From Lonicera japonica (Eukaryota; Streptophyta; Magnoliopsida; Dipsacales; Caprifoliaceae), in the NCBI GenBank assembly GCA_021464415.1, contig JAKCWG010000526.1, positions 36,001-100,000 on the forward strand: a stretch of 64,000 nucleotides of DNA, read 5' to 3'. Below the pieces are notes generated by a model. The model worked only from the letters and a program-made list of their open reading frames with translations. It did not search any database and was not told where the DNA came from. Made by a program: the position numbers and the translations under genes. Below, in pieces: positions 1 to 64,000 of the stretch; within the stretch, counting starts at the first letter, position 1; every line of letters starts with the position of its first letter.

Positions 1-604
1 CTCTTCTGTATCGTGCTGAAAAGAAATTTGTTTGAAAGTTCAATCTCTGATCTTTATTCTTTTCTTAGTTTTCTCTTTTGGTGGGCCCACATCGTATTCT
101 GTTTTTTCGATGCCCTTATTTCTCCCTCTTTTGGGAAAGACTTTTCCTGGCCCTCTCTGTTTTTGACCAGGAGTCTTTTCATCCCTTTGTCGTGATCAGG
201 AGCCTTACTCACCCTAAAACGAAGCCCTGAGCCGTTTTTTGGCCTAGCTATCACTTTCGGTGTGGCTCTCCCTGTCACTCTGCATTTCTGTTTCTCTCGC
301 TCGCTTTGGGCGTTCATACGGGTTATTTCTCTTTTCTACTCTTTCAATTTTTTCTATTCCCGTCTTATATCGCTATTCTGCTTTTTATTCGACGGTCTCG
401 GTCCTTCTGTAAGATCAGAGACTACTTTTAATCGCGGCATTCTGTTTTCGCATTTTTTCGGAGAGATGATTTGGAAGTTTTCTCTTTGAACTTTTTATCA
501 TGGGTGTGCGGTTTTTAGCAATTTTCCGAAAACTGCTTCTCCGAAGTGCCTCTGCAGAAGATAAAATGAGACAAAGGTCAAAAAAATCAGGGAGGAGGGG
601 GGAT
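1..604. other. 3' untranslated region of copy 1, upstream of antisense gene A
   Basis: The stretch is T- and C-rich and has no convincing coding frame. It aligns with 50709-51326 of copy 2, so it is part of the retrotransposon and not flanking DNA. Short open frames here are not conserved between the two copies. On the plus strand it is the region upstream of the gene A promoter. Confidence 0.7.
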
Positions 605-688
605 TGTCGCGCGACATTTCGGTGCCTGGCTCTTTGTCGCGCGACAATGTGGCCATTTGTCGCGCGACAAACTGACCCACCATATAAA
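605..688 (+). promoter_or_regulatory. Promoter of antisense gene A: three TGTCGCGCGACA palindromes plus TATA box
   Basis: Perfect 12-bp palindromes lie at 605-616, 635-646 and 658-669. A TATA box (TATAAA, 683-688) follows the last one by 13 bp. The gene A start codon is at 836. Copy 2 has the same layout at 51327-51408 with the motifs partly mutated. The same palindrome precedes the TATA boxes of gene B and of the LTR. The sites are seen directly; regulatory function is inferred from position and repetition. Confidence 0.75.
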
Positions 689-835
689 CCCCTTGCTGAG
701 CTCATTCCACCTCATTCTCTCCTTTCTCTTTCTCTCTCTAGCTCTCTTTTTCTCTCTTTTCTTCTCTCCCAAGCGCGGAAGCTCTGCCGTGTTTTTGATT
801 TTTCCGACCTTTTCACACATATTCTACCTATATCG

Positions 836-3800
836 ATGGACCCTGCTCATCTCGACCGATTGGAGGGTGACCAGGAGGAGGTCACCTTTACTGACGCTCA
901 GGGCGTTCTTCGCTGCAGCCCTCATCACGACGACTGGGCGGACTTGGACTGGTATGATGAGGATGGGATAGACCGCGGTCGGGCGGTGGTCTATCGGGAT
1001 GCTATCCGAGCTGCTCCGGTCCCGGACGTCCCGTGGCTTTTGATGGAGCCCGTTTCTCACGAGATTCGTCGTCGATCTCTGGTATGTCTTCTTTCGTGCA
1101 TTTATTTGTTCTGCTTCTTGTCGTTTCCTGTATTCGTTTTAGATAATGTTAGTATGCATGTCTGACTAGGAATAACGCCCGATTTTTAGCGAACACATAC
1201 TTTTACCTGTGATACCTCTTAGTTTAGAAAATTACATAATGTACCCCCATAACTCTATAACTCTCATAATTACACCAAAGTACCCTCAGGTTTTGAAAAT
1301 TACATAATTTACCCTTATAACCCCTATAACTCTCATGATTACACCAAAGTACCCTCAGGTTTTGGAAATTACATATTTTACCCTTATAACCCCATAACTC
1401 TCATAATTACACCAAAGTACCCTCAGGTTTTGGAAAATTACATAATTTACCCTTATAACCCTCTAACTCTCATAATTACACCAAAGTACCCTCAGGTTTT
1501 GGAAAATTACATAATTTACCCTTATAGCCCTATAACTCTCATAATTACACCAAAGTACCCTCAGGTTTTGGAAAATTACATAATTTACCCTTATAACCCC
1601 ATAACTCTCATAATTACACCAAAGTACCCTCAGGTTTTGGAAAATTACATAATTTACCCTTATAGCTCCTATAACTCTCATAATTGCACCAAAGTACCCT
1701 CAGGTTTTGGAAATTACATAATTTACCCTTATAACCCCATAACTCTCATAATTACACCAAAGTACCCTCAGGTTTTGGAAATTACATAATTTACCCTTAT
1801 AACCCCTATAACTCTCATAATTACACCAAAGTACCCTCAGGTTTTGGAAATTACATAATTTACCCTTATAACCCCTATAACTCTCATAATTACACCAAAG
1901 TACCCTCAGGTTTTGGAAAATTACATAATTTACCCTTATAACCCCATAACTCTCATAATTGCACCAAAGTACCCTCAGGTTTTGGAAATTACATAATTTA
2001 CCCTTATAACCCCTATAACTCTCATAATTGCACCAAAGTACCCTCAGGTTTTGGAAATTACATAATTTACCCTTATAACCCTATAATTCTCATAATTGCA
2101 CCAAAGTACCCTCAGGTTTTGGAAATTACATAATTTACCCTTATAACCCTATAACTCTCATAATTATACCGAAGTACCCTCATAACCCCATACTCGTTCC
2201 TTTGTCTGCAGTGGGTTGGCCGCGGTTGGGGTTCCCCCAACGCTATATCTTCGGAGTGGCGACGGGCACCGGCCCCTGTCCAGGAGTTGATTCTCGCGAC
2301 TCCTTTTGGCTCCCTCTTCGACGCCCTCCCAGAGCGAGTATCTAGGGCGACAGTTTTAGTATCGGCTCTGGCTTGCCACTGGTGGGACACCACCCATACC
2401 TTTCACTGGAGCTGGGGGGAGATGACGATGACCCCCCTCGATTTGTTTGCTTTGACCGGGATCCCTTCAGGGGGGTCCCCATCCAGATCGACGTCCCCTT
2501 GCGTCTGACAGCCGAGGGCATTGTTAGTTCATTAGGATGGTTTCCGGAGCGACGGAGTTCCGGCGACACGATTCCTCGGGGCGTCTTGGTTACGCGGTTA
2601 GCCACAGAGAGGGCTCGACTAGCTGCTTCAGGGGTTCCTATGACCCGTCAGGAGGCGCGCCAGTATGCCCGCGTCCTCCTTCTACTGACACTTCATGATC
2701 TATTCGAGGCTCGTGGTGGGGACACGGCTCATCTTTGGTGGTTGCCCTATCTTCGGGACTTCAGCCTCATGTTTGACTACGACTGGGGAGGTTTCATTCT
2801 TGCAGTCCTTTACGATGCCATGGACCAGGTCTCTCGTCATTTAGCCCTGAACCTCAAGGGCTTTTCTTTGCTGTGGGAGGTACATTTTTTAGTCTTTCTG
2901 TCTTTGCTTCAGTTCTTTGCTCATTACTTGTTGATCATTGCTGATTTCTTCTATCTTTCCTTTTCAGAGCTGGTTTGTAGCTTATACCCGTCTGGGTCGC
3001 GCCCAGGTGGATCTCCTCGTTGAGAACGAGGACCAGTTCCCTTTTCTCCGCCGATTCATCGCGGGGAACTATAGGGCTCCCTATGTATACCGGACTCGGG
3101 AGACCGGAGCTGCTGCTGTCCATGACCTGCGGGAGGAGCAGGTAAGAATATTTTTAGTTTTCTTGCTTTTCAATAGTCAGATAGAGTAGAATATATAAAA
3201 TACTGAAATAAAATCTTATTCTCTTTTCAGATTGAGTGGGCCCCTTGGGGTGATCTGGGTCCTCATCATGGGTATGGTCGTGCTCTGACCGCCTCGAGGA
3301 CCAGGCGGCTTATCCGGGATGAGTACGGCCTTCTCTTCTACTTGGGTGAGAGGGTCATTCGTCAGCACACGCCATCCCAGTGGCCTCGTGTTCCATTGTT
3401 CCCTCCTGTTCTGATGAGGCGGACGGGCGAGATCGACCCGGTGACGGTGCAGGCTTTGGTTGACGGACTCGGCTTCCAGACGTTCGTCGAGGAGGGAGAC
3501 TATGCTATTTTTGCTGCCCGTTACCTGATGAGGGAGCCGAAGGGGACTCGGGGACGGGTCTTCTATGAGAGGTATCGGGCATTGGGGGGTGATCCTCATT
3601 ATATACGGGGACAGACCCATTTAGCTAGGGTGGTTCCGGGTCATCTGCCACCTGTCCCCGATCAGAGGGACAACATTCCGGATTCTGAGGATGAGGATCC
3701 TGAGGGAGAGAGGGATGTTCCTGCTGCGGCTGAGGGCGGCGGTCGGCCAGAGGGCGAGGGAGGTGATGCGACAGCCGTTCCGGAGCCGTCACCTCAGGCG

Positions 3801-4798
3801 ACACCTGCGGGGGAGCAGCGCGCTGAGGGCTTCGAGTTTCCCACCGGCCCTTCCGTGTCTCCGGGGGGCCTTTTTGCTGCTGCTGAGGCTGCTGAGGGGA
3901 GAGCGGGATTTTCTGAGAGGTCCTGGGAGCCCGCGGACCTTGGGGCAGATTTTGATCAGTTTGGGCGGACTCCTCCCGCGGCGGCGACTACTCCTTCTAG
4001 TGGGGTACCTCCTTTGGGGGCGACGGCCATGGTGGATCCTCCGGGGGTCCGAACATACGCTACGTTGACCCCTCTACCGGCGACTGTCATGGGGCCTCCC
4101 GCCCGATCTCCGGGCTTTGGTGGCTCATCCTCTCGTCCACCCTTGTTCCCCATTCGTGAGGAGGGAGGGTCTTCTTCTGCAGCTGCTCCTGCGGGGTCAT
4201 CTATTTCGTGGGTAGATCTACCTCCACTCCCCAGAGATATTTCTTATGTCGGCGCGGGCCTATGTCGATATTCTGTCCCGGAGTATCCCCTTCCCGAGGA
4301 TACTTTTGATTTCTTGGGTGGTCGTTCTGATGATGAGGTATCTTCTTCAACTTCTCCTGATACTTTCATGTTTATATCTATTTATTTTGACTGTGCTGAT
4401 TCTCCTTTTATTGTATGTCTTTTTTACAGAGAGTGGGTGTACGGGTGGCAGATCTTCGGGCTTGGTATGCCCAGTATTTCTACAGCTGGAACCTGCTCCA
4501 GTACGTCGGTCGAGACCCTCCAGCCTACATGCGTGACTATCAGAGGGCTATCGACATCTCTTTACGGCCGGACGACCCCCTGACTTCCTCCCATGCCCGG
4601 ACGGATTCTCGGAGGAGCAGTAGTCGGACTTCCAGGCGTTCCCGATCGTCGGTGATCCGTCCTACGGCACCGGTTCAGTCTACGGGGCCTTCTCAGGCGG
4701 CAGTTCCTCCTGTTCCCGGCGTCCCAGTTGTTGATCTTACCCCTGAGGAGGGCTCGGGAGATAGTGGGAGCGTGTCGAAACGCGCCCGAGTAGATTAG
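836..4798 (+). CDS. Antisense gene A: plant-mobile-domain (PMD)-like protein, five exons, one 1-nt lesion
   Basis: Predicted exons are 836-1081, 2212-2879, 2968-3141, 3231-4337 and 4430-4798. All four introns are GT-AG and phase 0. Every exon is a multiple of three except exon 2 (668 nt), which has lost one base at a G run (2470-2475). The product would be about 854 residues. Around residues 143-167 it carries the HTFHWSWGEMTMT...LTGIP signature typical of plant mobile domains (MAIN/MAIL1-like, also found in transposons). Exon 4 is rich in Pro, Gly, Ser and Glu and probably disordered. Exon 5 has a Ser/Arg-rich stretch and ends in SKRARVD, resembling a nuclear localisation signal. The gene is antisense to gag-pol. 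Homologues lie in copy 2 (51548-56858) and in the other Tat family (34348-36335). Molecular function is unknown. Confidence 0.8.
1205..2190. repeat. Minisatellite, about 69-bp unit, filling intron 1 of gene A
   Basis: About 14 tandem copies of a unit containing CTCTCATAATTACACC, CCCTCAGGTTTTGG and TACATAATTTACCC. Spacing averages close to 69 bp and varies by a few bases. The array sits wholly inside intron 1. Copy 2 has a related array at the same place (51950-52975), so it predates the split of the copies. An open frame through it (1430-1789) only reflects the repeat. Confidence 0.92.
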
Positions 4799-5117
4799 TT
4801 TTCCCTTTTCTGCATTTAGTGTTAGTTGGACAGATATGTATTTATTTTAGACGGATATTTTTAAAAACTGTTCTTTTATTGGTTTTATAAAAATATCTTT
4901 ATCTGTGTTTGATTATACTTTTATTATCTGTCTGTGCAAGATATATACATATATATATAAGAGTCGGTAATTTAAAAGTCGTACCTTCTAGTGTAGTGAT
5001 ACTTATGTTTCCTGCAAAAAAGAACAAAGTGAGAACAGAAAAGCATCCAGAAGTGATTCTTTTGGCAAAGATGACCATTATGTATAAGAAAAAAGTAGGG
5101 TGCCCCCCAGATGGGTT
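4799..5117. other. Spacer between antisense genes A and B
   Basis: AT-rich spacer that would hold the 3' end of gene A and the distal promoter of gene B. No coding frame is conserved with the copy 2 counterpart (56859-57197). Confidence 0.6.
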
Positions 5118-5227
5118 TGTCGCGCGACAATCCCTCCTGGTCATGGGTTTGTCGCGCGACACTTCCCCCTGAAAATGGGTTTGTCGCGCGACAAACAGGT
5201 ACAGGACCCTCTTTTTTGCTATAAATA
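5118..5227 (+). promoter_or_regulatory. Promoter of antisense gene B: three TGTCGCGCGACA palindromes plus TATA box
   Basis: Perfect palindromes at 5118-5129, 5150-5161 and 5182-5193 are followed by TATAAATA at 5220-5227 and by the start codon at 5266. Each palindrome is preceded by ATGGGTT, so the repeated unit is longer than the palindrome. Copy 2 keeps two of the sites (57198-57209, 57230-57241) and the TATA box (57268-57275). The layout matches gene A and the LTR. Confidence 0.75.
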
Positions 5228-5265
5228 CCCCCATCTTCCTTCCTTCATCCCCACACCTCTCCAAA

Positions 5266-6523
5266 ATGTCTTCCTACCGTACCAACTCTGATTTTTCTTA
5301 TGTTAAAGCTCAAGATGCTTTGATATCTTCTGAAAATGGTTTGAACTTTGGTGCATTCAGTCCTTTGGCGGGCTGGTGCCATCGTCCTGTAGATTTCTCC
5401 TTTCTGTTAGGTGCTTTGTATTTCTGGAGTCCTGCGGACCATCTCTTCCGTTTTGGACTAGATGAGCTCTGCCCAACCTATGAGGAGTTCTCCTGGCTGT
5501 TACGTTCTGACGTTCGTCTCCCGATGGCAGTTCCTATAGAAGGAATCGGTCCCCGCGACATGCTAATTGCTCTGTTAGCCATTCCCCAAGCGGCCTGCGA
5601 TGGTTTCATTGTCGACGGGCTCCTTGACCTCCACAAAATGGTGAGGTTCTTTCATCGTTATGAAGATAGGGCCTCTTACGGCGTGGGGCGTACTGCAGCG
5701 GCCCTGATTTGCCTGGTTTCTGATATGCTGCTGGTGACGGGTTCTTCCCGTGTTGATCCGACTATCTTGAGTCTGATTTACCAGGCTAGAAATGGGGAGT
5801 CTATAGTGCCGATCATTCTTGCAGAGACCCTGAATGGTCTTGATGTTGTTCAACGGGGGGCCTCGCCCTTCTTTCGGGGGAGCCCGCGTCTGCTATACAT
5901 GTGGCTGCTAGAGCGCTTTCGATCGGTGGGTTTCAGCGGAGTTCGGCTCGACAATCCGACCCATTTCTTCCATCGGCCTCTCTTTGGTGCTTTGACCATG
6001 TCTTCCTCTGATTGGACGGTGTGGTTTTCGGAGAACTTTCGGGCTATCCGGTGGAACATTCCTTGGTGGAAGCTGAGGAAGATGGTACTTAGTACTGGGG
6101 GTCAGAACTACGTTCGGCTCCGCGGGCTCTGGTTTACTTCCTTTTATCTCCCTGGGCGTCTTCTTCGACAGTTTAACATTCCTCAGGAGGTTCCCCTTGG
6201 TCTGAACAACTTCTCTTCTGAGTCTAAATTTGTGACCCCACATGTTTCTTTATCGGTTAGAGAGGATGTGGCGTGCTCGACTGACTCGTCAGTTTAACTA
6301 TGCTCGTTTCGGTATTTCCAGGCCTCTCCGGGCTGACATTATCCGCTCTTGCTGGCAATCTCTAGAAGGAGAGCTGATTGATGACCCCTTTCAAATGGAG
6401 TGGTTCCGATTCATGGATTCTGAGCCTACAGAGGATGGCATTGTCTTTGCGTACCAGATTTTGGATGAGGCTCGAATTGATTTGGCCGCTGAGGACCCAG
6501 TGTGGCCAACCCCTAGGGATTAG
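5266..6523 (+). CDS. Antisense gene B: DUF7745-like protein with one frameshift
   Basis: Single-exon gene of about 419 codons. The first frame (5266-6297) and the second (6242-6523) join at a 1-nt insertion near 6250-6262; copy 2 lacks this extra base at the same point (near 58350). Residues 61-79 contain FRFGLDELCPTYEEF, matching the F-F-(D/E)-L-P-T-EE-(Y/F) pattern of plant DUF7745 proteins. No membrane segment or signal peptide is evident. The gene runs tail to tail with pol, 226 bp apart. Homologues are at 57314-58629 and, in the other Tat family, 29719-33745, so this is a conserved component and not chance. Its biochemical role is unknown. The DUF7745 match is by eye. Confidence 0.82.
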
Positions 6524-6749
6524 TTTCTTCTTTGTATGCTGTACTTCCTTTGTAACTCTTGGTGTTCTGAACCACCTCTTTAATAATATATGAAGGGACT
6601 TTTTATGAGAAATAAATTTCTTTACAAAGCTTTAAACCGGGCCTGAAGTCACTTCTCAGGTTGCCTACGTTCCCCCCTTTTTGATTTTTCCAGAAAATAC
6701 GATATTCGAGTTGGGGCTCAGGTTTACGTAGTTCTTATACACGTCGTGC
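6524..6749. other. Tail-to-tail gap between gene B and pol
   Basis: The 226-bp gap separates two convergent genes. AATAAA at 6611-6616 on the plus strand could serve as the gene B polyadenylation signal. A conserved segment near 6640-6730 (in the pol direction ACCTGAGCCCCA, then TTCAGGCCCGGTTTA) also follows pol in the other Tat element (29310-29410). It may be part of the shared pol 3' end. Confidence 0.55.
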
Positions 6750-7724
6750 TTATTGATAATACTTCTTCAGTCGGTCCATGTTGACTGGTGAATGTAGTAA
6801 CTGCCCGTCTAGGTCAGTGAGTATAGCGGCGCCTCCTGTATTGATTTCTTTGACGATATACGGCCCTGTCCACTTCTGCCCGAACTTTCCCCTCGGATCT
6901 CTGGCTGGCTCTCGAATTTCTTTCAACACGATGTCATTTTCATTGATACCCCGAGTCCTCACTCTCTGGTTAAATGCTCGAGCGATTCTCTTCTGATACC
7001 CTTGATGGTGGTATGCGGCTTTCAATCTTTTCTCATCTAGTAAGGCTAGCTCGTTATAACGTGCCTGGACCCACTCCAGTTCATTGACCTGATTCTCTAG
7101 CATTACTCTGAGGGAAGGGACCTCTAACTCGACAGGGAGGACTGCCTCCATCCCGTATGTAAGCGAGAACGGGGTTGCCCCGGTAGAGACCCTTTCGGTG
7201 GTGCGGTATCCCCACAATGCATATGGTAATTTCTCCGGCCAGTCCCGGCAGGTGTCGGTCATCTTGCTTAAGATATTCTTCAAATTCTTGTTGGCGGCTT
7301 CAACTGCCCCATTGGTTTGCGGTCTATATGGTGAAGATTTATGTCGGGTGATACCGTATTCCTCCATGACTGTATTAGCTTCTCCTTCGAAGTGGGTGCC
7401 GTTATCTGAGATGATCTCGTGTGGGACCCCATATCGGCAGACAATATTCCTTTTGATGAATCGGGCAACTTTCCTGGCATCCAGGGTTTGGTAAGATTCG
7501 GCTTCCACCCATTTGGTGAAGTAGTCGATGGCTACTAGTATGAATTCATGGCCGTTGCTGGCTTTGGGTGAGACTTTCCCAATGACGTCAATTCCCCAGG
7601 CTGAAAAAGGCCAGGGAGCAGTCATGTTGTACAACTCTTTTGGAGGAAGCTTCTGGGACTTAGCATAAATTTGGCATTTGTGACAACGGCGTACATGATC
7701 AGCGCAGTCAGTTTGTAGGGTAGA
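6750..7724 (-). CDS. pol: pol, C-terminal part: integrase core and C-terminal domain
   Basis: This is the continuation of pol after a nonsense codon at 7725-7727; the reading frame does not change. It contains the second half of the zinc-binding domain (RRCHKC), then the catalytic core with WGIDVIG, IISDNGTHFE and PQTNGAVEAANK. The last Asp and Glu are 35 apart, as in the D,D-35-E family. A GPY-type segment (KWTGPYIV) follows, and the protein ends in LKKYYQ. Integrase joins the cDNA to host DNA. All catalytic residues are present here, unlike copy 2. Confidence 0.9.
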   Translation of the reverse strand, partial: STLQTDCADHVRRCHKCQIYAKSQKLPPKELYNMTAPWPFSAWGIDVIGKVSPKASNGHEFILVAIDYFTKWVEAESYQTLDARKVARFIKRNIVCRYGVPHEIISDNGTHFEGEANTVMEEYGITRHKSSPYRPQTNGAVEAANKNLKNILSKMTDTCRDWPEKLPYALWGYRTTERVSTGATPFSLTYGMEAVLPVELEVPSLRVMLENQVNELEWVQARYNELALLDEKRLKAAYHHQGYQKRIARAFNQRVRTRGINENDIVLKEIREPARDPRGKFGQKWTGPYIVKEINTGGAAILTDLDGQLLHSPVNMDRLKKYYQ

Positions 7725-10700
7725 CTAGAAATACCCTTGCCTGATGATCTTGCGGGCAAGCGTATGCCCGCTCATATGAGGTCCGCAATCGCCCCCATGT
7801 ATCTGATCCATCATTCTAACTGATTCTTCTTCGGTGAGACATTGAAGATGAGTCCCGTCGTAGTTCCTCTTATATAATCTTCCGGCACAGAGTATGAATC
7901 CTGATGCTAGTCTCCTGAGTGTGACCCGTGTTCTCTTGTCTGCTTTCTCGGGATACTGATGGTTCTTCAGCAGGTTCCAGATATCATAAAACCAAACGGT
8001 TGAGTCACCGTCTTTTTCAATTTCCACCTCAAGGGTCATGCAGTGCACGGGTCCTGATTTCTTTTGTACCGTGAGGGTTATTTCTTCCATCCCCTCCGGA
8101 ATATCGATCATAGATGGCAGGGTTGCCAATGCGTCAGCAAAACTGTTCTGGGACCTGGGGATATAGTAAAACTCCACACGCTCGAACCTTCCTGCGACTT
8201 CTTCTAGTCGGGCGAGGTAAGGGACTAATTTCTCATCTCTGATCTTCCATTCCTTCAGAACTTGATGGACCACTAGTGCTGAATCTCCGTATACCTGTAT
8301 TCTCTTTATACCCCTTTGAAGAGCGATCTCTAACCCGAGTATGCAGGCTTCATATTCGGCCATATTGTTGGTGCAGAAGAAGTCCAGTCGATATGATACC
8401 GGGGAGTGAGTTTGGTCTGGAGAGACTAACAGGATGCCTATCCCGTTTCCGTTCCGATTGGCGGCTCCGTCAAAGTACAACCTCCAGTCTTCATTGATCT
8501 CGACGTTCATGATGGTTTCGTCCGGGAATTCGGCTTCTTCTATCATGTCTCCCAATATCGGATTGTGGGCCAGGTAATCAGCTATGATCTTGCCTTTGAC
8601 TGCCTTCTGGGTCATGTAGGTGATGTCGAATTCGGAGAGTAGAAATAACCATTTTGCCATTCGATTCGAGAGAGCCGGTTTCTCGAAGAGGTATTTCAAC
8701 GGATCAATCCGTGATGCCAGGATGACTGAAAAAACTAGCATGTAGTGCCGTAGTTTCCGTGTTACCCAGACGAGAGCGGTACACGATTTTTCCAATGGTG
8801 TGTAGTTTATCTCAAATGGGGATAGCTTTTTGCTGAGGAAATAGATGGCCTGCTCCTTCCGGGTATCGGTGAGGTGTTGGGCTAGCATTGCTCCCGCGGC
8901 TGAATCAGTGACGGTTAGGTATAGAATTAGTGGTAGTCCGGTCTGAGGCGGGGCTAACACTGGGGGCTTGGAGAGGTAATCTTTGATTTTGTCAAAAGCC
9001 TCCTGGCATTGATCGTTCCATTCTCCTGTTGAAGACTTCCTCAGGAGTTTGAAGATGGGTTCGCACTTTTGAGTGAGCTGAGAGATAAACCTACTGATGT
9101 ACTGCAGATTACCCAAAAAACCCCGGATTTCTCTCTCGGTACGAGGCTCGGGCATGTCTTGGATAGCTTGAACTTTAGCGGGGTCCACCTCGATTCCTTT
9201 CTTACTGACGACATATCCCAGGAGTTTTCCTTTGGTTACCCCGAACACACATTTCTGCGGGTTGAGTCTCATCTGATACTGGCGGAGCCGATCAAAGAAG
9301 GCTCGCAAGGCTGGTACGTGGCCTTCCCTCTCTTTTGACTTGATTATCATGTCGTCTACATACACCTCTACTTCTTTGTGAATCATGTCGTGAAAGATAG
9401 CCGTAGCTGCCCTCTGATATGTTGCCCCGGCGTTCTTCAGCCCAAACGGCATAACGGTGTAGCAGTATGTTCCCCACGGTGTGATAAATGCTGTTTTCTC
9501 CTGGTGATCCGGGTGCATCTTGATCTGGTTATATCCGGCAAAACCATCCACAAATGACTTCAGGGCGTGGTTGGCAGTATTATCTACTATCAAATCGATG
9601 TTGGGCAATGGAAAATCGTCCTTTGGACAAGCTTTATTGAGATCCCGGTAATCCACACACATGCGGACTTTCCCATTAGCCTTTGGAACAGGCACGATGT
9701 TGGCTAACCACGAGGGGTACTCGATCACCCGTAAGAATCCCACACTCAGTTGTTTCATTACTTCTTCTTTCACTTTCAAGGACCATTCTGGCGTAAGTTT
9801 CCTCAGCTTCTGTTTGACGGGCCTAAGTTCTGGATTGGTGTGTATTTCGTGCATGACTATTTGACTGTTCAAACCCGGCATATCTACATAAGACCAGGCG
9901 AAGACATCCACATACTCTTTCAGAGTTTGTGTGAATTCTTCTCTCTCTGTCCCACTTAGGCTTGCCCCAATGCGGACCTCTTTTCTTTCCTCCTCTGTTC
10001 CGAGGTTAATCACAAGAGTGTCTCCTTCCTCGCTTTGTATACGTTGCTCCTCCCGTTCAGGGTGTTCGTTCATTCTTTCCAATTCCATATAAGCAATTAC
10101 AGAATTAAAAATAACAGGATAACGCAAAATAGACTCTTCTTTATTGATACTAGTATTTACAGGTACAAGTTTAAAAAGTTCATTTAGGAGTGACTCCTTC
10201 CTATCCTTATCCTCACTCTTATCTCTCACCCTTACAATTTCGCTCTTTTCCCTTTCCCCTTGGTAGTCTGGATCAGCGTATATCAAGTGTACAGGGTCGT
10301 CTCCTGGCTCATCATCTCCCAGAGCCATGATGTCGAAGAGATCTCCGATCATTTCTTCCTCTTCGCCTTTCATGTCTTCACTTTCTTCCTTCGGCCCGAT
10401 TGTCAACTTGGTAGCGAAGCTGTGTACGGTGTTTTCTTTGATATATAGGTCCTCTTCATAGAAGATTTCCCACCCAGGAAGGTTCTCTCCGTCGCTGTTT
10501 CTCCAAGGCTCCTGGAAGCCGCAAAAGGGGAAGTCCTCTCCTTCTTTGACAAAGAACCCGTTCAGAGAGCTGAAACTCGGATACTGATGCCCTCGACCCC
10601 TTTTTTGTTGATCGTCCTCTTCAGTGTGTTGGTACCCCAAACCTTCCCTCTCGTACCTTGCTACTGGTTCCAATGCTTGAAGTAGTCCTGGTTGTCCCAT

Positions 10701-11312
10701 TCCCAGACCGGCTCCAGGCAAGTATTTCATCATTCTCAACATATTTGTAATCTTGGTGCTGAGACCGGGGATATTGTCAGGGGGAAGATACCTGATTGTC
10801 TGGGTGCTAAGAGTTTTCACTTGAGGCTCGTAAGAAAAGCCTCCTAACTGTATGCTCTGGCTCCCGATTCCCAAAACTGGTAACTCCATATCCGCCAAGG
10901 TCCTTTCAGGATCTCCTTGGATGGTAATTATGTTCCCTTCAAACGGTATCTTGATCTTTTGGTGCAAGGAGGAGGGGAGTGCTCCTATGTCGTGTAGCCA
11001 TGCTCTTCCCAACAGTAGGTTAAAACTGGAAGGAATGTCTATGATTTGAAAGTCGGCCGGGAAGCTTTCGGGACCAACCATGAGATCAAGTTTCAGAGAC
11101 CCCAGAACGGCCCTCCTGGTATTATCATAGGCCCTGACAGTTACAGCGGATGGTGAGAGCTCTGAATCTGAGATACCCAAGCATCTGGCAGTCTTTAGGG
11201 GGCAGACATTTATGGTCGACCCATTGTCGATGAGAACTTGTGGCAAGATCTTCCCTCGGGTTTGGACGGTGATATGGAGAGCCAGGCTGTGTTTTCTCCC
11301 CAACGGAGACAA
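7725..11312 (-). CDS. pol: pol: protease, reverse transcriptase, RNase H, second RNase H, integrase zinc domain
   Basis: One open frame of 1195 residues. The aspartic protease site is LIDNGSTINV (about residue 25-35), DNGST replacing the usual DSG/DTG as in other Tat elements. A G-patch-like motif (LPGAGLGMGQPG) lies near residue 195. An acidic spacer leads to the RT with VCVDYRDLN-type motifs and YVDD near residue 652. RNase H follows (about 760-890), then a second, archaeal-type RNase H (WRLYFDGAANRNG, about 944-1080), a hallmark of the Tat lineage. The frame ends in the integrase zinc domain at a TAG where copy 2 has Trp (GYF-stop against GYYW). Apart from this stop and the UGA at 11337-11339, the polyprotein is intact. 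Confidence 0.95.
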   Translation of the reverse strand: MSPLGRKHSLALHITVQTRGKILPQVLIDNGSTINVCPLKTARCLGISDSELSPSAVTVRAYDNTRRAVLGSLKLDLMVGPESFPADFQIIDIPSSFNLLLGRAWLHDIGALPSSLHQKIKIPFEGNIITIQGDPERTLADMELPVLGIGSQSIQLGGFSYEPQVKTLSTQTIRYLPPDNIPGLSTKITNMLRMMKYLPGAGLGMGQPGLLQALEPVARYEREGLGYQHTEEDDQQKRGRGHQYPSFSSLNGFFVKEGEDFPFCGFQEPWRNSDGENLPGWEIFYEEDLYIKENTVHSFATKLTIGPKEESEDMKGEEEEMIGDLFDIMALGDDEPGDDPVHLIYADPDYQGEREKSEIVRVRDKSEDKDRKESLLNELFKLVPVNTSINKEESILRYPVIFNSVIAYMELERMNEHPEREEQRIQSEEGDTLVINLGTEEERKEVRIGASLSGTEREEFTQTLKEYVDVFAWSYVDMPGLNSQIVMHEIHTNPELRPVKQKLRKLTPEWSLKVKEEVMKQLSVGFLRVIEYPSWLANIVPVPKANGKVRMCVDYRDLNKACPKDDFPLPNIDLIVDNTANHALKSFVDGFAGYNQIKMHPDHQEKTAFITPWGTYCYTVMPFGLKNAGATYQRAATAIFHDMIHKEVEVYVDDMIIKSKEREGHVPALRAFFDRLRQYQMRLNPQKCVFGVTKGKLLGYVVSKKGIEVDPAKVQAIQDMPEPRTEREIRGFLGNLQYISRFISQLTQKCEPIFKLLRKSSTGEWNDQCQEAFDKIKDYLSKPPVLAPPQTGLPLILYLTVTDSAAGAMLAQHLTDTRKEQAIYFLSKKLSPFEINYTPLEKSCTALVWVTRKLRHYMLVFSVILASRIDPLKYLFEKPALSNRMAKWLFLLSEFDITYMTQKAVKGKIIADYLAHNPILGDMIEEAEFPDETIMNVEINEDWRLYFDGAANRNGNGIGILLVSPDQTHSPVSYRLDFFCTNNMAEYEACILGLEIALQRGIKRIQVYGDSALVVHQVLKEWKIRDEKLVPYLARLEEVAGRFERVEFYYIPRSQNSFADALATLPSMIDIPEGMEEITLTVQKKSGPVHCMTLEVEIEKDGDSTVWFYDIWNLLKNHQYPEKADKRTRVTLRRLASGFILCAGRLYKRNYDGTHLQCLTEEESVRMMDQIHGGDCGPHMSGHTLARKIIRQGYF

Positions 11313-11336
11313 GTCTTCATCTGAAAATGACAGACT

Positions 11337-13730
11337 TCATTGGACTGTGAGTGACCCGATCATGTTTGGCAGTTGTTCGGGCGTGGAGTCCGGCGATATG
11401 ACAGCCTCATCCAGGAGTTTAATGAAAGCGGTCCTGTGAGGTTTGGAGGCAACCAAGAGGCCCCAAATGGTGATGTGTGCCTGGGTTTTCTTCAACTGTT
11501 CCAGTACTCGGTCTTCTCCTACTTCTTTTGGAGGCGGTGATTTTTCGGCATCCATCGGTGGTGGATGGTATACCTTTCCTGAGCGGGTAATCTGTTGTAT
11601 CCAAAGGGATGTTGGGTCTGATCCCTCTGAAGTTTCTGACGACTCTGGTTCTGCCGACCAACTAAAAGTCCCGGGGGAGGTTTCTGTCATACAGATTGTC
11701 TCCTTATGAGGGGGGCGGGGTTTCCATGGTTGTTTTTTCTTGTCCTGGGTCCATCCTATCCCAGCTTTCCCAGGATTGGTTTTGATGGTGAGTGGTTGCG
11801 AGATCCCCTGATTTGTCTTTCCTAAGCCCTGCCCAGGTAGGAAGTTCATCTTGGCCATCCATTGGTCAATTATTGGGTTGAGGCCTGGGGCAACTTGTGC
11901 TTTTGCCGATAGCATAACGGGTGCCTTATAGGCTGGATCGTCCCGAATGCGTCCTACGGGATCGAAGCCTTCGTCAGTGGTTAAGGCGTTAATTCCTGCA
12001 GGTGGAGCATGATTGGGGAGGGGGTTGTTGGTAACATTGGGCCCGCCGGGTGCGGGGATGGTTCCGGCTTCAATGAGGTCCTGGATACGATGGCGGAGAG
12101 CTAAACAACGTTCCGTGTCATGGCCTGCCGCCTGATGGTACGCACAGTTCTCATTCATTCTCCAAGTGTTGGGGATAGGATTTGGTGGAGGGCGTGGGTT
12201 GAGTGGGGTGACTAGTCCGGCCTTTTGGAGTAGTTCCAGGCTTTTGACCAGAGTAGTGGGGAGGGTGCAGAAATTTCTCCTTTTCTTGACCTCGGTGTTA
12301 GAAGAGTCTCCCTGCGTAGGCCAACTCATTGGGGGGACTTGCGGTGACTGCTGAAATGGGTTTTGTTGATATGGGTACGAGCTTAGTTGGTTTACGGCTG
12401 GAGTGGCCGTCTTTCTTCCAGTGTAAGAGGCCTTCTTGGTATCCGTGTCTGCCTTTCTGGTCAATTCTTCCTCTACCTGTGACCCCATACTCAACAGGGC
12501 TCTGAAGTGTGGGAATACATGCTTTCCCATGCAGTTCAATACAGCTGGAGTAAAATTCTTCTGTATGATTTCTAACTGCTCTTCTTCGTCGGGCCGTTTG
12601 GACATTTGGGATGCCATTTCCCTCCAGCGGGTGACAAAGTCGCTGAAGCTTTCTTTCTCGCCTTGCTTGGCCATTTCCAGGTGTTTACGGGTAATTTCCA
12701 AATTCTCGTTGGACCCGTACTTGGTCATGAATTCTTTGACGATATCCCCCCAAGTTTTCGTGTGGTGTTTCTCTAGGTCGAAGAACCATCTCAGGGCTGC
12801 CCCCGTGAGAGTCATGTGAAAAGCCTGAGCCAGCTCCAGCTCTCCACAGCCGGACACTTGCATGGATCTGATGTAGGATTGGAGATGGGTTTTGGGGGGT
12901 GTAGTACCAGTGAATTTGGTGATAGAGGGGAGCTTAAATCCTTGAGGTAGTCTGGCTTCTGGGTAGAGGGAAAAGGCGTTCATGTCTGTGATCTCGTCTG
13001 CCCCTTTCATCAGAGAAACACCTCTTTGCAGAACCTTCATCTGCTCTTTCAATTTCTTCATTTCTTCGCTCTCTCTTGACACCTCATCGGGCTGTTCCCG
13101 GGCTATCATCGATTCTGCGTATACTGCCCGGAGTCGGTTGATGTCTGGGTACTCATTGGGAGGGGCTATTGGGGCTGGTGGAATAGGTCTTGCGGGGACT
13201 TGTGGCCATGGTTGATATTGGGGATCGAGGCCTTGCTGAGGTTGTGGCCAGACGATGGGTGGCTCTTGTTGTTGGTATGTGGGGCCTGAATCCGGGGCCC
13301 ATTGGTTCTGATTGTTGGGGTCGGTTTGAACGGGACCGGCCATGTTGGGGCCCGTTTGGGGTGGATTAGTTCGTTGGATTGGGGGAAGTACTTGTGAAGA
13401 CTGTCCTTGGTTCGGATCACGATTCGGTGGTAGTCGATCAAACCCCGGTGGTGCAGTTCGTTCGGCTGACAATTCTTCTATTCGGATTCGGGTACCCTGT
13501 TGCTCGTTCGTGAGATTTGCCAGATCCCTGCTGACGGTCATGAGTAAACGGTGCATTTCGGCTAGGGTTGGCTGAGCTGATGATGCCTCGGCTCGGCTCT
13601 GATCTGTCTCTCGATTCTCGCGTTCATCGGCCATTTCAGGTGTGCTTGGTCTTACTAGTCTTCCGGTGTGATCACGGCCGGCCCAACCTTCCAGTCTGTT
13701 TGTTGCTTCACGACTGTAGACGAAAATCAC
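11337..13730 (-). CDS. gag: gag polyprotein (Tat lineage)
   Basis: 797 residues. The N-terminus has EGWAGRDHTGRLVRPS, a pattern also seen in the Athila gag here (start at 39163) and in the other Tat gag, which supports this start. A Pro/Gln-rich region (about 95-200) is followed by a coiled-coil-prone stretch and the retrotransposon gag domain (about 265-430, with LTGAALRWF and FVTRWREMA). Near residue 530 is CAYHQAAGHDTERC, a Cys-His motif in place of a classic CCHC knuckle. A G-patch-like motif (LPGQGLGKTNQG) lies near 627. The stop (UGA, 11337-11339) is in frame with pol eight codons upstream of its first Met, so gag and pol form one frame with a single stop. Confidence 0.92.
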   Translation of the reverse strand: MIFVYSREATNRLEGWAGRDHTGRLVRPSTPEMADERENRETDQSRAEASSAQPTLAEMHRLLMTVSRDLANLTNEQQGTRIRIEELSAERTAPPGFDRLPPNRDPNQGQSSQVLPPIQRTNPPQTGPNMAGPVQTDPNNQNQWAPDSGPTYQQQEPPIVWPQPQQGLDPQYQPWPQVPARPIPPAPIAPPNEYPDINRLRAVYAESMIAREQPDEVSRESEEMKKLKEQMKVLQRGVSLMKGADEITDMNAFSLYPEARLPQGFKLPSITKFTGTTPPKTHLQSYIRSMQVSGCGELELAQAFHMTLTGAALRWFFDLEKHHTKTWGDIVKEFMTKYGSNENLEITRKHLEMAKQGEKESFSDFVTRWREMASQMSKRPDEEEQLEIIQKNFTPAVLNCMGKHVFPHFRALLSMGSQVEEELTRKADTDTKKASYTGRKTATPAVNQLSSYPYQQNPFQQSPQVPPMSWPTQGDSSNTEVKKRRNFCTLPTTLVKSLELLQKAGLVTPLNPRPPPNPIPNTWRMNENCAYHQAAGHDTERCLALRHRIQDLIEAGTIPAPGGPNVTNNPLPNHAPPAGINALTTDEGFDPVGRIRDDPAYKAPVMLSAKAQVAPGLNPIIDQWMAKMNFLPGQGLGKTNQGISQPLTIKTNPGKAGIGWTQDKKKQPWKPRPPHKETICMTETSPGTFSWSAEPESSETSEGSDPTSLWIQQITRSGKVYHPPPMDAEKSPPPKEVGEDRVLEQLKKTQAHITIWGLLVASKPHRTAFIKLLDEAVISPDSTPEQLPNMIGSLTVQ

Positions 13731-14374
13731 GTGGCGAAGATGAAGGAAGACTGTGATGCGACTCGATTTTTGCCAAAAGAACCACTAAAAATTGCCGAGA
13801 AGAGCCTCAAATTTTAAAAAGGGTGTCGAAAAGTAAGCCGTAAAGTGGTACATCCTCTATGGCTGTTTGACAAGTGTTTTAACTGACTCAATCTTAGATG
13901 CAGCGCAGGTGTTCGAATGGTTAAGGCTTCAGGCTCCCTCCTTTTTGGCAAGACCTTGCGATATACCCCAAGGGCGGGTACGTGCAAGAATCTTTTGATA
14001 TACTTCCCGGGTACGTGAGTGTTCTCGTCACTCGATATACCTCGGGGGCGTACTTGGCCAAGGAGAGTGGAAGTAAATGCTTTCGGTTTATGTTGGCCCA
14101 AGCAAGCCAACTCCCTACTCACTTATAATACTTCCGAGGGTTTGGGGTAAATTCACACTCGTAGAACCAATGCATGATTTGTGATAGTGCGTGTAAAGTT
14201 CGAAATGTTGGTTTCACAAATATCATTATCTTTATTACGTCTTTTCGAAAAACTCCCATTTTTTAGAAAAAGGTTTCTTCTCAATCAATTAACATGAGTA
14301 GGGAAAGCAGTAAAAGCAAGTTTTTCAACAGATAAACAAAGGTCCACATATAAGAGTCTAGTTTTCTAATGGTG
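13731..14374 (-). other. 5' leader of copy 1 with conserved GTAC...GTATATC repeat block
   Basis: Non-coding leader between primer site and gag. In the element direction, 14056-13947 carries three units starting GTAC and ending GTATATC, separated by short stems such as GAGTG/CACTC and GCAAG/CTTGC. The same block is in the plus-strand Tat element (21601-21712), although the two LTR families differ greatly. Preserved noncoding sequence suggests an RNA function, for example packaging, dimerisation or translation control. That role is inferred. Confidence 0.7.
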
Positions 14375-14392
14375 TCCCCAGCAGAGTCGCCA
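14375..14392 (-). promoter_or_regulatory. Primer-binding site (probably tRNA-Arg)
   Basis: The minus strand reads TGGCGACTCTGCTGGGGA one base after the LTR end. It begins TGG (complement of the tRNA CCA end) and matches the primer site I recall for Ogre/Tat elements, assigned to a tRNA-Arg. The tRNA identity is from memory; the position is as expected for priming minus-strand synthesis. Confidence 0.8.
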
Positions 14393-14393
14393 C

Positions 14394-15955
14394 TGTGAGA
14401 ATCCGCAAATGCGGCCCCCCGGGTCTCGTCCCCGTTGGTGGTGGGGGTCATGGGACGTCGGAACTGATTCCGTCGTTCCATTTGCTGGAGCGTTTTCGTT
14501 GATTCATATCAAGTGTCCCTACGTTCTATTTCTAGATGCAAGGGGGTTCATTCAGAGTCGCCAGTACGTTTTACGAGAAAACGGACAAAAAAGGTCGTGT
14601 AAGAGGAAAGGCTATAGACAAGCCTTTCTTTACACGTTTGTCTGCGAAACCGGGATTCTTATAGGGTTCGGAAACTATATTACGGTTTGGGAAGGTGTTA
14701 AGCACCCATTCCGCCCTTTCGGTCTCTAGTGGTCTTATATGCTTATTCTATGTTGAAAAACTTGGATGCTTTTACCGACAGTCTACTACTTTCTAAAAAA
14801 ACCCTAATTTGGGAAAACGGGGAAAGGAATGAAAACCTTTGTGTTCCGAGATCCGATGTTTTTATATTTAAAAGATGTAATGACAAATGACAAAAACCTT
14901 TTATTTTTGAAAGAGTATTCCGTATTATTTCCTCAGATAATGACGGTTTTCTCGAGTTGTGATTATTTTGAAAAAGGTTCGGATCTTTATGTCGGGACTA
15001 ATTCAATATGGAATATGAACTCTTTGAGGAGAGTTTATCAGACACGTCGCAGTCTATGGAAAAGACAAGATATGTGGATTTTAATTCCTAGATAAGTCTT
15101 TATCGGTCCGGGGTTTGAAAACAGGGTTTATCCGGACGATAATGTACTTACTCTTCTGGTTTTGAAAGTAGTTTTATCAGGGTCTTTTGTTTTGAAAACG
15201 GTAGACTATTGGTAACTTGACAATAAGTTTATTCAAATAAAACGTGGACAGAATAACAGAAGTAAAACAAGTACACAGATATCTAATCTTAAATACTAGA
15301 AGGGACTTTCTTTACCTTCCCGACGAGAATAATAATAAGAAAGAAAATATAATACGGCAGAGGGATCTCCGGCGATAATAATTTTCTCTTTCTTTAGATA
15401 TTTCCGAGAAATCGATTCCGGAGACGGGACACGTCGAGTGTCGAGGATAGATTCGATAATTCTTCAGAAATAAGATAATAGTAGAAAAGTGCTTGATAAA
15501 AATCAAATCTAAAGCTCCAAATTCTCAGATTCCAATTGCTGCCTCTCAACCCTTGGAGGTGTTGGCCTATTTATACTGCTCGGGAGAGATTGTCGCGCGA
15601 CATTTCCTTAAAAAAGGAGAATGTCGCGCGACATTGTGATATGTCGCGCGACATACGGGAATGTCGCGCGACAAACGGCTGAAGTGATGGTTCTGACAGA
15701 TTGATGTGTCAGAAAGTGGTTGGTCTGGTGCAGAGGGGGAATGTCGTGCGACATAGTGGAATTGTCGCGCGACATATCAGGGATTGTCGCGCGACAATGT
15801 GATATGTCGTGCGACAATCTCTCTGAAGAACAAGTTTGTCGGGCGACAAACCCTCCTAGTGTAGTACCGGGTCCTCGGGTGGGTCCCGGACCCAAAATAG
15901 TAGTTCTCGGAGGTCGTTAGGGTTCTTGCGGGGGTCACGGATCGGGGTGTCTACA
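14394..15955 (-). repeat. 5' LTR of copy 1 (1562 bp)
   Basis: In the element direction it starts TGTAGACACCCC at 15955 and ends CTCACA at 14394, next to the primer site. It aligns over its length with 48254-49793. U3 (about 380 bp) contains nine TGTCGCGCGACA-type palindromes and a TATA box; R-U5 is about 1.15 kb. The flank at 15956 (GTTAT) would be half of a target duplication, whose partner is outside the window. Confidence 0.92.
15568..15848 (-). promoter_or_regulatory. LTR promoter of copy 1: nine palindromes plus TATA box
   Basis: TATAAATA (minus strand, 15568-15575) is preceded in the transcription direction by palindromes at 15591-15602, 15622-15633, 15642-15653, 15662-15673, 15742-15753, 15763-15774, 15785-15796, 15805-15816 and 15837-15848. 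Six are perfect TGTCGCGCGACA and three have one change. This promoter would drive the genomic RNA, and it shares its motif with the promoters of antisense genes A and B. Confidence 0.8.
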
Positions 15956-16333
15956 GTTATCCATTATCTTGAGTCCGAACCTGGGTCTAAACGGGTACCA
16001 GATCTTTGGTAACAATGTTGTTATGTTGTGGTCGCCTGACGGTTGACGTTGTAGTGTCTTCCTCCTCCTCATTCCTAGAGGCAGATTTCCTCATATACTT
16101 CCTTAAAAGTTCATGTAAGGTTTGATTTTCCATTCTGAGCAATGCCACGTTGATGACGGAATCCCTGCTAGCAAGACCATGGTCATCGTAATTCTATGAA
16201 CCGCCCCCCTGTTCATGTTGGCCGGCAAATTTGGAGGGTCGTTTTGTTGTTGTTGAACTGGTGGCAATCTACCATCTTCCTCGGTGGGTTGCACCTGCGA
16301 AATTAGCGAGGTGGTTGCTCTAGACTGAGGCAT
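15956..16333 (-). pseudogene. gag N-terminal fragment of an older element, cut by insertion of copy 1
   Basis: A minus-strand frame starts at 16333 (MPQSRATTSL) and runs leftward with interruptions to the LTR terminus of copy 1. It sits 90-100 bp downstream of a primer site and LTR, where gag should begin. The sequence is Gln/Pro-rich and then acidic. It cannot be assigned to a lineage with certainty. Confidence 0.55.
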
Positions 16334-16420
16334 GATAGTGGATATTGCTTTTTCCAATGGAGGAATATCAACCTCACCAACTTCTCGACCAGAAAAAAAC
16401 TCTCTCCTTCGCTCTCGATT

Positions 16421-16437
16421 TCCCACAAACGGCGCCA
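16421..16437 (-). promoter_or_regulatory. Primer-binding site (TGGCGCC type) of the older element
   Basis: The minus strand reads TGGCGCCGTTTGTGGGA two bases after the LTR end (TACA). This TGGCGCCG start is common in Tat and Athila primer sites and is usually assigned to tRNA-Asp. Confidence 0.7.
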
Positions 16438-16439
16438 AA

Positions 16440-17240
16440 TGTAGGTGGAGCAAATTTTTTAGGCCCAACCCAGTGAAATAATCTGAGAGATGAGTTCGTG
16501 TATGTGGAAAAGAAGGTGAGTAAGAACAATGGGATTTTTTAAGAACAGTAGGTTCCTCCGATAGAGTTTAGGCTAATCCGACAGTACGTCCACTGTTTGT
16601 GTGTGTGTGGTTGTTGTATTAAGCTCTCAAGGCAAGGTATTGATTGTTTTACAAACTTTCTCTCTTCAAACAGATTGAGGTAAGCTAATAACTATGGAAT
16701 AACCCAAATTCTTAACTACCAACCCCCTCCTATGAGCCTTCCCTATTCTATTTATACATACAGAAATAGGGTTACACTTGCTCATTAGGGTTGGAAGTAA
16801 AATGACTATAAAGGGTAAGACTTGGATAATACTCCAGCCTTCATTCTCTTATCCACTACTAACAACTTTTGAATTCGTTCATTGGTAATGGAGCGGTGGA
16901 GATCTATACAATTTGGCATGATCCTCCTCACGCATTTCCCATGTGAAAAGACACATGCACCCTTTCTTGTTGATCTTGGCCTCGGCTAGCTCGTCTAGGT
17001 ACATTCGGTCGTTTGTTGGTAATGGAATGGTGGAGACCTATACGATCCTGTACAGGTCCGTATGATTTGGCATGATCCTCCTTAAGCATTTCCCATATGA
17101 AAAGACACATGCACCCTTTCTTGTTGATCTCGGCCTCGGCTAGCTCGTCTTAGCACATTCGGTCGTTTGTATTTCGGTGTGTCCTTCACTTGTTCATTTT
17201 TCTTATGTCTGGCCCATTTGTCTAACTCAGGATAATGGTT
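16440..17240 (-). repeat. LTR of the older minus-strand element (outer end uncertain)
   Basis: The LTR edge next to the primer site is at 16440 (TGTAGGTGG on the plus strand). A TATA-like TATAAATAG on the minus strand near 16745-16755 marks the promoter. Upstream of it lies an imperfect direct duplication: about 16875-17010 and 17015-17165 both contain GCATTTCCCAT, AAAGACACATGCACCC and CTCGGCTAGCTCGTCT. The outer end was not found and is set only approximately. Confidence 0.6.
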
Positions 17241-17324
17241 CCTAAGTAAGTTGTGCAACCCAGTTTATCTTAACCAAATTTTATGGTCCCTTAGAAGCAA
17301 AAGTTACAAAATGATTTAGAGGTT

Positions 17325-18080
17325 ATGAATATATTTTATAATACTAGATTTTTATGTAATTTTGATCCTTTCTTCCAAAATATTTTGAAAAATAAAATTG
17401 AATATAAATTACCCAATGATATTTCTTATAAAATATTTACACATGCTAATCAAAAGAATCTAGAAGATTGGATTGAAATACAAAATTATTTTCTAAATAA
17501 TTATGCACCTGAAGGTTGCACTTATAAATATAAAAAAGTTTATGACAAAATAAATAATAAAGTAGAAACTATAATTTTAGTAGATGTAGAGATTTCTAAA
17601 TTCAAAATTTTTACTATTTCTAGAAAAAAATATTTATTTCCTTTAAATGGCGAGATTACAATAGAAATTAATATTAGCCTTTTACTTGAATATGGATTTT
17701 TGTCTAGTGTTGAATATTAATGCCCAAATGATAAAAAAATATTAAAATCTTCAAGTTTTCCTAAAAGATTGTTAGAAGCAATAGATCTTTAAGCAGAAGA
17801 GTTGTATCCTTAAAATCTTAAAGAAACAATAGAAAAAGAAGGAGAAATAGTAGATCCTCAAAAATTTCTTTTAATGATTACTAGTATACCACAAGAATGG
17901 GTAAATAATAGCGAGATATCACATGGCCAACATGAAGTTGTAATTCAACATAGAGAAGATTATATAATGTTACACACAGGAGATAATGCAAGATAATTGC
18001 CAGAAAAGAAATGTGATGAAGATACTTTTATTATTTGTAAAGTCCTTCAACAATTATATAAATTCAAGAATACACATTGT
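17325..18080 (+). pseudogene. AT-rich broken ORF of unknown origin
   Basis: An open frame of 131 residues (17325-17720) continues in the same frame past isolated stop codons to about 18080, giving a degraded coding region of roughly 250 codons. It is very rich in Lys, Ile, Asn and Tyr and much more AT-rich than the neighbouring elements. I do not recognise a domain. The composition and persistence of one frame suggest a foreign insert such as an endogenous pararetrovirus or another viral relic, but I see no diagnostic motif. It could also be part of an unrecognised retroelement. Confidence 0.4.
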
Positions 18081-18236
18081 TTTTACTAATTTATTGGAGA
18101 GAATTTTAATATGTCATTTTATATATTCCAGACTCTGGAAAAAAATATAGAATAAGTAGAGTTAGATTACAAAATTATGAAGACATCCAAGAGATTTTAG
18201 AAAAAGCTTGGCTACGAGAATTTGAAGATAGACAAA

Positions 18237-18775
18237 TATTGAAGATTTGGCTTTGTATAGAAATCCTATTCCTATTAGGTTTTATATTGTCCAATTCTTA
18301 ATTGGCTTTTTATTATCCAAATCCTAGTTGGATTTGTTTTATCCAATTTCTATTAGGTTTTGGCTTTGTGCAATCCTAGACCCATAGGATTTATACTCAA
18401 TAAATAGACCATTTGTCATAGGTTTTATTAATGAGTTGTATTATTATTATTTACTAGCTAGATTAGAGAGTATATTTGAGAGATAATATTGAGAGCTCTA
18501 ATTAGCGGCTAGGGTTTGTTTTGCACATTGTACTCGGAATTGGTCTCATCAATAATAGCTATCGCCCAGTGGATTAGTAGCGGTTTTGCTGACACCACCT
18601 AATTGCTTGCGTGCTTGGTTAGTTGTTTTCTTCTTTAATCTCTTGTTTTTCATATTTCTTGAATATTAGTGGTGCTTGTTTCTTTAATTATTGTACGCAT
18701 AATTGTCTGGTCGATCTAACGCATGTGCTAAGGCTTGTTTTAACGGTATCTTAGCACAACAAATGTATCGACTCA
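18237..18775 (+). repeat. LTR-like stretch with a ladder of short palindromes and a TATA-like box
   Basis: Five imperfect inverted repeats lie at about 18265-18285, 18290-18305, 18320-18337, 18343-18358 and 18379-18396 (for example CCAATTCTTAATTGG). They are followed by CAATAAATAGACC near 18400. The arrangement resembles the U3 regions described for the Tat elements here. No terminal repeat partner or primer site was found, so calling this an LTR is tentative. Confidence 0.35.
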
Positions 18776-20002
18776 GTCTAAATAAAAGCAACGATGATTC
18801 TTCCTTGGATTCCATTGAAAAACACAATATTAAAAATATAATAAAAGACTAGCAAGATGTATGCAGTGACAACAGAAAAATTTTAAACATCATCCGTGAC
18901 ATCAAACAAGACTACAAAAGTTCGGCAAAACAGTGTAAATAAGTATCGATGTCATTATCTCACAAAAAGAAAAGAAGACTCTTGAACATGTATTGAATGA
19001 AAAAACAAGAGAGTAGTTGTTGTCAGGGGGAAAGTAAAAAACTTACCTTCCCCATTAAGTGTTATAGACTTTAGTCTTTGTCTTAAGTGTATATAGCATC
19101 AAGAGAGAAAGAAAAAGTGAGCAAGTGTAGACTCTTGTATAATACAATACTCTAATAAAAATTAGTTTCAATAATAGTTCTTCAAGATTTGTATACCAAA
19201 TTCTCATAAGAAGCAATAAAATTGTCTTCTTTCATATTATTCTCTTATAAGCTTTGGTTGCTCTGGTTGTCATTGTAAGTACTTCTTTCTTTGTGTAATT
19301 TTATTCAAGTTTATTTATTTCCTTTCGTCTTTATTATATTGTTTGGGGTTAATCTTCTTTAGTAAGAATTAAGCAAGAGAATATTATGTTCTAATTCTAC
19401 TTATTGCACAACAATCATGGATCCTTGAAACTTTTAAGAAGAGAATATGCACAGTCACTCTGCTTCTGTTGCTGATTAATAATTTCACGGTAATCCTGTG
19501 TTGAGCTGTTGCCTTGGCCAGTATTGCTGTGTTCTTGGTGTTGTTTTAGGCTTGATTGGCTAGCTTCTGTATTAAAACAGAGTTGTGGACTAGTGAAATT
19601 CTTGGTCTTCAACTCACTATCGCCTAATCTCCTTTCTTTTCGGTATAAGAGGTTTATGATTTGTTTATAATAAGTATAGTTAGAATATAATACTCCAAGA
19701 ATTAATTCTGAACGAGAAGATTAGTTATTTTATGAACACCGATATATCTTAATTAAGAGATACTATTAGAATAAATGAAAGAAGTTTAGCTAAGACAAAC
19801 GAAAACTTTGAAAAAGAAAAGGCAAGAAAAAATCATAGAGTAGCAACACTTATTTATTGGTCTAAAATGACTACTGCATTTTTTTATGTAATTTTGGGCA
19901 CGATAATGGTACTTTTGTAATTTCATAAACGTACCAAAAACTCCTTACTCTCATTTCATATATAAATACAAATATATTTTGACTTAAGTAACTTGTGTAG
20001 GG
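18776..20002. other. AT-rich stretch without a recognised gene
   Basis: No conserved coding frame. A TATA-like GTGTATATAGC occurs near 19090, followed by a purine-rich leader-like sequence. It may belong to the same unknown insert as the broken ORF at 17325. A short frame near 19735-19920 resembles a basic, coiled-coil-like peptide but is too short and broken to call. Confidence 0.35.
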
Positions 20003-20739
20003 TGTGAGAATCCAGATCTCTGACCCGTCCTTCTCGGTTTTTTATTTTTTGGAAAAATCGTGTTTTCAGAGTCGCTAGTTTGTTTTAGAATAAAACAAAC
20101 AAAAGATCGTACAAAAGGATAATTCGAAAACGAACTATCTTTCATACATTTGAAACCAGAGATTTATTGATAACTTGTTTGCTAGGGGTCGGGAACTACG
20201 TTACGCATTGGGAAGTTGTTAGGCACCCAATTTAGCCTTTCGGTCTCTTAATGGATCATGTATTTAATTCCTATTTTATATATCTTGCAAGTAATTTGAA
20301 TAGTTTTCGAAGTAGTCCTTTTCGGATAAATTCGGTTTAAAATATTATTTTGAAATCATACTCGAGCTTTGCGAGCGCCTACGTAATCATTCGAGAAATG
20401 AAATCAGAGTCTCGTAGTTCCACTTGTTTGGAAACTGTTTTTGTATTTTATTTTGTTTTGAAAACATGTCAAAACGGATTTTAGTTTTCTTGTAAAACTT
20501 AGAAAAGAATAGCTTTGAAAGTAGTGAACTTCTTTGCAAGTTATCTAATTTTCTGTATTAAAACTAGTATTTAAATGCAGTGTTGAAATTTAGGAGAGTT
20601 GTAGACATACGTACCTGATGCGCTAGGAGAAGAATGACGACTGCTTGCTTGCTCCTTTCTCTCTCTAGAATATTCTCTCTCTAAAAAGACTCTCTTGTGA
20701 TCTCAGCAGAGTTTCTCTTCTCTAAAAACTCTATAGAAT
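20003..20739 (-). repeat. Inverted R-U5 fragment of the second Tat family LTR
   Basis: The fragment ends at 20003 in TGTGAGAATCC, the same terminus as the copy 1 LTR, and aligns weakly with copy 1 U5. Its right part is an inverted repeat of 21136-21420 in the adjacent plus-strand LTR. Homology stops close to the expected transcription start, and the next base is the first base of that LTR (TGTGAACACCCC, 20740). It therefore contains R and U5 but no U3. Confidence 0.65.
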
Positions 20740-21425
20740 TGTGAACACCCCAATCCACGACTCTTGTATGAACGCTAGTTTTTCATAAAAATAAGCATTT
20801 CACATTAGGTCTTGAGTCATCATGCATAGAGAAGACTGTTAGGAAAGACTCTGACTTTGAATTCGTCAAAGACTCTGATACGACCAATATTGCCACTTCG
20901 CTTAGTAGGACGGATTGAGTTTTTTTAGGTGTTCCAGGGCATTTTTGGAGTGCCAGCCGCAGCCCCCCAACCGCACGGCTACCTGCCAGCCATACGGCTT
21001 GATCCCACGTACCAACCGCAGGTCCCAGACGCACCCCCTGTGGCTACCCCCTGCGACTGGCCTCTTTTGGAGCATTTTGGCGAAAATTTCTCTATAAATG
21101 GGACCCTTGGGCTCTCATTTGGGATCATGAACACTCAATAGAGTTTTTAGAAAGGAGAAACTCTGTCAAGATTATTAGAGAGTCTTTTTAGAGAATTTCT
21201 AGAGAGAAAGTTTTAAAGAGAGACTTTCTAGAGAGAGAAGTTCTAGAGAGAGAAAGCTTTAAAGAAAGAAAGGAACATGCAAGCGACCCTCGTTCTTCTT
21301 TAAGCTCATCAGGTATATTTCTTTACAACTCTCCTAAATTTTAATACTGCATTTAAATACGAGTTTTAATATAGAAAGTTAAATAAGTTGCAAAGAAGTC
21401 CATTGCTTTCAAAATACCATAACAA
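20740..21425 (+). repeat. 5' LTR of the plus-strand Tat element, lacking most of U5
   Basis: It starts TGTGAACACCCCAATCCACGA, alignable with the copy 1 LTR start TGTAGACACCCCGATCC. TATAAATG is at 21093-21100. R contains many AGAGAGAAA repeats. Compared with the inverted fragment at 20003-20739, roughly 440 bp of U5 and the whole primer site are missing, so this copy could not prime reverse transcription. Confidence 0.7.
20969..21100 (+). promoter_or_regulatory. LTR promoter of the second Tat family: AACCG...CGGYT motifs plus TATA box
   Basis: Palindrome-like sites AACCGCACGGCT (20969-20980), AGCCATACGGCT (20988-20999) and half-site AACCGCAGG (21014-21022) lie 70-125 bp upstream of TATAAATG (21093-21100). 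Similar sites precede antisense gene B of this element (33856-33931). The match is weaker than in copy 1 because this element is older. Confidence 0.55.
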
Positions 21426-22150
21426 ACCCTAAAGCATTAATCAATAATGAACCACTAGATTGATATTTCGCACGCACTCATGTCCTATCATGCATTTTTG
21501 CGAGTGTGAATTTACCCTATCAACCTCGGGACCAGAGTCATGACTAGGCTGCGGACTTGCGGGTTTGCACTAGCCAAAAGTGCCTGGGACCACTCTCCTT
21601 GTCCAAGTACCTACCGAGGTATATAGAGTGACGAGAACACTCACGTACCCGGGACGTATATCAAAAGGTCCTTACATGTACCTATGCTCCTGAGGTATAT
21701 CGTAAGACCTGTCAAATAGGAGGGAGCCTTAAACCTTACCCTATTCAACCACACTTGCATATAGGGGAGTCAGCTTAGAACACAAAGATTTTCTGCATTA
21801 TTTTAACGACCGACAGTCGTGAGAATTTAGTGAGCAAAGGCCCTGTCAATTATACTGTCACGATTCCGACAGGTACAATAGGAGGATGTCCAACTTCCGT
21901 CGTAAAAATTCACGAAGATTGAAAATCTTCGTAATTTTCCTAGCACTGATTCCATGAATAAAGCAACTCATGAGTAGAGAACTTCTCTCTTTTTCAAATG
22001 ATTTTCCTAAAAACTCTTTTCGAAAATGATTTTCCAAACTATAGACAGTAAGGGAACCCAACGAATTCTGTTCCTACCCTACCTCTATACGGGGCTCTCA
22101 AGTTGTCACTATTGGTCTGTTTTTGATCTCACCTAAATAATACTTTTTGT
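21426..22150 (+). other. Leader of the second Tat element
   Basis: From about 21448 it aligns with the copy 1 leader (CACGCACT, ATCATGCAT, CGAGTGTGAATTTACCC). The conserved repeat block is at 21601-21712, including GAGTGACGAGAACACTC, identical to copy 1. The primer site and the first part of the leader are deleted. Confidence 0.65.
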
Positions 22151-24830
22151 GTGTTTAGCATTGTCCCGATCGATGTATTTCTGGATGAGGTCTGGCAATT
22201 TCTAAATGATATATTATTTCTTATTTTTCGGGAAAATACGCGCGAATGGATTGGTCCTTCTCTCTTGCTTCAGATACCCATTCAATCTGGCCTCAGCGTG
22301 GGTTGGAAGAGACAGTACCGAAAGACTAGTCAGACCAGATTCTCTCAACTCAATGGATCAGAATACACTGAATCGAAGCACGATCAATCAGTTGAACCAT
22401 GCAGCAGATTCGCCACCCGGTCCTTTCTACCCAAACCCGGATATGCCACAGAACAATACTATGGGGGTCTGCCACCACATCATAATACGGATCCAAACAT
22501 AGCTGGCACGAGCATAAGTGGGAATATTTCGGTACCCAACCCAGAGGACTTATATCGGATGCTGATGAATCTGAACCAGAGCATGGCTCTACTCCTAACT
22601 GATAGTCGAAATACTCGGGCCAAATTGGATGAATTGGCCAAGGGACGTACGTCATAACCGGTAAAGGAAACCCCGATTGTCCCACCATCACCACTATTGG
22701 TCCATACTGAAATGCCACCTTCACTTGAACAGCCGAATCAACCGAGGGTCATGACCAATCCAGTTAGCAATTGGCTACATCAAAGCCTAAACGATCAGAT
22801 TCTTCCACCGATGCCGCCAATGCATAAGCCTTACCATGATCCCCACTATGACCCGGTAAGAAGACCAATAAGCATTCAAGGGGAAGGTCCATCGCCCATG
22901 GAAACACATAGAGATGATGGGGAATTGTCTGAGCTTAAAGAGCAATTGAAAGCACTCACTCAGAAGGTGGCTGAAAGTTCAAATGATCTAACTCAAATGC
23001 AGACTTATAATTTGTATCCTAAGACTCGCTATCCGGTTGGCTTCAAGATGCCATCCATCCTGAAATTCACGGGAACTATGCCACTGGAACTTCACCTAAA
23101 ATTCTATGTTAGGTCGATGAGGATCTATGACATCGGGGAAGCTGAGTTGGCTAACTCATTTCATCTTACTCTCACCGGACCGGCCTAGAGTTAGTTTTTG
23201 AGTCTTGAAAAGCATCGTGTCCAGTCTTGGTCTGCCATTGTCCAAGAGTTCGTCACTCAGTACAAAACAAATGAAGAACTTAAAATCACAAGGAAGCATT
23301 TGGAAATGGCTAAGCAGAAGGAAGGGGAAAATATCAGTGAATTCGTCACGAGATGGAGGGAACTTGCCGCCCAAATGGTTGAACGTCTTGATGAGGAAGA
23401 ACAGTTGGGTATGATTGTGAAGAATTTAAAGCCTAAAATTCGAACTCAAATGGGGCATCAATTCTTCGAAAGGTTTAAAGCCCTACTCCATGTAGGCAAT
23501 AAGATTGAGGAAGAATTAGCAAAGCAAGCCGAAATCAAGAAGTCTGCATCTCAATACAAGAAGACTTCAACGTCGACCATCAATAAGTCTCCACTTACGG
23601 ACCATACGGAGGGGGTTATTCTAATAATCCTTATAATCAGGGTCCCCAAAAAAGCAGTGGGAATTACTCCGCGCCGGGGTATTGCAACAGCACAAACAAT
23701 AATCCAAGAACGTTTGACCAAAACAGGTCAAGAGGCAGATACTTCTCACGATTACCGGGCTCGTTGGGGAAAATGTTTGAACAATTGAAGGAAGCGGGGA
23801 TAATGTACCTAATGAACCCAAGGCCGATCCCATAACCAATTCCGCCACACTGGAACATGAACGAGCAGTGTGAATATCATCAAGGCTTTGGGCACACTAC
23901 CAATAGTTGTATGGCCTTGTGCCATGCTATTCAAAACCTAATTGATAGCAAAAGGAAACCTGATCCATCCGCACCAAACGTCACACGAAATCCTTTGCCT
24001 GATCACCATGTCAATGCCATCGAAGAAAATTTGGAATCACCGGATCCTGTTTTCTTAATTCGACCTGTCACAGATGATGAAAATGTTGAGATGTTGAAAT
24101 TAGGCCATAGAGGGCCTTCTCATGATAATAATATCAAACATAACCCCGAATTTCAGAAAGCTAGTGAAGAAATTGAAGACGAGGACGAGACAATACTGGT
24201 GTTACGCATTGAAGAGATTCCTCCCTCGCAATCGCAAGAAGTCATAAATCCGAAAGTCATGGGGTGGATGAAATTTATACGTGGACTGGGACTTAGAAGA
24301 CAAAATCAAGGGATCACTCATTTCCCACGTTTAACCGACAATCCGAGAAGACAAGGCCTTGGGTATAATCGCAGAAGAACGATGGGGAAAAGTCCGTTCC
24401 AAAGAAACCACTCACCCCAAATAAACATGATTGCCTTTAATTGGAACAAAGTTGTTCAAGTCGAAAAGAAGGCACCTGCAATTCCTCCTGAACTCTTTAA
24501 AAAACGAGCCGATCCGGTGACAACCTGGGTTCAACAATTGACTCGATCGGGAAGGGCCTATCAACCACCAACTCCTAAACAACCGACAGCCACCAGTTCG
24601 GCAAAAGAGCCAACGAAAAACCCAGAGGAAGGACGTGTCATGGAACAATTGAAAAAGACGCAAGCACAGATCTCAATATGGGGACTTTTGGTTGCATCCA
24701 AGCCTCACAGAGTGGCATTAATGAAGATATTAGATGAGTCCGTTGTCCCTTTCGACTCTACCCCGAATGAATTAACAGTCATGATTGCATCAATGGGCGT
24801 ACAAAAACAGATGCTTGGGTTCTCAGATGA
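22151..24830 (+). pseudogene. gag: gag pseudogene of the second Tat element
   Basis: The N-terminal VGRDSTERLVRP pattern is in another frame from what follows, so there is a frameshift near 22300. Further stops occur at 22657, 23186-23188 and 23192-23194, the last two near the conserved LTG-A-RWF segment. The gag domain continues at 23198-23788 (FVTRWRELA). A new frame from 23857 has CEYHQGFGHTTNSC (Cys-His motif) and a G-patch-like GLGLRRQNQG. Here gag runs into protease without the stop that separates them in copy 1. Confidence 0.85.
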
Positions 24831-27800
24831 AGACTTGTCACCTCTTGGACGGGATCATAATCAGGCCTTATATATCACCGTGGTAGCTCGAGGGATGTCA
24901 ATACCATATGTCCTTGTGGATAATGGTTCCACCATTAACGTATGTCCGTTAAAAACTGTAGTCCGCTTGGGCATTGACCTAACCACGCTGGAAAAATCTC
25001 CGGTCACAGTTCGAGCGTACGACAACACCAAAATAGAAGTGCTAGGCTCCATCATACTAAATATGAAAGTAGGGCCGGCTACATTTACTACCGAATTCCA
25101 AGTTATCGACATCCCATCAAGCTTTAATCTATTATTGGCCGAGTTTGGTTACACGAAGTTGGTGCTCTCCCCTCCTCCCTTCATCAAAAGATAAAAATAC
25201 CATTCAACGGGGATGTTATTATCATCAAAGGGGACCCGGAAAGGATCATAACTCCCAAAGACTCACTTGTTCTGGGAATTGGCAGTCAGGATGTACAGCT
25301 TGGAGGGTTTTCGTATAAGTCGAAAGTTCAAGCCCTTATAACTCAAACAGTGGAATATTTGCCTCCTGATGACATGTCAACCATAAACTCATGAGTAGTG
25401 CAAATGATGAGGAAAATAAAATTTTTACCAGGAATTGGCTTGGGAAAGTACAAAGCTGGAATTGCACAAATGATCGAGCCGTATCAACAACCAAGTCCTT
25501 TTGCTGGGTTATGGTACACTGGGAATAAGAACCGAATCAAAAATATTATACCTGCCGACAACTCACTGAATGGATGGTTTGTGAAAGAGGGTGAAGACTT
25601 CCCTTATTGTGGATTCCAAGAGTCGTGGGTCAATCAGCAAGGGAAATGGCAGCCAGGTTTGGAGATCTTCTTCGAAGAAGATTTATACATAGATAAAGGT
25701 TTTACTCACACCTTCTCATCCAAATTGAAGATCACCCCACCGCCTGTTGAGCCCCTCAAAGAAGAGGAGATGTTTGGAAATATGTTCGAGGTAATGGCAC
25801 TCGAAGACGATTATCTTGGTGACCCGGTTCATCTTATCCGCCCCATTAAGGAGAAGAAGTTATCAAAGCAAAAATCACAAAATGTTGATAGAGATGTACA
25901 AGAGTTAGAGCATTTATTGTTTATACATAATGACATTTTTATCAATAAAATTGTCGATAATTCCTCTTACTTTAATTCGTGTGATGTGGAAGTGATGAAT
26001 GAAAATTTAAAAGATGAACAAAGAATACAACCCATTGAAGGGGACACTATCATAATAAATTTGGGAACAGACGATGAAAAAAAGGAATTAAAAATTGGGG
26101 TCGAATTAAATAATGAGGAAAAGATGGATTTAGAAAATTTGTTGAAAGAATTCATCAATGTTTTTGCTTGGTCATATGATGATATGCCGGGTTTGGATAC
26201 CAATATTGTAATGCACGAGGTACATACAAAACTCGAATGCAAGTCAGTCAAACAAAAATTAAGAAAATTAATACCTGAATGGTCTCTCAAGGTAAAAGAG
26301 GAAGTAACAAAGCAATTAGACGTCGGATTCATTAAGGTTGTTGAATACCCTACCTGGTTGGTAAACATTGTGCCTGTGCCAAAAGCTAATGGAAAAGTAC
26401 GAGTTTGCGTGGATTATCGGAATCTAAATGCTACCTGCCCAAAAGATGACTTTCCTCTACCAAATATCGATCTCATTGTTGATAACACTGCGAATCACGC
26501 CTTGAAATCATTTGTCGATGGGTTCGCCGGGTATAATCAAATCAAGATGCATCCCGATCACCAGGAAAAGACAGCTTTCATCACACCATGGGGTACTTAC
26601 TGCTACACTATCATGCCGTTCGGGTTAAAGAATGCCGGGGCTACATACCAACGAGCCGCAACCACATTATTCCACGACATGATTCACAAAGAGGTTGAAG
26701 TATATGTAGATGACATGATTATCAAGTCCTTGGACCGAGAAAGCCACGTTACCACCCTTCAAACTTTTTTTGAAAGACTTATTCGATTTCAAATGCGATT
26801 GAATCCTTAAAAATGCGTCTTCGGGGTCACTAAAGGAAAAATGTTGGGATACATAGTCAGCAGAAAGGGAATAGAGGTTGATCCAACGAAAATAAAGGCA
26901 ATACAAGAAATGCCTATTCCAAAGACTGAGAAAGAAATTCGGGGTTTTCTTGGGAGATTACAGTTCATCAGCAGATTCATCTCACAATTAACTCAAACAT
27001 GTGAACCAATCTTCAAATTGCTCCAAAAAAGTTCTGACGGACAATGGAACGAACAATGCCAAGAAGCATTTGATAAGATCAAATGATACCTGTCTAATCC
27101 GCTAGTCTTAGCACCTCCTCAAACGGGTATTCCGCTGATTCTGTACATATCCGTCAACAATTCATCAGTGGGGGCAATGTTAGCGCAACATTTATTGAAA
27201 ACCAGGACTGAAAGAGCAATATATTATCTAAGCAAAAAGCTTTCCCCTAGAGAACAAAATTATATAGCATTAGAGAAATCATGTGCCGCCTTGGTCTGGG
27301 CCACTCAAAAGTTACGACATTACATGTTAGTCTTTTCTGTGATCTTAATATCTCGCATGGATCCTTTGTGATACTTATTCGACAAGTCAGTTTTGACCAA
27401 TAGAATGGCTAAGTAGGTATTTTTGCTATCAGAATTCGACATTTCCTACGTTACCCAAAAAGCGGTTAAAGGGCAAGTCATCGCAGATCATTTAGCCGGA
27501 AACCCTATTATTAATGCTGAGATAGAGGAATTTGAATTTCCCGATGAGGGCATTATGGAAATCACGGAAGATAATGAGTGAAAAATGTACTTTGATGGTG
27601 CATGTAACCAAAACGCGAACGGCATTGGAATTCTGTTGATATCGCCAGATCAGACTCATGCTCCCATGTCTTTTCTTCTAGAATTTCCCTGCACCAACAA
27701 CATCACCGAATACGAGGCTTGTATAGTGGGATTAGAAATCGCTCTGTAGAAAGGGGTACGAAAAATTCAAGTATTCGGGGATTCACCACTTATTATTTAT

Positions 27801-29290
27801 CAGATTTTGAAGAAGTGGAAAATTAAAGAGGAAAAGCTCATGCCATTTTTAGCTCAGCTTGAAGAGACCTCTGAAAAGTTTGATTGTGTCGAGTTTTTCT
27901 ACCTTCCGAGAACACAGAATAATTTTTCCGACACATTGGCAACTCTGGCTTCCATGATCGATATACCAGGGGAAAAGAAAGAAATTCATATCCAAATATA
28001 GAAACGATCCAAGCCGGTATACTGTCTATCACTTGATGTGGAAAATGAAAACTCGGTTGAACCAACCATGTGGTACTACGACACATGGCAGTTGCTTAGG
28101 AACAATGCGTACCCAACAAATGCGGACAAAACTACTCGAGTTGCGCTTCGCCGACTCGCATCCCGATTCATTATTTGTGCCAAAAAGCTATACCGAAGAA
28201 ATGACGATGGTATACATCTTCAATGCCTCAATAAGGAAGAATCCCGAGCAGTGATGGAGCAAGTTCATAGTGGAGAATGTGGCCCACACATGAGTGGCCA
28301 TACGTTGGCAAGAAAAATCATCCGTCAAGGGTATTATTGGCTAATAATGCAAAGAGATTGCTTCGAGTATGTCAAAGGCTGTCATCAGCGCCAGATATAT
28401 GCCAAAGCTCAAAAGTTTCCACCAAAAGATCTATATCCCATGACATCTCCGTGGCCATTTTCAATATGGGGTATCGACATAATCGACAAAATCTCACCGA
28501 AAGGTAGCAACGGATACGAGTACATACTAGTTGCCATTGATTACTTCACAAAATGGGTCAAAGCAAAATCTTACAAGGAACTAAATGCCAAGAAAGTTGC
28601 TCGCTTTATCCGACAAAACATTATATTCCAATATGGGGGCCCACATGAAATCATATCCGATAATGGCTCACATTTCGAAAGTGAAGCTAATGAAGTTATG
28701 GAGGAGTATGGAATCAAATGACATAAATCCTCTCCATATCGCCCACAAACTAATGGGACTGTTGAGGCAGCCAACAAGAACTTGAAACAAATCAACAGTA
28801 AAATGGTAAAGAATGGTAGAGATTGGCCCAAAAAGCATAGGCACTCTGGGGGTATCGTACCACTAAAAGAGTTTCCACAGGATCAACTCCGTTTTCTTTC
28901 ACTTATGGCATGGAAGCAATTTTACCAGTCGAAATGGAAATACCTTCATTACGGGTTATCTTGGAAAATCAGGTTCATGAGACAGATTAGATATCAGCAC
29001 GATATGAGGAATTGGCCATGATTGATGAAAAACGGTTGAAAGCCTCGTACCAACATCAGGGGTATCAAAAACACATTGCCAGGGCATTCAACAAAAAGAT
29101 TCGAAACAGAGGTATCATTATGGGAGATCTAGTGTTAAAAGAAATTCGGGAACCCGCTCAAGATCCAAGAGGAAAGTTTGCAGGACCTTATATCGTCACG
29201 AAAATACTATCTGGGGGTGCCGCACACTTAACCGATGTCAATAGTTGAATTCACCAGTTAATTTGGATCGTCTGAAGAAGTATTATCAGT
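24831..29290 (+). pseudogene. pol: pol pseudogene of the second Tat element
   Basis: Protease VLVDNGSTINV (about 24910) is followed by a 1-nt deletion near 25138. RT (26330-26800) keeps YVDD near 26706 and ends at a TAA (26808). RNase H (26841-27500) has stops near 27084 and 27369. The second RNase H is at 27580-27960. The integrase zinc domain and core (28038-28760) keep WGIDIID, IISDNGSHFE and NGTVEAANK, with a TGA at 28719 and frameshifts after 28800. The C-terminal end LKKYYQ lies at about 29270-29290. Domain order equals copy 1. Confidence 0.92.
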
Positions 29291-29718
29291 AAGTTGTAAT
29301 CATGAACTACGGACACCTGAGCCCCATGAGAAAAGAAAAAAGGAAATGATCAATAATGTACTATTTAGGGAAAAACCTGAATAAGATATTCAGGCCCGGT
29401 CTATTATTCAAAATAAACTTCATTCGTCAATCAAAAGGTACAGGGAAAAGAAAGAGGTTTTCATTATATGTTACCAAACATTTCATTACATCATTTCTTA
29501 CCTACTCCAACAAGTTTTCCTACAAACATCAAACATACCTACTACTCATCCCAAAACTGCTTTCAACATGAAGCTAATACAAAAATCCTAAACCAAACCA
29601 TCAGCCACCAACCATCAAACTATCAATCCGTCGCATCATACAAGATCCTCTCTCGCTCTAGAGCATGGTATGACGCCAAAACCGTCTCATCCGTCACTTG
29701 AGTATCCGCGAACCGAAA
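29291..29718. other. Region between pol and antisense gene B
   Basis: Contains the short segment shared with copy 1 after pol (CACCTGAGCCCC, then TTCAGGCCCGGT). The rest would be the 3' untranslated part of gene B. No other gene is visible. Confidence 0.5.
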
Positions 29719-32700
29719 CTACCTCATCAGCATCGGATCGTGCTCAACTGTCTGATGAACACGACGCCAAATGTGGAACACAACATCATATCGAGTCACC
29801 TGGGTAATACCAACCTCCTCACCATGAAACCGTCGGGTATAGCGGGTGGACCACAAACCTGCTAAAGTCGTCTCCAACCTCGGGGTGATAAGAAGAGCCA
29901 TTAAAGAGAAATCTCTCAATGGAAGGGGCACACTCAAAGGGACGCCAAACTGTCTCATCAACCGCCCGGGTATATATAAAGATGTTTCCCTCAATCCGCG
30001 GATCCGTATATAATTCTGCCCGCCCATACTCGTCATCATCATCCTCATACGCCACCAGGGAATCTCCCAACGAATCAAAGAGGCTGACTCCGAAAAGTAA
30101 ACGGCCCAATCAAATGATGTTATTCAATGAATAAAAGCATAATCATGATAAAGAAAGAAGTCCCGAGAATCCCAAGGAAGAGGGGGCTCCAGAAATCAGA
30201 ATCTCTCAATCACCCACATATATAGCAGATAAGGACTGTCTCGAAAATACTCAACTTGACACTAAACTAAGGCATCCAAGCCATTTAGTGTCTTCGCCAA
30301 CAAAATGGGAGTCGCTAAATGACCACGTCTAGTGTAACACCCCTGCCTTAATCTACATGATAACTCGTAATTAAGACCTAGAGTGCTACTAACCCATCTT
30401 AGATTAACTAAAATGGGTATATATGTAAATGCATAAAGAAATACAGACAGTAATATCATGCATGTCAAACATCAACTTGATAATCATACTGGTGATGTTA
30501 GTACTACACACAAATATATATATTCATGTTACATAACTAACTAAGAAATCCATGCAAACATACTACACTTTGGCCTAGCCGTGGCTTCCCCGGATAACAT
30601 ATACACAACAAAAATGAATCCGTATAAGAGCATTCTATATCAGTCCCTAACCCGCCGTCTTATTAATATCCCACGTCCCCTATGTACCTGCATTATTTTA
30701 GAAAATGGGGTGAGCTCACAGCTCAGTATGGGGAAAATATAGGGGAAAACGTGTTTGAAAAACATAATTATTAATTTCGATAATAGTTTACACTTCCCCA
30801 GTCAAACCATGAAATAATGCAATTTGATGATAATCTACTCCTTACCCATCAGTGCAATTAAATTACATGATTTCACACATAAATAATGCATGCTCATGCA
30901 TATGCAGGTTACCTCCCTTTGTGTCAACCATTACATCGAATCACCATAATATGAATGAGCCAAGATAGGAAACGATATGAGTTTGCCTGCCCAAGACCAT
31001 AGCCAGCTTTTATCAGGAGATATAACTGGACTGAACTATAGCTATAACAATAATCGTGGGCCTGACCGCCCCCAAGAGACAAAAGATTGAGATCATAACA
31101 TGGCCTCTCCGTCTCGGGTGAATATCAACAGATAATAACGATTTGGACCACAGTCCACAATATCACCTCAACAGCTCATTTCCATATCAATCAAAATATT
31201 AGTGCCTTGCCGTTGTCTAGATTTTCAGACTGCTCACCGCTGGTGCTAGACAGCCGACGACTTGCTGACCCCCCGGAGGTTTAGGGCTTTTTAACCCAAG
31301 GGCACCAGGCCCTGCCTATTTTCCATACCGGCAAGCACTAACCACAATTATTCCCCTTCACCGATGGAAGGCCCAAACATAGATATAACTGTGGGCAACA
31401 TCCCACCATATAACATAACTGAGAATATATCCACATACAAATGAAGAACTCCTGAAGAGATATAATCGCATGTTCAAGAATGCCTCAGGAGCATAGAATG
31501 CCATCCACATCATAGAGAAGAGATATAGTTTTCTCAAGAGACAATTTCCATGCCATATGCCATAGGGGGCTCCGAACTTGCCACGAGATCATCAAGATGC
31601 TGGGTTGACACAATAATGATGCAAATGTGTACAACATGCTCTAAATGCAAGCTAGAAACAATATATGCCATATAAACCTTATCAATCATCATACTTGTCC
31701 CTTGGTGTATACCAAAATCATTTATTAGTTCAATCATATCAACTTAATACATATACACCCGAGGGACATCCCGTAGCTATAAAATACTATATGAATATCG
31801 AGTTTATATGGCATACCTTGCTTCATTTTATGAAATTCATAGCTCAATCATGCATAAAGTGCATTTCATGCTCTTAAAACAATTAGAGACAACATAAGCC
31901 ATATAAACTCTATCAAGATCATGTTCATGTCCTTTAGTGTATACAAAACCCTTTCCTTATCAAATCAACACATACACACCCAAAGGACATCCATATGAAT
32001 CAATAACATGTAATCATAGAGCTTAGATGGCATATCTTGCTTCATATCGTAAAATCATAACTCAATCATGCAAAACATATGTATATCCAATGATATGACC
32101 AACATATGAACATACATGTATAAAATCATTCTTATATAATCAATAACAAGAGATATGCACTTTATATCGAACATATATGTATAAAATCATTCATCTTTAC
32201 ATAAATAAAATCATATCATCAAGTTTGAAAAGCATATAACCCCTACCTCAAGTGTAGAGACCAAAAGAAAGAAGAAAGCTATAAATCGAAGCCCCCTTCG
32301 GTAAAATCCTCAAGCTCTCATCTCACTGTGTTCCTAACATAGCCAAATCCTTGAATTAATAGAGTATAAACCCAACCCAAGTAGCCAAAGCTCATGCCTG
32401 AGCTTCTATAGAAGAAAACCAAGGTAGAAGATGATGAATAGTACCTTAGAGATGGGTTTGGATGATTTCAAGCTTGAATCCTCGCTTCGGACGGATAGGT
32501 GCGTAGAGGAGTGTGGAAATGTTTGGCACGAAGTTTGGATGAAAAATGACCAAAAATGGCTTAAAAACGTGCTTAAGTCGGTGGGAATAGTTAACTGGCG
32601 GACCGGTATGCCAAATACCGAATACTGGTCCGCGGAGCACAAATTTCCCAAATATTTGGTGCCGGACCGGTATGCCAAAAACGCCATACCGGTCCGCGCT

Positions 32701-33745
32701 TTAATTTTTGGGCCTTGGAGTACTGTTTTTGTTTTGGCCATAAATTTTCGCTCGTAACTCCGATTGAGGCGTTCTTTATCTCCACGGAAAGGTATTTCAA
32801 AGATCTACAAATTTCTAAGAGAAAGTTTTCCCAAATTATGGATAGATGTTTCTCAGAAATTCACCGAAGACAGCGCTCTGCCGAAACGCTACCGAATGAC
32901 CAGAATTTTGCAATGGGTCTACTTTGCGCCCTGTTTTGACCCACGAGGAGTGTGAATTGGACTTTAGCCAAAACATAAAAGTTGTAGAATGATACAAATA
33001 TTAGACACCTTCGAGAATGGAATCTCATTCCAATAAATAAAGAAGAAATTACGATAGCTCAAAGATAGCTAAAAATAACAAATTGCAAAAGACCAAAACT
33101 TCTTATTTACCAACCAAAATCAAATCGAACCACCCAAATCACCTAACGATCACTCGCATAAATATAAATAAGCGAATATAATTCAATTTAATACAAATTA
33201 AAGTATGGGGTATTACATCTAGCCTCAGCTATGACCCGGATGATCAGAGGGTCTACAAGAATTGCATCTCCAGTAACTAAAACCATCTGAGAAAAAGCAT
33301 AAACAAGATAAGCAGCAATCCGACCTGAATAAAATGCCGGATCATCACCATGACGAATGAAGAAGTCCACCATGTGACGCAGATGAAGTCGCCCGTCTAC
33401 TATCATCGATCGACAGTCACTCTCCCTCAAACCCATCAACTCAGCCAACATAATTGGCGGGCTCCTAACATCTCTCAGGGACGCCAATGGCCAAGAAACA
33501 TCATGTTGCATCAGTAATGTGAACTCCTCAATCGTCGGGCATAACTCATCCAATCCAATGCGGAAATAGTGATCCTCTGGATCCTCGAACTGAACAAGAC
33601 CTAGGAGGAAATACCAGTTGATATCATGAGAACACCATCGATGAAGATGGCTCGGGTCGCCCCAATTGAGGCCATAGTCAGCCTCAGCGAAAGACAAAAA
33701 ATCGGATAGAAGGGCAAAAACAGCAGTGGTACAAAAGGTAGACAT
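29719..33745 (-). pseudogene. Antisense gene B (DUF7745-like) of the second Tat element, split by a solo LTR
   Basis: The first part (33745-33218) starts MSTFCTTAVF and has FRIGLDELCPTIEEF, the same motif as gene B of copy 1. The second part (30332-29719) has IRWEIPWWRMR and GGQNYIRIRGL, matching the copy 1 protein in order. Between them sits a 2885-bp LTR with target duplication TCTAG. Apart from the insertion and some frame damage near 30109-30330, the frame is well kept. Conservation of this gene in two diverged families, always antisense and downstream of pol, argues that it matters to the element. Confidence 0.85.
30333..33217. mobile_element. Solo LTR, about 2.9 kb, TGTAACACCCC...TATTACA (Del/Tekay-like)
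   Basis: The ends are TGTAACACCCC and GGGGTATTACA, flanked by a perfect 5-bp duplication TCTAG (30328-30332 and 33218-33222). No coding frame is seen inside. Size and termini fit LTRs of Del/Tekay chromoviruses, but orientation and family are not proven. A pair of GC-rich inverted repeats lies at 32598-32633 and 32662-32697. Confidence 0.85.
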
Positions 33746-33831
33746 GATGACAAAGAAAGAAGAAGTATTTTAGGCTAGAAAGATAGAATGGGTATTGAAC
33801 ACAACGAGGAAAAAAGGACAAATTCGTGCTC

Positions 33832-33931
33832 TATTTATAGCAAAAGGTACGGGCTAACCGCAAGGTTAGCTAGCAACCGTGCAGTTGGCTCCCAACCGTA
33901 CAGCAACCCCCTTCAAGTAGGGCTTGCGGTT
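33832..33931 (-). promoter_or_regulatory. Promoter of antisense gene B (second family): AACCG-type palindromes plus TATA box
   Basis: TATAAATA on the minus strand (33832-33839) is 87 bp before the start codon (33745). Upstream of it, in the transcription direction, are AACCGCAAGGTT (33856-33867), AACCGTGCAGTT (33875-33886), AACCGTACAGCA (33894-33905) and a half-site GCTTGCGGTT (33922-33931). The motif resembles that in the LTR of the same element and differs from the copy 1 palindrome. Confidence 0.6.
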
Positions 33932-33939
33932 GGACCTCC

Positions 33940-34347
33940 ACTTTGTCAAAAATTTTCATTTTTTCAAACTTTTGTTTTACAATACATCAAGATGCGAATA
34001 TTGCCAGACTTTATTCAGAACGAACGATCCATCATTGCACGCATATAGGTTTGATAATTACTTGCCCACATATATACTTAACCATTTTTACAATCAAATT
34101 CACAACGATTTTATCACATTCTCATTTTTCAAACACATTACATATCACACACAGACATATTTTCTTCAAAATAAAATACTTCATTAATTAAAAATTAAAA
34201 CCCAGTCACCATAATTTATAACTCAAAATAAACAACTTGTTCATAAAAACAAAACATAAATACCTATAGTTAATAACTTATTTCAAAACTAAAAACATTT
34301 CCTCAAAAACACAAAGCACTAAACCCAATACTAAACCATCAAAATAA
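33940..34347. other. Spacer between antisense genes A and B of the second Tat element
   Basis: AT-rich, no conserved frame; corresponds in position to 4799-5117 of copy 1. Confidence 0.5.
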
Positions 34348-34963
34348 CTAAGGCTGCGGAGAAGGGGGAGGATCCATCGTAAGCGGGTGCTTCGCTTCCG
34401 TCTCACCGACACCCTCCGCCGGACTCTCTGAAGCTATACGACCACGGCCCTGAGGGGGAGGAGCAAGTCTCGACGTCCGACTCGACTGCTCCCCGCCATG
34501 AACCGACTGCGAAGGTACAGCTGATTAGGAACACAAACGAGAGGGATGGTAAGTAGCTGTCATGTCAGCCGCCAAACGCCGACTATACTTCCCCATGTAC
34601 TCTGTCGGGAAAAGAGCCGCAAATGTCAACAACCCGTAGGCGTTGAAGTAGCTCCTCATCAACTTAGCCACCTCCCGAAGACGAAACAAGCCCATCTATC
34701 AAGAACAGACATGCAATCCATCACTATTTTAAAAACACCGCATATATGAAATACTTTTTACACTGGTAAACAAAATCATACCTCCTCGTCCGAAATGTGT
34801 GATAATGCACCCATCTGCTCATCGTCCATGGGCACGTTGGGAATCTGGTACTGCTTCAGCCGGCCAAAATCCATGTAAGGAATATCTTTAGGATACTCAA
34901 GGATCGAATAAGACGTCGACGCCCTGCCAGCCTGTGACGGACCCGCCTCAGCTCCACCAACTC

Positions 34964-35799
34964 TGTAACGACCCGGTCCCACCTCAGTACGATATTGTCC
35001 GCTCTGGGTAGCGTCCTAGACAGGCCTCAGCCCCAGGACATCTACCCTCACGGCTTTGTTTTTGGGAGCTCACGACCAGCTTCCCAGGGGGTCACCCATC
35101 CCTGGATTGCTCTGGTCCAAGCACGCTTAACTTCGGAGTTCTCATGGAATCCGAAGCCAGTGAGCGACCCAAAAGGCCTCGTACTTAATTAGCGACCATA
35201 TCTTACTTATATGGGTCTCCAAGGATCCCCCAACTTCCGGTGTGGGATGCCCCCTTTGAGCTACCATTCCTCCACACAAGGGAGTACTCATCGCTCGAGC
35301 TACCATTCCTCCACACAAGGGAGTACTCATCACTCAGGGCGTCACATCCTTCCCCCCAAGGGAATCGACGTCCTCGTCGACACACCGTACTCTATGGGGT
35401 CCGCTCTGATACCATTTGTAACGACCCGGTCCCACCTCAGTACGATATTGTCCGCTCTGGGTAGCGTCCTAGACAGGCCTCAGCCCCAGGACATCTACCC
35501 TCACGGCTTTGTTTTTGGGAGCTCACGACCAGCTTCCCAGGGGGTCACCCATCCCTGGATTGCTCTGGTCCAAGCACGCTTAACTTCGGAGTTCTCATGG
35601 AATCCGAAGCCAGTGAGCGACCCAAAAGGCCTCGTACTTAATTAGCGACCATATCTTACTTATATGGGTCTCCAAGGATCCCCCAACTTCCGGTGTGGGA
35701 TGCCCCCTTTGAGCTACCATTCCTCCACACAAGGGAGTACTCATCGCTCGAGCTACCATTCCTCCACACAAGGGAGTACTCATCACTCAGGGCGTCACA
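34964..35799 (-). mobile_element. Cassandra TRIM element with identical-looking LTRs
   Basis: Two 383-bp LTRs (34964-35346, 35417-35799) appear identical by eye and flank a 70-bp internal region. The duplication AACTC is perfect (34959-34963, 35800-35804). In the minus direction the primer site TGGTATCAGAGC (35403-35414, tRNA-iMet) follows the right LTR, and a purine tract (complement of 35347-35361) precedes the left one. Each LTR contains a 5S rRNA-like segment. There is no coding capacity, as usual for this non-autonomous family. Matching LTRs mean a recent insertion. Confidence 0.93.
35067..35165 (-). repeat. 5S rRNA-like segment in left Cassandra LTR
   Basis: The minus strand includes AGAACTCCGAAGTTAAGCGT and GGATGGGTGACC, which match the plant 5S rRNA internal promoter region. 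The same segment recurs at 35520-35618. It is part of the Cassandra LTR and not a functional 5S gene: the ends of 5S rRNA are diverged and there is no 5S tandem array. Confidence 0.85.
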
Positions 35800-36335
35800 A
35801 ACTCCTCTGTCCGCCGAGGGGGTATCCTCATCAGTCTCCTCCATCCTCTCTGACTCCGGGGCCACCTCCTTCCCTTTCCCCTTTCGCCCACTTCAGGCTC
35901 CGGCACCTCACCTGCACCCATATCTGCCCTTAAACAAGCGGCGTAATCTATCACCTCCCAAAACACAATACCACGTGTAGCGCCTGTCGATGGAGTAGAT
36001 AATGAATACGGCCTCAGACCTACTGACCTGGCACCAGGAGACCCAACAGAAGTACGCAAAAATGGCGACAAGGAAACATGCTGAGCCCAATCCATATCTC
36101 TGGGCCCAAACAAGGGTAATGAACCTTACACCGACCCACGTCCCTCCGATGTTTGAGCCGACTCCAACATCTGCCTCATCGCCTCTGACGACAACTGGGG
36201 TGTCCTCCCCGACATAATTGGTATGACGAGTGATCTAGATGTCGGACTCCGGCCACTAACTGGACTCCGACCCCCAACTGGGCTCTTACCTCCCCTAGGC
36301 CCCCTACCTCGTCCAGTAGATACCACAACCGTCGG

Positions 36336-38132
36336 TGATAAACACTCAAAAATGCCATATTTTATACCCCAAAGGCTTCTTGGTAGTCTGTTATTATTGC
36401 CTAAATTGTGCTAATATCATCTTTTGTTTACTTTATAAGTGAAAAGTAAAAATAGTTTAATTTTGTGCCAAATTTAACTAACAATGCAGCAAAGATGTGT
36501 CAAAAAGTAATGGAAATTGTTCCGGTGGCTAGGCAAGCTTAAAATTGATGATTGATCATGTTCTAAGAGGTTTGGAAGTCCAAATCCAAGAAGAAGTGCA
36601 TTAATATTTAAGTGCGCGAAAAATTTGCTTTTGATCATTTAGGTGACAGTTCGGTATTTTGATGATAACTTTACGCTCAAAACTCAGAATTTTGCGTGCT
36701 ATATATGGTTAGAAAGAAGACTCAAAGGGATACAACTTTTGTGTTTTGACGATCTTCATATTCCAGCATCTTGATGGTGACAAAAGGTCCTAAACCTACT
36801 GCCTGCGCACAGCCGCGGAAATGAGTGGTTTTATTTCTCTCTTATGAGCCCTCTCCCAAACCATTTATCTCATTATCCATTATGGAAGCTCACATAAACA
36901 TTCTCCAGCAGCCCATATTTTTTAATCATCCCATCAACCAAGCCCATTATCTCCTTTACCTTATCAAGCACCTTCCTTTCCTAAAATTAATTTTCTTGCT
37001 CTCCACTCCATCTAAATTAATTCCTTTTCTAAACCTTCCATTTTTCTCCCCTTAAACCCTAATTCTTACACCTATAAATAAAGGCCCTTAGCCCCCATTC
37101 TAGACACACAACCACAAGAGAGAAATAAACTTGTGAAGATATAGCGAGAGAAGGAGTCGCGCACACCACCGCCGGAAAATCATTCAACCGGAGTTCTAAA
37201 TTTCAAGGAGAGTTTTATTTATTGGAATTTTTATTATTATTTTGTAAGTTCCTCTTTGATATTGAGATTAATATTTTAATTGAGCAATTAAATTGATTTA
37301 ATATCATTCTTGTGTTCAATATTTATGATGGAAAGCTAATCTCCTTTCAAGGGGAGAGATGAAACCCCAATATTTAATTTAACTTATATTATTGCATGTA
37401 GTACCCATGTGATTAATTTAATAAAAAATTCTTTTGATTGACCTCCAAGAGAGGCAATCCAATTTAGTGTGATTATTGATTTAAGAAACAAACTACACAC
37501 CATAGAATTTTCTTGAGTTGATTTTAATCACTAAATTCTCTTCTAAACTTTAATTGTTAATATGGATGGGTGTTGAACCTTTGTGTTTTCCTTAAGTGGC
37601 GATTCATTGGAAACTTACTTTACTCCATATTATTATTTTTATGAAAGAAGCAAATTGGATTTTACAAAAGATTTAAGATAAAAATTGGTTTTAAGGTTAT
37701 ATCTTGAAATTACTAGTTTACTTGAATATTAAGATCATGCTACGTACCATAGGTGACTCCTAAGTGTTTAAGTAAATTAGAATTTCTATTTTATCATGGG
37801 TACATACATGTGGTAATGAAATAGTTAAATTAAAGTAATTGGTTGTGGATTCTTAACCCTTGATTTCTTTTAATATTTGATTAATCTTTCTTGTGAATTG
37901 CTAATTAGTTATTCTTTAATTTTAATTTTAATAATAAAAAAAAGAAAAGAAAAATACTTTCCAAAATCAAAATTGGTTTTAATTTGGCAATCATAAGTTT
38001 TTTCTATAATTTTCAATTCCTTCCCCCGAGATTTGGATTGACCCCTTATTTTCCCACTTTACTATGCCTAATTAGATTTTTGTAGATAAGGGTTTTTGTT
38101 TGCAGTCTTGATACGAGTAGAGACGCGCAACA
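36336..38132 (+). repeat. 5' LTR of the Athila element (about 1.8 kb)
   Basis: Starts TGATAAACACTC and ends GCGCAACA just before the primer site. A TATA box (TATAAATA) is at 37073-37080. The length suits Athila. No 3' partner is present, so the left border is set from TG and from the break in the Tat element. Confidence 0.75.
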
Positions 38133-38135
38133 AAA

Positions 38136-38150
38136 TGGCGCCGTTGCCGA
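38136..38150 (+). promoter_or_regulatory. Primer-binding site of the Athila element (tRNA-Asp type)
   Basis: TGGCGCCGTTGCCGA lies three bases after the LTR end. It is the usual Athila primer site, complementary to the 3' end of tRNA-Asp. Confidence 0.8.
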
Positions 38151-39162
38151 ATTGGTGAAGAAGGAAATAATTGAAGATTTGTAGAGCATAATGATTCTCT
38201 TTGTAATAGATTAGGAAACTTTCTTTATTTTTATTTTCCTTTTTAATTTTAGGAAACTTTTTTTTAGGTAGTTTATTTCTTCTTTTTTGGATTGTACTTG
38301 GATATTGGACTTTTTAAATTATAATTTTATCTGGGGAGTCCCAGATTAAGGTTAAACAGGTGCAATCATTTAGGGAAACTGAACAAACAGAGATTGCAAC
38401 TTTTAAGGAAACCAAAGATCGGATTTGAAGACTCTCTGTTTGGGTTAGTAGGACTCTCGGGGACGACTGAAATTTAGGAGAAATTTCCCCCCGATCAACT
38501 CAACTTCGTCATAACCCTAGAGGTAAATTTTTTAATCACTCGCGCCTCTCTTGTTAGCGAGTTCAATTCCTGCGTGCTCCAACTTGCTTACGTGCTTATA
38601 TTCCCGCATTCTTCATATTGTGCTAAAATTGAACCTAAGGCCTGTACTCGGTCATTGAAACGAGTTGGGATTTTATCACCCACTCAATCACTTCCAATTG
38701 CTTGCTAACCATAAGTCGTCACTTAATAAAATCAATTAATTAGCGAGCCAATTAGGGATCGGTGTTCATAGGACCTCTTTGAAAGAAGAATGTGTTGGTC
38801 ACTCCAGTGAGTATCTATCAAATCAACAATGTCTTGAAAAGTTCTGGCATAAGACCTAAAGATGTCTAAGGAGGCAGGGATTTAAGTGGCCTTAGCCCCC
38901 CTCGTCTTTCCTGGGAACTCACCTGGTTGTTGATTTTGGTAGCCTTAACTGGTAAGCTAGCAGTTCTATCTAGAAAAGATAGGAGCACAATTTTTTTTAG
39001 GCGCATCAAGATATCGTGTTTTAAGCGCCCGCGAATAATTAAAATTGGACTACCCTTTCACACAAGCAAAAAAATCAAAACATTATGTGTTAGATGTTGT
39101 TGTGTTAGGAATCCTTTTGTGTGTACTTGAGTCTTTGAGTCCTTGTTTAGTAGGAGTTTTTC
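38151..39162 (+). other. Leader of the Athila element
   Basis: About 1 kb of non-coding DNA between primer site and gag. No feature recognised beyond short AT-rich tracts. Confidence 0.6.
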
Positions 39163-40599
39163 ATGAAAGTTTGGGCAGGTCGAGATTTTGCCAATCGTCT
39201 AATACGATCATCTAGTGAGTCATCATTACCATCTTTTGATTCACGTCCCATTTCACCACCACATATTCTTGCACCTTAGCCTCCACCGGAAATGGGTGCT
39301 AAACGAGCCTTAAAGGATTACTTTGCTCCCATTACTGCAAACCCACCCACATGCATTGTTCTCCCGCCCACTGCGGCCACTCAATTCGAGATTCGGCCTG
39401 CCACAATTTCTATGCTCTCAAGCTTTCATGGCTTGGATCGTGAAAGTCCATACACTCATTTAAGCAAATTCCTCAATGTATGTGCCACCTTTAGAAATCA
39501 AAATTTAGATGAGGAAAATGTGCGTTTAAGATTGTTTCCTTTCTCCCTTCAAGGTAAGGCATCTTTATGGCCTAACTCTTTGCCTCCAAATTCCATCACA
39601 TCTTGGGATCAACTTGTGAGGAAGTTCATGTCTAAGTTTTACCCCATGAGTAAGACCAATGAAATTCGCCAAGCAATTCACGATTTTCGTCAAAAACCAA
39701 ATGAGCAATTCTATGAAGCATGGGATCGCTTCCAAGATTTCATCATCAAATGCCCTCACCATGGTCTTGAAAAAAGCCGTCTAGTTCAAAGCTTTTACAA
39801 TGGCCTGAACCCTAGTTCACGTAACATTATTGAGTCTATGCATAGAGGAAAGTTCATGAGTCTGACCCCTACTGAGGCCTATAACTTTCTTATGGAACTA
39901 GGAGAGGATTCCCAACAGTGGGATGCCTCAAATGCATTTTCTAGGACTAATCCATCACCTAGGTCTGGAGGAATGTATGAGGTCAAAAGTGACCCCAAGC
40001 TTAAGCATTTAATGCATGGGTTAACATCTTTGACCAAAACTGTCGAGGCTTTGGCTTGTTCCATGAAGCACCACACTAACAAACCCACACCCATCATGAG
40101 TGTCCATAATGAGCCCAACACCTTTCCATGCACCATTTGTTATAGTTCTGACCACACGGCACACTCATGCCCTACATTTTTTCCTGAACCTGAACCTACC
40201 ATGGAGCAAGCTTGTGAAGTCAATAACTATAGGAAACCCACCCCTGCAACCTTTAATCAACACTATAATCCTGAATGGCGAAATCACCCTAACTTCTCAT
40301 GGAGGCAAGAACAACCTCTCATCCAGCAACGTTCTCAAACTCAAGTTAGAGGTCCTCCGGGTTTCCAATCACAAGCTAGGCAGCCTCACTTACAATTTAC
40401 CACCCAAAGTAATTTCCAGGGTCAAGATCGTAATTCATCCACTGGCCAGCCTCCTTTGGCTCAGCAAATTATCCCTATGTCTGGGTCTTCCTATGACTAT
40501 TCTCAGCCACTTAGTGCTAATCGTGAAATGGTCCCACAGTCTTCACACACTGCCCCTCAGCAACCTCAAAAACTAGCACTTGAAGACATGTTTCTTTAG
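39163..40599 (+). pseudogene. gag: Athila gag with an early stop
   Basis: The likely start at 39163 reads MKVWAGRDFANRLIR and is cut by TAG at 39277-39279. From 39292 the frame is open for 435 residues. The gag domain (about residues 35-170 of this frame) has LSSFHGLDRESPY and FYEAWDRFQDF. A zinc knuckle CTICYSSDHTAHSC (CX2CX4HX4C) is near residue 280. The tail is Gln/Pro-rich. The N-terminal W-GRD-RL pattern resembles that of the Tat gags. Confidence 0.85.
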
Positions 40600-41123
40600 T
40601 TTATGACTAAACATGAACAGTCTATCCAGTGAATTAAGCAATGTTTAAATGAAATTGATTCTGAGCGTGAAAAGGGTCATTTTCCTAGCCAACCAGTTAC
40701 TAATCCTAAGGGGACTAGTAAATAACTTATTTTCGAGGTTAATTCATCCACTGGTCAGTCTCAATATCACGGTGAATTAAAGGCTATCACTACCTTGCCG
40801 TCTGGACGACAAGTTGACAATCATGTTAGCATGTCCCCCGAGTCTGATCCACCCACCATTCCTGAACCCACCCACCAGGAAATTGTAGCTAAGACTCCTG
40901 AGCCTAGTTCATTGATCACTCAATCCAAAGGTTCTTCCAAGAAAAAACCTGAGTCCACCCCTAAGGAGACCACAATCTATGTGCCCAAGGCACTGTTTCT
41001 TGATAGGTTAGCCCCAACCAAGAGACCCAAGCAATTTGATGAGATTAAGGAAGTGTTTCAAAATGTCCATATCAATATTCCATTCTTAGTGCTATCCAGC
41101 ATATCCCATCTTATGCCAAGTTT
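40600..41123 (+). pseudogene. Athila gag-protease linker with stops and a frameshift
   Basis: Continues gag-pol in frame fragments, with stops near 40630 and 40722. The last part (40795-41127) has IYVPKALFLDRL and a frameshift near 41090, after which the protease frame starts. No separate gene is implied. Confidence 0.65.
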
Positions 41124-43858
41124 TTGAAAGACTTGTGTATTGTTAAGAGGAGGACTAATGTTCCTCGTGATGCCTTCATTGCTGACCAAGCTACTTCTGT
41201 CATTCAACAGAAAGGCGTGGTCAAATATAAGGATCTCGGTCGTCCAACTGTTTCATGCATGTTAGGAGACAAGTACACTACTCATGCCTTACTTGATTTA
41301 GGCGCTAGTGTGAACCTTTTACCATACTCTCTCTACCAAGAGTTGGGTTTGAAGAATATGAAGCCCACTCGAGTCACTCTGCAACTTGTAGATCGATCTG
41401 TCAAGGTCCCTTGTGGGATTGTTAAAGATGTTTTGGTTAAAGTCTCAGATTTTTATTATCCTGTAGATTTTATTGTTCTTGATACCCAAACATCTAATGA
41501 CACTATCCCCTTAATTCTAGGTCGTCCATTCTGGGCCACTGCCAATGCGCTCATTAATTGTCGAAATGGGTCCATGACCCTAACTTTTAGGAACCTAACT
41601 ATGGAAGTCAACATTTTCCAACTCATGAAACAACCTTCTGATGTTGACATCTGTGTCATCGATAGTCTAGTTCAAGATATGGTAGACCACTCGTTTCCAG
41701 ACAATGCACTACATCAATGTATGAGCTATTTTGGGTCTAATTTTGATATAGATGATTCCATTAGTGAAGTCAATGCTTTGTCAGACTCCACCCCATCCAT
41801 GGATCTTGATAGTTGGGCTGATCGCTTCAATCCTCTTAAACCTGAAGATCTTCTAGTTGTCCATAGTGAGCCTAGTAGTGTGCCTATGAGTAATTATGCT
41901 CTTGAGTCTCCCACACCTGAGCCTGAGTCCATCTCCCCTCATGTTGAAACCTCACCAAAACCTTTGGACCTAAAACCTCTACCTTCTGAATTAAAATATA
42001 TCCATCTAGGTCTAGGTACCAACCATCCTGTCATTGTTGCTTATAATCTTACATCAGAACAAGAAGCTCAGTTGGTTGACGTCCTTCAACAATACAAGTC
42101 TGCCTTAGGTTGGACCATTTCTGACCTCAAAGGTATTAGTCCGACCATTTGCAGCCATCGTATTCACTTAGAAGAAGCAGCAAAACCTTCTCGAGAACCA
42201 CAACGTCAACTTTACCCATGCATGAAAGAAGTCGTTCGTACTGAGGTGCTGAAATTACTTGATGCAGGTACTATATACCCAATCTCTGATAGTCAATGGG
42301 TCAGCCCTGTCCATGTTGTTCTAAAAAAATCTAGAATCACCGTGGTGAAAAATACTGAGAATGAGTTAGTACCAACCCGAGTCCAAACTGGGTGGCGAGT
42401 TTGCGTTGATTATCGAAAATTGAATTATGTCATAAGGAAAGACCACTTTCCTCTTCCTTTCATTGATCAAATGCTCGAGCGTCTTGCAGGTCATTCATTC
42501 TATTGTTTTCTAGATGGTTACTTAGGGTATAACCAAATACCCGTCGCTCCAGAAGACCAAGAAAAAACTACCTTCACATGTCCATTTGGCACTTTTTCCT
42601 ATTCTCGTATGCCTTTCGGCCTTTGCAATGCACCTGCGACCTTTCAAAGGTGTATGACTAGCATTTTTAGTGACATGGTGGAACAATTTTTAGAGGTCTT
42701 TATGGATGATTTCTCTGTCTACGGCTCTTCATTTAATGAATGTCTATCCCATCTCACCATGGTCTTAGGGCGCTGTCAAGAAAAAAATCTTGTCTTAAAT
42801 TGGGAAAAATGTCATTTCATGGTCAAGAAAGGCATTGTCTTAGGTCATGTCATCTCTTTTAATGGGATTGAGGTTGATAAAGCAAAGGTAGATTTGATTT
42901 CCTCTCTCCCACTTCCAAAATCAGTTAAGGATATTCGTTCCTTTTTACGGCATGCAGGCTTCTATCGTCTCTTTATTAAAGATTTTTCTAAAATTGCCCG
43001 ACCTTTGACCAATCTTCTTGCTAAAGATGCTCCTTTTATCCTTGATGAATCATGTGTTGCAGCCTTTGAGCGTCTTAAGGCCGAGCTGACATCAGCCCCA
43101 ATCATTCGCCCTCCTGACTGGGGCATACCTTTTGAAATAATGTGCGATGCATCTGACCACGCCATTGGGGCTGTGTTGGGCCAAAGAGTTAACAAACTTC
43201 CTCATGTCATTTATTATGACAGTAAGACCCTTGACCCAGCCCAAGTCAACTATACCACCACTGAAAAAGAATTGTTAGCAGTTGTCTTTGTCCTTGACAA
43301 ATTTCGAGCCTACCTTCTAAGGTCCCATGTCATCGTTTACACTGACCATGCAGCTTTAAGGCATCTCCTTGATAAAAGGGATGCTAAACCACGACTCATC
43401 CGTTGGATCCTTTTGCTACAAGAGTTTGACTTAGCCATCCAAGATAAGAAGGGTACTGAAAATGCGGTTGCTGACCATTTGTCTAGGCTTATGGTCGTCT
43501 CTCATGACAATCACTTACCGATTTCTGAATCCTTCCCAGATGAGCAACTTTTTGCTCTTTCTTATTCTCCTTGGTTTGCAGACATTGTGAATTTTCTCGT
43601 CACAAACCAGCTTCCTAACCATTGGAATAAGCAAGATAGATCCAAATTCTTGTAAATGGTGAAATATTACTCTTGGGATGATCCTTACCTTTTCAAATAT
43701 TGTCCTGATCAAATCATTTGTAAATGTATCCCAAAGTATGAGCAGTCCAAAATCTTGTCCTTTTGCCATGATCATGCTTGTGGAGGCCATTTTAGTTCCA
43801 AGAAAACCGCAGCAAAAGTTCTACAAAGCGAATTTTATTGGCCTACCTTGTTTCGATG
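41124..43858 (+). pseudogene. pol: Athila pol: protease, RT, RNase H, partial integrase
   Basis: An 843-residue open frame. Protease has LLDLGASVNLLP (about 55-67). RT has WRVCVDYRKLN, MPFGLCNAPATFQ and FMDD (about 530). RNase H has FEIMCDASDHAIGAV and YTDHAALRHL. After a stop (43653-43655) the integrase zinc domain continues in frame (CHDHACGGHFSSKKT, 43765-43810), and homology ends near 43858. The RT-RNase H section looks intact, but without the integrase core the copy cannot integrate by itself. Confidence 0.92.
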
Positions 43859-43979
43859 TGAGATTTATAGTCTCAACTTTATAAAGTTGGTTAATGGTAT
43901 AGGCACATGATTTTTTTTAATTAGGGTACATCTAAATAGATTAAAATTTGCATTTTACCATGTTCTTTTACTACTAGTA

Positions 43980-45270
43980 AGGCTACACCCTTTAATAGAT
44001 AATAAGACTTATTTAAATAGACAACAAGAATATTTGAACCTTTTTCTTTTGTCGCAGCAGTTCTTCTAAATTCGTCACTATAAGTCTATCTTCTTATTTT
44101 CTTCTTTTTTCGTTTTGGGTTTTTAGCAACCATACACCTTATAATGTTTCTCAAACTTTGATTATTTACTTTAGTTTGTCTGTGCGTTTGAGGATGATAT
44201 TAGCTGCTACAATACAGCTATGTCCCTAATTAATCTTTTCCATAACCTGCTCTAAAAGTGCGACAAAAATTTGGATTCTCGATCTGAGCTCATTGTATTT
44301 TTGACTATCCATGTAGGCGAACGACTTCCTGAAAGTAAAGATTTGCAACATTTGATGCATCCACCATGGTCTTTTCACAACAAATAAAGTGAGCAATCTT
44401 GAAAATAGATCAACTACTACAAAAATAAAATTCATCCTTTTTATATTCTTAGGAGCCCAAGCACAAAATCCATACTTACATCTTCATATGGTGTGGTAAG
44501 AATTGGTAGTGGCATATAGAGCTTCGTATTTTGTACCCTTCCTTTTGATTCTTGACACATTTGGTATCTATCAACATATCTGTACATACCATGCCTCATT
44601 TTAGGCAAAAAATATTTTTGCTCGATCATTGCATATGTATTATATCTTCCAAAATGGCCACCCAAAGGTCCTACGTGTATTTCTTGGATGATCTTTTACC
44701 TTAGAGAACATCTGGAATACACAACTGACGCCTTTGAAGAGAAACCCCTCCTGCAACATATATTTTCCTTGTTTCCCATTTTTGCATTCACTCTAAATAT
44801 AACCAAAATATAGATCAATAAGGTAAAAATCTTTAAATAATCCAAACCCTTCAACTATTGTTGACATAATATTCAATAACATGGTCCTTTTGTTAAGAGC
44901 GTCTGCCACTTTGTTACTAGTCCCAAATTTGTGCTTTATTACAAAAGTTAACTTCTGCAAGAAAGAGACTCAATTGGCATGCATTTTATCCAAATTCTTT
45001 CGGCTATTGATGTGCTTCAGGGCCAAATGATATGTAAATAAAACAAATCCACATTGAATCAACTAATTTTTTCACTGCCTCAATGCATGACTAGTTGCAT
45101 ATATCTTGATCATAAATGATAACCGTCGCCTCGTGTCATTTAACCTCTCACTATAGAATGCTACTAGTCTCCCTTCTAAACTAAGAATAACACCAATTCT
45201 GATTCCAAATGCATCACAATCTACTTAAAAACCTTTCTCAAAGTCTGGTAATGCAAGGCAAGGGGAGATG
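43980..45270 (-). pseudogene. Remnant of a chromovirus pol (RNase H to integrase)
   Basis: Minus-strand fragments read, in order from 45270, a degraded RNase H (VDCDAFGI, VAFYSERLNDTRR), the integrase zinc-domain end (GGHFGRYNT, CQESKGRVQNT, 44665-44441) and the integrase core start (SMDFVLGL, FVVVDLFSRL, 44435-44226). Stops and frameshifts are frequent. The pattern fits chromovirus-type Ty3/gypsy integrase. The remnant abuts the truncated Athila. Confidence 0.75.
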
Positions 45271-47119
45271 ATTAAGCCAAAATATTGCATTTTATTACTT
45301 GTTTAGATGGCTCAATATGATAGTTTTGAAAGTTAAAAGCCCGAAGTTATTAAATTCTTGCTTAGGAATCACATAATTGTTAGAGTAGTTAATTTATCAT
45401 ATTTTAAGGCTGGAACATCAGTGTATGCTACGTTTATTCATCAATCAATTCAGTTTCAATTGTAATTGTTGTTCTTTATCCCAATAAACCCTAGTTTTCT
45501 AATTTTTTTCAATTCAATTGCTTATAATCGTTTGTTTGCTTAGATATTCATTGATTAGTTGTTAGGGATCTTATATATTCCGTAATTAACCCTTAACCCT
45601 CATTTTAAGGGCTGGTTCTAGGGTTTATAGATCTGTTTTGTCGGTTTTTCATCAATTTATGCTTGTTTCTCGTTCTATATTCAAATAGTTTATCATTTTC
45701 CAATGATATTCATATGTGGTTCATTGTTCATCATAAGTAATATAATTTCCCATAATTATTAGGTTTTTAGTCAAATTTCTTCAGTTTATGTCCGTTTTGA
45801 GTTTGTTTACTATTTTAAGTATAAAATCTTCATTGTAAATCGAAAATGAGAATTTCCAAAGCCAAAAGTTTTCAAATTTGATTTTATATATTATTAGGTA
45901 TTTTGTTTTTACTGTTTTTCATGATTTATAAGCTTGTTTGCATACTTTTTTTGATTATATCTAGCTAAATCGCTTGTTAGGGGTCCGTAATGAAAGATGC
46001 GTTGTTAATTTTTGAATGTAATCCAATTTAGGTTTGAATATGATTTTTTCATTGGTTATAGATCACCTACTGAATGTATGAGTAGTTTATTATCTTTTCA
46101 TGCCTAAAGAACATGTTTCCTTAAGTTAGCTCAGACATTCCATTTAATTAAAAACCGTAAAACGTCAATTCACGGATTTTCGCACCAAAACCCTAACGTG
46201 GTTGATTTGAGGATGACCTTTGTCCTCTAATTATTTAAGTTAGTTTCTTAAGTGAATTGGATAATTTGGCATTGTTTTGGTATTTATTCACATAAGTGCC
46301 GAAAAAGTGCTAATTTTGACTTTCGGCGTACTTTTTAAGATGGATTTGATTTGAATCACGTTCAAACATATTCAAACCTTAGGAGAGTGTTAAGCTACTG
46401 ATTTTTGGGAAGTTTAATCAAATTGGATTGTTTTTGTCATGCACTAGCAATACTATGTTCTAAATTACACTTTTTCAAAGTCAAAAAGCTTCACTGTCAA
46501 ATTATATTGCTCAAAGCTAGTCTATATAGTCTTTGTCACGCATGGGCTATGATAAACTTGTAGTAGAAATACAATTGGATGGTTGGAAGGTCTAGGAGCT
46601 AAATCTTAGTGAAAAATCTTATTTAAACCTAGATTTGGATAACCTGATTGCACGTTTCGTACTCCTTAGCTACGAATACCCCTAACGTTTGTTTCTTGTT
46701 GGTTTAAGTTCACTTAATATTCTGATTTGTTTAGTTTATGCGCTGTTTTATTTTATTTATTTATTTTTAGTTCAATTGCATGTTCCCCTAGTGCATTTAG
46801 GAAGCCTTTTAGGTAGAAAACTTGCACTTGTGGATTTCCTTTAATTTTGCACCGTAGGACTAGATTTTCTTTTAGTTTTAGTTTAAATTAGTTAGTAGTT
46901 TAATTTAGTTTCATTTTTCCTTTCCTATTCCTCATTCAATGATCTTTTCTTTTCTTTTCCCTTCTTCCCCTAAGAGAGATAAATAGAAGAAATATGTTCC
47001 TTACCTTCCCTGTGGTTCGAACTTGAACTTCCCCAATTATACTATAACTTGACTGCTTGTACTTGAGCGTAATACTTCGTACTTTCTAAGTGTAGTCACA
47101 AACACGCAAATCTGTCTTG
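45271..47119. other. AT-rich stretch, no gene; probable old LTR or leader
   Basis: No coding frame found. The segment near 47000-47030 (CCTTCCCTGTGGTTCGAACTTG) resembles a phrase common at LTR ends or leaders of plant retroelements. It is too decayed to assign. Confidence 0.35.
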
Positions 47120-48253
47120 TGGACAACTTTCAATAGTCTTTTTTGGATATAAATAGACCTGCACCGACCCATTTTGAAGATCAGATAGCTCTAGAATTTC
47201 ACGAATTGTTCCATAGAGTATTATTCCTTTATTTTCAAGGTTCTCAGGTATTTTTTAACTCAATTTGGTCGTATTTATTTATCTGTCTTTATTTTCTTCA
47301 GTTATAATTTATCAGTCTTATGATTAAATTGTTGTTATCTCAAAATTAATCCAAATTCCATATTTGAAACCTATTTTCAAAACCAAAGGCATTGAATGAG
47401 CTATAACCATTTTAAAATTCATTTATTTCTATCAATTTCACAAAATCCTAGTTTTATCAGTCTTGTTTCACGAAATAACCATTAAGCATTTGTATCCACA
47501 TTAACCTATAAATCGCGGTACTTATGTAAATATCATGAGAGTATTAAATTGGTCAATGCCGGTTTAAATAATTAAACTGTGGTACACTATTGACAAACAT
47601 ATCTCGAGGGCTACCGGATATCCGATTCTATATCAAATTAGCTTTTGAAAAGCCCTGAGCTTTATGAAAAACACTTGTTTCTCTGTTTATCATTATCAAA
47701 TCACTTCTTTTTTTTTAAATCGCACACAGTGATTTTTAAAATCAAATGGGTAAATTACGAGCACATACTTTCTATCCCCACCCCAAATCCTGTTTTTTCT
47801 AAAACTATTAATTGATACGCAATAATATCAATAAGAATGTGAATTCTCTATTATAAATTCATGTATATCCTACTTAGAGAACGAAATGGTGAATTGGGTG
47901 CCTAGCATCTTCCCGATTCGTAACTTAATCCCTAATTACACATGAGATATAACTCTATACAAAGATGAAACATGTGGAATGACTTTAGGAAAGCGAAAAC
48001 GAGACAAGATAATAAAGCTATGGGATCAATCTATGATCCAGGACTCCATATAGGTTAAATCGTAAAACACGGTCTATAATGACCTCATTTAAAGTCGAAT
48101 AAGAAGTAACCCGCCACACCATATGGACTACAAAATATCTACTCTATATAAACTAAGAACGATAATCAGCCTTAAACACCAAAATGCAAAAACAGACCCT
48201 TAACACTAGGTACACGAGGTTCTCTGCAATAATTAGACACTAGAAACCATATG
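47120..48253 (+). repeat. Tat-like LTR fragment (R-U5) in plus orientation, tentative
   Basis: TATAAATAG near 47143 is followed by a leader-like region. GAATTGGGTGCCTAGCATC near 47893 matches the U5 of the second Tat family (in that direction AAATTGGGTGCCTAACAAC, complement of about 20218-20236). No gene is seen. Both borders are uncertain; copy 2 lies directly to the right. Confidence 0.4.
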
Positions 48254-49793
48254 TGTATGAGAATCCGCAAATATGGCCCCCCGAGTCTCGTTCTTGTGTG
48301 TGGGGGTCTGAAACTTCAGAAAGGATTCTGTCATTCCATTTGCTTCTTTATTGTTTTGATAATTCATATTGGGTGTCCCTCTATCCTATTTCTAGATGCA
48401 AGAGGGTTCGTTCAGAGTCGCCAGTACGTTTTACGAGAAAACATACAAAAGTTGTGTAAGAGGAAAGGCTACAGATGAGCCTTTCTTTACACGTTTGTCT
48501 GCGAAATCATGATTCTATAGGATTCAAAAACTATGTTACGGATTGAGAAGGTGTTAAGCACCCGTTTCGCCCTTTTGGTCTCTAGTGGTCTTTGTATGTT
48601 TATTCTATGTTGAAAAACTTGGATGCTTTTACTGACAGTCTACTACTTCCCAAATGAAAAAACCCTAATTGTGGGAAAAACGAGAAAAGGGATGAAAACC
48701 TTTGTGTTTCGAGATCCAATGTTTTGTTTTGAAAGATGCAAATGCAAATGACAAAGCCTTTTATTTAAGAGAAAGTTTCCCATATTTATTTCCTCAGATA
48801 ATAATGTCGGTTTTCTCGTATTTTGATTACTTTGAAAAAGTTCAGATCTTGTATCGGGACTAATTTAATATGGAATTAGAACTCTTTGAGGAGGGCTTTT
48901 TCAAACACATCGCAGTCTATTGAGAAAGACGGGATATGCCTGATTTTTTATTCCTAAGTAAGTTTCATCGGCCCGGGTTTTGAAAACCTAGTTTTATCCA
49001 GGTAATAATGTTCTTACTTTTCTAGTTTTTGCAAATGGTTTTATCAGGGTTTTTGTTTTGAAAATAGTAGACTATTTTATAACTTGGTAACAAGTTTATT
49101 CAAATAGAATGTGGACCAAGAAACAGAATTAAAACAAGTACACAAATATCTAATTTTAAATACTATAAGAGACTTTTTTTACCTTCCCGACGAGAATAAT
49201 AATAAGAAAGAAAATATAATATGGCGGATAGATCTCCGACGATAATAATCCTTTCCTTCTTTAGATATTTTCGAGAATACGATTCCAGAAGCGAGACACG
49301 TCGAGTGTTGAGAATAGATTCGATAATTCTTCAGAAATAAGACGATTGTAGAATATACTTGATAGAAGACTAGAAAATCAGATATAAAACTCAAAATTCT
49401 TAGATCCCAAGTTGCTCTCCTAAACCCTTGGGGATGTTGGCCTATTTATAGTGCTGGGAGAGGATTGTCGCGCGACAATTCCCCAGAAAAGGCAAGTGTC
49501 ACGCGATATGTTGGTCAATGTCGCGCGACAAACAACTGAAGTGACCCTTTTGACAGACTGATTTATCAAGAAGTGGTTGGTCTGTGTTCGGAGAACTTGT
49601 CGCACGATATAAGAGAGATTGTCGTGCAACATACTGGTTTGTCACGCGATAATCCCCCTTAAAAATAGGTTTGTTTGGCCAACAAACTCTTTTGGGGCAG
49701 TTTTGAGTGCTCGGGTGGGTCCCAAACCCCAAAAATTGTACTTCTCGATAGTCATTAGGGTTCTTGCGGGGGTCACGGATCAGGGTATCTACA
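48254..49793 (-). repeat. 3' LTR of copy 2
   Basis: Aligns with 14394-15955 throughout. On the plus strand the outer end is TGTATGAGAATCC and the inner end is TATCTACA at 49793. A purine tract in the element direction (GAGAGGGTC, complement of 49794-49802) precedes it and may be the plus-strand primer. TATAAATA on the minus strand (49443-49450) is the promoter box. Confidence 0.88.
49443..49683 (-). promoter_or_regulatory. LTR promoter of copy 2 with decayed palindromes
   Basis: Sites corresponding to TGTCGCGCGACA are at 49466-49477 and 49519-49530 (perfect), and at 49497-49508, 49598-49609, 49620-49631 and 49640-49651 (changed), with a relic near 49672. Nearly all changes are C to T or G to A at the CpG steps, as expected from loss of methylated cytosines. 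Confidence 0.7.
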
Positions 49794-49974
49794 GACCCTC
49801 TCGACTCAAGTTCTTTGCTTGCAAGGAATTGAGGCGACTGGAAGAGACCGTGGTCAATGGTTCCCGCAAAAACTCTAAGATAGTGCGTGTATGCGAAAGT
49901 GTTTTTGAATGCCTCCAGAGAGGGTTTGTGTTACCTCATTGCCTCTTTCGAGGGCTTTTTATTTGCTTCACTTG

Positions 49975-50340
49975 CCTCAGATGGGAGGACTACCATTGCT
50001 CCACTTTGCCTCTCTGGGAGGGCTTGCTCTTTTCGCCTCATGTGGGAGGACTACCATTGCTCCACTTTGCCTCTCTGGGAGGACTTTGATCTTCTCGCCT
50101 CATGTAGAAGGACTACCATTGCTCCATTTTGCCTCTCTGGGAGGACTTTGATCTTCTCGCCTCATGTGGGACGACTACCATTGCTCCACTTTGCCTCTTT
50201 GGGAGGACTTGCTCTTCTCGCCTCATGTGGGAGGACTAGCATTGCTCCACTTTGCCTTTCTGGGAGGACTTTGATCTTCTCGCCTCATGTGGGAGGACTA
50301 CCAATGCTCCACTTTGCCTCTCTGGGAGGACTTTTGATCT
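49975..50340. repeat. Tandem repeat, about 62-bp unit, six copies
   Basis: Units contain GGACTACCATTGCTCCAC at about 49986, 50047, 50109, 50172, 50232 and 50294, with TTTGCCTCTCTGGGAGGAC between. It lies in the 3' region next to the LTR. A second, degenerate repeat (GCCTCTGGCGAGGGCTT and variants) follows at 50355-50460. The window does not reach the same part of copy 1. Open frames here come from the repeat. Confidence 0.85.
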
Positions 50341-50460
50341 GAAAAAGAATGAAAATTGCCTCTGGCGAGGGCTTTTGTGAGTGTTTTGCCTCTGGCGAGG
50401 GCTTGTGATTTGGATTTGCCTGTAAGAAGGGCTTACACTGCCTCTGAAGAGGGCTTTTGA

Positions 50461-51326
50461 TTCGGTTTGTTTTTGGTGAAATCGGTTATCTTTCTTTGAC
50501 TGCTAAAGTGAGAGAGAGAAATTATGCGGGTGAATAGAACTTATCGGGAGTTTTTAAATTTTTGTCAAAATGTTCTCCATTTCCTGGATCTTTCTGAAAT
50601 TTTACTCTTATTTGTTTCTCGAGCAAGAACACTTCTCTTTTAGGAAGCAGTTTTCGGATTTCTTCTGTTCTTCGCAGAGTGATGATTCGAAGGTTTATTT
50701 CTAAGTCATCTCTTCTGTATCATGCTGAAAAGAAAATTTGTTTGAAAGGGAAATCTCTGATCCCTGATCTCTGATCTCTTTAGTTCTCATCTTTTCACTT
50801 TGTGGGCCCACATCGTTTTCTGTTTTTCGATGTCCTTATTTCTCCCTCTTTTAGGAAAGACTTTTCCTGGCCTTCTCTATTTTTAACCAAGAGTCTTTTA
50901 TCCTGTTTGATGTGATCAGGAGCCTTACTCACCCAAAACGAAGCCCTGAGCCGGTTTTGGCCTAGCTGTCACTTTTGGTGTGGCTCTCCCTGTCACTCTA
51001 CATTTCTATTTTCTTTCACTTGCTCTGGGCACTCATGCGGGATTTTTCTCTTTTCTACTCTTTCAATTTTTTCTATTCCCGTCGTATTATTTTTTTATTT
51101 TCTTTTTCTCATTGATGGTCTCGGTCTTTTGGGAGATCAGAGATTTCTTTAACAGATGTATTTTGTTCTCGCGATTTTTTGAGAGATGACTTGGAAGTCT
51201 TTTCCTTAGGATATTCATCACAAGTGTGCGGTATATAGAAAGGCTTCAAAAAACTGTTTTTCTGGAGTATTCCTGCAGGAGAGAAAAAATGAGATAAAGG
51301 TCAAAAAACCAGGGGAAATGACAAAA
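50461..51326. other. 3' untranslated region of copy 2, upstream of gene A
   Basis: From 50709 onward it aligns with 1-604 of copy 1. No gene. The part before 50709 has no counterpart in the window. Confidence 0.65.
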
Positions 51327-51408
51327 TGTTGCGCGACATTTGGGTGGGAAGCCGTTTGTCGTGCGATAAACTGGTCATTTGTCACACGACAACCGTGTTC
51401 AGTATAAA
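51327..51408 (+). promoter_or_regulatory. Gene A promoter of copy 2 (decayed palindromes plus TATA box)
   Basis: TGTTGCGCGACA (51327-51338), TGTCGTGCGATA (51357-51368) and TGTCACACGACA (51380-51391) precede TATAAA (51403-51408). All three differ from the perfect motif only by transitions at CpG positions. Confidence 0.7.
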
Positions 51409-51949
51409 ACCCCTTGCTGAGCTCATTCCACCTCATTCTCTCCTTTCTCTTTCTCTCTCTAGCATTTTTTCTCTCTTCTCTCTAGCGCGGAAGCTCTGTC
51501 GCTTTACCGAATTTTTCGACTTTTTCCATTATCTTACTCATATACTGATGGATCCCCGCACAACCAGATTGACTAGAGGGTGACCAGGAGGAGGTCACCT
51601 TTACCGATGCCCAGGGAGTTCTCCGCTGCAGCCCTCACCATGACGATTGGGCTGACCTTGACTAGTACGGTGAGGACGGGGTGGATCGCGGTTGCGCTGT
51701 GATCTACTGAGATGTTACCCGGCTACTCCAGTTCAGGACGTTCCTTGGCTTCTAATGGAGCCTATCTCGCATGAGATCCGTCGACAGTCTCTGGTATGTT
51801 TTCTCAAAATCCTTCCTTTTGTGTAATTATATATGTTCATCCTTTTATTTTATTATCTTTGTCGTTTGTTGCATGTTTTAAACAATTCTTATGTTAGTAA
51901 ACATGCTTACTTGATAATACTATCCGATTTCTTAGAGAACACATACTTT

Positions 51950-52975
51950 ATTGTGGTGCCCTTAGATTTTTTGGAATTTACATAACTTACTCCTATAGCC
52001 CTATAACTCTCATAATTACACCATAGTACCCTTAGGTTTGGAAAATTACATAATTTACCCCTATAACCCTATAACTCTTATATTTATACCAAAGTACCCT
52101 CAGGTTTTGAAAATTTACATAATTTACCCCTATAACCCTGTATCTCTCATAATTACACCAAAGTACCCTCAAGTTTGGAAAATTACATAATTTACCCCTA
52201 TAACCTTATAACTCTCATAACTACACTAAAGTACCCTTAGGTTCAGAAAATTACATAATTTAGCCTAATATAACTCTCATATTTACAAAAAAGTACCCTC
52301 AGGTTTGGAAAATTTCATCATTTACCCCTATAACCCTATAACTCTCATAATTACACCAAAGTACCCTCAGGTTTGGAAAATTACATCATTTACCCCTACA
52401 ACCCTATAACTCTTATATTTACATAAAAGTACCCTCAGGTTTGGAAAATTACATAATTTATCCCTATAACCCTATATTAACTTATATATATCAAAGTACC
52501 CCCAGGTTTCGAAAATTACATAATTTACCCCTATAACTCTTATATTTACACAAAAGTACCCTCAGGTTTGGAAAATTACATAATTTACCCTTATAACCCT
52601 ATAACTCTTATATTTACACAAAAGTACCCTCAGATTTGCAAAATTACATAATTTTACCCTTATAATCCCATAACTCTCATATTTACACCAACATACCCTC
52701 AGGTTCAAAAAATTACATAATTTACCCCTATAACCCTATAACTCTTATATTTACACAAAAGTACCCTCAGGTTTAGAAAATTACATAATTTACCCCTATA
52801 ACCCCATATTTACTTATATATATATCAAAGTACCCTCATGTTTTGAAAATTACATAATTTACCCCTACAACCCTATAACTCTTATTTTTGCACCAAAGTA
52901 CCCTCAAGTTTTGAAAATTACATAATTTACCCCTATAATCCCATATTTACTTATATATATATATATATCTATTGT
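51950..52975. repeat. Minisatellite in intron 1 of gene A, copy 2
   Basis: About 16 units of 60-70 bp containing TACATAATTTACCCCTATAACC and AAAGTACCCTCAGGTTTGG (shown in parts). It is related to the array at 1205-2190 but has its own variants (CTCATATTTACAC). It ends in a TA run just before the splice acceptor. Confidence 0.9.
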
Positions 52976-53509
52976 TGTCTGCAGTGGGTTGGCCGAGGTT
53001 GGGGTTCTCCCAACACTATCTCTTCAAAGTGGCCCCAGGCGCCAGCCCCTGTTTAGGAGTTGCTCTTCGTGACTCCTTTTGGCATTTTCCTTGATGCCTT
53101 ACCGGAGTGGATATCTAGAGCGGTTGTCCTGGTGTCAGCCATTGCGACCCATTGGTGGGATTCCACGCATACATTCCACTAGAGTTGGGGAGAGATGACG
53201 ATGATCCCCTGGACTTGTTTACTCTGACTAGGATACCTTCGGGGGGGGGGGTCCCTATCCAGATTGACGTTCCCTTGCATTTCACTGTTGAGGGATTGTT
53301 GGTGCCTTAGGGTGGTCCCCGGAGCGGAGAAGTTCTAGTGATATGATCCCTCAGGCTATTTTGGTTACCTGTTTAGCGACGGAGAGAGCTAGGTTAGTCG
53401 CTACAGGAGGGCAGATGACTAAACAGGAGGCGCCCCAGTATGCTTGTGTCCTTCTATTATTGACACTCCATGATCTATTCAAGGCCCGTGGGGGGGACAC
53501 GGCCCATAT

Positions 53510-54817
53510 TGTTAGAGTGATATACTAAAAGCCATGATTTTATTATTATTGGTTTTGATATGATATAAAGACTCGGTTTTGCTATTTTAATGAGAATCTT
53601 TTTGGGCAATGGTTACATGATATTATTTATTTAAATATTGTGCATGTGTGTGTCTTTTATTCCATATAGTAGATGATTTGGTGTGTAGAGTATAGCTTAC
53701 ACACAGAGGATCATATCATCGGTTCTTGTTAAATATAAGTTTATTGGTTCACGATCTTAGATGGAATTGGACAACCATCGGTAGGATTGTAGCACAAGTT
53801 TTAGTAGTTTATCTTGACTACAGGAAATGGTGTAGTTTTAACTCATTGTGCTAGTACACTTTATGTGTATTGAACATGACCAGTTTGGGTTAATTGTTTT
53901 TATACTGACTATATAAAACAATTTAAAATCCCATGGTTATTATGATTACTTATGCTCTTAATCTTGAAATAATTAATAGACATATATATGTAGTGTTTGT
54001 TGTTTTGACTCATTAAAAGTGAGATTCATTTATGGATCAATAATATTCATGAATTGGATGGCGACACTATATGTATGATGAATATTAATTATTGACGAAA
54101 TCCGCGTCCCAGTATAGGGATTGATGATAACCCCTTGAGAAGCTTATAAGTTTTGATCATGTCAAACCTTGCAGGTGGATTATGTTAATCCGACATGTCA
54201 AATAAGTTAAGTGGTAGGCTCAAGGATTAAGAAGTTATTTAAATATAATTGTCAGTAATTTAATTTAAATGATGGTTATCTATAATCTTAACGTGGGGAG
54301 AATAATAAGTATTTAAAAATAAGGAGCTCGAAATATAATTTTGAGATAAGGAAGGGAGTGCAATTATAATTCTTTAGTGGTGTGAATTATAATTTATGGA
54401 AGGAATCAATTCTTAATCGAATTAGGATTCCAGTTTTCCATAGTAAGCCCAAACACTTATTTCTCCTTAGGGTCCCTATCGTAGCCTTTTATATATGCCA
54501 GCCTTGCCTCTTCTCTCGACACAATAATTCTCACGAATTTAGGGTTTGTGACATAAAGAGTAGAGGAGGAGATCTTGGTGATACCGCAGCCCACACTCGG
54601 TACAGGATTGCACGGCGAAAGAAATACGATAAAAGATCTTGAGGTTCTATCGAGCCCATGTTCTTGATTTGTCTCCACCAATCCCTATTCGTGCTAAGAC
54701 GAGATCAAACCAGAGAGATCTCGAAGGTAAAATCCGATTCCACACTAGGGTTTTACATAAAAATTTTTGTTCGGTCTATACACAATATTAAACGATTCTG
54801 GAACTTAGTTTCCATCA
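53510..54817 (+). mobile_element. Solo LTR (about 1.3 kb) inserted in gene A exon 2 of copy 2
   Basis: Starts TGTTAGAGTGATAT and ends TTTCCATCA. Flanks are CATAT and CATAC, a 5-bp duplication with one later change. Copy 1 is continuous at this point. The TGTTAGAG start suggests a Ty1/copia-type LTR, which I cannot confirm without internal sequence. A related copy lies inverted at 62247-63510. Confidence 0.82.
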
Positions 54818-57197
54818 CATACATCTGTGATTTTAGTATCATGTTTGACTATGACTGGGGTGGCTTCATCTTGGCTGTTCTTTACGACGCCATTGATCAG
54901 GTCTCTCGTCATTTAGCCCTAAACCTCAAGGGCTTTTCTTTGCTGTGGGAGGTATATATCTCCGCCCCTTTGCTTTAGTTCTTTTTCATTTATTGCAGAT
55001 TGTTGCTAATATTCTCTGTGTTTTTCTTCTTATTTTCAGAATTGGTTTGTGGCTTACACCCGCCTGGGTCGCGCCCAGGTAGATCTCCTCGTCGAGAACG
55101 AGGATCAGTTCCCCCTTCTCCGCCGGTTCATAGCGGAGACCTACAGGGCTCCTTTTGTATATAGGACCCGAGAGACTGGAGCTACTGTGGTCCATGACCT
55201 GTTAGAGGAACACGTAAGTATTTTAGTACTTATTTTATTCCGTTTTGATAAATAATAATAATTAAAAATAACTAAATGAAATTTATTTTCTTTTCAGATT
55301 GAGTAGGCCCCTTGCGGTGATCTGGGTCTCCATTTCGGGCATGCCCCTACTTTGACCGCCTCGCGGATCAGGCGGCTGATTAGGGATGAGTACGGTCTCC
55401 ACTTCTATCTTGGCGAAAGGGTTATCCGCTAGCACACATCGGCCTAGTGGCCTCGGGTTCTATTATTTCTGCCAATTTTGATGAGGCGGATGGGCGAGAT
55501 TGATTCAATGACTGTGCAGGCTTTAGTGGACAGCCTAGGTTTTCAGACCTTCGTTGAAGAGGGCGATTATGCTGCCTTTGCTGCCCGCTACTTAATGAGG
55601 GAGCAAAAGGGGACTCGGGGTCGGGTCTTCTATGAGCGATATCGGGCGTTGGGCGGCGACCCCAACTATACACGAGGGCAGTCTCATCTGGCTAGGACGG
55701 TCCCAGGACACTTGCCGCCTGTCCCTAATCAGAGGGACAACATTTTGGACTTTGATGACGAGGACCCCGAGGGAGAGAGGGGTGTTCCTGCTACTGCCGA
55801 GGGTGATAGACCTGAAGGGGGTGAGGGCGATGGGATGACGGCGGTTCCTAAGAAGCCACCTCGGACGATGCTTGTGGAGGAGCAGCGCGCCGAGGCTGAC
55901 GGTTTTGAGTTCCCCACGGGTCCTTCGGTATCTCCGGAGGTTATCTTCAACGATGCTAATGCTGCGACGAGAGGGGGTGCTAGCTTGTCAAAGAGGTCCT
56001 GGGAGCCTGAGGATTTTGGGGCTAACTACGAGCAGTTCAGGCGGACCTCTCCTGCTGCAGCAGCCACACCTTCTAGTGGGGTCCCGCCTTTGAGATAAAT
56101 GGCCATTGTCGATCCTTCGGGTGTACGAACGTATGCTACTCTCACCGTGCTACTGCCGACTGTCATGGGCCCTCCAGCCCGATCTCTAGGAGTTGGTGTT
56201 TCTTTCTTCAGGCCTCCTCTCTTCCCGATCCGTGAGAAGGGTGGGTCTACTTCCGCTGCAGCTCCTGCGGGTTTGTCTGTTCTCGCGGTTGATATACTGC
56301 CACTTCCCTGAGATATCTCTTACATTGGCGCTGGTCTACGTCGATACGTGGTGCCCGAGTATCCCCTTCCTGACGATACTTTTGATTACTTGGGTGGTCG
56401 TACATGCGACGAAGTATAAACTTCTCTTTTTTTTATTCTCCTCCATATTTGTTTATCTGGCTATGCTAATTCTCTTCTCTTATGTCTTTCACAGCGGGTG
56501 AGCATTCGTGCGACGGAACTGAGAGCTTTACACGCCTAGTATCTCTACAATTGGAATCTTCTCATGTTCGTCGGTTGAGACCCCTGGGCCTATATGCGTG
56601 ACTAGGGCGATCGATGTTTCTCTACGAGCGGATGACCCTCTGACATCTTCTCGTACCCGGACGGAGTCTCGGAGGAGTAGCAGTCGGACATCTAGGCGCT
56701 TTCGGTCTTCAGTGCTCCCTCCCACGGTCCCTGTTCAGTCGACGGGGCCTTCTCAGGCTGCTATTCCTCCCCCTCAAGACATCCCAGTAGTTGATCTCAC
56801 TCTTGAGGAGGGCTTGGGTGATAGTGGGAGCGTGTCGAAGCGCGCTCGAGTAGATTAGTTTCCTTTCCTGCATTGTTTTGTTAGTTTTGGACAAACATGT
56901 AGTTTTTAGACAAGAATGTTAGTAGTTTTTTAGTTTTGAAACTATTTTTGTTAGATTATAAATCTCTTACTTGTGATGATATATATTTTTCTCTTCATGC
57001 GTTTGTGACAAAAATTATTAATATACTATATATACACATAAAATCAGGGGGGCTTAGGAATCATACCGTGTGTTACGACGAATTTTTAGGCCTTCTGCAA
57101 AAGAACAAAGTAAGTACAATGCATACAAAAATGGTTTTTTTGGTAAGAATGATTTTACGTGTCTCAAAAAAGAGTAAAAAGGGACTAAAAAAGGGTT

Positions 57198-57275
57198 TGT
57201 CGTGCGACTATCCTCTCTGGACATGGATTTGTCGCGCGACAAAGAGGTACAGGATCTATTTTTTTGTTATAAATA
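57198..57275 (+). promoter_or_regulatory. Gene B promoter of copy 2
   Basis: TGTCGTGCGACT (57198-57209) and a perfect TGTCGCGCGACA (57230-57241) precede TATAAATA (57268-57275); the start codon is at 57314. One of the three sites of copy 1 is missing. Confidence 0.7.
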
Positions 57276-57313
57276 CACCCATATTCCTTCCTTCGTCCCC
57301 ACACCTTTCCCAA

Positions 57314-58629
57314 ATGTCTTTTTATAGCACAAATTCTGATTTTTCTTATATCAAAGCTCGAGATGCTTTGGTATCCTCTGAGAATGGTTTGAATTTCGGT
57401 GTGTTTAGCCCTTTAGCGGCATGGTGTTATCGTCCTGTTTGAATTTCAGTGTGTTCAGCTCTTTACCGGCATGGTGTTATAGTCCTATAGATTTCTCTTT
57501 TTTGTTAGGCGCTTCGTATTTCTGGAGTTTTGTGGATCATCTTTTTTGCTTTGGATTAAATAAGCTTTGCCCGACTTATGAAGAGTTTTCCTGGCTACTA
57601 TGCTCTACACCCGTCTCCCGATGGCTGTTCCTATAAAGGAACTCGGTCCCCGAGATATGCTGATTGGTTTGTTATCTATCCCCCCAGCGGCGTGCGATGG
57701 TTTTATTATCGACGGGCTTCTCGATCTTCACAAAATGGTGAGGTTCTTTCATCGTTATGAGGATAAAGCATCTTATAGCGTGGGGCGTACTGCGGCGGCC
57801 CTGGTCTGCCTTGTTTTTGATATGCTACTGGTGACGGGCTCTTCCCATGTTGATCCGACTATCCTGAGTTTGATATATCAAGCCAAAAATGGAGAGTCCA
57901 TAGTGCCTATCGTTCTTGTAGAGACTCTGAATGGTCTGGATGATCTCCAAAGGGGGGCTCACCCTTTTTTAGGGGGATTCTCCTTTTTTGCTGTATATGT
58001 GGTTGCTGGAGCATTTTCGATCGGTGGGGTTCAACGGGGTTCGGTTGGATAATTTGACACACTTCTTTCGCCGTCCCCTTTTCAGTGCTTTGACCATGTC
58101 TTCCTCTGATTGAATGGTGTGATTTTTGGAGAATTTTTGCGCCATTCGGTAGAACATTCCTCGGTGGAAGCTAAGGGCGATAGTGCTTGGTACAGGTGGT
58201 CAAAACTATGTCCGGCTCCGAGGATTCTGGTTTACCTCTTTCTATCTCCCAGGGCGACTTCTCTAGTAATTTGACGTACCTCAGAATATTCCCCTTGGTC
58301 TGAACAACTTCTCTTATGAGTCTAAATTTGTAACTCCGCATGTTTCCCTATCAGTGGAGAGAATGTGGCGTACTTGAATGACTCGACAGTTCAACTACGC
58401 TCGTTTTGGTATTACACGACCCCTCTGTGCTGACATTATTCTCTCTTGCTGGCAGTCTCTGGAAGGAGAGCTGATTGATGACCCCTTTCAAATGGAATGG
58501 TTCCAATTCATGGATTATGAGGCTATTGAGGATAACAATGTCTTAGCGTACCAGATCTTGGATGAGGCTTGAATTGATTTGGCCACTGACGACCCTGCTT
58601 GGCCACCCCTAGGGTTTAGGTTTTTCTAT
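57314..58629 (+). pseudogene. Antisense gene B pseudogene of copy 2
   Basis: Begins MSFYSTNSDFSYIKARDAL, matching copy 1. A local duplication of about 49 bp (57390-57487, both parts containing TTGAATTTC and GGCATGGTGTTAT) breaks the frame. Stops follow near 57635, 58112, 58376 and 58570. It lacks the 1-nt insertion that breaks copy 1 near 6257, which shows that the ancestral gene was a single frame. Confidence 0.85.
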
Positions 58630-58862
58630 ATGTCTGCATTTTAACAGTCTTCTTTGTAACCTTCGGTGTTCTGAACCACCTTTTAAATAATATACGAGGG
58701 ACTGCTTGTGGAAATATTTTTCCTATAATGATTAAACCGAGCGTGAAGTCACTTCTCAAATTGCCTACGTTCCCCGTTTGAATTTCAAAAAAAACTAAAG
58801 TTGAGTTGGGGCTCAGGTTTACGTAGTTCTTATCTATACATGATACATCTATTGCTAATATT

Positions 58863-61800
58863 TCTTCAAACGATCTATGTTAACTGGTGAATGCAGTAAT
58901 TGTCCGTCTAAGTCCGTGAGTACAGCGGCAACCCCTGTATCAATCTCTTTGACGATATATGGCCCCGTTTATTTCAGTCTGAACTTTCCCCTCAGATTTC
59001 TGGCTAGTTCTCGCATCTCTTTCAACACAATGTCATTCTCATTAATACCCCAAGCCTTTACTTTCTGGTTGAAGGCTCGAGCGATTCTCTTTTGATACCC
59101 TTAATGGTGATACGCGACTTTCAATCTCTTTTCATCTAGCAGGGCCAGCTCGTTATAACGTGCCTGGACCCACTCCAACTCATTGACTTGGTTTTCGAGC
59201 ATTACTCTGGGGGAAGGGACTTCTAACTTAACAAGGAGGACTGTTTCCATCCCATATGTAAGGGAAAACGGGGTTGCCCAGGTAAAAACTCTCTCAGTGG
59301 TGCAGTACCCCCACAGCGCATATGGTAATTTTTTTGGCCAGTCCCGGCAGGTGTCGGTCATCTTATTTAGAATATTCTTCTGATTTTTGTTGGCGGCCTT
59401 AACTGCCCCATTGGTTTGTGGTTTATACGGCGACGATCTGTGCCTGGTGATGCCATATTCTTCCATGACCGCGTTAGCCTCTCTTTCAAAATGGGTGCCA
59501 TTGTCCGAGATGATCTCGCGTGGGACCCCATATCGACAAATGATGTTCCGTCTGATGAATTGGGCAATTTTTCTGGCATCAAGGGTCTTAAAGGATTCGG
59601 CCTCCACCCACTTGGTGAAGTAGTCGATGGCTACTAGTATAAACTCATGGCCGTTGCTTGCCTTGGGTGAGATCTTCCCAATAATGTCGATTCCCCGGGT
59701 CGCGAAAGGCCGAGGGGTGGTCATATTGTACAACTCTTTCAGAGGGAGCTTCTGAGACTTGGCATAGATTTGACATTTGTGACAACAGCGTACGTGATTA
59801 ACGCAGTCATTCTGCAGGGTAGACCAGTAGTAACCTTATCCTGATGATTTTGTGGGCCAGCATATGACCGCTCATATGGGGTCCGTAATCCCCCCATGTA
59901 TCTGATTCATCATCTTGACATATTCTTCTTCAGTGAGGCATTGGAGATGAGTCCCATCGTAATTTCTCTTATACAACCTTCTGGCGCAAAGTATGAATCT
60001 TGACGCTAATCTTCTGAGCGTAACTCGCGTTTTCTTGTCTGTTTGTTCGGGATACTGATGGTTCATCAATAAGTTCCAGATGTCATAAAACCAGGTGGAT
60101 GCGTGCCTACTTTCTTCATCTTCTATCTCCAGGGCCATGCAATGAGCCGGACCTGATGTCTTTTGTACCGTAAGAGTGATTTCTTCCATCCCCTCTGGGA
60201 TATCTATCATAGATGCCAAAGTTGCCAGTGCGTCAGCAAAACTATTTTGTGACCGGGGAACATAGTAGAACTCTGAATGTTCGAATCTCCCTGCGACATC
60301 CTCCAGCCAGGCGAGGTATGGGACTAACTTCTCATCCCTAATCTTCCATTCTATCAGAACCTGATGGACTGCCAATGCCGAATCTCCGTACACTTGTATT
60401 CTATTTATACCCCTTTGGAGTGCAATCTCTAATCTGACTATACAGGCTTCATATTCGGCCATGTTATTGGCGTAGAAGAAGTCTAGATGATAGGATACCA
60501 GGGAATGAATTTGATCTGGGGATACTAACAGGATGCCTATCCCGTTTCCATTTCGGTTGGCGGCCCCGTCAAAGTACAATTTTCAATCTTTATCGGTCTC
60601 AAGATTCATGATAGATTCATCTGGGAACTCGACTTCTTCTAGCATGTCCCCTAATATTGGATTATGGGCCAGGTAGTCAGGTATGATCTTGCCTTTTACT
60701 GCCTTTTGGGTCATGTAGGTGATGTCAAACTCGGAGAGTAGGAATAACCATTTTGCCATACGATTTGAGAGAGCCAATTTCTCGAAGAGGTATTTTAGCG
60801 GATCAATTAGTGATGCTAGGATGACCGAGACAACCAGCATGTAATGACGTAATTTATGCATTACCTAGACAAGAGCGGTGCATGATTTCTCTAAAGGCGT
60901 GTAGTTTACCTCGAACGGGGACAATTTCTTGCTAACATAGTAAATGGCATATTCCTTTTGTGTATCGGTCAGATGTTGGGCTAGCATGGCTCCTATAGCT
61001 GTATCGATGACTGTTAGGTATAGGATTAATGGCAACCCGGTCTGGGGTGGGGCCAATACTGGGGGGTTGGAGAGGTAGTCTTTGATTTTATCGAAAGCCT
61101 CCTGGCACTGATCGTCCCATTCTCTTGGTGAGGATTTCCTCAGGAGCTTAAAGATGGGTTCGCATGTCTAAGTGACTTGAGAGATGAACCTGCTGAAGTA
61201 CTGTAAATTACCCAAAAATTCATGGACTTCTCTCTTGGTACGAGGCTCGGGCATATGTTGGATAGCTTTAACCTTGGCGGGGTCTACCTCGATTCCTTTC
61301 TTACTAACGACATAGCCCAGGAGTTTCCCTTTGGTTACACCGAACACACACTTATGCGGATTGAGTCTCATCTGATACTAGCGAAGACGGTCAAAAAAGG
61401 CCTGTAAGGCTGGAATATGGCCTTCCCTTTCTTTCGACTTGATAATCATATCGTCCATATATACTTCTACTTCTTTGTGGATCATGTCATGGAAGATAGC
61501 CGTAGCTGCCCTTTTATATGTCGCCCCGACGTTCTTCAGCCCGAATGGCATGACAGTGTAGCAATACGTTCCCCACGGTGTTCTGAATGTTGTTTTCTCT
61601 TGGTGATCTGGGTGCATCTTGATCTGATATATCCGGCGAAATCGTCCACGAATGACTTCAAGGCATGGTTGGCAGTATTATCCACTATCAAATCAATGTT
61701 GGGTAACGGGAAATCATATTTCGGGCAAGCCTTGTTGAGATCTCGGTACTCCACACACATGCGGACTTTCCTATTTGCCTTTAGAACAGGCACAATGTTG

Positions 61801-62246
61801 GCTAACCACGAGGGGTACTCAATCACTCGTAAGAACCCCACACTCAACTGTTTCATCACTTCTTCTTTTACTTTTAGGGACCATTTCGGCGTAAGTTTTC
61901 TCAATTTCTGTTTAACGGGTCTGGATTCCTGCTTGGTGTGTATCTTATGCATGACTATCTGGCTGTTTAAACTCGACATACTGGCATAGGACCAGGCAAA
62001 GATATCCACGTACTAATTCAGAGTTTTTGTGAATTCCTTTCTCTCAGTTTCGTCTAAATTTGCCCCAATACGCACCTCTTTCCTTTCCTCTTCGGTCTCG
62101 AGATTAACCACAAAAGTGTCTCCCTCCTCACTTTGTATACGCTGCTCCTCCCTCTCGGGGTGCTCGTTTAGTCTTTCCATATCCATAGAGGCAATCACAG
62201 AATCAAAACTAACAGGATACTGCAAAATGGAATCTACTTCATTGAT
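58863..62246 (-). pseudogene. pol: pol pseudogene of copy 2 (RT to integrase)
   Basis: From 62246 leftward: acidic spacer, RT (62009-61378, with YMDD where copy 1 has YVDD), RNase H (61371-60583), second RNase H (60579-60100), integrase (about 59950-58863). There are many stops and frameshifts. In the integrase core the catalytic Glu is changed to Lys (NGAVKAANK, codon at 59398-59400), so this copy would be inactive even without the stops. It keeps Trp where copy 1 has the integrase nonsense codon. Confidence 0.9.
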
Positions 62247-63510
62247 TGATGGAAACTAAGTTCCAGAATCGTTCAATATTGTGTATAGACCGAACAAAAT
62301 TTTTATGTAAAACCCTAGTGTGGAATCGGATTTTACCTTCGAGATCTCTCTGGTTTGATCTCGTCTCAGCACGAACAGGGATTGATGGAGGCAAATCGAG
62401 AACACGGGCTCGATAGAACCTCAAGATCTTCTATCGTATTCCTTTCGCCGTGCAATCCTGTACCGAGTGTGGGCTGCGGTATCACTAAGATCTCCTCCTC
62501 TACTCTCTACGGCATAAACCCTAAATTCGTGAGAATTATATTGTGTCAAGAGAAGAGTCAAGGCTAGCATATATAAAAGGCTACGATAGGGATCCTAAGG
62601 AGAAATAAGTGTTTGGGCTTATTATGGAAAACTGGAATCCTAATTCGATTAAGAATTGATTCCTTCCATAAATTATAATTCACACCACTAAATAATTATA
62701 ATTGCACTCCCCGTCCTTATCTCAAAATTATATTTCGAGCTCCTTATTATTAAATACTTATTTTTCCCCCACGTTAAGATTACAGATAACCGTCATTTAA
62801 ATTAAATTACTGACAATTATATTTAAATGACTTCTTAATCCTTGAGCCTACCACTTAACTTATTTGACATGTAGGATTAACATAATCCACCTGCAGGGTT
62901 TGACATGATCAAAACTTATAAGCTTCTCAAGGGGTTATCATCAATCCCTATACCGGGACGCGGATTCCGTCAATAATTAATATTCATCTACATATATGTT
63001 GTTCCATCCATTCTAATTTTCTGATAAATAGAATCTCATTTTAATGAGTCATAATACAAAACATTACATATATATGTCTTTAAATTTTTCAAGATGGGAG
63101 CTCGTTCATTTAGCCAAGGGATTAAATCGTGTTATACACATATATAAAAACAATTAACCCAAACTGGTCCTGTTCAATACACATAAAGTGTACTAGCACA
63201 ACGAGTTAAAACTACACCATTTCCTGTAGTCAAGATAAACTACTAAAACTTGTGCTACAATCCTACCGATGGTTGTCCAATTCCATCTAAGATCGTGAAC
63301 CAATAAACTTATATTTAACAAGAACCGATGATATGATCCTCTGTGTGTAAGCTATACTCTACACACCAAATCATCTACTATATGGAATAAAGACACACAC
63401 ATGCACAATATTTAAATAAATAATATATGTAACCATTGCCCATAAAGATCTCTCAATAAAAACCAACCGAAACTATATACACACCCCAATAATAAAATAT
63501 CACTCTAATA
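62247..63510 (-). mobile_element. Inverted copy of the 53510-54817 LTR
   Basis: Starts TGATGGAAACTAAG and ends TATCACTCTAATA, the reverse complement of the LTR at 53510-54817. It interrupts pol of copy 2 in the protease-RT spacer. After about 63450 the match weakens together with sequence quality. Whether it is a solo LTR or the 3' LTR of a full element cannot be told. Confidence 0.8.
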
Positions 63511-64000
63511 TTCAAAACTATACACCCTACAGGTACAAATAACAACTATAAACCCTTACCCCTAAACCCCCTCACACTATTCTATCTCCACCCACAACTC
63601 TATCCCTCACCCAAACAAATTACTCTCACCCCCCTTCCCTATATCCAAATCGGCGTTCATTAAGTGCTATACATCATCCACTTCATATCTCAACCTTTCA
63701 CATTTACCAAATTAACGTCAAAGAGATCTCCGACCCTACACCTCTCACTCTTAAACAAAACAATACAAATTTTTTACTAAAAGACAAAAACCATTAATTC
63801 CTCACTAACAATTAAATTCTCCTTATATCATCCCAACACCCAATCTTACAATTATCCCAACAATTCCTCAAAACCCAATTCCTTAACACACCCACCTTAA
63901 CAAACCACCCCTTCCCCCCCTCCTCCCAAACTCCCATTCCAACCACACAAACCCAATCCCCCCCCCCCAATCTATCTCAATCCCCACCTCACCCCCCCCC
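63511..64000. other. G-poor, C/A-rich terminal sequence, probably unreliable
   Basis: The last 490 bases contain very few G residues, many C runs and no recognisable homology, and end in a C run. The change starts within the preceding LTR, where its sister copy is normal. This fits a low-quality contig or read end better than biology. No gene is annotated. Confidence 0.6.

Follow-up and report, generated by a model that had tools for sequence, protein, structure and literature searches.

Why does one short palindrome stand upstream of the LTR promoter of a retrotransposon, and again upstream of the promoters of two genes encoded on its opposite strand? The stretch of Lonicera japonica DNA analysed here (the window, 64,000 nucleotides in all) raises this question with the 12-mer TGTCGCGCGACA, a palindrome that extends to a box of ∼18 bp, GWWTGTCGCGCGACAWWC. 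The answer favored here, with a probability of roughly 0.6, is that a family-specific, self-regulating switch uses the palindrome as its binding box, and that an element-encoded, VANC-like PMD protein would be the binder.

The element that carries the boxes, copy 1 of what is called family 1, was originally predicted to measure 16 kb; it is longer, ∼18.7 kb from LTR to LTR (C174:33277 to C174:51956). Its 5′ LTR lies at 14394..15956 on the minus strand, the partner 3′ LTR is found to the left of the window (L016:5277-6839), and the whole is flanked by a 5-bp target-site duplication, GTTAT. The two LTRs are identical at 1558 of 1563 positions and differ at five. On the same strand follow gag with a G-patch (11337..13730), an ORF of pol with reverse transcriptase, RNase H and a second RNase H (7725..11312; domains RT 542-701, RNase H 793-895, RVT_3 953-1064) and, in the next ORF, the integrase core (6750..7634). 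The placement of aRH, the second RNase H, after RNase H and before integrase is an Ogre-type Tat feature by the criterion given in PMC6317226, and so is a PMD-type extra ORF, described there as most prominent in Ogre; on these features, family 1 is an Ogre/Tat-type Ty3/gypsy retrotransposon.

Where exactly are the boxes? Copy 1 has 15 sites, 12 exact and three with one mismatch, all of them upstream of its three TATA boxes (box coordinates are given without strand). On the side of antisense gene A there are three exact boxes (605-616, 635-646 and 658-669), the last of them 13 bases before the TATA box at 683..688 (plus strand). Three more exact boxes precede antisense gene B (5118-5129, 5150-5161 and 5182-5193), with the TATA box, TATAAATA, 26 bases further on at 5220..5227 (plus strand). 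In the U3 region of the LTR, nine boxes span 15591..15848, and the nearest is 15 bases from the LTR TATA box, again TATAAATA, at 15568..15575 on the minus strand. The original prediction of three copies before each antisense gene, of a nearest copy 13-26 bp from each TATA box and of none elsewhere in the element thus stands, the last point for sites with up to two mismatches; its nine LTR copies are all located, but only six are the literal 12-mer (starting at 15591, 15622, 15642, 15662, 15763 and 15785) and three are one-base variants (15742, 15805 and 15837).

Copy 1 is not the only member of the family in the window. An older copy 2, overlooked in the first reading, has an LTR at 48258-49794 and a body that runs to about 62246, and is 78-79% identical. 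Its boxes, decayed mostly at CpGs, occupy these three positions as well: in the LTR (49466..49651; two exact, four with two mismatches), before gene A (51327..51391; one, two and two mismatches, with the copy 1 spacing of 30 + 23 bases kept) and before gene B (57198..57241; one with two mismatches, one exact). With up to two mismatches allowed, the window contains 26 sites, where shuffling gives an expectation of 0.55 (at most 2 in any of 100 shuffles), and each of the 26 falls within these two copies.

Beyond the window, the exact 12-mer occurs 29,561 times in the genome, against once for the reversed control. In its cis part, the predicted self-contained regulon withstands, as far as sampled, the refuting condition set out with it, a 12-mer equally frequent in coding parts or unrelated DNA: all of the 18 places sampled in the genome scan (15 of the 29,561 plus three more, read off consecutively from the beginning of contig C1, several within one array) lie in a family-1 promoter, be it that of LTR, gene A or gene B. 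When gene B promoters were located by protein similarity alone, the box was found in 15 of 16 comparable loci; this count excludes L060, where a different LTR-like sequence lies upstream. All of the box evidence is drawn from one host genome, within which the box system is well supported. In the literature, as far as its indexed text goes, the 12-mer string was matched once, in a paper on a chicken gene.

Another question is whether the palindrome belongs to such elements in general or to one family. The window offers an answer, since it also holds an element of a sister family, family 2 (about 20.0-36.3 kb), which is without the family-1 box and has a palindrome of its own, CCARCCGYRCGGYTGG, at its own three promoters, i.e., LTR, antisense gene A and antisense gene B. 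Two LTR boxes (20969-20980 and 20988-20999) lie upstream of the TATA box at 21093; three gene B boxes (33856..33905, starting 19 apart at 33856, 33875 and 33894, with one, one and two mismatches) lie upstream of the TATA box at 33839. The sister gene B (29863..33745, minus strand, in two pieces, 33745-33218 and 30333-29863) encodes a protein with 41-45% amino acid identity to that of family 1. In 4,712 bp there are 67 family-2 sites, compared with 0.2 under a first-order Markov null, and the boxes never cross over: none of 31 family-1 regions has the family-2 box, and none of 21 family-2 regions the reverse. The loci sampled for a PMD family beyond these two, with yet another box (12 of 102 for P0006, 4 of 118 for PF24924 and 5 of 150 for P0009), yielded none; all belong to family 1 or 2 except L060, whose upstream sequence has neither box. 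That family 2 has another palindrome at these corresponding promoters shifts the question of host versus element towards an element-encoded, family-specific factor.

In most contexts, there is a nearly constant distance between box and TATA. It is 15-16 bases in 10 of 11 family-1 LTR regions and 26-29 in 13 of the 14 family-1 gene B regions having a box; for family 2, it is 16-17 in seven of eight gene B regions and 28 in all three gene A regions, while the LTR gaps exclude three of ten regions in which the orientation was not set. Overlapping loci (L003-L005, L006-L008, etc.) were counted once, and L036, identical upstream to L035, was omitted. Many of the regions were found via the box itself, so that the comparison tests family specificity and geometry rather than presence.

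What do the antisense genes encode? Gene A (836..4797, plus strand) comprises about five putative exons (836-1081, one from 2212, 2968-3141, 3231-4337 and 4430-4797) and would specify a PMD-type protein; a part of exon 2, where the frame of copy 1 is broken, scores 35.1 bits against PMD (cut-off 34.9). The gene B ORF (5266..6297, plus strand) is PMD/DUF7745-like. Its frame is apparently broken near the 3′ end in copy 1, while other copies are open for 432-449 amino acids; its PMD score of 17.2 bits, and the 24.7 bits of its relative P0001, are both under the cut-off. Other than PMD and DUF7745, no Pfam family matched more than four of 23 relatives at E up to 10, and PF04195 (Transposase_28) had no match at E up to 1 in seven copy-1 ORFs and three gene A pieces. 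Both gene B models align to DNA-bound VANC21 (9lnj) far above the next row, in a second-look alignment confined to Foldseek candidates; the Foldseek PDB searches themselves gave no match at E 0.001 for either model, and a profile of the 23 relatives gave none at E up to 10 in a set of PDB sequences that may lack 9lnj. A VANC21-like fold is a supported candidate for gene B.

Could the boxes do without any regulator? CpG-rich palindromes may be silencing targets or mutational by-products, features of methylation or recombination that spread by copying from promoter to promoter. Boxes do decay after insertion through CpG transitions (37 of 57 mismatches), two of the five differences between the LTRs of copy 1 fall within boxes, and short duplications multiply boxes inside one promoter. 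Between subfamilies, however, CpGs are retained far better in boxes (510 of 576 comparisons) than elsewhere in the promoter (12 of 54) or in coding sequence (1558 of 2295); these pairwise counts, which are not independent, come from 10 gene B promoters and leave out window copy 2, L002, L019, L036, L037 and L046. Across 13 aligned gene B promoters, pairwise identity is 0.96 in box columns, 0.79 between boxes and 0.75 upstream (the box value is 0.85 in the 10-promoter set because two-box and three-box promoters were aligned together). The mostly near-constant TATA spacing also speaks against a by-product, and so do the flanks, which in different promoters are near chance similarity and hardly alike beyond about 3 bases. 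It had been predicted that shared ancestry of whole promoters would not easily explain the boxes, and between promoters this stands; boxes inside one promoter do have flanks in common, which indicates tandem duplication. The boxes are selectively retained, and this regulator-free explanation as a whole is very improbable. A role of the palindrome as an RNA hairpin was set aside, because its placement follows the TATA boxes.

If a protein reads the boxes, it might come from the host, as one or perhaps two transcription factors whose sites the element would have captured in all three promoters, a kind of capture frequent among LTR enhancers. Host-factor boxes are common in LTR U3 regions, and the CGYRCG core common to both palindromes could be read by one host factor. 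The TTTGTCG flanks of family 1 resemble sites of plant IDD zinc-finger proteins. Auxin-response TGTCGG is another candidate host site, and so would be a CAMTA CGCG box, although its flanking rule probably does not fit; all three belong under this explanation only. On the other hand, two families in the same nucleus have different 16-18 bp sites with no cross-use in the regions examined, the outer bases of each box vary about as little as those of the core, and 29,561 copies would probably titrate such a factor; a host factor is therefore unlikely, though it deserves to be kept in mind. Still less probable is that an element-encoded binder represses, with the boxes serving a negative feedback for copy-number control rather than activating the promoters or keeping them from being silenced. 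Boxes mostly 13-29 bases from TATA are where a bound protein could block initiation, and MAIN and MAIL1, which are PMD proteins of the host, take part in TE silencing, according to the accounts in PMC5418596 and PMC7156037. Yet MAIN and MAIL1 are also described as required for the expression of genes with a promoter motif (PMC7156037, PMC9899485), the predicted fold points to the anti-silencing protein VANC21, and the family is very abundant.

The self-regulating switch would then work as follows. Box arrays stand before three TATA boxes, one for the LTR promoter (genomic RNA) and two for the antisense gene promoters facing the opposite way. Most likely, one or both of the PMD-type proteins would bind the box in dimeric form, and the bound protein may keep the three promoters active or free of silencing; the element would thereby exert positive control over both its genome and the regulator that it encodes. 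Sister families would have swapped the box, an exchange that is expected if regulator and box evolve together. If this is true, the retrotransposon operates a self-contained regulon whose parts lie on opposite strands, and sequence-specific anti-silencing by TE-encoded proteins occurs in a retrotransposon lineage of high copy number as well as in DNA transposons. Families 1 and 2 offer a concrete pair, a protein with its DNA box, and the specificity control is already in place: one genome holds two families with a box each. A wider generalization is tentative, at somewhat less than even odds: the plant mobile domain of Ogre/Tat elements may be a sequence-specific DNA-binding fold common with VANC, its antisense-encoded forms may be anti-silencing factors that activate themselves and whose palindromic targets, in LTR and regulator promoters alike, co-evolve separately in each family, and host MAIN/MAIL1 may be ancestors or descendants of such factors.

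How does this compare with known systems? In Spm/En, TnpA is likewise a TE protein that binds 12-bp sites recurring in the promoter from which it is expressed; however, Spm/En is a DNA transposon, its sites are subterminal and the protein is unrelated. VANDALs, too, are DNA transposons, of the Mutator-like kind. Among retrotransposons, Grande, RIRE2 and Retand have known antisense accessory genes (PMC7264820, PMC11963269). In these accounts, as far as they extend, no cis box common with the LTR is described, and the antisense genes of Retand have a Transposase_28 domain, which had no match in the seven copy-1 ORFs and three gene A pieces. Nor did the accessible text of related work (including PMC9289625 and PMC8756742) yield a description of a box common to LTR and antisense-gene promoters. 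PMD-type extra genes in Ogre-type elements, as in family 1, are on record: PMD is reported in 57% of Ogre elements (PMC6317226), and gypsy-encoded PMD proteins form the clades PMD-A1 and PMD-A2 (PMC5418596), to which genes A and B might correspond. What differs is the target box proposed for family 1, since these accounts, in the portions available, name neither a function nor a promoter or DNA target. MAIN and MAIL1 are also PMD proteins, and their down-regulated targets have a common promoter motif, DOWN; they are host genes, and the MORC1 form of the motif, CATGCAGTTT, is neither palindrome found here (PMC7156037, PMC9899485).

The closest likeness is with VANC/VANDAL of Arabidopsis. Family 1 differs in being a Ty3/gypsy retrotransposon with gag, RT, integrase and LTRs rather than a VANDAL, in having palindromic boxes at three TATA promoters, and in showing no sequence similarity to VANC21 that the profile of 23 relatives could detect (in a PDB set that may lack 9lnj). 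In both systems, a family-specific short motif recurs in the element's non-coding parts, as seen here in families 1 and 2; for VANDAL, the protein is TE-encoded and related families use a different motif (PMC5735166, PMC10398659), and the predicted fold of a gene B relative, which aligns with that of DNA-bound VANC21, may be a further likeness.

Copy 1, the family-1 retrotransposon at the left end of the window, carries the palindrome TGTCGCGCGACA in front of three promoters, and a scan of the window reproduced the positions claimed for it in the original prediction: three exact 12-mers upstream of the gene A TATA box, three exact copies upstream of that of gene B, and nine boxes in the LTR U3. 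The nine LTR sites are present, but only six are exact and three carry a one-base change. The claimed absence elsewhere in the element was borne out, since the scan found no further site with up to two mismatches beyond the three promoters. In total, the window holds 26 box sites against 0.55 expected, and the remaining 11 all lie in copy 2, at its LTR, gene A, and gene B promoters. Genome-wide (886 Mb, 967 contigs), there are 29,561 exact copies of TGTCGCGCGACA versus a single one of its reverse, a control that is also palindromic and equal in base composition, with one CpG fewer. The proposed genome scan for family confinement agrees: all 18 places sampled from these copies (15 plus three more, each close to the same end of contig C1) lie in family-1 promoters, whether of the LTR, gene A, or gene B.

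The association also appears when loci are chosen independently of the box. Among gene B loci picked by protein similarity alone (ASCERTAINMENT without motif; 12 of 102 scored matches), 11 of 12 are boxed. Stretches upstream of matches to P0009, a protein used as query, contain boxes in 4 of 5 cases (5 of 150 listed), the fifth (L060) being a different LTR-like sequence and not a gene B promoter; with both samples pooled, 15 of 16 comparable loci have the box. The unboxed locus, L037 (C9:7548370 region), retains an open gene B frame and the TATA region, and both of its promoter boxes were lost in one deletion, which makes it a natural experiment for testing whether the promoter depends on the boxes.

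As for its shape, the conserved stretch exceeds 12 bp and reads about GWWTGTCGCGCGACAWWC (73 sites with at most one mismatch): A or T occupies the two flanking positions per side in 66 to 72 of the 73 sites, and the next positions outward lean to G and C. In copy 1, 9 of 12 spacings fall within 0.1 of whole helical turns (20-22 or 31-32 bases), the exceptions being 30, 23, and 80. In most contexts the distance to the TATA box hardly varies across copies. It is 15 or 16 bases in 10 of 11 family-1 LTR regions (46 in L006) and 26-29 in 13 of 14 box-bearing gene B regions (59 in L002). For gene A it is 13 in copy 1; in copy 2 just one box, the farthest, is still within one mismatch, and the stretch searched in three other copies contains no TATAAA.

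How do the boxes multiply? Beyond three bases, the flanks of gene B boxes from the same promoter agree at a mean of 10.7 of 24 positions (null 7.2), and flanks from different promoters agree little or not at all (A-B 7.2, A-LTR 7.7, B-LTR 8.6). Boxes therefore multiply locally, through short duplication, and the clear common feature of the three promoters is the box itself. Common descent of the whole promoter, which had been considered no easy explanation, is indeed not favored between promoters, where flanks are near the null; within a promoter, however, local duplication probably accounts for the likeness.

Another point concerns the sister family, family 2. Its element in the window (about 20.0-36.3 kb), with a pol 69% identical and a gene B protein 41-45% identical in amino acids to those of family 1, contains no family-1 box; a different, decayed palindrome lies upstream of its LTR and gene B TATA boxes. 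Better-preserved copies, on the same contig and in two insertions on contig C1, each with LTR, A, and B, carry CCARCCGYRCGGYTGG in the LTR and upstream of both genes. The core ARCCGTACGGYT occurs 5,752 times in the genome versus 104 for its reversed control, and 18 family-2 promoter regions, mostly found via the box, hold 67 sites in 4,712 bp versus 0.2 under a first-order Markov null. When gene B loci were selected with the DUF7745 profile instead (4 of 118 matches), all 4 had family-2 boxes. At up to one mismatch, the family-2 box is found in 0 of 31 family-1 promoter regions and the family-1 box in 0 of 21 family-2 regions, a count over 52 regions; the box itself led to most of the family-2 LTR regions and to most of the family-1 LTR and gene A regions outside the window. 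Both boxes are palindromes around a common CGYRCG core and differ in their outer thirds (TGT...ACA versus ARC...GYT), as would be expected if the proteins binding them were diverged versions of one DNA-binding protein.

No third PMD family was found among the loci fetched. A third palindrome, AGTAAGATCGATCTTACT (478 exact genome copies versus 0 for the reversed control), forms arrays in LTR-like sequence outside the window, at L060:187-268 and L021:750-870. Within the sister element's gene A, at 34964-35799, a 383-bp repeat is present in two identical copies, both containing a stretch similar to 5S rRNA that falls slightly below the Rfam cut-off (34.2 versus 38 bits); the pair resembles a Cassandra-type TRIM element.

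Copy 1 is a recent insertion: only 5 of 1563 LTR positions differ between its two ends, and it is flanked by the target-site duplication GTTAT. Two of these LTR differences sit inside boxes: CpG transitions at 15596 and 15789 (boxes 15591 and 15785) relative to L016:6479 and L016:6672 in the 3' LTR, which suggest that boxes are methylated after insertion. Across box mismatches, 37 of 57 are CpG transitions, and boxes thus decay after insertion like methylated CpGs. In pairwise comparisons between subfamilies whose gene B frames are mostly open (10 sequences, nonindependent pairs), CpG retention is 510 of 576 in boxes, 12 of 54 elsewhere in promoters (a small number), and 1558 of 2295 in coding sequence. 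In 13 aligned gene B promoters, mean pairwise identity is 0.96 in box columns, 0.79 between boxes, 0.75 upstream, 0.84 downstream, and 1.0 in the TATA box. Taken with CpG retention, these values suggest that active lineages maintain their boxes despite fast mutation.

The anatomy, the family-specific occurrence, and the retention of the box are observed; beyond them, we infer that a PMD protein, from gene B, gene A, or both, would most likely bind it as a dimer and keep the LTR promoter active along with its own promoters, in a positive loop that would also protect against silencing. The same protein might instead repress, as copy-number control by an element factor, although this appears improbable. 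That the box is read by a host factor is somewhat less improbable, yet still doubtful: the two families are exposed to the same host factors in a single nucleus, and their boxes differ. This family specificity is the strongest argument that the factor would travel with the element, within an analysis of one genome and two families that is based on sequence.

The two antisense genes sit between pol and the 3' LTR. Gene A encodes a multi-exon PMD protein (one exon 2 part scores 35.1 bits against a cut-off of 34.9), and the gene B product is PMD/DUF7745-like, below both cut-offs; models suggest a VANC21-like fold for it. Both frames seem broken in copy 1; open gene B frames are present elsewhere in the genome, and a 457-aa protein on record from Lonicera macranthoides is 95% identical to gene B. 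A 68-69 bp tandem array lies within gene A's first putative intron in copy 1 (1222-2183), with a counterpart at the corresponding position in copy 2 (51899-53002). Copy 2, which is older and 78-79% identical to copy 1, has an LTR at 48258-49794, and at its interruptions a 1.3-kb sequence is present twice in opposite orientation (53535-54817 and 62247-63502, 92% identical). Gag and pol lie on the minus strand, in the order gag with a G-patch, RT, RNase H, second RNase H, and then integrase, the layout given for the angiosperm Tat elements Ogre and Retand (PMC6317226).
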